Shown: positions 1 through 64,000 of the stretch, piece after piece
How the letters are laid out: each line of letters begins with the position of its first letter
Numbering within the stretch: position 1 is the stretch's first letter
Assembly: GCA_016906335.1 (NCBI GenBank)
Contig: JADEYG010000004.1
Location: forward strand, 1,339,001 to 1,403,000
DNA: 64,000 bases
Direction of reading: 5' to 3'
From: Novakomyces olei
Lineage: Eukaryota > Ascomycota > Novakomycetes > Novakomycetales > Novakomycetaceae
The notes under the pieces: generated by a model
Database searches by the model: none
The model's input: the letters and a program-made list of their open reading frames with translations, nothing else
What the model was told of the DNA's origin: nothing
Made by a program: the position numbers and the translations under genes

Positions 1-2249
1 GCACAGGTCTGGTTTGCGTAGCAGCGCCTGCACGTAAAATCGTTCCTGATTACCGGCGGCATTTGTTTCAATTGTATACACGCGGCTAATCTGTTTCGCA
101 AAATTAAAAGCGAAACAATATCTGACCGATTTTGATATACAATGGTCATTTCGTTTGGATCTGAATAATAAAGCAGACCTGCTTTAGTGTCAACCCCATA
201 TCGGTCGTTGACCATTAACGTATAGAGCATTATTTGAGCTTGATGAGAAATGTTTTGTGTAAGCTTTCCAGTTTTTAATTCAAAAGGAATTAAAACAGAC
301 GCAACTCTGTCCTCATTGGTGCCTTCAATTCGCCCTAGAAACGTCGCATCTATATTGCCTCTGAGCCCGAATCGCGGAGAAAACATGGTTTCCTCAATGC
401 CAAGTAAACGTTCAAGGTGAACATTTAAAAGTGCATTTGGTGAGGACGAAAATCGTGATTTGATCGTGGCATATTTGTTCATTTCCGGCCCATAATAGAG
501 TGAAGCCCATGATCGGAGTTTGGGGAAACTTGTACGCAATTCTGTGCATGCGTCTTTGAAATCAATCGGCTCACTGAGACAAACAAAATCCTTCAAGTTG
601 TCGAGTAATTTTTGCATCATTACTGTTTCCATTTTTTCGTCGGTAAAGTCCCGATCCGTTAAGCAAGACTGGAATATTTCGTGCAAAATAGTTCCCATTA
701 TAAGAGATTTTGAGAGTTTTGTAGAGTCTTTGAAATGCTCCTGCAAAGCCGCTTTGCGTAAGCACGTCGTACTATCCGCAATTTTAGTAGCAGAAATCAA
801 AAACTGAGGATGCAAGACCATATGGCCCTGGGTATCATCAATTATAAAAACATTATCTTGCTTTTCCCCCTCAAAGTATATACAGTCTCCAATGTCTGGT
901 TCAGAAGCGGCCCATTTGCCCAGCAGCCTTATCAAGACTGCAGTATTCTCTGTAGTCTCAACCAGGTTCAATAAAATACTTTCAGAACCGTAATCCGCAC
1001 TTGTAATACGGTAAACCGGTAATCGAGCCAGGCGACTGCATTTAACAGCTTGCTCGTCATCTGAGAAAAGAATATCATCAAAGTCCTCGTCTTTTAGTCC
1101 CCCCAAATCAGCATCAACGCTGTCCTGGCCGGCTGGGAGCAGAGTACCTGCTTCTTTAGCATTTGGATCCCTATTTATGAGGACATTGAGGCCAAGCTTT
1201 GATGGACAAGGCCCCGCTTTCTTTTCTCGTTTAGCAGTCAATTGCTCGCCGGGTCTTAGCTGCTCTCCAAACTCCAATTGATCTTTAGATTCCACTGGGC
1301 GCTCATTCTCTTGCTGATTTACTACTTTCCCAAACCCCAACGACTGACCTATAGTACCCGTGTTTTGCGTCAGAGAGGGAAGCACATTTCGCTCAAAATC
1401 TGCAATTGCGGAGAGCTCTTCTTCATCAAAACTGCCCAAGTTGTCCGCCTCAAAGGGCTCAGAATCACTGCTGTTACAGCTCTCAGGCCAGCTTACTTGT
1501 GCGGCAGGACTCTCGATAGAATCAACCAGGCACGAGACTCTTGTCAACGGCTGCGACTGGTCGGCAGAAACGATTCGCCGACGTTTAATTCTGTGTCCTG
1601 CCTCTTGAACACGCCGATCTGCATGTAAAAGGCTACTGTTCTCCCGGCCGGAGTCAAACGAATATTTTCTCGTTATAGGTGAAAACGCTCTAGCACTGTC
1701 CGTCATTGTGTTTGTGGTAACCTTGTTATTATCGCTAGTGCTATCCACACCAAATGCCTCCCAGACATCGGATATCGGGTCTCGCAAAGAAGGCGTGGTA
1801 ACAAGTAACTTGGCTCTCGAAGCGTCCTGCTGCTCATCGTTCAGAGACTTGAAAGCCTCTATTTTTTGAGGCGTTGTTTGCCAATGCAGAGCCTCGGGCG
1901 AAGAGGAAACTGCAGCATTACGAATGGTTTGCTTCAGCGGAGTACTTGTGCAGACATGGGAATCAGTCCGCAAGTCGGGATTGTCCTCCGTTACCGATCC
2001 CTCCGCTGGAAAAGGTTCCGTACTCGAATCGGCTTGATTGCTACGGTCTGCGAATTTGAACTTTGCCAGCTTGCGTTTAATATTCCCCTGCAAAGCTGGC
2101 GGAATCTTGTCTTGTGCAGTTGCCATTGAGGCCACTGGCCCAGGCTGCGGCTCTTTATTGCCAAACCTTCCGCTATAAAAGGCCGATTTATGACGCGTAC
2201 GCGACCGAGATGGCTGTTCAAAATAGCCTTCTTGCAGTCGCCGCTGCAT
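1..2249 (-). CDS. DNA2: DNA replication helicase/nuclease Dna2, N-terminal part (runs off the left edge)
   Basis: The minus strand is open from an ATG at 2249 to the window edge (749 codons plus 2 bases), with no intron seen. Dna2 trims Okazaki-fragment flaps and resects DNA ends. The first ~450 residues are hydrophilic and probably disordered. The RecB-like nuclease domain follows, with the first Fe-S cysteine in TTCLRKAAL (~residue 500), the GT-LHEIFQ motif, GLRGNIDATF (~630, catalytic Asp) and PFELKTGK (~655, catalytic Glu/Lys). HQAQIMLYTLMVNDRY comes next, and the remaining Fe-S cysteines sit in CRRCYANQTC (C-x2-C-x5-C) at the very edge. The superfamily 1 helicase half must lie outside the window. 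The ATG at 2249 is the first in frame; the codons just upstream contain no Met. The Fe-S/nuclease signature makes the family call firm. Confidence 0.95.
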   Translation of the reverse strand, partial: MQRRLQEGYFEQPSRSRTRHKSAFYSGRFGNKEPQPGPVASMATAQDKIPPALQGNIKRKLAKFKFADRSNQADSSTEPFPAEGSVTEDNPDLRTDSHVCTSTPLKQTIRNAAVSSSPEALHWQTTPQKIEAFKSLNDEQQDASRAKLLVTTPSLRDPISDVWEAFGVDSTSDNNKVTTNTMTDSARAFSPITRKYSFDSGRENSSLLHADRRVQEAGHRIKRRRIVSADQSQPLTRVSCLVDSIESPAAQVSWPESCNSSDSEPFEADNLGSFDEEELSAIADFERNVLPSLTQNTGTIGQSLGFGKVVNQQENERPVESKDQLEFGEQLRPGEQLTAKREKKAGPCPSKLGLNVLINRDPNAKEAGTLLPAGQDSVDADLGGLKDEDFDDILFSDDEQAVKCSRLARLPVYRITSADYGSESILLNLVETTENTAVLIRLLGKWAASEPDIGDCIYFEGEKQDNVFIIDDTQGHMVLHPQFLISATKIADSTTCLRKAALQEHFKDSTKLSKSLIMGTILHEIFQSCLTDRDFTDEKMETVMMQKLLDNLKDFVCLSEPIDFKDACTELRTSFPKLRSWASLYYGPEMNKYATIKSRFSSSPNALLNVHLERLLGIEETMFSPRFGLRGNIDATFLGRIEGTNEDRVASVLIPFELKTGKLTQNISHQAQIMLYTLMVNDRYGVDTKAGLLYYSDPNEMTIVYQNRSDIVSLLILRNRLAACIQLKQMPPVIRNDFTCRRCYANQTC

Positions 2250-2420
2250 CACGTCACGTTTGCCATTTGGCCATCGTCGATGGACGCGTAAATAATGAGA
2301 TTTGAATACTAAAATCGAAACAAGGAAGTGAAATAATAATAAAATAGTAATGATATTGTAATAAAATGCTGGTCAATAATAAAACTATAGATATTATGGA
2401 AAGACAAGGTGATGCCGGAC

Positions 2421-2460
2421 TAACCCAACTAACCCTAGCAAACCCTAGCAAACCCTAAAC
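2421..2460 (+). repeat. Degenerate telomere-like CCCTAA repeats
   Basis: The stretch holds four imperfect units of the form CTAACCC / AAACCCTAG, C-rich on the plus strand. It lies between the DNA2 start and the SEC24 relic. It resembles TTAGGG-type telomere repeat but is short and degenerate. Confidence 0.6.
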
Positions 2461-2694
2461 CTAATATAACCTTGGATTCTATACCAATCACAAGTACTAA
2501 AGCCAAACAGCTGAGCAAATATTAAACACAGCACGCAGGTTTCACGCGGGCTGCAAACTGCCAACATGGCGCTGTGCAATGTACGCACCACACAATAATT
2601 TAATGGCACAACTAACTGCAGATCCAAATCCCGCAGTGTCCTCAGCGGACGGAGTAGCGTCACAAGTTTCGTCGCTGAGCATTGACGGCTCTGC

Positions 2695-4104
2695 GTGTCC
2701 AAAGGCCAAGCCAGCCCGGCCTTTGACACGTCGTACATGCAGCCAACGGAGGCGCCTATACCCCACGAGCCTCGGCAGGATCAGGACGTTACAGACGTGC
2801 ATGTTAAATTAGAGCGATTGCCCTCGCTGCCAGAGGAAAAGGCAAAAGATCAAGAACGGTACAGGCTGCAGGTCTTTGATACTCTGGCCCACCGGGACGG
2901 GATGCTGCCGCTGGTGACTACAGACTACGTGGCAATTGATACGGGGATGGCTACGCCCAAGTTTGTCAGGCCGGCAACGACGTGCTTTCCGGTAACGGAG
3001 GGCTGTGCTCAGAGATGGGCAACTATACGCAAAAGGGCCCGCACGATGTGCTGTTTGGCTCAGTCGACGCAGATAAGACATTTGTATTATTGGCTGTACT
3101 GCGGCACGACGGCAGTAGGCTGAATACGAAACTGCTTGTTTACTTTTAAAACGCGTTACTGTACACATCGGCGGAGGGCCAAAGACGCGTCCGCTGCCAC
3201 AACTATGCTGTACGCGTCACCACTAGTCCGTATGACGTCATACGTGGGGCAGATTTAGACGCGATTGCGGGGTACATGTCGCGTCACGCGGTGGATGAGG
3301 CGCTGAAGCTGCCGCTGCGTGAGTGCGTGAGCATATTGCCGCCAGTGCTGCTCGTATACTGGCCGCCTATAAGCGTTACTGCACTTCTGGGGCAAGTAAC
3401 GCTGCTGAGGATAAAATGATTCTGCCTGAGAACTTGAAGTGCCTGCCTGTAATTGCCGTTGGCACTCGGCAAATGCCGAGCCTTCCGAGCTGGAGCTGTG
3501 CAAAGTGACGTGCGTACACAGGCCATGAGACTGCTGCATGGGCTCAATGCCCAAGGACTGGCACGCAAATCCTGGGGCTGCATGATCTGGATGAGGGCGA
3601 TGGGCTCCCTGACGATTCAAACCTGTTACAGTTGCCACTGGCAACGCGCGCTAGCCGGCACTTTTTTCTGCCAGGCGGTGTTTACCTTGTAAACACTGGC
3701 CAGGCCGGCAGTATGGCTTGCTCTACATCTGCGCTCAAACAAACCCGCTTCTGCTGCAGCATTTACTGGCTCCGGAGGCGCGTAGCCTGAAAGACTTTAA
3801 CCCACGCATGTTCACACTGCCGCCACTGGAAACAAGAGTGTCTGTGCAAACGCAAAACATCTTGAAATACTTGCAGCAGTTGCAGCCACAGAGAAACTGT
3901 ACTTTTGTACAGATAGCAAGGCAGGGCCTGGACGGTGCTGAGCATGAAGTGATGGTTTGTATGGTGGAGGATAGCAGTTTAGACTCGCCGGGGTACAAGG
4001 AGTACTTGTCCGCTCAACATAAGCAGATTCAGAATGATCTGAGCAATGCGAAACGGTCTGATGATGGGATTGATCTTACTAGTCTCTGCCACGGCCGGTT
4101 CTGA
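2695..4104 (+). pseudogene. Decayed SEC24C/D (Sfb3/Lst1-type) COPII coat gene
   Basis: Sec24 proteins are the cargo-binding subunits of the COPII coat on ER exit sites. Matches to the SEC24C/D branch occur in order but in changing frames. PLVTTDYVAIDTGMATPKFV (~2910-2975) is the conserved segment before the zinc finger. FGSVDADKTF and ALLYTSAEGQRRVRCHNYAV (~3090-3220) belong to the beta-sandwich. ILAAYKRYC (~3345) and AFRAGAVQSDVRTQAMRLL (~3480-3540) are from the helical domain, LGLHDLDEGDGLP follows, and GGVYLVNTG plus the last 128 codons (3718-4104) match the gelsolin-like C-terminus. Zinc finger and trunk are missing between ~2990 and ~3010. The frame changes about five times and a TAA at 3147-3149 replaces the residue before NALLYTS. 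A functional copy presumably exists elsewhere. The left end is uncertain; related sequence may begin near 2580. Confidence 0.85.
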
Positions 4105-4117
4105 TCAGTTTAAATGG

Positions 4118-4249
<132 letters not shown>

Positions 4250-5051
4250 ATTATTTTTTTTTTTTCATTATAAACTATTTTCTAAAAGTGACGCGGTTGC
4301 TTTGCGCAGGGAAACTAAAACAAAGTTATTCATGTTTAAGCATTATTATGAGACAAGCCTTTATTCGAGCTAATACAATAGCATTGATTGTGCTTGAGCG
4401 CTTAGTAGGAGCAAATTGCTCTTTTGCACGTTCGTCATGGCTGCCGTGCATATTTGTAAATAAAGTGCACATGACAAATTGTTCGTATAATAAGTACATT
4501 AGATCAAGCAGACTAAAGGAGACAACTAAATTTAAAGTACAGGACGAAAACCGTAAAGAGATAGGAACGGGACAAGGGCAGATTTTCCAGTCTTGTATGA
4601 ACTAGATAAGGCTTTATCAAAAGGAGCAAAGCCAACGGTTGTCCTTGTACAAGTGTTCCATGTCACGTGGCTAGCTCTGCTTAAAGATTGCCCTTGATTG
4701 AGAGAATTTAAAGCATTGACAACATAACGGTTGTCTTTATAACTGCGGGTTGACAGGCCTTCTACAGTCGAAGCAGTATTTACGCTATAGTCGCTATCTG
4801 GACATTGAGAACAAAGACAAAGTTATATTAATTGAATTACTAAAGCCAAAATTGCATCTAGAAAATCTCTTTGCTTCATTGACGCAGCAGCCCCTTAGCC
4901 CAGGTTTGACGGTGGGATAGAGTAAGCGAATATAGACGGAGTCCCACTCCTCTCTCGACTGTATATAAATCTCGAACTATTGCTTGGCGCCTTTATATTC
5001 CCCGGCAATGTTCTTCATGCCTCCTTGATCTGTTTTGTTACATGCTCAGTG
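4250..5051. other. Intergenic, no gene recognised
   Basis: No frame resembles a protein. A good TATA-like string (TATATAAAT, about 4972-4980) lies in it. It could be a relic promoter or part of a solo LTR, but no matching end repeats were found. Confidence 0.5.
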
Positions 5052-5549
5052 TTATGGTATATGAACAGAGACAGCGACACAGTTACTCCAGTCGCCCTCT
5101 GTATTATTATTATTATTATAGACAATAGCAGCTTCATCGTAATTGTAAGGATCGCCGATATTGCGGCAAGCCCACCATCCATCATCACTGCCATTAACCG
5201 TCAGCGTTCCATTGTTATCTAAGGCAAGTATAGATGAATCAGGGACCGACGGTGAGGAATACAAGTAGAGGGCTCCCTGGAGATTTTTTGCTAAGCCCGT
5301 CCCAAGCTTCAAATAATACTTCTGGTCCAAAGCTCTTTTCTCATAGATTTTACCATCCTCTATCCCAAAGGCTCCTTGCGTATCTCTAAAAATAATATTC
5401 TGGTCAGCAGTTACGTGCCTACCTCCGATATATAAACCCCAAATGTCAGGATCAGCACAGGCAATCAGTTCAAAGCTGTCATTACTTGGAGCGGCTTTGG
5501 CAAGGCTCAGAAGAGAAAAAACTGAACCGGCGGCCAGAGTAAACTTCAT
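5052..5549 (-). CDS. Small secreted protein, phiA-like cell-wall family (tentative)
   Basis: The frame gives 165 residues from the ATG at 5549. Another in-frame ATG lies 36 bases upstream (5585), but the inner one gives a textbook signal peptide: MKF, a hydrophobic core, then AKA-A cleavage. The mature part is acidic to neutral, with GALYLYSS, an LALDNNGTLTVNG strand pair, WWACRNIG and a closing NCVAVSV. Fungal phiA-type wall proteins share the pattern of a YLY segment, a 'D-NG-L' segment, a Cys-containing ACP/ACR segment and a final C-V motif, so that family is the best guess. A five-Asn run lies near residue 148. The likely role is an extracellular or wall-associated structural protein. A TATA box sits ~110 bp upstream of the chosen start. 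Confidence 0.7.
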   Translation of the reverse strand: MKFTLAAGSVFSLLSLAKAAPSNDSFELIACADPDIWGLYIGGRHVTADQNIIFRDTQGAFGIEDGKIYEKRALDQKYYLKLGTGLAKNLQGALYLYSSPSVPDSSILALDNNGTLTVNGSDDGWWACRNIGDPYNYDEAAIVYNNNNNTEGDWSNCVAVSVHIP

Positions 5550-5655
5550 TGTCAAGAATAAATTGAGAAAAATTTTAGCTTTCAAATAGAGGGTAGAACT
5601 GTGAATAATCGGGTTTTCGAGTCTGATGAATGCTCAAACGGCGGGGGCTCGTGTG

Positions 5656-5665
5656 CCTTTATACC
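5656..5665 (-). promoter_or_regulatory. TATA box of the phiA-like gene
   Basis: GGTATAAAGG on the minus strand lies 107-116 bp upstream of the ATG at 5549. That spacing would give a ~75-90 nt leader if transcription starts ~30 bp downstream. Confidence 0.5.
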
Positions 5666-5669
5666 GTCC

Positions 5670-6610
<941 letters not shown>

Positions 6611-6951
6611 ACTCGCCGACTCATTGACCGGCTAAGACAATTCAACCATGAGTGTCAGTTGTTTGACTTTTAGCTTTACAGAAACCTCACTCAAAAATAC
6701 ATAGTTACATATATATAGCTCAAGCGAACCCTCATACACTCGGGGGACTCAGCTAAAGCAATCTAGAGTTTCTAATTCATTTAATCTACCACAAGAGCAA
6801 ATTCCAACCTAATATCTTCAACAATATCATATATAGACCGAACATAATAAAATTAAAAGACGATAAAACTTGGCTTTCTATGACAACGTTCAATAATTTT
6901 ACATTTAATTTTTACATTTTATAATTTATCTCATCGAAGCTTTAGAGAAAA

Positions 6952-7717
6952 ATGCCTTCAGTCGCAGGCGCTGGCAGTACAAAGAACATATGGATCAGCG
7001 CTGGCGATGGCGAAATTGAACGCGTAAAGGTATTTTTCCGTTTTGTTATAGCGTTTGCTTTGTAGCTCGATATGAGAACTTTGGACTTAAAATTTCAGGA
7101 TTTTCTGGACTCTGGTATTGCTCCAGACGTGAAGGACGCACACGGTTACACGCCTTTACATGCGGCCGCAAGCTATGGTAAAGTGCCCAAAGCTTCTTTA
7201 TTCATTTTTCTCGAAAGCTTCTAACGTTTTTCAAGGGCGCACTGAATTATTACAACTGTTGGTTCAAAAAGGCGGCGATATCAATACCCTTGACGAAGAC
7301 CGGGAAACTCCTCTATTCTACTGTGAATCTGTGCCATCAGCTCAGTTGTGTATTGACTTAGGTGCTGATATGGGGCATCGAAACGCGGACGATCAAACAG
7401 TTGTGGAAAAGCTGGAAGAGGACGAGGATGCCGATAAAGATTTAGTACAGTTTTTAAGAGAAAAGCTCGGGCTGCCTTTGTTGCAGGAGGAGTTTCCTGA
7501 AAATACCGAGTTTCAGTACGCACAGTATCAGGCTCCTCAAGACTTGGCTGAGAATACGGTTCTTTCTACTGATGAGAAGGAAGAAGTAGACCGGTTGTTG
7601 GCCGCTGGAGGCGAAGAAAATGAAGGATTAATACGTGAAATACTACATCAAGCGGTGGGCCGGTGTTTACAGTCTGAAGATGAGTCTGCCCAAAGCAGCG
7701 CGCGCCAACGGATTTAG
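6952..7717 (+). CDS. Small ankyrin-repeat protein (yeast YCR051W / fission yeast P1E11.10 type)
   Basis: There are three exons, 6952-7029, 7099-7177 and 7236-7717, giving 212 residues. Intron 1 (69 nt) runs GTATTT...TTTCAG; intron 2 (58 nt) runs GTAAAG...CAAG with branch CTAAC. The N-terminus reads NIWISAGDGEIERVK, then DAHGYTPLHAAASYG and a second repeat with INTLDEDRETPLFYCES. These are two to three ankyrin repeats, followed by NADDQTVVEKLEEDEDADKD and an acidic C-terminal tail. The layout (start WISA-DG-IE-VK, then GYTPLHAAASYG) matches the conserved fungal ankyrin protein family, whose molecular role is poorly known. It is convergent with SCAP, with 221 bp between stops. Confidence 0.92.
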
Positions 7718-7938
7718 GAGATTAATAAAATAATTGTATATTTTGCTTTTCACAAGAATTAATTTTGTCTTGACAAATGCTCTCATAGATCTTTTAGTTT
7801 ATTATAAACATATAAATTAAAAACTAATTAAACATTTACTTTACACTTGTATTCAAAAAGATAATAAGGATGTTCCAAAAATTCACCTGACTTACTATTA
7901 CTACACTCATATCACATTAAATCATACAGACTCACACC

Positions 7939-10900
7939 TTAGCTAAACGAAACAGTCTCCAGTCTCGACTTTGCCTGTCGCCGCCTCTTTGCAAACTCAA
8001 TACTCGGATCAGCGTTGGCTGAACCTGCCTGTATATCAACTTTTGACAGAGGCAGATTCATTACCTCTAAATTATTACCTGTCGCAAATACAACCTTGCT
8101 TGCCGTAACCTGACACCGGCAACATACGTCGGATATCATTTCAAACTCACTGCCAATGCCTCCAAAAGCGTCTGTCTTGTCCAGTATGAAAGAATGCACA
8201 TTTCCAAATGGATCCATTCGCCAAATTTCCCACGAAGGAACTGGCCGAGGCGTTAATCCTCGATTGTTATTACTTTTATTATTATCATTACTATTATTTT
8301 TTTGATGATCATTATCGCGATTATCACTCGTATTGCCGCCTCTACTTTTGCGACTGCGGGTCGCTGCACGTCGTCGAAGTCTTGACCGGTCGGCTTGATC
8401 GCCCTCAGATTTAACGTAAGACATTTCCTCAGCACTATCGGGTCTCATTCCAAATATAAAGCCCCCAGCGGCTGTCATTTCCCAAGCGCCAGCATTCTTT
8501 TTCCAATGAGTTTCCTCCTCGTACCGACTGGCCGCCTGCAACTTATCTGCCTGCACTTGGGCCTTTTCATGTTCCAGCCCAAATTCAGTACTATCGCCTT
8601 CATTACCCTTGCTCGGACCAACGCTTTTCTCTTTACCAAAAGAGCCATTGTGCAATCCACCGTTTCTTTTACGTGTGTATTGATGAACGATCAACATTCT
8701 GCTATCTTCAACTTCATTGTAGGCAACAGCAATACCATCGAGCGATACTGCTCCCTTGTTGACACTGGCTGATCTAACAGAAATCCGTAGTGAATGAGGA
8801 GCAACTTGGCCCGTTCTAAACGAAACTAGAAATCGGCAAGATTCGGGTTCAAAAGAAAAAATTAATAGTTCAAGTGGAGCGGAGAGACCAAAGCAGGGCA
8901 GTCCATATATCGGATGGATATCGAGCACTTTAGCCGCCGGTGAATCTAGACTCTGTTCTATTACAGCATTCAACTCAAGATTTTGCCTCCACGGTTCTGT
9001 CAAACACTCTTTAGACCACACTGCGACCCGGTCCGTGCTCAACAGGCACACTAAACAAACCAGACTACGGCCCTTGATAAACATGGCCTTTTTAAAAAAT
9101 AGCTGAACTTTATCATGTCCATTTTTTTGAGGTCCCTTTTCAATTGCTTCAACGAGTGGTTGCCGTCTTAATTCCGTCCAGTCTATGATCGAAATTTCGT
9201 GAAGCATGCCGACCCTCGAAACGATGGCTAGAACGTCACTGGAAAGAGAAAAGCAGGAAATTATCCCCCGTTCAGCTGGCGGCCTAAAGCATTCAACAAA
9301 AAAATCCTGACCCAAGTCAAACACATCAATCTGCTGTTTCGAAATACACAAAAGCCGATTCAGTTTTCCGTCCCACACAGCATGGCGGGGCACAAAGGGC
9401 AGGCCGCTTATAGAAAAAGCGGTCAGTACAGTATTCGTGCAGAGATCAAAGAGAACACCGTTCCGGCTAAGATCTATTGTTAGCACTAATGAATCTGAGA
9501 CTGGAATTATTTCGACAATATCCAGTCGGCTGTTAGTCCAGAGCGTAGCGACTTCTATGGGCTCGTTATTGTGTGGATAAGCGTGCTTTAGCAATGCGCT
9601 ATCGTCAATCTCTTCCGGAGGGTCTTTCAACAGATATAGCTTGAGCAAAAGTGCAACAGCCACGGTTACTACGCCTTGAATTGTAAGGAAAACGTGCATA
9701 CTGTTTAAGTAATTTAAGCAAACTCGCCGCGATTCGTACAAGATTTCATTGGGTAGAAGGCGGAGAGCCTTGTCGACTAACAAAATGCGTGGTGTCACGG
9801 CGAGATTAAGTGATCGAGACTGATTTCCGCCGCCATTTTCGCTGTAATTTTGCAATAAAGATACAAGATCAGTTATTAGTCCCATTTCATGCGTTTTAAT
9901 ACGGGCAGAAAATTGGTTGGATAGTTTCAACAGGTAGGAATGCCCGACACGTTTTTGTTCGGCTGTAGCAGAATTAAAGTTTGCATTAAACAGGCTAGCG
10001 AAACCCATCCCGGAATCAAAGGCAATAGTATATTGCAGTCCAATTATAAGAAGTGAAAGCTGGTTTATATTAATTACATATGGAGATGAGACAAAAAAAG
10101 ACAAAAATGATCATGATTGATGAATTATCAAACAACTTGTCAATAAATAAAAGACGAAAGAAACTACTAAAAAGATCACTTCGTAAAATTTTAATGCAGA
10201 GAAAATGAAAAAGAGTATATTGTCTTACGATAAGAGTGCTCATAAAATTGGTAGACAATGGCAATTTGGACACTACCAATTTGTAAAATGGTATGATGTT
10301 CCGTGATTTGGTCTGCTTAATGCTGTTCAAAGCCGAGGCTGAGTCGTGGATAAGATCTTGAAGCTCGAGCCGCCGGATATCGACACTCTATTTCACGTGA
10401 GCCAATTGATGAAACTACATAATAGTAAAGGAATCTACAGCAATAACACAGTGCATAAACCCCTTAAAGTCAAAAGAGAAGTGTGTAAGCTGATAAAATC
10501 AATCCGTACCAAAATGGAACGAGAACCAGATTTCTATGCGAAATTCACAAACTTACCATTACAGCGGTAAAAAAAGTAAAAGTCAGAATAGCGTCAAAGA
10601 CAATTGCTAATATGATAAAATAGCAAAACTTCTCTACCCCGTGGGCAACAGACCGTGCCAAAACGAGTATCCATATGATGTTCACACTCAGACTTTTTAA
10701 AATGTGGGGACCGCAGTTCGATAGACCTGCCCGTTTAGAATGAACGAAGTGACCTAATTACCCTCAGATATCCGGTAGCGCGCAGAGGCCGAAGGAGTAG
10801 CGTGAATCACGGACTTTGTTAGACGGAACGTATTTTCCGTATCGATTACAGTAACGACAAACGGAAATACGGCACTGCAATTAGAACAAACGAACATCTA

Positions 10901-11685
10901 TGGATATACTTACGGAGGAATCAAGGACGAAGGAACATTGAGAAAGCATAGAACTGTGCGCGCGGAAAGAGAAGAGATAAGCACCTGTATGAAACTGGTA
11001 CAAGCAAGCCCAAATTTGGATTTAACCATTTGCAGCTGCTGCAGAGATCTAAAGGCATTAATAAAACCCCCCACACAAGAGGACAGCCATACATTATAAT
11101 ATAGACAAACATGAGAGCATAAGAGCTGCCAAGAATGGCTCTGTCCCGTATATCGTAACGTGTTGCCCGCGCGTTATATACAATTGGAGCATACTCCAGC
11201 GGCATTGCTGTCCAGTCTCCACGAGTCGCATTGAGCATAGTCTCAGCATCTGGCGCCTGACCACCACGGCCATGGTCGTAGTATATACGGCGCAGTGTCG
11301 GCAGTCTTGCCTTGTCTCCTGGTACGAACTGGCAAAGTGCTGAGTCGGCTTCTTGCAAGATTCCGAGCCGGTTAGGAGAGCGCCGGCACAGTGGAGCCGC
11401 AAAGGAGTATGCGACTCTGTCTGCCGATGGGAAAAATGACCGATTCCGATCGGAAACGATCATCAGCTCGTCAAAGCGCAGATTGACTTGATCAAACGGC
11501 GACACAGCAGTATCGAGGACCCAAGCATTTCCTCTCGAGAAGATGTTTTGCCGCCATAACATTTCCAGGCTGGGATAAATCAAAGCCAAGCTAGCAACTG
11601 TGCATGTCAAGATTACGGTTATAGGGTTGGACGCGACCCATCCGGCCCATTGACCGCATCGCCGTTGCACAACTTGCAGGCGCAT
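7939..11685 (-). CDS. scp1: SREBP cleavage-activating protein SCAP/Scp1
   Basis: SCAP escorts SREBP from ER to Golgi and senses sterol. The six-exon model is 11685-11093, 11048-10914, 10874-10762, 10726-10557, 10387-10229 and 10059-7939, giving 1096 residues (fission yeast Scp1 has a similar size). Introns are 44, 39, 35, 169 and 169 nt, all GT-AG and all needed to keep frame. The first TM segment is at ~21-42 and a luminal domain follows. The sterol-sensing domain (~190-345) contains ALMFVYIIISL, MVKSKFGLACTSFIQVLIS, FPFVVTVIDTENTFRLTKSV and FCYFIILAIVFDAILTFTFF. It ends in SVDIRRLELQDL, where LELQDL takes the place of the COPII-binding MELADL signal. After a luminal loop and a last TM (~530) comes a WD40-like region with a basic, Asn-rich insert. 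The ATG at 11685 is the first in frame; an upstream 5' exon cannot be excluded. Confidence 0.93.
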
Positions 11686-11810
11686 TAAGGAGCATACGCG
11701 GGAAAAGGTGCGGTCCCACGCGCCCACTGCGCGTTTCTGGTATGGCTCTGTTCGACTCGGAAAAGGTAAATTAGTATTTCTTGAGCTTATTCATAGCAAG
11801 GGTTTATTAC

Positions 11811-11840
11811 CAACCCTGACTAACCCTGACTAACCCTTTA
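11811..11840 (+). repeat. Short interstitial telomere-like repeat
   Basis: Three units of the form (CTAA)CCCTGA/CCCTTT sit in the 335 bp gap between SCAP and the monooxygenase. Orientation is the same as at 2421 and 33259. Nothing else is recognised in this gap. Confidence 0.5.
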
Positions 11841-12020
11841 CTAATACGCTATTTAATTAAATTTAAATTCTTGTAAACCTAGAAACAATTGCTTTTGAAA
11901 TTATAAACACTATATGGAACAACACAATAATACCTGTTCAAGCCAGGCGCAATAATTGTGAACGATCGACGCCGTTAATCATCTCCTAATCTGTCTTTTT
12001 AGCTTCTTGCCATCCATAGG

Positions 12021-13642
12021 CTAGTTTTTATTCGTGTGTTTTACCGAGTCAAGGTTACTTAAACTCGTCTCAAGCTGGTCTCGAGCTTCGGCATTGAGTC
12101 GACGCCACATACTTTTACGCAGTTCGTGGCCGTCTAAGAAATCTTGAAACCATTCTCTTTGGAAAGGCTGCAACTTGCGTCCTACTCCATTTTCGCCCTC
12201 GCCAGCCATTTGCCGGATTTGCTCAAAATAATCCTCAAAGTCTGGATGAACAATAGTAAATTTCGGGCCATCTCCTTTCTTTGCAATTCTGTCGTGCTCC
12301 CATTTAATTTGCTCTGTTAATGGCGGCAGAATAGTACGGCCAGCTAGTATGCGAGCCGCTAGAACTGCCTGCCACTCAAATATCTTGAAAGTCAAACCTG
12401 CTCCAACTGCACCGACAAAAAGTAAGGAAGGATCGTCGCGGTACACAACGTGTTGGTACAGTTTTGGGATACGATTGTTCCGGACTTTAATCTCAGGGAA
12501 AAATGGTAGAGTCCAAGAATAACCAGTGCCAAAGATAATGTTATCCACATTATGAACAGAACTTCCATCTATAAAGTGTACTGTACGGCCTTGAATATGG
12601 GCGATTGATGGTTTTCTGACAATATTGGGGTGATTGAATGCTTCATCCCCAAAGTACGCGTTCGTTTTATGCCCCTTTACTACAGCATAGACTGAGACAG
12701 TTTGCTGCGCAATATCAAACGCAATATCTGCAGCAGACACGGATGCTCCTACTACAACGACTTGCTAAATGTGTTAGCAGCAGCAAAAATAGAAATAATT
12801 AAATATTGAAATCAATAACATAATCAACTAGTGAATTAATCACATACCTTGTTAAGAAACCAATCCCGACCACGAAACTGTTTGCTATGGAGAACACTGC
12901 CAGGCCATAATTTTTCAAAGACCTCCAGACCTGGAATTGATGGGATAAAGGGCACAAAGTAATGACCACTAGCAACCACAACGGCATCAAACCATTCAAC
13001 CCACCAGTAATCTTTTGAATCTCCTCTTTTACGCAGCACAACTTTCCACTCCTCTTCAACTTTCTCAATTTTTTCCACTGTTGTATTGTAAGATACAAAA
13101 TCTTCGTACCCATTTCGTTTTACTAATGACTGTATGTAGTCCCGTAGTACTGTAAAATGGCGGAAAGGCGTATTTTCGCCATGAAGAGCGATAGACCGTT
13201 CACTACGCTTGTCCGGTATCGGTTCTTGCGAAAATTGCATCGTAACAGTGGCCACATTGGTCTCCAGGTATGGATAAATCGAGGATTCTGAAAATCTTGG
13301 CTGTGTTACTTTCGGCGTTTGCGCGGGTAATTTCTGTGGGATTGGTACGGGAGGATCAGCAACTCTTTTGGCCAAGACCTCAAAATCTGATATCAATGGA
13401 CCAGGTTTTGAATCCTGAAGCCTGTCTGTTAATTAAAAAAAATAGAAAATAAATCTGATCAGATATATTTGATAAAAATTTGAATATCTTTATTGTAATT
13501 CAACTTACCAGCATCCACCAGCAGCTTCGCGCCTTTCGAAAACACGAATTAAATCAAAAGTCTCTTCTTGAGCAAGAGCATCGATAGTAATTGCGCCTGC
13601 CGGACCTGCACCTATCACAGCAACTCGTTTAGCAGCGGTCAT
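12021..13642 (-). CDS. Flavin-containing monooxygenase (FMO family)
   Basis: The three exons are 13642-13509, 13421-12848 and 12764-12021, giving 483 residues. Introns are 87 and 83 nt. The first acceptor is the second of two adjacent CAGs, because the first would create a stop. FMOs use FAD, NADPH and O2 to oxygenate soft nucleophiles such as thiols and amines. Visible motifs are the FAD site VAVIGAGPAGA (residues 7-17), the FMO signature region PGSVLHSKQFRG, the NADPH site VVVVGASVSAADIA, and the FATGY-type motif IIFGTGYSW. Length is slightly above yeast Fmo1 and fission yeast Fmo1. No signal peptide or C-terminal TM is seen, so it is probably cytosolic. The substrate cannot be told from sequence. 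Confidence 0.93.
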
Positions 13643-14287
13643 TTATGTCAATAAATCCTTTCAAATTAAAGTTGCTAGGCCTAAATTGTATTGACCACAA
13701 TTTGATCGACTGAGGTAAAAAATCAAGCCCTCTATTGCAAAGGCTTAAATCTGCTTGTACCGGTAAACTTTAAGGCATCAAAAATGAAAAAAGGCAAGTT
13801 TGGGAGTCATTAATTGTTGCTGGCTCAATAACTGAATAAACCAGCAATTAATTGTAGTCGACGTCGTCACAGACAATAGTGATTCACAATCGAAACCAAC
13901 GAAATTAAAACTGTATATGTTTATTTTTGAAAATTACAGATTAACTGCAAAAGTCAACCGACCTGTGTTCGCCTACGACCCCAGTTTTCGTCGAGACTAG
14001 CGCATTTATGTATCTGCTATTACTTGCGTTAGACCTAGTAATTGTATCAAATGAATATTATATTACCTTCAACTCATCATTATTCAAAGAGGGTATTTCT
14101 GATTTTTGTACTGCCAGCACACCACTTACATAGCATAGATTTCTTATTGCTGCAGCTGCCCTGTCAGAAGTCTAGTATTATCGTGCATATTGTGAAAGTC
14201 CACGAAAACGCGACCACAATCGCATTATACTATGGCTATGGTAAATTTTATTATAAGTCGATCACTGAAGTGGACTACATTGATTAC
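13643..14287. other. Intergenic, no gene recognised
   Basis: This is the upstream region of the monooxygenase gene. No repeat, RNA gene or convincing frame was seen. Confidence 0.5.
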
Positions 14288-14641
14288 TTATTTCGGCAGT
14301 AGATGGAACTGAAACGTGCCTAATATATGCTGACCAATAGCATGCAGCATCATGCCCCCTATATAACCTAAACAGGCTAATCGTAACGAAAACAGGATCG
14401 CCCTTGGTACGTTTTCGAGCACAGGTCCTGCTTTGTTAATTGAAGTTGAGGCCTTTGAAATGTTTTTGGACTCGCTACCAGATTGAAGTTTGAGATGGCG
14501 GGTTCGACGGACTTTTGGAACACGATTTTCCTTGACCCACTGTCTTTTCCATATCTGCTGTGTCCGGTACAACCCTTGTTTCAACTTCGCAGCAATAATG
14601 GCTCGCTTGGAAGCTCTCAGACCTGGTGGTTGTGCTATCAT
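14288..14641 (-). CDS. Hypothetical 117-residue protein with one C-terminal membrane segment
   Basis: The frame starts at the ATG at 14641 and is also open upstream, so a 5' exon is possible. Residues 1-70 are strongly basic (Lys/Arg-rich, with KRAIIAAKLKQGLYRTQQIW). Residues ~80-110 form a hydrophobic segment, AILFSLRLACLGYIGGMML, then HAIGQHILGTFQFHLLPK. A basic N-terminus with a single near-terminal helix is reminiscent of small mitochondrial or ER membrane proteins, but no family was recognised. The frame could be chance. Confidence 0.3.
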   Translation of the reverse strand: MIAQPPGLRASKRAIIAAKLKQGLYRTQQIWKRQWVKENRVPKVRRTRHLKLQSGSESKNISKASTSINKAGPVLENVPRAILFSLRLACLGYIGGMMLHAIGQHILGTFQFHLLPK

Positions 14642-17028
14642 GGTGGTGAGCGCTATGGGTTGTTCAGTGTCTGGACACCGCCTACTTAGTACTTCAGGCA
14701 GGACCTCTATCGCTTGTGGCCCCCTGGCTTTCTCCAATGGCTATTACACGTTCGTGTTTTGGACAAGTACAGTGCTACATGGGCTCCATTAGTTGCCAGT
14801 CATTGCTTTCGATTTTGACAATCGACAAAGCCGACATTCCTTCTAATGATTCATGGCGACATTGGTTTATCATGGATTACTAGAAGTTTTGTCGGCCCAT
14901 TGCATTTGCCAAATCTTTCAGCTTCGTTTTAAATTTCTAATTATAGATTTACAGGATTGCAGTACAATTTTTATTCGCATCACATTCAACAATTCGACTT
15001 GGCATTAACGTAATTTTGAAGACTTTCAAGGTTTTACGAAAAGCTTATCAGGTAATTTTTATAAATATTTTTTCCCTTCGATTTGTTTTATGAATTTTAA
15101 CGAGATCGAGACAAAATAATCAGCAAATAAACTGTTAAAATATGAATATATCATCCCCTCCCTCATATTACCTTTGTTTACTCTCTTCCAAATTCAAGTA
15201 TCTCTATTGTGCGCGTCAGTTATTTGACTTCAGTTTTGCTGGATTTCATTTTGAAAATACATGTTATATTTCGCCCAAGAAAACTCCCAGAATCTTCAGG
15301 GGGATTGTACCATAAGAACAATTTCCCTCCTATATTTACAACATAAGCTTTACCTTGTGTATAATTTTCCACTGTACGTAATGAAATGATATATGAAAAC
15401 CTTTAATGGCAATGTAAAAACAAGGCAAAGTGGTTCTTTCTAGAGCGGCCGTATTTTTTTCTGTACATCTCAATATAACCCCCGGTTCATATCAAGCTTC
15501 AGGATTCGATGCATATTAATCCATAATTTTTATATTTTTGCCACGGCTAAGTAAATACGAAGGTTCTCCTTTGATAAGTCAATTATAGCTTATCCGTGGG
15601 CGAACTCAAAAGACATTATTGTGTAAGAAAGCCTAATTAATAAAACGCAGCATGATGTAAACATAAAATGCATTGAAGTAGATTCACTCCATATGATCAT
15701 TGCTTTATAGCGACGACTATTTCACATCGCCGCTTATCAGTACATATAAATCTACCATGATTCAAAATCCAATAGTTTTAGTTATAAGCTTTTGAAAGCA
15801 TATAACTATAACATTATAAAACCGATTACAGACAGAGCTAGTAGTGATTCTAATGATTAAATGATTTAAGTCTTACAAACGCTACAGATTGATATCCGTT
15901 GGAAGAAAGAGGTTTATATTTTTGTTTAGCCAATACGCCACTGAGCCAATCCTCGCTTTATACGCATGCACATGCCGTAAATAAAATGACAATGGCCGTC
16001 GATCAGTGTTGTACATTTATTTATTTTATACATTGCAATCCATTGAGTATATAATTTATATAAAATGGTTTTTATCTGGCGTGCACAGTCTGATTGCGAG
16101 CTCACTTGTATTGCACTAAAATTTATTCACTGCCTTATGATCAACAATCTCATTAAGTGCAATACACAGGAGCATTATCGACGCTACTATCAATTTTAGT
16201 AACACGCAGCCTGTTGATGATTTCGTTCTAATATTTTAATTGCTCCAAAACGCTTCCGGAAGAATTTGTTTAAACAGGGAATTTGCAGGTATATTAAAAC
16301 CTTAGGCCGATTAAACGATAAATGTTTGAATGCATAATTTCAAACCAGACCAAAATTTGCCCTTTCTTGCAAACTACATATCTCCACTTGTCGGCTTCAG
16401 CTACTTATGATCCTACGAAATACCCTCAAATGAGCCTGTTAATTATATAGGCAGTATGAAATCGAATATAGTGCAAGATAAAACACTTTTCCAGTGAAAA
16501 GTATGCGCCGGGAAGAATGGGAGCTTTATCAAAATGCGATCAAAGGATGCGCCGCGGTAGAAAAGGCCTGAAATTCTACGCCCATATTAAGCCCCTCAAA
16601 TTTAGCTTGAGCTTCGCCATATGTGGGCTGAGATGCAAAAGGAGCGGCACAAAAATGCCTCTCTCCGGAGTAAAGAAAAGCTTCTGTCATGTCCTTAGAG
16701 TAAAATCAATATCCCTCGCTTCATTTAAGCTATGCGAGAGCACACTTTCGACAATATATAAGTAGTATAATCAAGCAGCTTTTCACCCGTCATGCCACGC
16801 TGGGTTTCTCCGCATTATAGCATATCGCGTTTGCAAACGCAACGAACTAGATTCGAGCAAAATGTCACACATACATTTGGAACGAAAAAAAGCTGCAATA
16901 TACTGGCCGGGGTCCAATTCTGACTTGAAAGACACAGCAATTAAATTGTCGGCAGATAGCCGTTGCGTGTAGAAAGCCATTCTACATGATTCATGGCGTG
17001 CGCTAAAATAATAAATACCATGTGGCGA
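14642..17028. other. 2.4 kb AT-rich gap, no gene recognised
   Basis: Both strands carry only short frames without family resemblance (the longest, near 16517-16765 and 16783-16980, look random). No tRNA B-box, LTR end or tandem repeat was found. It may hold an unrecognised non-coding RNA or decayed sequence. Confidence 0.5.
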
Positions 17029-17862
17029 TTAATTAATTGGCTGGGCTAAATCGACTTTAAATCCTCTGAATCTGGTCATGAGGCACTGTGAATAATGCCA
17101 ATTCAACAGGATAGGACTCGGCTTGTCAGTTTCGGGAATATAGTCTGGCCATGTGATCTCCTTGCCGTGGTAATTATAAAACCCATCACGCGTAAAAAAG
17201 TGTACGTAATATCGCCCGTCTTCATACCAGATTCCAAACCGATAGTCATCGTACGCCTTGTGCAGATCGTTACGCAAGACTAACGAATTCTCAATATCGT
17301 ACAAGCCAATTTCGATTCTTGACGCTCTCAGATCGGTGATTTCATTTAAAAACTCCTGGCCCAGGCTGTATGGTACTACATGGCAAGCCATGAGCACATC
17401 GCTTGAATTGTATCCACTTAGCAAGCATCGCGAATTATCTCGAGCAAAAGCATTAAACCGAAATTGCTGCTGCCTCGTGGAGCTGCGCGACGATCTGCTG
17501 TACGTCGACGTAGAATCTTTCGAAGAAAATAGCTTAAATCGAGACTTGCCTTGAGGACCTGGGCAGAACTTGAGCGCATTTGCCTTTGGCTGTTTCAGCA
17601 TATACTCATCAGCTCGAATCAGTTCTTTTGGGTCGCATACGGCGCCCTGGCATTCCAAGACCAATGACGCTGGATCATTGGAAAGAACAGCTTCCAGCGT
17701 GCGGAAAAGATACTGCACAGTCTTGACGGATTTGACCCCCGAGTTCTCAATGAATATGAAGGGAAATAATTCTATCTGAACTTCCTCCGAGTCCACGACC
17801 ACGACTGACGGCTGCTGGCGCAAGCTTGCAGCACAAGTTGTATAGTCTTTCTCCCTAGACAT
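17029..17862 (-). CDS. HNH endonuclease-domain protein (fungal HNH_2 type)
   Basis: The product is 277 residues from the ATG at 17862, with no intron. The N-terminal half (~1-125) is a variable region ending in a Ser-rich linker. The HNH module begins at FRFNAFARDNSRCLLSG, continues with VLMACHVVPYSLG (first His), then IENSLVLRNDLHKAYDDYRF (Asn and second His) and closes with GIWYEDGRYYVHFF. This H...N...H layout is that of the large fungal HNH_2 family, often present in many copies and mostly of unknown role. Catalytic His and Asn positions look kept. The upstream gene is the divergent regulator at 18582. Confidence 0.88.
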   Translation of the reverse strand: MSREKDYTTCAASLRQQPSVVVVDSEEVQIELFPFIFIENSGVKSVKTVQYLFRTLEAVLSNDPASLVLECQGAVCDPKELIRADEYMLKQPKANALKFCPGPQGKSRFKLFSSKDSTSTYSRSSRSSTRQQQFRFNAFARDNSRCLLSGYNSSDVLMACHVVPYSLGQEFLNEITDLRASRIEIGLYDIENSLVLRNDLHKAYDDYRFGIWYEDGRYYVHFFTRDGFYNYHGKEITWPDYIPETDKPSPILLNWHYSQCLMTRFRGFKVDLAQPIN

Positions 17863-18581
17863 TTGCCGCCCAACGTAATGATATCATTCAACACGTAAAG
17901 ACAGCCTCAGCTAGATGCCGATGCGCGCTCTAATGGCTGTTTAGCTAACGGACGGTTGAGGTTAGGAAATAATAATAATACTTTTAATAATATAAACCAG
18001 GCCAAAACAGCCTGCATTAGTTAACAAGAAACCCGCTTTTTAAGTACTCTACCTATATATTATTAACTCACGAAATATCCAAATTTCTGCGTACACAGGG
18101 CTCAATTTGAAGTTCAATGTGCAGCGATCCTTTTGAAACTATGCAGATATTTCTAACCCGTACGTAATTCGAGGCCACTTGCTGCAACTCTCACGATGGA
18201 TGGGCTGTACAAGCTTTGGTCTGCATGCATGCCGTGCATAAAGAACGCACAAAAGTGATATGCGCAGAAATTTACGTACTAGAGACATCATAATAATACT
18301 TAATGTTTAGTTGTAGGATTCACGTAGCTGAAGGCTGGCTGGCATAGTTGGTAATTGTAGAAGCCAATATGGCCTTGATCAACATCATGGCCATAATGTA
18401 TCGACAATGAACTACAAAATTTTGGCAGCTTTGCAAATCGAACTGTTCATATAATATTCTCAAGTTGGCAGCTTGATATCACGCTTTCGTATTTATTACA
18501 TTATTTAAAATGTAAATAAATGACAATTGTTTTATGCTACCTGGTCGTTTGTTGATTTTGGTATATTCTGGATAAAATGTA
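17863..18581. other. Divergent intergenic region between the HNH gene and the Zn2Cys6 regulator
   Basis: The 719 bp are AT-rich and presumably carry both promoters. No clear TATA pair or operator repeat was recognised. Confidence 0.4.
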
Positions 18582-20991
18582 ATGACAGCGCATATGGATG
18601 GTGAGCAGCAGAGCAATGAAAGATTAGCTCGTTCTCGGAAAGACAGGCCGTGCGATTCATGTATGGACGATTATCCGCTCTAATCAATAACCAAATAGGC
18701 CGTGGAATGAAAGTTGGATGCGTTATTATCGAACGGGAAAAGCCGTGCCTCCTTTGTAAAAGCAAAGGCGTACAATGTACATTTAATGGTCCACCGACAG
18801 CGAGAAAGCGCAAACTTCCTGGCTATGATGAGACAGGAAGGCGAACAAAACATTATACTGGCCTTGGTTTCATGGGGGAGATTATAAGCGGCATTCAAGA
18901 TACTCGGAGAGTCCGTAATACGCGAGTAATTGGCTTCCGGCTTTTCCTGAAATTAATATTCGTATAGACTATCGAGCAAAATGCTCAAGACACGTGCTAT
19001 CCGTCACTGGACATGGAAACAACACATTATGAAGAGTCACATTTCTTAGGGTTTGGCGTGCTAAGTGACTTGGCTCTCCTTGGAAACGACGATGGGCAAA
19101 AAGTCAATCTTGAGCATTTTAGACAAGTCTCTAAGAATCCGGAATGTCCAGTATATTTTATTCGGAATCCTTCGCTTTTGTACCCGAAGAGTCTTGCAGA
19201 CAGCGGTCATGCTGCCTTGTCGAGAATTATTGAGCAACTTAAACTGCTAGACGAATCGTGGCCGCCGAGGCTCTTGGAAAGGTATTTGTCGCTCGGCTTT
19301 TCAAACTCAATTAAATTTATTTTTATTCTTGGCTCTTTTCTTTACCTAAATTTTGTATTCGAGAACTCTGTTTCTTTCAATGTTAGGCTTCTAAATTTTT
19401 GATTTTTTTTTTCTTTTTCTTTTCTTTTTTATATTTATGTATTTTTTTTTTTTAATTTTATTACATAGATTTTCGAAGACGACGTTACCGGCCTTTCCCA
19501 TCATGAATATTACACAATTTGAATCTACATCTCGGCAGCTTGGTACTACGGAGACGTACCCATCCTCGCTAGTAGCAGGCGCGCTCACACATTCAATCGT
19601 ATATTTTCTGGAATTAAGACAATTTCACCGCCAATTCTGGCAGGAAGTATTATCTGTTCTGGATTGCGAATACAGGCAACCGCGATTGCAGACTCTCCAG
19701 TTAGCACTCATTGATCTCATTGGAAGGCCGAACGAAAATCATGGAGGCAATGCTATTGCGCTTGCAAGGGTATGCTATATTATTTAAATAGTCAAGCAAT
19801 CTTACATCGTCAGGCGTCTGGGGCGGCTGTTTTATTAGGCCTACATATTGACAGTTCTGATTGGATGCTTCCAAGATGGGAATGCTGTGTCAGGAAACGA
19901 TTGTGGTGGGGCCTAGTTATTCTTGACAAATGGAACTCGTTTATTACGGGGAGACCAAGCACGTAAGACCACCATTAAATTTTGAATTGCTGTCTCGTAA
20001 AACCATCAACAACGAGTTTACTTAAATATAGTATACGATTAGAGCAGTGCACTGTTAAAGTCCCTCTTCCCGAAGACGATGAATTAGCTGACGAACATGG
20101 TAAACCGAAATCGTCCATGCACGTATTTGTCGAACTTTGTAATATGACTCTGGTCTTGGATTCGATTCTTGATACTTTTTATTCTTTCAAATCGTCTAGT
20201 ATATCGAAAATGATGAAACTCTCTGTTCTTGAAGTTGCTGCTACCAAAATCGATAATATTGAATTTAAGATAGCTCCATATATCGAGCTTGCTGATTCTG
20301 TTATTGATCACGGTGTTCCAGGTGCGCCCTCGGCATACCTTTGTCTGTTGGGACTGAATCTGATCGTCATTAGACTGAGCTTTGATTTGTTTGATTCCCC
20401 TGAAGGCAGCTTTGCTGCTGCTAGTTCGGTAAGGCAGGTTCTTAAGCGACTCACCATTTTTGTCGAGACGCTTCCAGCTGCCCTGTACAATGAATTTTGG
20501 CTGCCCTGTAAGTAACGTCGTCTTTAAGATTTTTCTTCTTTACTTATAAAGCTAGCTATATGGCTTTTATATTCTTTTTTATTCTATTTTTTTATTTTTT
20601 TTTTTCATTTGGTAAATACTATTGGTCACCGTTAACGCTCTTAGCTTCCTCCTTTCTTCTATCGAACTGCGTTTCTGTTGTATTAAGAGCGTGCATCATT
20701 ATCAAAGGTTCCGAAGAAAAATCGGCAGACAGCTCGAAGCTTTATAATGATATTCTTGAAATGCTGGAAAGGTTTTTGCACAAGTTGAACGAATCGAGTT
20801 TGGTTTACCATTGGGAGGTAGCTCAGTCTGCGCTCACTAGATCACGAATTATCCTGCAAAGCGTGAATTTGTCGGCAATACCTGAGGTCGGTCGACTTCT
20901 TTCACATATAGAAATATTGGACAATGATCAAACAGCAAATCAGGACTTATTCAATCTTGAGGACCTATTGCTCGGAAATATCTGGCGTTAG
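18582..20991 (+). CDS. Zn2Cys6 fungal transcription factor
   Basis: The seven exons are 18582-18660, 18699-18925, 18968-19281, 19469-19769, 19814-19962, 20032-20507 and 20645-20991, giving 630 residues. Introns are 38, 42, 187, 44, 69 and 137 nt, all GT-AG. Spliced, the zinc cluster reads PCDSCRGMKVGCV then KPCLLCKSKGVQCTF, followed by a basic GPPTARKRKLPG linker. Intron 1 falls inside the codon of the second cysteine. The middle part has the fungal-specific factor domain: PVYFIRNPSLLYPKSL, LLERFSKTTLPAFPIMN, and CVRKRLWWGLVILDKWNSFI with GRPS. The first in-frame ATG (18582) was used; another lies 12 bases on. The gene ends 243 bp from the convergent aminotransferase gene, a possible but unproven target. 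Confidence 0.92.
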
Positions 20992-21234
20992 CCTAAGCAG
21001 GCTACCCAATCAGTATTATTTGCGATTGATGGAATTTGTAATTTTTTTAAATTAATCCATTTTCTATCTTTTGTTAATTTTAGCTAAAAAGGCTTTCAGA
21101 TGAAGGGTATTTATGTCACGGTGACCTTCTACCTATTATTGGATTGCTATTGTCAGATTATGTCAAAAGTGCTAAGAATTGTGTGACTTAATTTCCATTT
21201 TAATCAATTTTTCGCTGCCGAATCATGAATATTT

Positions 21235-22578
21235 TTAGTCAGTTGCACTGTGTGGCTTGGTTTTTGCCTGCGATTTGAGGACATGGGCAAAGGACTCATC
21301 CAAAATCCGAAGGCCCTGTTCAATTTCATCCGCTGAAACTGTGACCGGTGGTGCTAAACGGAAGACTCCTCCCATGCCTGGTAAATTGACGATATTGCAT
21401 GATAATCCGAGCTGCATGGCTTTATCTGATACAAGCTGGCCAAGTTCAGATCCCGGTGCTTTAGTGTTAGCATTTGAAATGATTTCGATTCCTTGTAATA
21501 ATCCACGCCCGCGAATGTCACCAATACACCAATATTTATCTTTTAATTCCAAAAGGCCTTTCCGCAGTTGCTGTCCACGTTGCTCAGCTAGTTTACATAT
21601 GTCATCTCGTTGTACAATTTTCAATACTTCCACGCCTACAGCAGCCGTCAAGGGATCGTTTAAATGAGTCGTTAGCCAAAGGAACCCTGCTTCTCGGCAT
21701 CCACGCTCAATTTCCGCCGTAGTCGATACCGAAGCCAATGGCAGACCACAGCCCAGAGTTTTCGAAAGAGCAAGAATATCGGGGACTACTCCATGATGCT
21801 CAAAGGCAAACATTTTTCCCGTACGACCAACACCAGTTTGCGCCTCGTCCATAATCATAAGCATCCCACGTTTCTTACACTCCGCACTCATGCGCTGCAA
21901 GTAACCTTCCGGCAGATCAAGAATCCCACCGGTAGATAAGATTGGTTCCATGATGAAAGCGGCTAGTGATCCAACACTTTGGCGGTCGATCATTGACCAT
22001 GCGAATTCAATTTCCGTCTCCCAGTCATAGGATCCATCAGGCCGGCGAAAGCAAGAACGATATTCATAAGGAGCTGGAAACGCCAGCTGCCCCGGCACGA
22101 CAGGACCGGCATTTCTACGCCCGGCTGAGTAAGTAGCGGAACCGGCACCCTGAGTAAGACCATGGTAGCTGGCAGCAAAAGCGACAATTTCAAACTTGCC
22201 AGTATACAGCTTCGCCATTTTTATAGCGGCCTCTGTCGTTTCAGAGCCAGTGTTTAGAAAAAACGATTTTTCCAAAGGAGCAGGTAAGATATAAGCCAGA
22301 CTCTCTGCCAAACTAACTACTGGTTCAGTAATCATATTGCTCAGTAAATGATCGAGCTCTGCAATGTTCTTTTGCACCACTGCCACTACTTCAGGATGAG
22401 AATGACCCAAGAGACAACTCATCTGGCCCGAAGTGAAGTCCAGGATTTTGTTATTGCTTGAGTCATAAAGCCATGTTCCTTTTGCTTTTGTAATAACGAC
22501 TGGCGCAGGCGGTACGCCCGTGCTCATGAGGTACTTGTTTGCCCGAGAAAAAAATGCACTAGTATCCTCTACCGTCAT
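21235..22578 (-). CDS. 2,2-dialkylglycine decarboxylase-like class III aminotransferase
   Basis: The product is 447 residues, with a single exon from the ATG at 22578. It is a PLP enzyme of aminotransferase class III. The whole length follows bacterial 2,2-dialkylglycine decarboxylase (DgdA), which couples decarboxylation of dialkylated glycines to transamination of pyruvate. Seen are LDFTSGQMSCLLGH with Q52, LLSNM with S80, the aromatic stacking position as Y138 (Trp in the bacterial enzyme), DEAQTGVGRTG with D244, LSKTLGCGLP with the Schiff-base K273, LTTH (T304) and GGVFRLAPP with R407, the expected carboxylate-binding Arg. The residue numbers nearly coincide with the bacterial protein. 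No targeting peptide is evident. The Trp-to-Tyr change could alter substrate range, so a related amine transaminase activity is possible. Confidence 0.9.
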   Translation of the reverse strand: MTVEDTSAFFSRANKYLMSTGVPPAPVVITKAKGTWLYDSSNNKILDFTSGQMSCLLGHSHPEVVAVVQKNIAELDHLLSNMITEPVVSLAESLAYILPAPLEKSFFLNTGSETTEAAIKMAKLYTGKFEIVAFAASYHGLTQGAGSATYSAGRRNAGPVVPGQLAFPAPYEYRSCFRRPDGSYDWETEIEFAWSMIDRQSVGSLAAFIMEPILSTGGILDLPEGYLQRMSAECKKRGMLMIMDEAQTGVGRTGKMFAFEHHGVVPDILALSKTLGCGLPLASVSTTAEIERGCREAGFLWLTTHLNDPLTAAVGVEVLKIVQRDDICKLAEQRGQQLRKGLLELKDKYWCIGDIRGRGLLQGIEIISNANTKAPGSELGQLVSDKAMQLGLSCNIVNLPGMGGVFRLAPPVTVSADEIEQGLRILDESFAHVLKSQAKTKPHSATD

Positions 22579-23140
22579 CTTGGCAAATTAATGGTTTTAA
22601 GAGTCGAGATTGCTCAAGTCGTGAGAGGGTTATGGCAGTAATAGGCTCAGAACAATGATGGGAAAGAGCTGTTTCTAAGAACACAGCTTTTCTTTCGCGG
22701 CCAAGCAGCCACTTATCCCGGTTCTCGGCCAAGATTCGGCCAAAATGTATTCTACACAGAATATAGATCATCCCACGTAAAATTACTCCTTTAATATTCG
22801 CCTCTCGCAAGCCAAATCAAATGTCTTTCCGGCCAACAACTGGCCGATTGCCTTCTCTCTTATCTAAAAACAACAAGTAATGCTCTGGTTTCGCGGTCGA
22901 CTTAATATTTAATCTATTTACTTAATACTAGTATATTTAAGATTCAATTATTTTAGGTTTAATTATTATAGGCGAACTAATTTATATTATATTATCAGAT
23001 AACTATAATATGTGTAGCACATCTTGTATAATAAATATATTATATAAATACAACAACCCTACCCTTGCCGCCATTCTCTGCCCTGACATTATGCTGTAAT
23101 CCTGTTTCAATCTGACGCTCTTTTTATAGCCTCCACTGTG
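22579..23140. other. Intergenic, AT-rich
   Basis: This is the upstream region of the decarboxylase gene and contains no recognised gene or repeat. Confidence 0.4.
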
Positions 23141-23284
23141 AATTACCTTAACATACCCGCGCTTTTTCCCATACATTAACGGCGCATTATGCAGTAAAAT
23201 CCGTCTCTGAAAACCCTCCCTACAAAGTTCTACTGCACTTCTTATTTACATTACGCCGTAATTCGCGCGTATGTTAAGGTAATT
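23141..23284. repeat. Inverted repeat, ~21 bp arms (MITE-like hairpin 1)
   Basis: The arms are 23141-23161 (AATTACCTTAACATAC then CGCG) and 23264-23284 (CGCGCGTATGTTAAGGTAATT). They pair with one mismatch across a ~100 bp loop. Confidence 0.7.
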
Positions 23285-23325
23285 AGCATGACCCCCCCCT
23301 CATACATTAATTTATTTTTTGGACC

Positions 23326-23416
23326 GCATTACGCCGCAAAATCAAACCGAAAACCCTGTCCAATTTTCAATGCTATAATAATCACATAACAAATTATTGA
23401 TTTTGCGGCGTAATGC
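23326..23416. repeat. Perfect 18 bp inverted repeat (MITE-like hairpin 2)
   Basis: GCATTACGCCGCAAAATC at 23326-23343 is the exact reverse complement of 23399-23416. It lies directly after hairpin 1, and related GCATTAYGC motifs recur at 23183 and 23250. Confidence 0.8.
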
Positions 23417-23514
23417 GCGCTGGAATATGTATAGACGAACTATATCCCGACACACCCTCCCAGGCTCTGTGATGTTGTTGCTGAGCCTGAGCTCTCCGGC
23501 AATCTAGGCAGTAA

Positions 23515-23755
23515 TTAACATTCTTTAGACATACCTATAAGTTCTTTAAATTTTTCAAAGAGTATGCGTCGCAGAGGTTTTGTCAAGCCATCTGCTGCCA
23601 AGTTCGCAGTTTGAATATATTTTATTTCAATTAAATTCGAGTCCACCAGGTCGCGAACAAAGTGCCATTTGACGGCTAGGTGCTTTGTGCGCCTGTGGAA
23701 TTCCGGGTTTTTTGCCAGTGCAATCGCTCCCTGGTTGTCCTCAAAGACGTTCAGG
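23515..23755 (-). mobile_element. Ty1/copia fossil fragment (RNase H end)
   Basis: The minus strand matches the last ~80 residues of a copia polyprotein: EDNQGAIALAKNPEFHRRTK, then an IKYIQTANLAADGLTKPL segment. Only this piece remains; it is cut on its pol side by the LTR that starts at 23756. It is the oldest layer of the nest. Confidence 0.85.
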
Positions 23756-24216
23756 TGTTACGGAGCGCTATATGAGGCGCTAGCTAGCGCTGAAGATAGC
23801 GCTTTACATCCTTTAATTTGTTTTGTTTCACTTTATTTTGAGTTACGACTTCTATTTTTAATTAGTTCTATTTATAACTCTTAGCTTCTATTTTTAGATA
23901 GCAACTTGGTTAGTTTAATTAGTTTAGTTTGATTAGTTTCTCGGGAAAAGCCCCACGGAGCGTCATAAGAATGGGACACTCCCCTCTTATGTTCGCTACG
24001 TGTAATCAAATCTTGGTGTGCAATATTTTGGTTTTCTATTACTAGGTTCCCTACTTTCCACGTATCCTCAACAGAGCCAGCGTGAGATCTGGCATATTCA
24101 CCTTATTGCACCTTTACGACTTTTTGGAAGTAAAGCCCCCATAACAGTATTACACGTCCACGATTCTGATTCGAGGATACAACGATGTCGGCAGCGGATT
24201 TTGAGCAGTTGAATAG
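23756..24216 (+). mobile_element. LTR (23756-24073) with leader and gag start of an unclassified LTR element
   Basis: The LTR begins TGTTACGGAGC and ends CCTCAACA, about 318 bp, inserted into the copia fragment. A ~110 bp leader follows and then the first codons of a gag-like frame (MSAADFEQLN). The rest is cut off by the insertion of element A at 24217. Family is uncertain. Confidence 0.55.
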
Positions 24217-24910
24217 TGTCATGATCCCCGCCTCGCGTGAACCACGACAGCGAACGACGCCTGAAGTCCTGTAGCGCCAAAGGCGATGACTTCAGGCTAG
24301 ATAGATCTAAATAGCTCGCGCGAGGTAATGTTGGACATTACTCGCGCGAAGCGCGTAAGTGGCCTAGCTCGCGAGCAGGTTGGACCTGGCTCGCGCGAAG
24401 CAGGTCCACGTCCATGCCCGCGCGACGTAGGCACGTCGCGGCGCATGACAGTAGTAGTAGCGATCGCGCATCGCTACGAAGCTAGATAGATCGATCCATA
24501 GAGTTCATAGCTCGCCACCGCTTTCCCAATGCGGATGGTCTGGGACCATCGCATTGAGATCGTGGTGGGATGAGGCTTAGGCCGCGAAGTGGCTAAGCGA
24601 GCCGCTAAGCCTCATAGGATAGTCTACATAGTCGCCCATGGAGAGAACTCTCTCCACGGGCTTATAATCTCAAAGTTGCTACATAGCCTTGTAGCAGGTA
24701 AGCTTTAGAGAAGCGCCGTCGCCTTTCAAGGACAACGTCCTTTTCCTTTTCCTTAGTTCTTGCGCCGGGCGCAAGTCTACGTTCCCGTTTCTCGGTACTC
24801 GCTTCGCGCGGTACCCGATTGAACTTCCTTTGTCGAGCGGTCTCGCAAAGGACAGTCCGTGTTCGCCTGTAGCGACACGCGAGTTTACACCGCGGTGCTC
24901 CCCTCTAAGG
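24217..24910 (+). repeat. Chain of ~12 hairpins in the element A LTR and leader
   Basis: Successive stems include CCTGAAGTC/GACTTCAGG, CGCGCGA-GTAATGT/ACATTAC-TCGCGCG, CGCGAGCAGGT/ACCTG-CTCGCG, CGCGACGT/ACGTCGCG and GTAGCGAT/ATCGCTAC. Further ones are CAATGCG-ATGGTC/GACCATCGCATTG, GAGGCTTAG/CTAAGCCTC, TGGAGAGA/TCTCTCCA, GCTACA/TGTAGC, AAGGAC/GTCCTT, CTTGCG/CGCAAG and CCTTTG/CAAAGG. Loops are often only 3-5 nt. Confidence 0.85.
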
Positions 24911-26161
24911 GCCACCTCACAAATAGGTTTCTTGAGCAAACCACAGCGCATTTGGAACGGCTGGAGAAAGAGAACCGCACTCTCGCTGACCAACTCGGTA
25001 TCGCTAAGGGAACCGTGCAGGAACGAGGGTCGAAGGAGCCTAAAATGGCACCACCACCATTCTTTTCCGGCGAACGCTCGAAAACTGGTGAATTTTTGAC
25101 CTGCGTGAGGATGATTATTGGCAGTCAACCAGATCGCTATCGCTCGGCGCGACAGCAAGTGATGTTTGCGGCGTCTTACCTTCGCGGAGCGGCTTTCAGA
25201 TGATTTGAGCCTCATGTGAGAAACGAAAATGAAGTTATTCTCGACGATTTTGATTGTTTTTGTGACACGCTCGAGAGGATGTTCGGAGACCGGGACGTCA
25301 AACGAACAGCAGAGCGAAGTATCCGTCTCTTGAGACAGAGAGGATCTGTATCTCAGTATGCGACTGAGTTTGAAAGATTGAAATCTTGGCTAACCTGGAA
25401 CAATGATGCATTAGTTGCTCAGTTCTACGATGGGTTGAAAGAGAATATCAAAGATGAGTTGTCAAGGAGAGAAATGCCTGAACTTTTGGGCACCTTGATT
25501 GATGAATGTGTGAAGATCGATGGCCGTTTGTTCGAGAGAAACAAGGCTAGACAGCGATTTAGTTACAGTGAAAGGGAGTATGCAAGACCTCTGCATTATG
25601 GAAGTACACCGATGGAGATTGACAATCTGATGACAAGACGGATTGATGACGAAGAGACAAGCGTTAATTATGACGCTACCAAACGCCGATACTCGCGCCC
25701 GCAACAAACTGATACAAGGAACTATGGCGCTAAGTATGTGTCATGATCCCCGCCTCGCGTGAACCACGACAGCGAACGACGCCTGAAGTCCTGTAGCGCC
25801 AAAGGCGATGACTTCAGGCTAGATAGATCTAAATAGCTCGCGCGAGGTAATGTTGGACATTACTCGCGCGAAGCGCGTAAGTGGCCTAGCTCGCGAGCAG
25901 GTTGGACCTGGCTCGCGCGAAGCAGGTCCACGTCCATGCCCGCGCGACGTAGGCACGTCGCGGCGCATGACAGTAGTAGTAGCGATCGCGCATCGCTACG
26001 AAGCTAGATAGATCGATCCATAGAGTTCATAGCTCGCCACCGCTTTCCCAATGCGGATGGTCTGGGACCATCGCATTGAGATCGTGGTGGGATGAGGCTT
26101 AGGCCGCGAAGTGGCTAAGCGAGCCGCTAAGCCTCATAGGATAGTCTACATAGTCGCCCAT
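24217..26161 (+). mobile_element. Element A: short Ty3/gypsy relative, LTR - gag remnant - LTR
   Basis: Two LTR copies begin TGTCATGATCCCC at 24217 and 25739 and are identical over the 423 bp that can be compared. The second is cut at 26161 by element B. Between them lies only leader and a gag homologous to that of element B (24900-25738); no pol is present. The gag is broken in about two places. Identical end repeats mean a recent insertion despite the poor coding content, which suggests a non-autonomous element moved by the proteins of a relative. The LTR and leader are packed with hairpins. Confidence 0.85.
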
Positions 26162-26479
26162 TGTTGTGTTTTTCTTTGTTTGGTTTGGGTACGGCTGTGT
26201 TGCTTTCACGGCAACTGTGGTGGGAAGCCAAATGGAAGGTAATAGTACTTAAAACGGTTTACACGGTCAACACGGTCGATAATCAGCGTCGGATAAAAGT
26301 GTGAACGGGCCTCCTTTTATCCTTGCTGGAACTAACTAACTATAACTAAAAATAGAAACAACTACGGAAAAGACTGTCTAAGCCACAAAGTGGCTAACTA
26401 AAATTCCGGAATTGGAAATAATCCGCAATCGAACGGATTATCTCCGATGAAAACGGAATTATGTCATATTGATATGACA
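26162..26479 (-). repeat. 3' LTR of element B
   Basis: The 318 bp copy has TG...CA ends and is inserted into the second LTR of element A. The ORF3 stop codon lies a few bases inside it. Confidence 0.97.
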
Positions 26480-27519
26480 CTATCCTCCTCTTCCAAAAAC
26501 GTAGACACTGCCGCCTGTGCCTTTTTGTACCAGCCTTGTCTCCTGCTGTCTTCTCCTGCCCAATCACGATATGCCATCAAGCAACGTTCGTGATCTTCCT
26601 TTACCTCGTCTCGAATAGTTGGGAACTGTGTACTAGCCCACGACGATTCCCACTTTGCCACTCGGTATAAAGCCTGGTCTTCGCTAGCAATATAGTAACC
26701 CATCAAGACTGCTTTCTCAAAAGACATCACCGCATGTGGTGTCCCAGACCTTAATCGAAAAATAACTCCCGGCTCTAGTACTCCAATCTTTAACCCTTCG
26801 AGGCTGCGAAGAGCTTCAGGTAATATAAAGTCTCCTGGCCTGCGATGATAGGGCTCCAACTTCTGTAAATTGGCCTCTGAATTGGCCCACGTAAAGACCA
26901 GCTTTCTCCCAAGAATTCCCACAATGACGGTTTCGCACAGAACCGGATCCACGTGAACGTCCGTGATTGTGCCCGACGGTGTGGCAGTCCCGTTCCATCC
27001 AAGTTCATTCAAATAACTTTCCTTCAACAATCCTTGCGCGCGAAGGCCCACTGACGATAAACCGTATTCGCTGATCGGCCTCAAATTGTAGGCTGCGTAT
27101 CTCGTAGTCCCCGGCTGGACGAATGATGCGAGGACCTGGGCGATTCGTATTTCGTCATCATGCACGCGAACCCGTATGTCCATAAACAAAGCTGTCTCAT
27201 CCTCCAAAAGGTCCTCGAAGACATGTGCCCATGTTGGCTTGCAATCGAAAACAAACCTTTCGCTATGGGGCTTGAGCTTTTCGAAATCAACCGATGCGAG
27301 CAGAGTAAAAATGTCTCTCGCCAACTGTTTGTTCGGTCGGTCTTCCTCCTTAAACCACTCTTCGGCCCAGCCAACCAGATCAGGGTCGTGCATCTCCATG
27401 TGACGGTCGCGGTCGTGCTTTCGGGTGTACTGTCGAGTGCACACAACACATTGGAACTTACCGCTGTCCAGCGCGTATCGCTTGCGCTGCCTCCCCTCTT
27501 CAAGAACGTTATTGTTCAT
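26464..27519 (-). CDS. ORF3 of element B: C2H2 zinc finger plus JmjC/cupin-like dioxygenase domain
   Basis: The product is 351 residues from the ATG at 27519, same strand as gag-pol and placed between pol and the 3' LTR, where env sits in other elements. A C2H2 finger is at residues ~23-43: FQCVVCTRQYTRKHDRDRHM then EMH (C-x2-C-x12-H-x3-H). A JmjC-like barrel occupies ~185-290. It has TDVHVDPVLCETVIVGILG with the HxD iron pair, KLVFTWAN, and GVIFRLRSGTPHAVMSFEKA with the distal His, followed by VLMGYY. JmjC enzymes are Fe(II)/2-oxoglutarate dioxygenases, many of them histone lysine demethylases. The finger suggests nucleic acid binding. A role in loosening host chromatin is inference. The frame is open throughout. 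Confidence 0.8.
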   Translation of the reverse strand: MNNNVLEEGRQRKRYALDSGKFQCVVCTRQYTRKHDRDRHMEMHDPDLVGWAEEWFKEEDRPNKQLARDIFTLLASVDFEKLKPHSERFVFDCKPTWAHVFEDLLEDETALFMDIRVRVHDDEIRIAQVLASFVQPGTTRYAAYNLRPISEYGLSSVGLRAQGLLKESYLNELGWNGTATPSGTITDVHVDPVLCETVIVGILGRKLVFTWANSEANLQKLEPYHRRPGDFILPEALRSLEGLKIGVLEPGVIFRLRSGTPHAVMSFEKAVLMGYYIASEDQALYRVAKWESSWASTQFPTIRDEVKEDHERCLMAYRDWAGEDSRRQGWYKKAQAAVSTFLEEEDSVISI

Positions 27520-30500
27520 TGTCCGTAAATTTGCGGATTTGATGTCTAAGTTGCGGATTTGGTGGGGGTAGCCCACATATATATAGACTTCGTTATACTT
27601 GACTTCGACAAGTAATAATTCTTTGACGTTCCATAAAAATAATAATGATAATAATAGTATATACTTAATTATTTTATTAAGTAATAGTCGTAGCATAGAA
27701 TAACAATAAAAGCAATAATATAGATATATCTGATCCGTATCTTAGCGGATTATGTGTTGATATTGCGGATTCAATGTTTTTGGTTATTCCAGTATGCTTT
27801 AACTGCCTCTGTTGCATTTGTCAGGTTTCCAAAAGGTTCCCATGTACGGTCTTGTACTCCATAACCTTTCCAATGCACTAAATATTTGCGGTTTCGGCCT
27901 CTGCCTGTATGATTGCAAATGTAATCGACTTCGTATTCAGTCGTGTCCACTAGAACATCGGGAACGTGTAAATCTGTTGGGTCTCTCTGAAATCGGTCTG
28001 GTAAACATTTTTCCAGTAAAGTTTCATAAATACGTTGTGTATTTTGATATGTTGGGGAAGCTCAATCCTGTAAGCGCTATTTCCTATAGCCTCAATAATT
28101 TTGAAAGGTCCCAGTCTTGTATGATCTAGTTTATCCGATGGTCGCTCGCTGTGTATGTGTCTTCTCTGGATCCACACGTTGTCTCCAGGCACAAATGTAT
28201 TTGCTGCTGTTTTCTTTTTGTCATAATGTAGCTTTGATACTTTATTTGCAGATTGAATGTTGCTTTTGACTCGTTCAAATAATTCGTTCCAGTCTCGTGT
28301 AGTTTGATTTGCTGCTGGATTGTCACTCTGGGAAGTTGTGATCTGTATTCCCTTTGGATGATAACCGTTGCAAATGTAAAACGGTGATAGTCTTGTACTG
28401 CTGTTTGTTGCATTGTTCATTGCGAATTCCGCAAAAGACAATAGCTTGCTCCAATTGTTTTGGTTGTAATTGACATAGGCTCTTAAGTATTGCTCGAGTG
28501 TTTGATTGGTTCTCTCAGTCTGTCCATCTGTTTGTGGGTGGTGACTCGTCGAATGCAATAGCTTAACTCCAAGGTTCTGGTACATGCCTTGCCAAAATTT
28601 GCTCAAAAACTTTGGATCTCTGTCTGATACGATTTCATTTGGTAGTCCGTGGTGTTTAAATACCTTGTCAATGTATAGTCTCGCTACATCCGTTGCTGTG
28701 GATGATTCTTTGCAAGGGATTAAATGACACATTTTAGAAAATCTGTCAACAACCACTAGTATTGAATCAAAACCTTCGGATTCGGGAAGTTTAACGATAA
28801 AATCCATTGAAACAGATTCCCATGGTCTTGACGGTACTTGTAGCGGGTTTAATAATCCTGCAGGTTTCTTCCTCGATTTCTTGCTTCTCCAGCACGTCGC
28901 ACATGATGCTACGTAATCCCTAACATCCTGCGACATATTTTTCCACTTCTTAAAACGCTGTACTAGTTCTAACGTTCGATGTTGTCCAAAATGTCCTGCT
29001 AATGGGTGATCATGGCATGCTCGCAATATTTCCAGCTTCTCGTCCGTATCTATATGTTCGACTGTTGTCATACTTAGATCAAATCTTGCTGGATCGATCA
29101 ACGGCTTATCAATTTGGTATTCCTTCAAGTCAACATTATTAAAATCAACTCTTCTGCTCAACGCGTCTGCTGCTGCGTTTCCTGATCCTTTTCTGTATCG
29201 AATCTTAAATTCATATTCTCCTAATAGTTCCGACCAACGTGCTTGTCTCCTCGATAGTTTCTTTGTCGTAGTAAACGTCTGCAAGTTCCGATGATCAGTA
29301 TATACAATAATTGGCTTTGGATGTCCTTGCAAATAGTGTCTCCATATTCCGAATGCATAGACAATCGCAAGTAACTCTTTATCGTGTATATCATAATTGA
29401 TCTCGGCTGGTTCAAGCTTTCTGCTTATAAAAGCAATCGGTCTCTTTTCGCCTCCTTGTTCTTGTAACAGTACGGCTCCTATAGCGAAATCTGAGGCATC
29501 TGTTTCGACAATGCACTCGAGTTCTGGATCGTAATGCTTTAACGTAACGTCTCTTCGAAAGCTGTCTTTCAATTGTTCAAAAGCCTTCTCTTGGTCTGCT
29601 CCCCAGCTAAATGTATTATCCTTCTTTAATAGACTTGTTATTGGTGTCACAATCTTTGAAAATCCAGGAATGAATCTTCTGTAATAATTGCATAGTCCAA
29701 GAAACGACTGTACGTCCTTGACGTTCTTTGGTGTGGGCCAGTCATTAATAGGCTTGGTCTTGTCCGAGCTCATCGAAACTCCTTCTGTCGATATAATAAA
29801 TCCTAGAAATTCCACTTTTGTCTTGTGAAATTCACATTTGCTTGCCTTTGCGAACAGCTGTCTTGCTCGTAATCGCTTAAACACTTCTCTGGCATGCTGT
29901 ATATGTTCCTCTTTATTTCTCGAGTAAATGAGGATGTCATCCAGATAGACTAAGACATATCTATCCAGGATATCTCGGAATACGTCATTGATAAGGTTTT
30001 GGAAAGTTGCTGGCGCATTAGTGAGTCCAAAAGGCATCACTCTGTATTCAAAATGTCCGTATCTTGTACGAAATGCGGTTTTCCACTCGTCGCCATTTCG
30101 AATACGTATCAGATTGTAAGCGCCTTTCAAATCGATCTTAGTAAATATACGACTTCCACTTAACTTATCGATGAGTCCATCAATTCTCGGAATAGGATAT
30201 CGATTCTTGACTGTAATCGCATTTAGTGCTCTGTAGTCCACGCAGAGTCGTAAGCTCCCGTCCTTCTTTTTCACAAACAATATGGGTGCTCCTGCTGGTG
30301 ACTTCGATTTTCTGATGAATTTCTTATACAAGTTTTCCTCAATATACTTGAGCAACTCTCTCTGCTCGTCTGCAGATATGTTGTAGATAGGTCCAAAAGG
30401 TACCTTCGATCCCTTTTCCAATATTATTTCATGATCATAGCTTCGATGCGGTGGCAATACGTCTGCTCGTCTCTCATCGAATACATCACGATAGTCTTCA

Positions 30501-32126
30501 TATTCTGTAGGAATTTGGGGGATTTTTCCAACGTTATCGCTTTCCGGTTTTTCGGGAAAAAATCCGCTCTCTTGCGGCACTTGTGTTTCATCCGCAAAAC
30601 TTGCCTTTAATCCGCTCGTCTGCGTGCAAGTTGCGTCTGCATAATCTTGCTCTGTATTCTGTACTTCAAATGATAATGTACGATTCTTCCAATCAATAAT
30701 GGGATTGTTCTCTTGCAACCATTGAATACCCAAAATGATGTCTCTCTGGCCAATATCTGCCACATAAAATCTCGTAGGTGTAACACAATTTCCTATCTTC
30801 ATGTCCATAATCTTCGTAGTTCTCGCCACGGGTCCTGATGCCAGGCTTCGGCCATCGACAACCTGTATCACAATTGGTCTCTGAAGTCTTTCTGTCTTTA
30901 GATTCAAATTCAATATTAATCGCGGGTGTATGAAATTTAGGTTCGCTCCTGAATCCACTAAAGCTTTTCGTCTAAGCCCATTTATTTGGACGTCCGTCTC
31001 CAAATGTCTCACTCCAGTATCTCGTCGTCTTTCAGTGGCTTTTAATTCAGCTTGTCCTAGAGAAACCACTTCTTTCTCTAGGCGAAATCTTTTCCCGAGT
31101 CGTCGCTCAACTCGTTCGTCGTCATTGCAGCTTGACGGCTTACAAACGGAATTCTCTTTTCTTTGCACTCTTTTGCAATATGCCCTTTCTTCTGGCAATT
31201 ATAACACTGTACGTTTCTGTTGTCGTGACTTCTCTCTCTTTCTCTCGCGTCTCTCGCGTCTCTGTAATTCGTCTTGTGCTCTCTGTCATTCGTCTTGTAC
31301 TCTCTTGCGGGTCTGCCTGCTCCTCTGGCACCGGCAACCGCCAAATCAATTTCCATCGGTGCAGTCGTCTGGTTACTTCTGCCCGTAAATCTCGGCTCAT
31401 AATACGTTCTCGGTTCGTAACTTGTTCTCTGTCTCTCTTTACGTCTCTCAAATAGACGATTATCAATACTGATCGTCATCTCGATCATCTCTCGCAAGGT
31501 ACTAGGCTCTGTCGTTCTTGCCAATTCGTCCTTAAGCCTGTCGCTAAGGCCCTCGTAGTACTGCGAAATCAACGCTTCTTCGTTCCAGCTAAAGTTCGCT
31601 CTGAGTCTGTCAAACTCGGCTGCGTACTGAGCAACAGCTCCAGACTGCTTCAGATTGCGAATTTGCTTCTGCGCCTGCTTTCTAATATCTCGATCACCAA
31701 ACATCTGTAGGAATGAATCACAAAACGTCTCAAAATCGTTGAGTATTCCTTCGTTTTCCCCTAGGATGTGAGGCTCAATCCACCTGAACGCGGTTCCTCG
31801 CAAATAGGTTGCTGCAAACGTGACCTTCTGGCGGTCCGATCCGTATCTCGAGGGTAGTGCGTCGGTTATCATTTTCACTTGGGTGATAAATTCACGAGCC
31901 TTAGCTCTCTCGCCAAAAAACAAAGGTGGCGGGGCTAACTTGGGCTCCCGGTTGAACGTCGCATGTCGACTCTCCTGATCGTTTTCCAATTTGACCTTCA
32001 GCATCATGTTCTCATGCTCCAGTAGCTGTAACTTCGCTGTTGTTTCCTCAACAAATTGGTTCAGACGATTCATGTCGACACCTTCCATGACGAACGGCTC
32101 GGCACCACAACGTGGGCTGATTATAC

Positions 32127-32444
32127 TGTTGTGTTTTTCTTTGTTTGGTTTGGGTACGGCTGTGTTGCTTTCACGGCAACTGTGGTGGGAAGCCAAATGG
32201 AAGGTAATAGTACTTAAAACGGTTTACACGGTCAACACGGTCGATAATCAGCGTCGGATAAAAGTGCGAACGGGCCTCCTTTTATCCTTGCTGGAACTAA
32301 CTAACTATAACTAAAAATAGAAACAACTACGGAAAAGACTGTCTAAGCCACAAAGTGGCTAACTAAAATTCCGGAATTGGAAATAATCCGCAATCGAACG
32401 GATTATCTCCGATGAAAACGGAATTATGTCATATTGATATGACA
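32127..32444 (-). repeat. 5' LTR of element B
   Basis: This copy matches the 26162-26479 copy at all but about one position. Its right flank (GATAATATCC) does not repeat the left flank of the element. Confidence 0.97.
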
Positions 32445-33154
32445 GATAATATCCGAGGTAAGATCCGAGGATGCGTTCCTTGGTTCGGAAAAAAGAAAGA
32501 TAGAGCAAAGACAAGATAATAGTAATAGTAGAAACTAAATGTCAAAGACAGAAAAATATAGTTAGGACAATAAAAGAAAGGAAACAATATTGAGAAAAGT
32601 CTTCCTTGGAAAAGATCCTTGGAAAGATCCGAAGATATGATCCTAAGTTAGGAACGAAAAGAATAATATTTTTTTTGTTGAAATATAAGATATTGAAAAG
32701 TCTTCCGAGGAAGAGATCCTAGGAAAGTTCCGAGGATAAGTTCCTAGGTTAGGAACGAACAAAAACAAGTAAAAGAAATTAAGTAACGGAACGGAACGAA
32801 ACAGAACAGACGGGTACGAAAATTTTTTTGTGACGGGTTAATATGTGAGGAAAGGGGGAAAGGAGGGAAGAAAGGCGAAGCGAAACGTAGGCGTCTGAAA
32901 GTAAAAGAAAATATATTAGAAAATATATTAGAAAATTAAATAGAGAAATTGAATAGAATAGATTAACCCGTGGGGAGCTGGGCTCACCACGGCGCTATTT
33001 ATAAGCTACGGACGGAGGAGGAAGGCGCAGCACGCTGCGAAGGGGCTGCGCCGGAAACGGAAAGAAGTAAACAAATAAATAGCGCAAAGTAAATAAACGC
33101 GCGGAAGTGTATAGACGAAATAAAAGAGGGGAAAAGGTAAGTAATGAAGAGGGG
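32445..33154. repeat. Degenerate ~100 bp tandem repeats rich in GGATCC / CCTAGG palindromes
   Basis: Three diverged copies are visible near 32450-32510, 32590-32670 and 32695-32760, each with a string of TCCGAGGA/TCCTTGGA/TCCTAGGA motifs and a closing GGTTAGGAACGAA-type motif. No coding frame is seen. A TATTTATAAGC string at ~32994 may be an old promoter. Confidence 0.6.
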
Positions 33155-33258
33155 CTCCTAGGAAGGGATCCTAGGAAGGGATCCTAGGAAGGGATCCTAG
33201 GTAGGGATCCTAGGTAAGGATCCTAGGAAGGGATCCTAGGTAGGGATCCTAGGTGGGG
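33155..33258. repeat. 13 bp tandem repeat, 8 units (GGGATCCTAGGAA)
   Basis: Each unit overlays a GGATCC and a CCTAGG palindrome. The array runs straight into telomere-like DNA. Confidence 0.9.
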
Positions 33259-33315
33259 TAAACCCTAACCATAACCCTAAACTATATTTATAACCCTAAC
33301 CCTAACTAACCCTAA
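33259..33315 (+). repeat. Interstitial telomere-like repeat (CCCTAA)n
   Basis: About six CCCTAA/AACCCTA units, C-rich on the plus strand as at a left chromosome end. They directly abut the left end of element C. Confidence 0.8.
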
Positions 33316-33317
33316 GT

Positions 33318-36300
33318 GGTTCATTACAGAAGACAGGAGGAAATGTTACAGGAATCTCAGACATCGATCTCATCAGTATGTTTCTGGAATCAAACGCATT
33401 AATCTATGCAGAAGAACTTAGAGACAATGACAACTTGACGGCTAACCAAATGCTGGATCATCTGGAACGAAGCATTGTTCCCAACGATTACCTGCCAAAA
33501 GCCTACAGCAGATTTGTTACATTTTCCCAAGGAACGAGAAGCATCAGTCAATATGCTACACAACTTAAGCTCAAGTCAATGGAACTAGAAATAATTAATG
33601 AAGCAATATTGGTTCAACAATTCATTCATGGACTCAATGAGAAGATAAAACCACAAATAATGGGATCTTTGAGAAGCGCATTTGGCAACCAGCCTGGCAA
33701 CAATACTGGGATGACGAAATGGAAATGGCAGAGTGTGGTAGTAGTCGCAACTGGCTATGACTTTACTGCAACAAGACCATACATTGGAAATATCGCTCCA
33801 AAACCAAACAATCAACGAATTGAAGCTAGAACAAGCATGTCAGAGAAAAAGGAGCCAGAGAAACCTTCACTGAGAACGAGATGTACATTTTGTCGCAGAA
33901 CTGGACACACGTATGAACAATGTTTCAAACGAAAGAATGAATCAACCATTAGTGCTCTCAAAGATGACGATGAAATGGATAGCGAAGAAATAAGATTGGA
34001 TTATCAATGCTCTGCTGTTCAAAGCAAAAGCCAATAGTTTCTCGTAAATCTACCAATTGAAGTAAATGGTAAAGAGATCAAATGTCAAGCCCTTATTGAT
34101 ACAGGAAGTGACATTGATGTTATTGATTCAAATTTCTGCAATGTTCACAACCAAAGTATGAAGAGAGTGACCACAAAATTCAAATGGCATTTCAAGGATC
34201 AAAGACAATCAGCAGATATATGGCTAGAATAAAATTCAAAGGAAATGAATTAAATTGTGCAGTAGCCAGACTGCGAACTTCTGATCTCCTAATTGGTATG
34301 GGAACCTTGAGCAAGTTAGGAGCAATAGTCAACACCAGCAGAAGACAGGTCAAATGGCAGATGAACAAAGATACAGAAAGCATTTACGAAGACCAAAGCA
34401 TTCCAGTGGTTAGCTCCATAACAATCGATCCGAAGAAGAAAATTGAGGCCAAATCAATTACAAATGAAAACGCAATTGATTCAGACAAGGTACTGGAACT
34501 CTTACAAGAGAATTTTCCACAAACCTTGATCAAAGAACCTCCAAGCAAGTTACCAATTATGAGACCAGTCGTGGCAACTTATGAACCAATTGATCCAAAC
34601 AAGAAATATAACATCAAAAAATGGTATCCAAGCAAAAAGCTTATGATGCCTTTAAAGATGAAAATTGATGATCTATTACAAGCAAGAATGATATCAATAT
34701 CTACAGAAGAACCTAGTGCAATATTATTCCCAATTCCTAAAGACAAAGAAATGGTGAATAACTTACCAATCCGAATGAGATTAAGAATTATTTACGATTT
34801 GTCAATGATGCTCGACCTCGCAATACAAATATGAAGCGATTTTACATTCAAGTACCGCGAATTGACATAGTTGTTCAGGACATAGCCAGAGCAAAGTATC
34901 GAACAAAATTGATCTAAAGGATGCTTTCTTTCAATCTCGAATACAGCCTGGGCAAGAACATTATACAGCATTCTGGACACCATTTGGTATTTATCAATGG
35001 AATGTGATGCCACAGGGTAATCGAAATTCCACTGCAATACAACAACAACTAATGGAGGAACTATTCAGACCATATATTGGAATATGGATGACCGTTTATG
35101 TTGACGACATAATAATATATGATGACGATGTCCAAGAACATCTGGATCACTTGGTACTTGTATTTTGCATCATGGCCAAATGGGAATTGTATGCCAGTCC
35201 AACAAAGACCTTTCCATTTTGCAGAAGCTTTGTTGTGTTGGGAAGACAAATCAGTGACGAAGGAATCAAAATGACCGACAAGTCAAAAAATTCCATACTA
35301 AAATTACAAGCCCCAAAGAACTTGAAACAAGTACAGAAATTGGTCGGAATGCTTAATTGGGTATCAACTTTTATACCAAATTTATCCTCTCAAATTTCCA
35401 TATTCACAGAAATGAAAGAATTTCATTGGGACGAAACGAAGCAAAAAGGGTTCAATGAAATTAAAAAAGCAGTCGAACAAGACATAGTGCTAAAACCATT
35501 TGAACCAGAACCCCTAAACAATGGTACAGAAAAATTGTTCATACGAATAGATGCTTCGCTAGTCGGAACTGGAGGATGGCTAGGACAAGGAAAAGAGTGG
35601 CAAAGCTGCCGAATAATTGGATTCACTTCTAAGAAATTGGGCACAGCAGAGTCACATTACCCAGTTCACGAGCTGGAATATCTTGCATGCATCAGAGCAT
35701 TAGATCACTTTGAAATATATGCCAGAGGGTATCAAGTAAATTGCTTAACAGACAATAAGGCGCTAAGTCGTCTTCTCTATTCGAAAAACGTTATGTTATC
35801 AAGACGACATCTGAGATGGATGGACTTTTTAAATGAATTTGACATCAACATCATACATGTATCGGGCACGGCCAACGTTTTGGCAGATATATTGTCACGA
35901 TCGCCTCCTAAATCAAATGTGTCCGCAATTAGCATGGAACAAAGTCCTGTCACACATCTGGAAATAAAAGATCTTTACCTAAATGATCCGTATTGGGCTG
36001 AAGTACTAACTTCGCTGAAAAATACTGATACAGCTATTGATTTTAAACGAGCACAAGCAAAGTATTATCTAAAAGATGACCTGATACATCTCAAATTTGA
36101 TAACCGCATTTGTGTGCCTACAGATTTCACTAACACGATAATACGGGAGTTTCATGATACGTACCATGGAGGACATGGGGGAATGAACAAGACAACAGCT
36201 GGAATAGCAAAAACCTACTATTGGCCAGGAATGTCAAAAGAAATCAAGGAATATGTGAAATCATGTGAGACATGTGCCAAAAATAAGATCACTCCTCACA

Positions 36301-37724
36301 AACCATACGGATTGTTACAAGAAATAGATATCCCCAATACTAGATGGGAAACTATTGGAATGGACTTTATCACTGGACTACCTCTATCTGGTGATGAGCA
36401 ATATGATGCTATTATTTGTATTGTTGACCGACTTACAAAAAGGGCACACTTTTGGCCAACACACACTACAGTCACTGCAAAAGGCACAGCAACTTTATTT
36501 CTCAACAGATACTATTGCCTGCATGGACTACCACAAGCCATAATAAGCGACAGAGATGTGCGATTCATGTCAGCTTTTTGGCAACAAATTACAGCCATTC
36601 TTCAAATCAAATTGAAACCATCATCAAGTTATCATCCTCAGTCGAATGGACAAACTGAGCGAACAAACAGAGTACTAGAAGATTATTTGCGACTATTCAC
36701 ATATGCAAATAACAACAGCTTATCATGGCACAAGCTGCTTTCATTTGCTGAATTCAGTTATTCATCAAGCAAGCACTCTGCCATTGGCATGACGCCGTTT
36801 GAAGCTGATTTAGGTTACAATCCAAGAAGCCTAAGTGACCTTGCCATACCTCCAATCACAAACCAAGATGATTCAACATTTCTCGAAACTCTTGAGGTAA
36901 ACAGAATTCTTTGCCAGGATGCAATCAGAACCGCACATGAATTATCAAAGATATATGCGGACCAAAACCGAATAAACATTGAATACAACGTCAATGATTC
37001 TGTTTAATTAAGCACCGCTAATATTCGCGAAATTCCTGAGCTTTTCCAAAATCAACTAACAAGGAAATTGCAATCAAAATTCATTGGACCATACAGAATT
37101 ATAAAAAAGGTCAGCCCTGTTGCTTACGAATTGGAGCTACCTTCTGCTTTAAAGTACCACCATGTGGTACACATCTCTCAGCTAAAGAAACATACTCCAA
37201 TGAACAAACACAACCAGCGAGAACAACCTAAACCGAAAGCACTCCGACGCTACAAAAACAACACGGAGCTTTATGTCGTCGAAGACATACTAGATCATGT
37301 CTGGGTTCGAGGACAATCGAGATCGACAACACCAAAACCGGGCTACAAACTAATGTATCGTATTCGCTGGGAAGGTTACCAACCTGAAGACGACACGTGG
37401 GAACCAAAGCAGCACCTAGTACATTCACCCGAATTATTAAAAAGATACAATTCGACACACCTCGAATTAGTGGGGGAGGATGTTAGGAATCAAGATTGAT
37501 CTAATCAAATCTAATCAAGATTGATTACTCATCAATGAGTCATCATTACTCATCAATGAGTCATCATTACTCATCAATGATTCATCATCATTACTCATCA
37601 TTTTCTTCCTATTTCCTTCCTATCTTCGTCCTATCTGCTTCACAAAAAGTCTATAAAAGGACCCAACTTCCCATAGTCTAAAAGATAGATCTCTTAGCTA
37701 GGTCTAATTTATATTGTTACAACA
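33318..37724 (+). mobile_element. Element C: Ty3/gypsy chromovirus, broken
   Basis: The parts in order are gag with a CCHC knuckle (33378-34037), protease (~34.05-34.35 kb), reverse transcriptase (~34.5-35.4 kb), RNase H (~35.5-35.9 kb), integrase (~36.1-37.0 kb), a chromodomain (~37265-37440) and the 3' LTR (37481-37724). Several breaks, about four, interrupt the coding part, and no left LTR is visible: the element starts at telomere-like repeats. It is clearly older than element B and only distantly related to it. Confidence 0.9.
37481..37724 (+). repeat. 3' LTR of element C
   Basis: It is 244 bp with TGTTAGG...TTACAACA ends, preceded by the polypurine tract GTGGGGGAGGA. It contains direct repeats of ATTACTCATCAATGA and a TATAAAAGG box near 37652. 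Confidence 0.85.
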
Positions 37725-37747
37725 GTGAGTAATCCTCACTTAACAAA

Positions 37748-40700
37748 ATGTCTAAGAGAAAACAAATTGAATCAATATCTGAAGCCAGTGCAGAAGAAAT
37801 TAAAAATTGTGAAGTATGTGCGAAAGGAAAAATTACAAGAAATCCATTTCCAGAGAATAGTAAAACAAAATTAGAACCATGTGACCTACTTCATACTGAC
37901 GTTATGGGACCTTTTCCTTCGTTAAGAAATGGGAACAAATGGATTCTACTCGCCATGGACGACTCGACAAAATTGTGTTTTGGATTTTTCTTAAAATCTA
38001 AAGGAGATACAGCTAAAGCGCTAATGAATATTATTTCCTATATTGAAAATCAAAAGAAAATAACAATTAAAACACTACGGTCTGATAATGGAAGAGAATT
38101 TGTTAATACAAAATTAATTAATTATTTTATGGAAAAAGGAATTCGGCACGAGACCTCAGTACCGTACAATCCAGAACAGAATGGAGTGGCTGAGCGTCTT
38201 AATCGTACGATTCAAGAGATCGCACGATGCATACTGATCGATTCTAATCTACCGGATACATTTTGGGAGGACGCTTTTGAGCACGCCATATTCTTACGAA
38301 ATCAACAGCCAATCAAAGGCTATGATAAGACTCCCTATCAAATGTGGTTTAATCGCGACAATCGCTTAGCCAATGAAAAACCATTCGGGTGCTTGGCTTG
38401 GGTAAAAGACCCCTTATCTCAAGGGAAATTAACCTCTCGTGCGACTCTAATGATTTATATTGGCCAATCAAATACTCAAAAAGGATATAAACTTTACAAT
38501 ATAAAAACTAAAAGAGAAACAACATCGCGGGATGTTAAATTTTTAATTAACCGAAACTGTACCGATCTCTCGGACAAATCGGGACTGGACGGCGAAAGAC
38601 AAGCCACCTTCCTATCCAACGATAACCATCTCTTATCATCAGAAGATGAAATAACTCGTTATCAGTCCGAATTCGGCAATCCCACTCAAATTGAAAATGA
38701 TGCCGAATTGGGTAATTCCGACAAAATAACTAATTTCACCGAAATTGGGATGGATACCGAAAAGGGAAATAATTCCGAAAATGGAAGTCTAAGCGAGATT
38801 GGAAGTATTTCTGAAAAAGGAAACTTAGGCGAGATCGGAGATATATCCGAAAATGGAAGTTTAACCGAGCTCGGTAATATAAGCGAGACCGTTGGTATCA
38901 ACACGGAAATATACACAGATAATACGAGTGAAGTATATGAGGATGTGCCTGAAGTGCCTGTTCTACTGTCTGGTGTACAGCCAGAATCTTACACAAAAGC
39001 ACTTAATTCACCTAATAAAATTGAATGGCAAAAGGCAATTCAATCTGAGCTTGCATCATTAAAGGAACACGATGTCTGGACAATAGTTGATCGACCTAAA
39101 GATAAACCTACAGTCGACTCAAGATGGGTCTTTAAAATCAAAACAAATGAAAGAAATGTTATAACCCGTTATAAAGCTAGACTAGTCGCACGTGGTTATA
39201 CACAGACCTACGGAGTTGACTACAATGATACTTACGCTCCTGTTGCTGGCTCGGAGACAGTTAAAACGTTTATATATTTAGGTTTTCATCATGATTATCC
39301 TATTTATCAATACGACATTTCTACTGCATTTTTATATGGAGGCCTAGAAGAAAAGGTTTATATGGAAATTCCTGAAGGAGTCGACGGAGACAGAAACGAT
39401 AGAGTCTGTTTATTAAACAAAAGTTTGTATGGATTGAAGCAGGCTCCTAGAGCCTGGCATTCAAATTTAATTAAAGAACTTAGAAAATACAGTCTAAACA
39501 ATATGAAATCGGATACTGGTGTCTTTGTTGGAAAAGATTTAGCAATTTTAATTTATGTCGACGATTTATTGATTATGGAATTTAAAAGGGGAACTGCCCA
39601 AATTCTTGAAAATAAATTGAAGAATAAATTTAAAATAAACTTTATGGGAATTGCCAAATATTTTCTGGGGCTACAAATTACGTACAAGCCAAATGAAATG
39701 CTGTTGAAACAGGAATCCTTTGCTAATAGCCTTAAAGAGCATCAAAAATCTGTGATGGGGAAGGCGCAAAACTGCCCACTTCCCTGTGACATAACGGAAT
39801 TTTATATTCCCTCTACGGAGAAAACTGATGAAAAGGAATACAGGAGTATAGTTGGAAAACTAATGTACCTAAGTCTTTGGACCAGACCAGATATCACGTA
39901 TGCTGTAAGACTGTTGAGTAAGTTCAGCTCAGCCCCAAGTCAAATTCACATGCGTGGTCTACAGTTCATTATCTCATATGTCCTGCAGACAAAGGAAAGG
40001 GGATTGACGTTTATTCGCGAACCATTGGAACTACACATTTTTAGCGATGCAGATTTTGCTATGGACCCTGCTACTCGAAAATCCCGAACTGGTTACACTA
40101 TAGGGATAGGAGCAGGAAGTTCCCCAATTGCTTGGTCATCGGAGCAGCAATCCTTGGTAGCTATCAGCACCATGGATGCTGAATACATGGCCTTATTTGC
40201 GGGATTGAATCGAAGTCTACTGGTGAAACACTTTATCGAAGAATTTGAATCTTTACCGATGCCAATGCACATGTATTGTGACAACAGTGCATGTGTAAAG
40301 CTAACTAAAATTACAGGCGTTGCTCGTGGTGCAAAGCATCACGAAGTTAAGTTTTATAAAATAAAAGAAAGTGTGGAACAAGGTATTATAAAAATACACT
40401 GGTGTGACACCAAACATATGAAGGCTGATGGCCTGACAAAGCAGCTGAAGGGGATTAAATTTAATAATTTCCTACATCAACTGAATCAAATTCATTAAAA
40501 AAAAAAAAATAATAATAATAATAATAATAAAATTTAAAAAAAAAAGAGGGGGAGAAAATATTGTCGAATTGAAGCAAAAAAATCTATGACTTTTGAGTAT
40601 ACAACAAAAAAAAATTCACATTTTTAATTAATTTCTCTGAATTTTACAAATTATTTATGATCTTCGATTTGAAGGGGATGTTGAACTACTTCTGATATTA

Positions 40701-40842
40701 ATCGAAGATCCCATTTATGTTAAACTAATTCTGTCTTTAATGGTTTAACTGTCTAGTCATTTTATATAAATACAAGTCCATAGAATCTTACAACCTTGGG
40801 TAGCTAATTCACTTTATTCTCTCCCTGTTCAAAGATCCAACA
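37748..40842 (+). mobile_element. Ty1/copia element: pol part and right LTR only
   Basis: There is one 916-codon open frame (37748-40498). It begins in the pre-integrase zinc region (CEVCAKGK), then integrase core (~37.87-38.55 kb), a low-complexity linker (38.64-38.92 kb), reverse transcriptase (~39.0-39.7 kb, with YVDDLLI) and RNase H (~40.0-40.46 kb). A polypurine tract and LTR (40562-40842) follow. The left LTR and gag-protease part are not present; the element C LTR directly adjoins it. The long open frame suggests a moderate to young age. Confidence 0.9.
40562..40842 (+). repeat. Right LTR of the copia element
   Basis: It runs from TGTCGAATTG to GATCCAACA, ~281 bp, after the purine tract AAAAGAGGGGGAGAAAA. 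It ends exactly at the start of the TAA microsatellite. No second copy in the window confirms the ends. Confidence 0.6.
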
Positions 40843-41251
<409 letters not shown>

Positions 41252-42157
41252 CGATACAACGCAGTGCAATACTGTAGTTAATATACACTAATCGGAAAAG
41301 GAAAAAAAGAAGGAATAACGGCAATGATTTCAAGAGTTCATCACCCAATTGACGTCCAATCATGAATCATGCAGCGTTGAAAAGCAAAATAATAATAGCC
41401 TATTAAATATGTACACTTGAGCCACAAGAGACGAAAAGATCGACAAAAATAGACTTGGCAACGCATTAACTGTCATATAGATTACATAATCACAAGATAA
41501 TAATATCCAACGAAACCATTGCTCGTTCTTGTCACCAAAAATTTAAGGGGACACTGAATCGTGGTTTGTCTCAACAAAACTGAGACATGTCTTATGGAAT
41601 TATTCATAAAATATGGGATAACCGGCCGAGTCGGAGGTCAAAGTAACGGAACTATACTTATATAGGAATAACGAGACATCTATAAACACCAGAACCATGC
41701 TTGACCTTAAACCACAAATGGTAGAAAAATCCCTTAGATGTGCGACTGACCTGTACAAAGCTAGTTTATTGCGACAAAGGACGTAATTTGTAATTGAACC
41801 TGCTATACGTAGCTAGCTTGAACAAACTAAATCTATTAAGAAAGGGGAAAATAAAAGGGGAAGAAAATAGAAAGAAAAAATAATCAAAAATCGATTTCAA
41901 GCAAGGGCACTCCGGACTAAATGCACTTGTCCAGACCAATGTTCTCATACATATAACTGCTTTTTCATTTCATTTCTTGTATCATTGGGTACTCGCTCAT
42001 TCAGCCATTCGAATATTTGTTATGCCTGCTTGATCATTGTTCACAGACCTATTTCCATCAGGTTGTTGACCGTTCGGACAAAGCCTGAGATTGGATCAAA
42101 TGTATCCAGGACTTCACTTTAAACCGGAAAAGCATCAACTAAACCATTACTAGGTTC
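41252..42157. other. Upstream region of the giant repeat gene, no gene recognised
   Basis: AT-rich with only short frames. It presumably holds the promoter and 5' leader of the gene at 42200. Confidence 0.5.
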
Positions 42158-42164
42158 TATAAAA
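42158..42164 (+). promoter_or_regulatory. TATA box upstream of the giant repeat gene
   Basis: TATAAAA lies 36 bp before the ATG at 42200, implying a very short leader or a start site close to the ATG. Confidence 0.5.
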
Positions 42165-42199
42165 TTTCTTTTCGCCACCAGATGCGTCAGGAATAAATC

Positions 42200-45100
42200 A
42201 TGAAAAGTCTGTTTTGGCTTGTGGCATCAATAGTATTGCTGCGGCTTCTGCAGACAGGTAAGAGTCCACATCTAACCGTAACAGCCGACCGAGTGCACAA
42301 AACCGCCCAAAGCTTTCCGTTTCCAAAGCGCCCATTTAAGATAAATGGGCCAATTTCCAATTATACCTTTGGACCAAAGCGTTATTGGAATAAAACATTT
42401 GGCGCAAACAATTCATTGTCCAATTCAAGTTCCAGCAATCACACAATCCGCAATCAAACCAGATTCACAAAAGTCAAACCGTATGGCGCCACCAGGAAAG
42501 GGTTATCTAAACTGCGCTATCCCTACTCAAACGAGGTCAAAAAACCAAACTCAAAAGCCAAAGATCCCTTTAGAAAACCAGATGAGTCTGGTAGCCGGAA
42601 GCACATACAAGTCTACAAAACAGAAGCGCCACATAATTATCAAGCGAATGATAATCGTAAAGATCGTGATAGCGGGCAAAAAGGGCCATTTGAAGCGGAC
42701 AAGATTAAACCAAGTTTAATCGGAAGCACTGACAAAGATCCAGAATCTAAATCGACTACTAATGCACACAGAAGCGATAAATATCCCAATGACAGACAGA
42801 GAGGAAAGCCTGCCCAAAAAGCTGGGACTCAAAATATTGACCCTAAGAATAAAATGGTAAGAACAGGATCGAAACCAGTCGGGAAAGAATTAGACGACGG
42901 TACAATTGGCTCAGAAAAACCAAACAAAAACCAGCCGATTTCGACCCAAGGCAATGGTAATAAAGAAAAAAGTTTTGGGAAATTTCAAGAAGACGAAGAG
43001 TCGGCTGGTGCAGATACGTCCGAAAACAAACAGGACTTTTTAGCAGAAAAAGAAGGGGGCAAAAACGAGAGACATCAAAATTACAGGCTACAAAAGGATG
43101 ATCCGAGGTTTGGGATACTTGAAGATCAGCACAGAGATGGAGATGGTGTCAAAATCGATAATGATTTAAAGAACGACCATGATCCCATAAACAGTAATAA
43201 AAACAACAACAACAATGATAACGATCTCAGTCATGAAAACGGGTTGGATAATAAAGAGACTCGGGATAGGACAAACTATCGGGATAGCAATGGGGATGGT
43301 GTCAAAATCGATAATGATTTAAAGAAAAACCATGATCCCATAATCAGTAATAAAAACAACAACAACAATGATATCGATCTCAGTCATGAAAACGATTTGG
43401 AAAATAAAGAGACTCGGGATAAGACAAACGATCGGAATATAGATATTGCCATCGACCATTTTTTGGGAAACGATAATGTTTCGGCCAGTGAGCAAAATTT
43501 CAAGGTTGAGAATAATTCGAAGCCAAGTTCAAAGACGCAGGATTCAGCATTCGACTTTAAAGGCCCCGAAAAGCTAAGTGATAATAAAAACACATATAAC
43601 TATCAAGCAAAAGCGGATTGGCAAAGCTTAAACTCGCAAACGCCAGAACCGAAAGCGAACGAAAAGCCAGAGCAATCCAAAAAAGTCGACGCTTCGAAAG
43701 CAGAAATCCTAAAGAGTTTTGGTACAACAACAAGTGCCGGACATACATACAGTCCTGGACACTTTGTATATAAAGGTAACACCCCCCCTATGTACGCGTC
43801 CGACGAACATTGGCATCCAAAAACTGATCACCGCTTCGACGATCAACACACCGAGGCATTACATTCATCTCCTCGGCCGGGAATAAATGAAGCTAAAAAA
43901 GAAAGTCCGCCAACAGTATCAAACGTAGATGAAGCCGCCGCTGTTGTGTTAAAAAAGCCGAAAACTCTAAACTTCAATACTGGAAGCAGCCGGCCTTCCA
44001 CCAATCAAAATGCTCACAATACCCAGGAAGTAGCCGTGCCCTTGTCGAGAGTGGCTACGAGCACAATTACAGCAAAGACTGTAAGAAAGCCCAACCTAGC
44101 GACGTCACATACCACGTCGAGCGAGCCAAAAGCCAACAATTGGTATGAGAGCGGCAACACCGTTGATAATACAGCAATAGCGACGGAAAAATCAGTAGAA
44201 AATGCCAATCTCGGTACCAAGATTGAGACACGTAGTAGGGACGTTGGCGATAGTCTTCAATTCCCACAGTCCGCAATGGCCAGCGATATCTATACAAAGG
44301 CTATCCGCAGTCCGGCCGAGCCTGCAATTAGCAGCCCGAACCATCCTGATCAGCAGTCTCTGACGGTGGTTACAAGTGGCGAGTCTGCTAAAACGGCTAA
44401 GGCTATCGGAACCAAACTGTCCGGGAGCCGTTTACACACGGACAGTAAAGGCAATTCTGAGGACATTAGAAGCAGCGCCTTAGACGCTCCCAATCCGCCA
44501 TACCCACTCGCAACAGACGCAGCTGTTTCCCTTAATACCGGGAATCAAGGATTATATAATAACCCAAAAAGAATAAATAATAATACGACCAAAACGTATG
44601 GCGGAGCAGAGAAAGACGCAGAGGCCGCAGCAGATCACGGATCAAGCAGGGAAAATAGTATAAATGGGGACAATGAGCTCTGGCTTGGACGCCCGAGTGG
44701 GCCCGAGAGCCAAGCGGTCTGGACAACGGGCGAGACTTCCGACTGGTTAGACTTTGAACAGACGGGAAATAAGAGCGAGAAAAGTGTTGATGTTGAACTT
44801 GATCCCAATCCTGTCGAAAAGGCTTTGAAGAGCCATGGCGGAAACAGTGCTTTGACTCCTTTGACAAGTGCTACTGCTAGTTCAATAACAGTAGAAAAGG
44901 ACGCGAAAGCAGGAATCAGCAATCTGGCTATTGATTTGCCTCTCACGGAGCACATTCTAGGCCCTACTAACTCAAGCACCGAAACTACACTTGGTCTGGT
45001 TCCCGAATCTAAAGCCAGAACGCGGCCTGATGGGACGGGCCGAGTGAACTCGATTCAAGAGACCACAGTGCACGATTTCATTCCGACAAAAGCTGTGTTC

Positions 45101-48100
45101 GCCGCGGTCTTGAAAAATCTTAGTTTGGCCAATCAGCCTACCAAGGCACACCGAAATTCTTCAACTGCAATAGAACCGGGTCTTGCAGTGCAAGCGTCAC
45201 TCGGAGGATTGCTGAATGCTTCTTCAAAGACTGTTTCTGTTGATGCTTTATCCGCGGTAATCAGACATAGCGCCGACAATCTTAATGAATCCTTTTCTAC
45301 CGGGTCCATTGGTGTTTTGTCTCTTCCGTTCATTGGTAAAACGGTAAATCTTAAGACTGAGAGTATGAAATTCCCCTTTACAAGTGTCATAAACAGCTAT
45401 TGGCCCAATGCCAATGTTTCGAATTTGCTTTCTGGCGTATCTACAACTATCTCTTTTGGACACAACTCCAAGTCGACTTTAGCATCCATATCTGCTCAAT
45501 CTCTACTTGGCTCAGAAAAAATTGCTTCTATGCGCAACATGACATATGCCTTCATATCACCTATGACCATTGCAGTCATATCTACTCAATCAGTGACCGA
45601 CAAAGCAAGCATGTCTTTTTCCCTTGAATATATTGAAACTAGTTCTCCACATTTAATCGGGGATAAGGAGAACAGTACCGCCTTAATAAATCCTACAACA
45701 ATAATAACCGACCAGTCTCAAAGATTGTTTAGTTCTTCAAAGACCGAATTCAGTTTAACAACACATGGCAATGATGAGACTAACGGCTCTAGTGATATGT
45801 TGAAGACAGGAATCAGTCCTCAGCAGTCAGCATTAAATAGGTCAAGCCCTACAACTGGACTCGCCGACCAAGAACTCGCCGACCAGTTTAAGGAAGGGTT
45901 TAATTCGGCATTAAATAAGTCAAGCCCTACAACTGAGCTCCCCGGCCAGTCCGCGAAATTGTATAATTCAGCAATAACTAGGTCGAGCCCTACAACAAAA
46001 CTCGCCAAACAGTCTAAGGTGTCATTTAATTCTTTACAGACGCTGGAATCTGCATTGAATAAGCCAAGCCCCGCTACAACACTCTCCGACCAGCCTAAGG
46101 AAGGGTTTAATTCAGCATTAACTAGGTCGAGTCCTACAACAAAAGTCGGCGACCAGTCTGCGGAATTGTATAATTCAGCAATAACTAGGTCAAGCCCTAC
46201 AACTGAACTCGCTGACCAAATCAGTAAGTTTAATTCAGCATTGAATAAGTCAAGCCCTACAACTGAGCTCCCCGGCCAGTCCGCGGAATTGTATAATTCA
46301 GCAATAACTAGGTCGAGCCCTACAACAAAACTCGCCAAACAGTCTAAGGTGTCATTTAATTCTTTACAGACGCTGGAATCTGCATTGAATAAGCCAAGCC
46401 CTGCTACAACACTCTCCGACCAGCCTAAGGAAGGGTTTAATTCAGCATTAACTAGGTCGAGCCCTACAACAAAAGTCGGCGACCAGTCTGCGGAATGGTA
46501 TAATTCAGCAATAACTAGGTTGAGCCCTACAACAAATCTAGCCGACCAGACTGAGGAAGGGTTTAATTCAGCAACAAATAGGTCAAGCCCTACAACTGAG
46601 CTCCCCGATCAGTCTAAGGAAAGGTTTAATTCAGATTTAAATAAGTCGAGCCCTACAACTGAACTCACCGACCAGTTCAGTGGGTCGTTTAATTCAGCAT
46701 TGAATAGGTCAAGCCCTACGACAAACCACGCCGACCAGTCTAAGGAGGGGTTTAATTCCGCATTAAATAGGTCGAGCCCTACAACTGAACTCGCCGACCA
46801 AGAACTCGCCGACAAGTCAGAGGAAGGGTTTAATACAGCATTAACTAAATCGAGCCCTACATTAAAACTGGCCGACCAGTCTAAGGTGTCATTTAATTTT
46901 TTACAGAGCGGATTGAATCCGCTGGAATCTTCATTTAATAAGTCTCGCCCTGCTACAACACTCGCCGACCAGTCGAAGAAGTCGTTTAATTCATCGACGG
47001 GCGCATTGAGTCCAGTCCATTCTGCATTGAATAAGTCAAGCAAGTCATTAAATTCTTCACAGACAGGATCGAGTCCGTTGCAGTCTGCATTGAATAAGGC
47101 ACGCGAGTCGTTAAATTCTTCACAGACAGGATTGAGTCCGTTGCAGTCTGCATTGAATAAGGCACGTGAGTCGTTAAATTCTTCACAGACAGGATTGAGT
47201 CCGTTGCAGTCTGCATTGAATAAGTCAAGCCCTGCTACAACACTCGCCGACCAGTTCAAGAAGTCGTTTAATTCATCGACGAGCGCATTGAGTTCGTTGC
47301 AATCTGCCTCATTTAGGTCGAGCGAGTCGTTTAATTCTTCACAGGGCGCATTGAGTCCAGTCCATTCTGCATTGAATAAGTCAAGCGAGTCATTAAATTC
47401 TTCACAGACAGGATTGAGTCCGTTGCACACTGCATTGAATAAATCGAGCTCTGTTACATCTGTCGCCGACCGGTCTAAGAAGTCGTTTAATTCATCGACG
47501 AGCGCATTGAGTCCGATGCAATCAGCATTTAATAAGTCAAGCGAGTCGTTTAATTCATCGACGAGCGCATTGAGTTCGATTCTATCTGCATTTAATAAGT
47601 CAAGCGAGCCGTTTAATTCTTCACAGACAGAATTGAGTCCGTTGCAGTCTGCATTGAATAAGTCACGCGAGTCGTTAAATTCTTCACAGACAGGATTGAG
47701 TCCGTTGCAGTCTGCATTGAATAAGTCAAGCCCTGCTACAACACTCGCCGACCAGTTCAAGAAGTCGTTTAATTCATCGACGAGCGCATTGAGTCCGTTG
47801 CAATCTGCCTCATTTAGGTCGAGCGAGTCGTTTAATTCTTCACAGGGCGCATTGAGTCCAGTCCATTCTGCATTGAATAAGTCAAGCGAGTCATTAAATT
47901 CTTCACAGACAGGATTGAGTCCGTTGCACACTGCATTGAATAAATCGAGCTCTGTTACATCTGTCGCCGACCGGTCTAAGAAGTCGTTTAATTCATCGAC
48001 GAGCGCATTGAGTCCAGTCCATTCTGCATTGAATAAGTCAAGCGAGTCATTAAATTCTTCACAGACAGGATTGAGTCCGTTGCACACTGCATTGAATAAA

Positions 48101-51100
48101 TCGAGCTCTGTTACATCTGTCGCCGACCGGTCTAAGAAGTCGTTTAATTCTTCACAGGGCGCATTGAGTCCAGTCCATTCTGCATTGAATAAGTCAAGCG
48201 AGTCATTAAATTCTTCACAGACAGGATTGAGTCCGTTGCACACTGCATTGAATAAATCGAGCTCTGTTACATCTGTCGCCGACCGGTCTAAGAAGTCGTT
48301 TAATTCATCGACGAGCGCATTGAGTCCGTTGCAGTCTGCATTGAATAAGTCACGCGAGTCGTTAAAATCTTCACAGACAGGATTGAGTTCGTTGCAGTCT
48401 GCATTGAATAAGTCTCGCCCTGCTACAACACTCGCCGACCAATCTAAGAAGTCGTTTAATTCATCGACGAGCGCATTGAGTCCACTTCATTCTGCATTAA
48501 ATAGGTCAAGCTCTGCTACAACACTCGCCGACCAGTCGAAGAAGTCGTTTAATTCATCTACGAGTGCGTTGAGTCCGTTGCAGTCTGCATTGAATAAGTC
48601 TCGCCCTGCTACAACACTCGCCGACCAATCTAAGAAGTCGTTTAATTCATCGACGAGCGCATTGAGTCCACTTCATTCCGCATTAAATAGGTCAAGCTCT
48701 GCTACAACACTCGCTGACCAGTCTAAGAAGTCGTTTAATTCATCGACGAGCGCTTTGAGTCCGATGCAATCAGCATTTAATAAGTCAAGCGAGTCGTTTA
48801 ATCATTCACAGACAGGATTGAGTTCGATTCTATCTGCATTTAATAAGTCAAGCGAGCCGTTTAATTCTTCACAGACAGAATTGAGTCCGATTCAATCTGC
48901 ATTTAATAAGTCACGCGAGTCATTAAATTCTTCACAGACAGGATTGAGTCCGTTGCAGTCTGCATTGAATAAGGCACGCGAGTCGTTAAATTCTTCACAG
49001 ACAGGATTGAGTTCGTTGCAGTCTGCATTGAATAAGTCTCGCCCTGCTACAACACTCGCCGACCAGTCGAAGAAGTCGTTTTATTCATCGACGAGCGCAT
49101 TGAGTCCACTCCATTTTGCATTAAATAAGTCTCGCCCTGCTACAACACTCGCCGACCGGTCTAAGAAGTCGTTTAATTCATCGACGAGCGCATTGAGTCC
49201 GTTGCAGTCTGCATTGAATAAGTCACGCGAGTCGTTAAAATCTTCACAGACAGGATTGAGTTCGTTGCAGTCTGCATTGAATAAGTCTCGCCCTGCTACA
49301 ACACTCGCCGACCAATCTAAGAAGTCGTTTAATTCATCGACGAGCGCATTGAGTCCACTTCATTCTGCATTAAATAGGTCAAGCTCTGCTACAACACTCG
49401 CCGACCAGTCGAAGAAGTCGTTTAATTCATCTACGAGTGCGTTGAGTCCGTTGCAGTCTGCATTGAATAAGTCTCGCCCTGCTACAACACTCGCCGACCA
49501 ATCTAAGAAGTCGTTTAATTCATCGACGAGCGCATTGAGTCCACTTCATTCCGCATTAAATAGGTCAAGCTCTGCTACAACACTCGCTGACCAGTCTAAG
49601 AAGTCGTTTAATTCATCGACGAGCGCTTTGAGTCCGATGCAATCAGCATTTAATAAGTCAAGCGAGTCGTTTAATCATTCACAGACAGGATTGAGTTCGA
49701 TTCTATCTGCATTTAATAAGTCAAGCGAGCCGTTTAATTCTTCACAGACAGAATTGAGTCCGATTCAATCTGCATTTAATAAGTCACGCGAGTCATTAAA
49801 TTCTTCACAGACAGGATTGAGTCCGTTGCAGTCTGCATTGAATAAGTCACGCGAGTCATTAAATTCTTCACAGACAGGATTGAGTCCGTTTCAATCAGCA
49901 TTGAATAAGTCAAGCTCTGCTACAACACTCGCTGACCAGTCGAAGAAGTCGTTTTATTCATCGACGAGCGCATTGAGTTCGATTCTATCTGCATTTAATA
50001 AGTCAAGCGAGCCGTTTAATTCTTCACAGACAGAATTGAGTCCGATGCAATCAGCATTGAATAAGTCAAGCTCTGCTACAACACTCGCTGACCAGTCTAA
50101 GAAGTCGTTTAATTCATCGATGAGCGCATTGAGTTCGATGCAATCTGCATTTAATAAGTCAAGCGAGTCGTTCAATCATTCACAGACAGGATTGAGTCCG
50201 TTTCAATCTGCATTTAATAAGTCACGCGAGCCGTTTAATTCTTCACAGACAGGATTTAGTACGTTGCAGTCTGCATTGAATAAGTCACGCGAGTCATTAA
50301 ATTCTTCACAGACAGGATTGAGTCCGTTGCAGTCTGCATTGAATAAGTCACGCGAGTCATTAAATTCTTCACAGACAGGATTGAGTCCGTTGCAGTCTGC
50401 ATTGAATAAGGCACGCGAGTCGTTAAATTCTTCACAGACAGGATTGAGTCCGTTGCAGTCTGCATTGAATAAGTCACGCGAGTCATTAAACTCTTCACAG
50501 ACTGGATTGAGTCCGTTGCAGTCTGCATTGAATAAGTCTCGCCCATCTACAACACTCGCCAACCAGCCTAAGAAGTCGTTTAATTCATCGACGAGCGCAT
50601 TGAGTCCGATGCAATCTGCATTGAATAAGTCAAGCACTGTTACATCAGTCGCCGACCGGTCTAAGAAGTCGTTTAATTCATCGACGAGTGCGTTGAGTTC
50701 GATTCTATCTGCATTTAATAAGTCAAGCGAGCCGTTTAATTCTTCACAGACAGAATTGAGTCCGTTGCAATCTGCATTAAATAAGTTAAGCTCTGTTACA
50801 TCAGTCGCCGACCGGTCTAAGAAGTCGTTTAATTCATCGACGAGTGTGTTGAGTCCGCTGCAATTTGCATTAAATAGGTCAAGCGAGTCGTTTAATTCTT
50901 CCCAGACAGGATTGAGTCCGTTGCAGTCTGCATTGAATGAGCCGTTTAATTCTTCACAGACAGAATTGAGTCCGATGCAATCTGTATTAAATAAGTCAAG
51001 CGAGCCGTTTAATTCTTCACAGACAGAATTGAGTCCGTTGCAGTCTGCATTTAATAAGTCAAGCGAGCCGTTTAATTCTTCACAGACCGAATTGAGTCCG

Positions 51101-54100
51101 ATGCAATCAGCATTGAATAAGTCAATCTCTGTTACATCAGTCGCCGACCGGTCTAAAAAGTCGTTTAATTCATCGACGAGTGCGTTGAGTTCGATTCTAT
51201 CTGCATTTAATAAGTCAAGCGAGCCGTTTAATTCTTCACAGACAGAATTGAGTCCGATGCAATCAGCATTGAATAAGTCAAGCCCTGCTACAACACTCGC
51301 CAACCAGTCTAAGAAGTCGTTTAATTCATCGACGAGTGCGTTGAGTCCGCTGCAATTTGCATTAAATAGGTCAAGCGAGTCGTTTAATTCTTCACAGACA
51401 GGATTGAGTCCGTTGCAGTCTGCATTGAATAAGTCAAGCCCTGCTAGAACACTCGCCAACCAGTCTAAGAAGTCGTTTAATTCATCGACGAGCGCATTGA
51501 GTCCGATGCAATCTGCATTAAATAAGTTAAGCTCTGTTACATCAGTCGCCGACCGGTCTAAGAAGTCGTTTAATTCATCGACGAGTGTGTTGAGTCCGCT
51601 GCAATTTGCATTAAATAGGTCAAGCGAGTCGTTTAATTCTTCACAGACAGGATTGAGTCCGTTGCAGTCTGCATTGAATGAGCCGTTTAATTCTTCACAG
51701 ACAGAATTGAGTCCGTTGCAGTCTGCATTGAATAAGTCAAGCCCTGCTAGAACACTCGCCAACCAGTCTAAGAAGTCGTTTAATTCATCGACGAGCGCAT
51801 TGAGTCCGATGCAATCTGCATTAAATAAGTCAAGCCCTGCTACAACACTCGCCAACCAGTCTAAGAAGTCGTTTAATTCATCGACGAGTGCGTTGAGTTC
51901 GATTCTATCTGCATTTAATAAGTCAAGCGAGCCGTTTAATTCTTCACAGACAGAATTGAGTCCGTTGCAGTCTGCATTTAATAAGTCAAGCGAGCCGTTT
52001 AATTCTTCACAGACCGAATTGAGTTCGTTGCAGTCTGCATTGAATAAGTCTCGCCCTGCTAGAACACTCGCCGACCAATCTAAGAAGTCGTTTAATTCAT
52101 CGACGAGCGCATTGAGTCCGATGCAATCAGCATTGAATAAGTCAAGCGAGCCGTTTAATTCTTCACAGACAGAATTGAGTCCGTTGCAGTCTGCATTGAA
52201 TAAATCGAGCTCTGTTACATCTGTCGCCGACCGGTCTAAGAAGTCGTTTAATTCATCGACGAGTGCGTTGAGTTCGATTCTATCTGCATTTAATAAGTCA
52301 AGCGAGCCGTTTAATTCTTCACAGACAGAATTGAGTCCGTTGCAGTCTGCATTGAATAAGTCAAGCCCTGCTAGAACACTCGCCAACCAGTCTAAGAAGT
52401 CGTTTAATTCATCGACGAGCGCATTGAGTCCGATGCAATCTGCATTAAATAAGTCAAGCCCTGCTACAACACTCGCCAACCAGTCTAAGAAGTCGTTTAA
52501 TTCATCGACGAGTGCGTTGAGTTCGATTCTATCTGCATTTAATAAGTCAAGCGAGCCGTTTAATTCTTCACAGACAGAATTGAGTCCGTTGCAGTCTGCA
52601 TTTAATAAGTCAAGCGAGCCGTTTAATTCTTCACAGACCGAATTGAGTCCGATGCAATCAGCATTGAATAAGTCAATCTCTGTTACATCAGTCGCCGACC
52701 GGTCTAAGAAGTCGTTTAATTCATCGACGAGTGCGTTGAGTTCGATTCTATCTGCATTTAATAAGTCAAGCGAGCCGTTTAATTCTTCACAGACAGAATT
52801 GAGTCCGATGCAATCAGCATTGAATAAGTCAAGCCCTGCTACAACACTCGCCAACCAGTCTAAGAAGTCGTTTAATTCATCGACGAGTGCGTTGAGTCCG
52901 CTGCAATTTGCATTAAATAGGTCAAGCGAGTCGTTTAATTCTTCACAGACAGGATTGAGTCCGTTGCAGTCTGCATTGAATAAGTCAAGCCCTGCTACAA
53001 CACTCGCCAACCAGTCTAAGAAGTCGTTTAATTCATCGACGAGCGCATTGAGTCCGATGCAATCTGCATTAAATAAGTTAAGCTCTGTTACATCAGTCGC
53101 CGACCGGTCTAAAAAGTCGTTTAATTCATCGACGAGTGCGTTGAGTCCGCTGCAATTTGCATTAAATAGGTCAAGCGAGTCGTTTAATTCTTCACAGACA
53201 GGATTGAGTCCGTTGCAGTCTGCATTGAATGAGCCGTTTAATTCTTCACAGACAGAATTGAGTCCGATGCAATCTGTATTAAATAAGTCAAGCGAGCCGT
53301 TTAATTCTTCACAGACAGAATTGAGTCCGTTGCAGTCTGCATTGAATAAGTCAAGCCCTGCTACAACACTCGCCAACCAGTCTAAGAAGTCGTTTAATTC
53401 ATCGACGAGTGCGTTGAGTTCGATTCTATCTGCATTTAATAAGTCAAGCGAGCCGTTTAATTCTTCACAGACAGAATTGAGTCCGTTGCAATCTGCATTA
53501 AATAAGTTAAGCTCTGTTACATCAGTCGCCGACCGGTCTAAGAAGTCGTTTAATTCATCGACGAGTGTGTTGAGTCCGCTGCAATTTGCATTAAATAGGT
53601 CAAGCGAGTCGTTTAATTCTTCACAGACAGGATTGAGTCCGTTGCAGTCTGCATTGAATGAGCCGTTTAATTCTTCACAGACAGAATTGAGTCCGATGCA
53701 ATCTGTATTAAATAAGTCAAGCGAGCCGTTTAATTCTTCACAGACAGAATTGAGTCCGTTGCAGTCTGCATTTAATAAGTCAAGCGAGCCGTTTAATTCT
53801 TCACAGACCGAATTGAGTCCGATGCAATCAGCATTGAATAAGTCAATCTCTGTTACATCAGTCGCCGACCGGTCTAAAAAGTCGTTTAATTCATCGACGA
53901 GTGCGTTGAGTTCGATTCTATCTGCATTTAATAAGTCAAGCGAGCCGTTTAATTCTTCACAGACAGAATTGAGTCCGATGCAATCAGCATTGAATAAGTC
54001 AAGCCCTGCTACAACACTCGCCAACCAGTCTAAGAAGTCGTTTAATTCATCGACGAGTGCGTTGAGTCCGCTGCAATTTGCATTAAATAGGTCAAGCGAG

Positions 54101-57100
54101 TCGTTTAATTCTTCACAGACAGGATTGAGTCCGTTGCAGTCTGCATTGAATAAGTCAAGCCCTGCTAGAACACTCGCCAACCAGTCTAAGAAGTCGTTTA
54201 ATTCATCGACGAGCGCATTGAGTCCGATGCAATCTGCATTAAATAAGTTAAGCTCTGTTACATCAGTCGCCGACCGGTCTAAGAAGTCGTTTAATTCATC
54301 GACGAGTGTGTTGAGTCCGCTGCAATTTGCATTAAATAGGTCAAGCGAGTCGTTTAATTCTTCACAGACAGGATTGAGTCCGTTGCAGTCTGCATTGAAT
54401 GAGCCGTTTAATTCTTCACAGACAGAATTGAGTCCGTTGCAGTCTGCATTGAATAAGTCAAGCCCTGCTAGAACACTCGCCAACCAGTCTAAGAAGTCGT
54501 TTAATTCATCGACGAGCGCATTGAGTCCGATGCAATCTGCATTAAATAAGTCAAGCCCTGCTACAACACTCGCCAACCAGTCTAAGAAGTCGTTTAATTC
54601 ATCGACGAGTGCGTTGAGTTCGATTCTATCTGCATTTAATAAGTCAAGCGAGCCGTTTAATTCTTCACAGACAGAATTGAGTCCGTTGCAGTCTGCATTT
54701 AATAAGTCAAGCGAGCCGTTTAATTCTTCACAGACCGAATTGAGTTCGTTGCAGTCTGCATTGAATAAGTCTCGCCCTGCTAGAACACTCGCCGACCAAT
54801 CTAAGAAGTCGTTTAATTCATCGACGAGCGCATTGAGTCCGATGCAATCAGCATTGAATAAGTCAAGCGAGCCGTTTAATTCTTCACAGACAGAATTGAG
54901 TCCGTTGCAGTCTGCATTGAATAAATCGAGCTCTGTTACATCTGTCGCCGACCGGTCTAAGAAGTCGTTTAATTCATCGACGAGTGCGTTGAGTTCGATT
55001 CTATCTGCATTTAATAAGTCAAGCGAGCCGTTTAATTCTTCACAGACAGAATTGAGTCCGTTGCAGTCTGCATTGAATAAGTCAAGCCCTGCTAGAACAC
55101 TCGCCAACCAGTCTAAGAAGTCGTTTAATTCATCGACGAGCGCATTGAGTCCGATGCAATCTGCATTAAATAAGTCAAGCCCTGCTACAACACTCGCCAA
55201 CCAGTCTAAGAAGTCGTTTAATTCATCGACGAGTGCGTTGAGTTCGATTCTATCTGCATTTAATAAGTCAAGCGAGCCGTTTAATTCTTCACAGACAGAA
55301 TTGAGTCCGTTGCAGTCTGCATTTAATAAGTCAAGCGAGCCGTTTAATTCTTCACAGACCGAATTGAGTCCGATGCAATCAGCATTGAATAAGTCAATCT
55401 CTGTTACATCAGTCGCCGACCGGTCTAAGAAGTCGTTTAATTCATCGACGAGTGCGTTGAGTTCGATTCTATCTGCATTTAATAAGTCAAGCGAGCCGTT
55501 TAATTCTTCACAGACAGAATTGAGTCCGATGCAATCAGCATTGAATAAGTCAAGCCCTGCTACAACACTCGCCAACCAGTCTAAGAAGTCGTTTAATTCA
55601 TCGACGAGTGCGTTGAGTCCGCTGCAATTTGCATTAAATAGGTCAAGCGAGTCGTTTAATTCTTCACAGACAGGATTGAGTCCGTTGCAGTCTGCATTGA
55701 ATAAGTCAAGCCCTGCTACAACACTCGCCAACCAGTCTAAGAAGTCGTTTAATTCATCGACGAGCGCATTGAGTCCGATGCAATCTGCATTAAATAAGTT
55801 AAGCTCTGTTACATCAGTCGCCGACCGGTCTAAAAAGTCGTTTAATTCATCGACGAGTGCGTTGAGTCCGCTGCAATTTGCATTAAATAGGTCAAGCGAG
55901 TCGTTTAATTCTTCACAGACAGGATTGAGTCCGTTGCAGTCTGCATTGAATGAGCCGTTTAATTCTTCACAGACAGAATTGAGTCCGATGCAATCTGTAT
56001 TAAATAAGTCAAGCGAGCCGTTTAATTCTTCACAGACAGAATTGAGTCCGTTGCAGTCTGCATTGAATAAGTCAAGCCCTGCTACAACACTCGCCAACCA
56101 GTCTAAGAAGTCGTTTAATTCATCGACGAGTGCGTTGAGTTCGATTCTATCTGCATTTAATAAGTCAAGCGAGCCGTTTAATTCTTCACAGACAGAATTG
56201 AGTCCGTTGCAATCTGCATTAAATAAGTTAAGCTCTGTTACATCAGTCGCCGACCGGTCTAAGAAGTCGTTTAATTCATCGACGAGTGTGTTGAGTCCGC
56301 TGCAATTTGCATTAAATAGGTCAAGCGAGTCGTTTAATTCTTCACAGACAGGATTGAGTCCGTTGCAGTCTGCATTGAATGAGCCGTTTAATTCTTCACA
56401 GACAGAATTGAGTCCGATGCAATCTGTATTAAATAAGTCAAGCGAGCCGTTTAATTCTTCACAGACAGAATTGAGTCCGTTGCAGTCTGCATTTAATAAG
56501 TCAAGCGAGCCGTTTAATTCTTCACAGACCGAATTGAGTCCGATGCAATCAGCATTGAATAAGTCAATCTCTGTTACATCAGTCGCCGACCGGTCTAAAA
56601 AGTCGTTTAATTCATCGACGAGTGCGTTGAGTTCGATTCTATCTGCATTTAATAAGTCAAGCGAGCCGTTTAATTCTTCACAGACAGAATTGAGTCCGTT
56701 GCAGTCTGCATTGAATAAGTCAAGCCCTGCTACAACACTCGCCAACCAGTCTAAGAAGTCGTTTAATTCATCGACGAGTGCGTTGAGTTCGATTCTATCT
56801 GCATTTAATAAGTCAAGCGAGCCGTTTAATTCTTCACAGACAGAATTGAGTCCGTTGCAGTCTGCATTGAATAAGTCAAGCCCTGCTAGAACACTCGCCA
56901 ACCAGTCTAAGAAGTCGTTTAATTCATCGACGAGCGCATTGAGTCCGATGCAATCTGCATTTAATAAGTCAAGCCCTGCTACAACACTCGCCAACCAGTC
57001 TAAGAAGTCGTTTAATTCATCGACGAGTGCGTTGAGTTCGATTCTATCTGCATTTAATAAGTCAAGCGAGCCGTTTAATTCTTCACAGACAGAATTGAGT

Positions 57101-60100
57101 CCGTTGCAGTCTGCATTTAATAAGTCAAGCGAGCCGTTTAATTCTTCACAGACCGAATGAGTCCGATGCAATCAGCATTGAATAAGTCAATCTCTGTTAC
57201 ATCAGTCGCCGACCGGTCTAAGAAGTCGTTTAATTCATCGACGAGTGCGTTGAGTTCGATTCTATCTGCATTTAATAAGTCAAGCGAGCCGTTTAATTCT
57301 TCACAGACAGAATTGAGTCCGATGCAATCAGCATTGAATAAGTCAAGCCCTGCTACAACACTCGCCAACCAGTCTAAGAAGTCGTTTAATTCATCGACGA
57401 GTGCGTTGAGTCCGCTGCAATTTGCATTAAATAGGTCAAGCGAGTCGTTTAATTCTTCACAGACAGGATTGAGTCCGATGCAATCAGCATTGAATAAGTC
57501 AATCTCTGTTACATCAGTCGCCGACCGGTCTAAGAAGTCGTTTAATTCATCGACGAGTGCGTTGAGTTCGATTCTATCTGCATTTAATAAGTCAAGCGAG
57601 CCGTTTAATTCTTCACAGACAGAATTGAGTCCGTTGCAGTCTGCATTTAATAAGTCAAGCGAGCCGTTTAATTCTTCACAGACCGAATTGAGTCCGATGC
57701 AATCAGCATTGAATAAGTTAAGCTCTGTTACATCAGTCGCCGACCGGTCTAAGAAGTCGTTTAATTCATCGACGAGTGTGTTGAGTCCGCTGCAATTTGC
57801 ATTAAATAGGTCAAGCGAGTCGTTTAATTCTTCACAGACAGGATTGAGTCCGTTGCAGTCTGCATTGAATGAGCCGTTTAATTCTTCACAGACAGAATTG
57901 AGTCCGATGCAATCTGTATTAAATAAGTCAAGCGAGCCGTTTAATTCTTCACAGACAGAATTGAGTCCGTTGCAGTCTGCATTTAATAAGTCAAGCGAGC
58001 CGTTTAATTCTTCACAGACCGAATTGAGTCCGATGCAATCAGCATTGAATAAGTCAATCTCTGTTACATCCGTCGCCGACCGGTCTAAGAAGTCGTTTAA
58101 TTCATCGACGAGTGCGTTGAGTTCGATTCTATCTGCATTTAATAAGTCAAGCGAGCCGTTTAATTCTTCACAGACAGAATTGAGTCCGATGCAATCAGCA
58201 TTGAATAAGTCAAGCCCTGCTACAACACTCGCCAACCAGTCTAAGAAGTCGTTTAATTCATCGACGAGTGCGTTGAGTCCGCTGCAATTTGCATTAAATA
58301 GGTCAAGCGAGCCGTTTAATTCTTCACAGACCGAATTGAGTCCGATGCAATCAGCATTGAATAAGTCAATCTCTGTTACATCAGTCGCCGACCGGTCTAA
58401 GAAGTCGTTTAATTCATCGACGAGTGCGTTGAGTTCGATTCTATCTGCATTTAATAAGTCAAGCGAGCCGTTTAATTCTTCACAGACAGAATTGAGTCCG
58501 TTGCAGTCTGCATTTAATAAGTCAAGCGAGCCGTTTAATTCTTCACAGACAGAATTGAGTCCGATGCAATCAGCATTGAATAAGTCAAGCCCTGCTACAA
58601 CACTCGCCAACCAGTCTAGGAAGTCGTTTAATTCATCGACGAGTGCGTTGAGTCCGCTGCAATTTGCATTAAATAGGTCAAGCGAGCCGTTTAATTCTTC
58701 ACAGACCGAATTGAGTCCGATGCAATCAGCATTGAATAAGTCAATCTCTGTTACATCAGTCGCCGACCGGTCTAAGAAGTCGTTTAATTCATCGACGAGT
58801 GCGTTGAGTTCGATTCTATCTGCATTTAATAAGTCAAGCGAGCCGTTTAATTCTTCACAGACAGAATTGAGTCCGATGCAATCAGCATTGAATAAGTCGA
58901 GCCCTGCTACAACACTCGCCAACCAGTCTAAGAAGTCGTTTAATTCATCGACGAGTGCGTTGAGTCCGCTGCAATTTGCATTAAATAGGTCAAGCGAGTC
59001 GTTTAATTCTTCACAGACAGGATTGAGTCCGTTGCAGTCTGCATTGAATAAGTCAAGCCCTGCTAGAACACTCGCCAACCAGTCTAAGAAGTCGTTTAAT
59101 TCATCGACGAGCGCATTGAGTCCGATGCAATCTGCATTAAATAAGTTAAGCTCTGTTACATCAGTCGCCGACCGGTCTAAGAAGTCGTTTAATTCATCGA
59201 CGAGTGTGTTGAGTCCGCTGCAATTTGCATTAAATAGGTCAAGCGAGTCGTTTAATTCTTCACAGACAGGATTGAGTCCGTTGCAGTCTGCATTGAATGA
59301 GCCGTTTAATTCTTCACAGACAGAATTGAGTCCGATGCAATCTGCATTAAATAAGTCAAGCGAGCCGTTTAATTCTTCACAGACAGAATTGAGTCCGTTG
59401 CAGTCTGCATTTAATAAGTCAAGCGAGCCGTTTAATTCTTCACAGACAGAATTGAGTCCGATGCAATCAGCATTGAATAAGTCAATCTCTGTTACATCAG
59501 TCGCCGACCGGTCTAAGAAGTCGTTTAATTCATCGACGAGTGCGTTGAGTTCGATTCTATCTGCATTTAATAAGTCAAGCGAGCCGTTTAATTCTTCACA
59601 GACAGAATTGAGTCCGTTGCAGTCTGCATTTAATAAGTCAAGCGAGCCGTTTAATTCTTCACAGACCGAATTGAGTCCGATGCAATCAGCATTGAATAAG
59701 TCAATCTCTGTTACATCAGTCGCCGACCGGTCTAAGAAGTCGTTTAATTCATCGAAGAGTGCGTTGAGTTCGATTCTATCTGCATTTAATAAGTCAAGCG
59801 AGCCGTTTAATTCTTCACAGACAGAATTGAGTCCGTTGCAGTCTGCATTGAATAAATCGAGCTCTGTTACATCTGTCGCCGACCGGTCTAAGAAGTCGTT
59901 TAATTCATCGACGAGCGCATTGAGTCCGTTGCAGTCTGCATTGAATAAGTCACGCGAGTCGTTAAAATCTTCACAGACAGGATTGAGTTCGTTGCAGTCT
60001 GCATTGAATAAGTCTCGCCCTGCTACAACACTCGCCGACCAATCTAAGAAGTCGTTTAATTCATCGACGAGCGCATTGAGTCCACTTCATTCTGCATTAA

Positions 60101-63100
60101 ATAGGTCAAGCTCTGCTACAACACTCGCCGACCAGTCGAAGAAGTCGTTTAATTCATCTACGAGTGCGTTGAGTCCGTTGCAGTCTGCATTGAATAAGTC
60201 TCGCCCTGCTACAACACTCGCCGACCAATCTAAGAAGTCGTTTAATTCATCGACGAGCGCATTGAGTCCACTTCATTCCGCATTAAATAGGTCAAGCTCT
60301 GCTACAACACTCGCTGACCAGTCTAAGAAGTCGTTTAATTCATCGACGAGCGCTTTGAGTCCGCTGCAATTTGCATTAAATAGGTCAAGCGAGTCGTTTG
60401 ATTCTTCACAGACAGAATTGAGTCCGTTGCAGTCTGCATTGAATAAGTCAAGCCCTGCTAGAACACTCGCCAACCAGTCTAAGAAGTCGTTTAATTCATC
60501 GACGAGCGCATTGAGTCCGATGCAATCTGCATTAAATAAGTCAAGCCCTGCTACAACACTCGCCAACCAGTCTAAGAAGTCGTTTAATTCATCGACGAGT
60601 GCGTTGAGTTCGATTCTATCTGCATTTAATAAGTCAAGCGAGCCGTTTAATTCTTCACAGACAGAATTGAGTCCGTTGCAGTCTGCATTTAATAAGTCAA
60701 GCGAGCCGTTTAATTCTTCACAGACAGAATTGAGTCCGATGCAATCAGCATTGAATAAGTCAATCTCTGTTACATCAGTCGCCGACCGGTCTAAGAAGTC
60801 GTTTAATTCATCGACGAGTGCGTTGAGTTCGATTCTATCTGCATTTAATAAGTCAAGCGAGCCGTTTAATTCTTCACAGACAGAATTGAGTCCGTTGCAG
60901 TCTGCATTTAATAAGTCAAGCGAGCCGTTTAATTCTTCACAGACCGAATTGAGTCCGATGCAATCAGCATTGAATAAGTCAATCTCTGTTACATCAGTCG
61001 CCGACCGGTCTAAGAAGTCGTTTAATTCATCGAAGAGTGCGTTGAGTTCGATTCTATCTGCATTTAATAAGTCAAGCGAGCCGTTTAATTCTTCACAGAC
61101 AGAATTGAGTCCGTTGCAGTCTGCATTGAATAAATCGAGCTCTGTTACATCTGTCGCCGACCGGTCTAAGAAGTCGTTTAATTCATCGACGAGCGCATTG
61201 AGTCCGTTGCAGTCTGCATTGAATAAGTCACGCGAGTCGTTAAAATCTTCACAGACAGGATTGAGTTCGTTGCAGTCTGCATTGAATAAGTCTCGCCCTG
61301 CTACAACACTCGCCGACCAATCTAAGAAGTCGTTTAATTCATCGACGAGCGCATTGAGTCCACTTCATTCTGCATTAAATAGGTCAAGCTCTGCTACAAC
61401 ACTCGCCGACCAGTCGAAGAAGTCGTTTAATTCATCTACGAGTGCGTTGAGTCCGTTGCAGTCTGCATTGAATAAGTCTCGCCCTGCTACAACACTCGCC
61501 GACCAATCTAAGAAGTCGTTTAATTCATCGACGAGCGCATTGAGTCCACTTCATTCCGCATTAAATAGGTCAAGCTCTGCTACAACACTCGCTGACCAGT
61601 CTAAGAAGTCGTTTAATTCATCGACGAGCGCTTTGAGTCCGCTGCAATTTGCATTAAATAGGTCAAGCGAGTCGTTTAATTCTTCACAGACAGGATTGAG
61701 TCCGTTGCAGTCTGCATTGAATAAGTCAAGCCCTGCTAGAACACTCGCCAACCAGTCTAAGAAGTCGTTTAATTCATCGACGAGCGCATTGAGTCCGATG
61801 CAATCTGCATTAAATAAGTCAAGCCCTGCTACAACACTCGCCAACCAGTCTAAGAAGTCGTTTAATTCATCGACGAGTGCGTTGAGTTCGATTCTATCTG
61901 CATTTAATAAGTCAAGCGAGCCGTTTAATTCTTCACAGACAGAATTGAGTCCGTTGCAGTCTGCATTTAATAAGTCAAGCGAGCCGTTTAATTCTTCACA
62001 GACCGAATTGAGTTCGTTGCAGTCTGCATTGAATAAGTCTCGCCCTGCTAGAACACTCGCCAACCAGTCTAAGAAGTCGTTTAATTCATCGACGAGCGCA
62101 TTGAGTCCACTTCATTCCGCATTAAATAGGTCAAGCTCTGCTACAACACTCGCTGACCAGTCTAAGAAGTCGTTTAATTCATCGACGAGCGCTTTGAGTC
62201 CGCTGCAATTTGCATTAAATAGGTCAAGCGAGTCGTTTAATTCTTCACAGACAGGATTGAGTCCGTTGCAGTCTGCATTGAATAAGTCAAGCCCTGCTAG
62301 AACACTCGCCGACCAATCTAAGAAGTCGTTTAATTCATCGACGAGCGCATTGAGTCCACTTCATTCTGCATTAAATAGGTCAAGCTCTGCTACAACACTC
62401 GCCGACCAGTCGAAGAAGTCGTTTAATTCATCTACGAGTGCGTTGAGTCCGTTGCAGTCTGCATTGAATAAGTCTCGCCCTGCTACAACACTCGCCGACC
62501 AATCTAAGAAGTCGTTTAATTCATCGACGAGCGCATTGAGTCCACTTCATTCCGCATTAAATAGGTCAAGCTCTGCTACAACACTCGCTGACCAGTCTAA
62601 GAAGTCGTTTAATTCATCGACGAGCGCATTGAGTCCGTTGCAGTCTGCATTGAATAAGTCACGCGAGTCGTTAAAATCTTCACAGACAGGATTGAGTTCG
62701 TTGCAGTCTGCATTGAATAAGTCTCGCCCTGCTACAACACTCGCCGACCAATCTAAGAAGTCGTTTAATTCATCGACGAGCGCATTGAGTCCACTTCATT
62801 CCGCATTAAATAGGTCAAGCTCTCTACAACACTCGCTGACCAGTCTAAGAAGTCGTTTAATTCATCGACGAGCGCTTTGAGTCCGCTGCAATTTGCATTA
62901 AATAGGTCAAGCGAGTCGTTTAATTCTTCACAGACAGGATTGAGTCCGTTGCAGTCTGCATTGAATAAGTCAAGCCCTGCTAGAACACTCGCCGACCAAT
63001 CTAAGAAGTCGTTTAATTCATCGACGAGCGCATTGAGTCCACTTCATTCTGCATTAAATAGGTCAAGCTCTGCTACAACACTCGCCGACCAGTCGAAGAA

Positions 63101-64000
63101 GTCGTTTAATTCATCTACGAGTGCGTTGAGTCCGTTGCAGTCTGCATTGAATAAGTCTCGCCCTGCTACAACACTCGCCGACCAATCTAAGAAGTCGTTT
63201 AATTCATCGACGAGCGCATTGAGTCCACTTCATTCCGCATTAAATAGGTCAAGCTCTGCTACAACACTCGCTGACCAGTCTAAGAAGTCGTTTAATTCAT
63301 CGACGAGCGCATTGAGTCCGTTGCAGTCTGCATTGAATAAGTCACGCGAGTCGTTAAAATCTTCACAGACAGGATTGAGTTCGTTGCAGTCTGCATTGAA
63401 TAAGTCTCGCCCTGCTACAACACTCGCCGACCAATCTAAGAAGTCGTTTAATTCATCGACGAGCGCATTGAGTCCACTTCATTCCGCATTAAATAGGTCA
63501 AGCTCTGCTACAACACTCGCTGACCAGTCTAAGAAGTCGTTTAATTCATCGACGAGCGCATTGAGTCCGTTGCAGTCTGCATTGAATAAGTCACGCGAGT
63601 CGTTAAAATCTTCACAGACAGGATTGAGTTCGTTGCAGTCTGCATTGAATAAGTCTCGCCCTGCTACAACACTCGCCGACCAATCTAAGAAGTCGTTTAA
63701 TTCATCGACGAGCGCATTGAGTCCACTTCATTCTGCATTAAATAGGTCAAGCTCTGCTACAACACTCGCCGACCAGTCGAAGAAGTCGTTTAATTCATCT
63801 ACGAGTGCGTTGAGTCCGTTGCAGTCTGCATTGAATAAGTCTCGCCCTGCTACAACACTCGCCGACCAATCTAAGAAGTCGTTTAATTCATCGACGAGCG
63901 CATTGAGTCCGATGCAATCAGCATTGAATAAGTCAAGCCCTGCTACAACACTCGCCAACCAGTCTAAGAAGTCGTTTAATTCATCGACGAGTGCGTTGAG
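42200..64000 (+). CDS. Giant secreted repeat protein with dense N-glycosylation sequons (continues past the right edge)
   Basis: The ATG at 42200 opens a signal peptide (MKSLFWLVASIVLLRLLQTG). Residues ~25-1205 are non-repetitive, hydrophilic and Asn/Ser/Lys-rich, with no known domain. From ~45828 the protein is an array of a 21-residue unit such as SALNKSSEPFNSSQTELSPLQ and a 31-residue version carrying PATTLANQSKK or SVTSVADRSKK before FNSS. Each unit offers two sequons (NKS and NSS); cysteines are absent from the array. More than 7,200 codons lie in the window. The frame is kept except for one missing T at ~57158 and one missing G at ~62822, which could be real or assembly errors. A surface adhesin, spacer or mucin-like coat is the likely role. 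No C-terminus or GPI signal is visible. Confidence 0.85.
43142..43434 (+). repeat. Tandem duplication of 153 bp (51 codons) in the N-terminal part
   Basis: The segment starting GDGVKIDNDLK and running to ETRD occurs twice, 153 bp apart, each copy with an Asn run. It keeps the reading frame. Confidence 0.9.
50680..56690 (+). repeat. Higher-order tandem repeat, 2,721 bp period, ~2.2 copies
   Basis: The rare shortened unit reading ALNEPFNSS occurs at 50931, 51672, 53223 and 53652, and again at 53652, 54393, 55944 and 56373; matched sites differ by exactly 2,721 bp, or 907 codons. The copies appear almost identical. Confidence 0.9.
59360..62000 (+). repeat. Second higher-order tandem repeat, 1,278 bp period, ~2 copies
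   Basis: The unique ATCGAAGAG variant at 59751 recurs at 61029, and GTTAAAATCT at 59961 recurs at 61239; both are 1,278 bp (426 codons) apart. Confidence 0.85.

Follow-up and report, generated by a model that had tools for sequence, protein, structure and literature searches.

How retrotransposons that insert into heterochromatin remain expressed is an open question. The stretch of Novakomyces olei DNA analysed here (hereafter the window, 64 kb) raises it anew, as it contains a chromovirus that carries, in addition to gag and pol, a third open reading frame (ORF3). Here, we ask what this frame encodes, whether it belongs to the element, and what it may do for an element that is equipped with a chromodomain.

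Results

A third open reading frame ends at the 3' LTR

The minus strand of the window is the sense strand of the element (Table 1), and ORF3, with 351 codons, is encoded on it at exactly the coordinates at which the first-pass annotation of this DNA had placed a full-length frame. The Pfam models Ty3_capsid, Retrotrans_gag, and zf-CCHC matched gag (region scanned 31081-32196), while RVT_1 (1.8e-39), RT_RNaseH, Integrase_H2C2, rve, and gag-asp_proteas matched pol, in which the order protease, reverse transcriptase, RNase H, integrase is that of a Ty3/gypsy chromovirus. A chromodomain follows the integrase, as is also typical of Ty3/gypsy chromoviruses; in the window copy it is not in the frame of pol, which stops at 27950, ahead of the chromodomain, but is open in another frame of 96 residues (genome search). 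The earlier description of ORF3 as lying between a chromodomain-bearing pol and the 3' LTR thus holds for its position and fails, in the window copy, for the inclusion of the chromodomain in the pol frame. In five other copies of the same subfamily, with near-identical ORF3, the open frame that contains the chromodomain is 385 to 1281 residues long. Because the pol frame of the window copy ends before the chromodomain and ORF3 is uninterrupted, we regard pol as broken and ORF3 as intact in this copy.

Table 1. Coordinates of the chromovirus and its features in the window.
Feature	Position	Strand	Remarks
5' LTR, 318 bp	32127..32444	-	99.7% identity to 26162-26479
gag ORF (Ty3-type capsid, CCHC knuckle)	31078..32088	-	start ATG at 32088; Pfam
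pol ORF: protease, RT, RNase H, integrase	27950..31198	-	Pfam
Integrase chromodomain	27774..27989	-	Pfam Chromo 5.6e-12; Y-W-Y cage residues
Octamer ATTACTTA, pol-ORF3 spacer	27678..27685	-	-166 relative to ORF3 start
ORF3, 351 aa: basic patch, single C2H2 finger, predicted KDM2/7-type JmjC core	26464..27519	-	
C2H2 finger of ORF3, residues 24-44	27388..27450	-	invariant C24, C27, H40, H44 in 7/7 subfamilies
Predicted JmjC core of ORF3, residues 178-281	26677..26988	-	hhalign to host KDM2-like protein; KDM2A match
Polypurine tract	26480..26494	-	within ORF3 coding sequence, adjoins LTR; from sequence
3' LTR	26162..26479	-	contains ORF3 stop codon 26464-26466

The LTRs of the window copy differ at a single one of 318 positions. 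The end of its ORF3 frame spans the polypurine tract, and the frame stops inside the 3' LTR.

The window copy adjoins the LTR of another element. Next to its 3' LTR, at 24217-26161, identical 423-bp LTRs (24217-24639 and 25739-26161) enclose a gag-like interior, and this unit resembles a non-autonomous relative that has undergone an internal deletion. Near the ORF3 element there are also another pol of gypsy type and one of copia type (35004-37007 and 37748-40498), hence the region is rich in retroelements. Two giant, repetitive, Ser/Asn-rich ORFs of 4986 and 1907 aa (42200-57160 and 57157-62880) have an adhesin-like composition, and the strand opposite to them is likewise open over long distances.

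ORF3 follows the chromodomain in seven divergent subfamilies

A search of the genome (14.34 Mb, 15 contigs) with ORF3 gave 46 match rows, 21 of which extend over most of the query and contain no stop; one of these 21 has a shifted C-terminus. Five full-length ORF3 copies, including that of the window, are identical. Twenty genomic stretches yielded seven ORF3 subfamilies, named A (the window copy), A2, B, C, D, E, and F, and the six others are 24-40% identical to the window ORF3. Decayed copies with several stops occur at C1:289872-290849 (L007) and C2:50804-51100 (L009, L039) and could serve as a neutral yardstick.

Chromodomains were matched 81 times in the genome. In 26 cases ORF3 lies at most 2 kb downstream on the same strand, and this arrangement of ORF3 after the chromodomain is found in all seven subfamilies. 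Conversely, a linked chromodomain lies upstream in 20 of the 21 rows with a full-length open ORF3; the exception, C1:1015047 of subfamily D, has pol fragments and no chromodomain within 2 kb upstream. The remaining 55 chromodomain matches, without an ORF3 match within 2 kb downstream, include host genes (a Clr4-like protein, a 1408-aa double-chromodomain protein, and an HP1-like protein) and other chromoviruses, which therefore seem to manage without ORF3. Two of these chromodomains are candidates for clade members that lack ORF3, but they could equally belong to truncated copies. That at C7:9041 resembles the chromodomain of subfamily E, with no ORF3 in the stretch analysed, and that at C9:15220 is followed by simple repeats and a fragment of another element.

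The junction of ORF3 with the LTR is similarly shared. LTR pairs, 99.5-100% identical within each pair, were found for subfamilies A, C, D, and F, in which the ORF3 stop touches the LTR or sits at most about 10 bases away. In subfamilies A2, B, and E, TGTCA or TGTTA comes directly after the stop; the other LTRs start in this way, and a putative LTR boundary is read from it. Target-site duplications of 5 bp flank the D element (CATAG) and the F element (CACAG); none was found at the window copy or the C copy.

Beyond this genome, no relative of ORF3 was found among 5.8 billion proteins at E 0.001, with either single-sequence or alignment queries, and none of 24 pattern matches in an IMG/VR scan encoded one. 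A control query with pol against the same protein database gave at least 7998 matches among 8000 scored. The only organism named among the 120 matches listed was the alga Closterium, which indicates that eukaryotic chromoviruses are represented in that database.

ORF3 is best explained as an old gene under purifying selection

Trees of ORF3 and pol for the seven subfamilies have the identical unrooted topology, ((A,A2),B),((C,F),(D,E)), the attachment of the pol outgroup not being settled. Ultrafast bootstrap values of the four inner branches are 80, 89, 97, and 100 for ORF3 and 89-100 for the same branches of pol. With 945 possible unrooted trees for seven tips, chance agreement is unlikely.

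Four within-subfamily comparisons of ORF3 gave Nei-Gojobori omega values of 0.27, 0.18, 0.17, and 0.24 (binomial P against neutrality 5e-7, 1.5e-5, 4e-5, and 2e-3, in the same order). These values are taken as upper bounds, since some of the compared copies are partial (L027, L032, and L033) and may be dead; the comparisons D/L029 and D/L032 share a row and are not independent. One comparison of pol gave an omega of 0.26. Synonymous sites are saturated between subfamilies, and the pairs B/L024 and C/L035 differ by two changes each, both nonsynonymous, which are too few to inform. The ORF3 of A (the window copy) and that at C3:1414457 have identical first 320 codons and a dN/dS of 0.96 over 349 codons, because the latter copy is frame-shifted near its end. 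The first-pass annotation, made from the window alone, had looked to further copies of the element and to selection across them, and both bear it out: ORF3 follows a chromodomain at many genomic places and evolves under purifying selection. Judged from these sequence comparisons, the best explanation is that a chromovirus clade acquired ORF3 long ago and has since passed it on vertically as an accessory gene.

The ORF3 product combines a zinc finger with a predicted JmjC-type core

In all seven subfamilies, the product has a basic patch and a single C2H2 finger, together with a domain at the C-terminus. The finger C-x2-C-x12-H-x3-H of the window ORF3 is as the first-pass annotation described it, and the pattern C-x2-C-x12-H-x3/4-H recurs in 7/7 subfamilies. 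The Pfam model zf-C2H2 was listed for six of seven members (E up to 5, best 0.0013). The proposed JmjC-like HxD...H core is likewise present, as H189, D191, and H262, and is complemented by T186 and K206; we take these five residues to be the iron and 2-oxoglutarate (2OG) ligands. Their spacing (T/H/D/K/H at 0, +3, +5, +20, and +76) is identical in 7/7 subfamilies. In the seven-subfamily alignment, 31 of the 313 gap-free columns are invariant, and these include all nine positions for zinc, iron, and 2OG (hypergeometric P 3e-10).

A profile of the C-terminal part gave 31 rows up to E 10 against PDB sequences. The first eight comprise KDM2A (best 3.8e-6), a KDM7 homolog (8e-6), and KDM7/JHDM1D (1.1e-4), followed by LIC10831 (7e-4), which looks unrelated, PHF8 (8e-4), and a cupin (1.3e-3); further down, below E 0.3, rows are mostly SHOC-2. 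The profile alignment puts the HxD, K, and H of ORF3 onto those of KDM2A, and the reversed C-terminal profile gave no match up to E 10 in PDB. Six JmjC matches were found in the host genome, one of which is a fragment with a stop; the other five were compared with ORF3 by hhalign. The best was a KDM2-like protein (E 2.5e-9, 21% identity over about 100 residues), followed by JMJD5-like (2e-4), JMJD6-like (1e-3), KDM5-like (0.25), and KDM4-like (0.53) proteins. The KDM2-like protein, encoded at C9:624004, matches KDM2A with E 1.4e-65 and is therefore a clear KDM2 relative. Hence, in both the PDB profile search and hhalign, the similarity of ORF3 to KDM2/KDM7 ranks above that to other JmjC subfamilies.

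With HMMER filters on and a maximum E of 5, not one of the seven members was listed under the Pfam JmjC model (PF02373), which also had no match on ORF3 in the genome scan; this marks the domain as divergent. Cupin models were listed for some members only (Cupin_2 in three, Cupin_8 in two, and Cupin_1 in one of the seven; best 0.0035). The JmjC assignment of the first-pass annotation is thus upheld by profile and profile-profile comparison, which specify a KDM2/KDM7 type, but not by the Pfam JmjC model. The C-terminal part of ORF3 is predicted to be a divergent KDM2/7-type core, which we do not call a KDM2.

An octamer is shared by the spacers between pol and ORF3

The octamer ATTACTTA is found in the pol-ORF3 spacer of six of the seven subfamilies, B being the exception, at a distance of 78 to 191 bases upstream of the ORF3 start; its occurrences are that in the window copy and those in the spacers of L022, L025, L028, L029, and L030. 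In four full-length elements analysed, it occurs nowhere else on the sense strand; subfamily D has one extra octamer on the other strand of the same spacer, and the 64-kb window has three further ones outside the element. It was first spotted by eye, and a subsequent test of all 8-mers gave a maximum of six subfamilies as compared to maxima of three to five in 300 shuffles. The octamer may serve as part of a promoter from which ORF3 is transcribed separately. As a target of the ORF3 finger it has no support from the finger code. In the same spacers, branch-like sites (CTRAY), inspected as a check for splicing, were not enriched. TATAWAW motifs totalled 13 versus 7.1 in shuffles (P 0.03); by number of subfamilies P was 0.26, and a TATA box is therefore not claimed.

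Chromodomain cages, clustered loci, and host silencing genes

The chromodomains of all seven subfamilies keep the aromatic cage Y/F-W-Y, at positions that we assigned on the assumption of equivalence to HP1. Chromodomains are said, in work attributed to Gao in 2008, to direct integration into heterochromatin. The 39 ORF3 loci, obtained after merging seven of the 46 match rows by position (C2:50254, with 35% identity, is perhaps a separate copy), occupy 23 bins of 50 kb as compared to 36.4 expected at random, and nested insertions may add to this clustering. Sixteen of the 39 loci lie at most 60 kb from a contig end; the 60-kb ends of the 15 contigs make up about 13% of the genome.

The host encodes a chromo-PreSET-SET protein, i.e., an H3K9 methyltransferase, that scores higher with Clr4 (280 bits) than with DIM-5 (163 bits), a protein with a chromoshadow match (HP1-like), and a Piwi-domain protein (Argonaute). 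No DNA methylase was matched in the host genome, as compared to matches in 10 of 14 control genomes. These findings point to histone methylation as the mark to be removed.

Discussion

The aromatic cage of the chromodomains, the clustering of ORF3 loci, the H3K9me genes of the host, and the precedent of fission yeast Epe1 lead us to propose that ORF3 is an Epe1-like eraser, i.e., an element-encoded JmjC dioxygenase of the KDM2/KDM7 (JHDM1) type that counters H3K9me silencing. We regard this function as somewhat more probable than not. Briefly, the integrase chromodomain would steer new copies into H3K9-methylated chromatin, where the Clr4/HP1/RNAi machinery of the host would silence them. ORF3, presumably expressed by means of a separate promoter or of a subgenomic RNA, would reach the nucleus through its basic patch and use its C2H2 finger to bind the chromatin of the element; specific DNA binding by a lone zinc finger is weak. 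It would then strip histone methyl marks from the element, most likely H3K9me and possibly H3K36me, and thereby keep the element transcribed, as Epe1 does in fission yeast but in the service of a parasite. The earlier interpretation of this locus, in which the chromodomain targets silent chromatin and the element's own dioxygenase acts against silencing, is supported, with the anti-silencing step itself proposed by analogy. It is intriguing to suggest, more tentatively, that the clade encodes both a reader (the chromodomain) and an eraser (the KDM2/7-type JmjC protein) of the same mark, H3K9me, with the octamer as a candidate promoter or docking site.

Epe1 of S. pombe, as portrayed in the sections of PMC6576747 used here, is a JmjC anti-silencing factor on H3K9me heterochromatin that removes H3K9me from established heterochromatin and requires its iron-binding histidine to do so. 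This is the mode of action proposed for ORF3, and the likeness drawn here is one of mode. Epe1 is a host gene and, in the same sections, localizes mainly through Swi6 (PMC6576747), whereas ORF3 is encoded by the element and has its own finger. Compared to the KDM2/KDM7 (JHDM1) demethylases, including the host protein at C9:624004, ORF3 has T, HxD, K, and H at matching alignment positions; it differs in its low identity, the C2H2 finger in front of the core, and the failure of the Pfam JmjC model to list it. Unlike the host KDM2-like gene, its frame is uninterrupted and lies within an element.

The alternative that survives best is that ORF3 does work as a 2OG dioxygenase but has a different substrate or role, such as H3K36 methylation, a non-histone protein (a silencing factor, Gag, or integrase), or hydroxylation in place of demethylation. 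In PDB, the JmjC part matches KDM2A best, KDM2 is best known for acting on H3K36 and not H3K9, and JmjC proteins include hydroxylases. A dioxygenase of an orchid Gypsy element, moreover, works on RNA m6A according to the text available from PMC9289625. We nevertheless consider such a role unlikely, as the KDM matches in PDB are named lysine demethylases and the host has an H3K9me pathway.

ORF3 might also act without catalysis, as a chromatin-tethered activator or a competitor of HP1, in the manner of the N-terminal activation domain of Epe1. Epe1 has an anti-silencing activity that does not depend on its JmjC domain, to go by the portions of PMC6576747 consulted, and the C2H2-type finger in 7/7 subfamilies would suit a tether. 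Such a role would not need five iron/2OG positions to be invariant across seven subfamilies, which makes it improbable. A function apart from chromatin, as an RNA/cDNA or particle accessory factor with a nucleocapsid-like finger, is suggested by the env position of ORF3 and by rotifer LTR elements that have ORF3s with other enzymes (PMC5408684, in the part used here), but fits so poorly with a KDM2/7-type core and a basic patch that we give it very little credence. A related KDM2 gene exists in the host, but the idea that ORF3 was captured passively or recently from a host gene, or is open by chance, can practically be dismissed: there are seven divergent subfamilies, the trees are congruent, omega stays below 0.3, and the stop lies at the LTR junction.

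With the proposed Epe1-like eraser in mind, the element can be set beside other transposons. It shares LTRs, gag, the order PR-RT-RH-IN, a chromodomain after the integrase, and a polypurine tract with the fungal Ty3/gypsy chromoviruses, as described in the survey text PMC3248453, and differs from them in its third ORF, with C2H2 finger and JmjC-type core, between chromodomain and 3' LTR. Neither ORF3 nor JmjC occurs in the main text of that survey (PMC3248453). Added ORFs between pol and 3' LTR as such are already known, as excerpts of PMC7264820 and PMC5408684 document. Among the open-licence papers listed in literature searches, none pointed to a retrotransposon with a JmjC gene, and the statement of the first-pass annotation that it knew of no described Ty3/gypsy lineage with such an ORF3 is uncontradicted by these listings.

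Two known systems come close in other respects. VANC of Arabidopsis VANDAL transposons is a transposon protein that undoes the silencing of its own element, as proposed for ORF3; it causes loss of DNA methylation through sequence-specific binding, and the portions of PMC5735166 and PMC10398659 used here mention no dioxygenase. A Phalaenopsis Gypsy element with an AlkB-type 2-ODD ORF, like the element studied here, joins Ty3/gypsy to an added Fe(II)/2OG dioxygenase gene. Its enzyme is, within the text used of PMC9289625, an AlkB-type RNA m6A demethylase from two species and not a JmjC protein.

As far as the cited texts go, transposons are thus known to encode anti-silencing proteins directed at DNA methylation, as with VANC, and to carry a dioxygenase directed at RNA m6A, as with the orchid AlkB. 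If our proposal is true, ORF3 would be a transposon-encoded histone demethylase serving as an anti-silencing factor. Provided that it is active, the elements would target silent chromatin and then locally undo its silencing, and with such a counterpart directed at histones, the arms race between transposons and their hosts would also encompass the H3K9me system, here within a genome that is compact.
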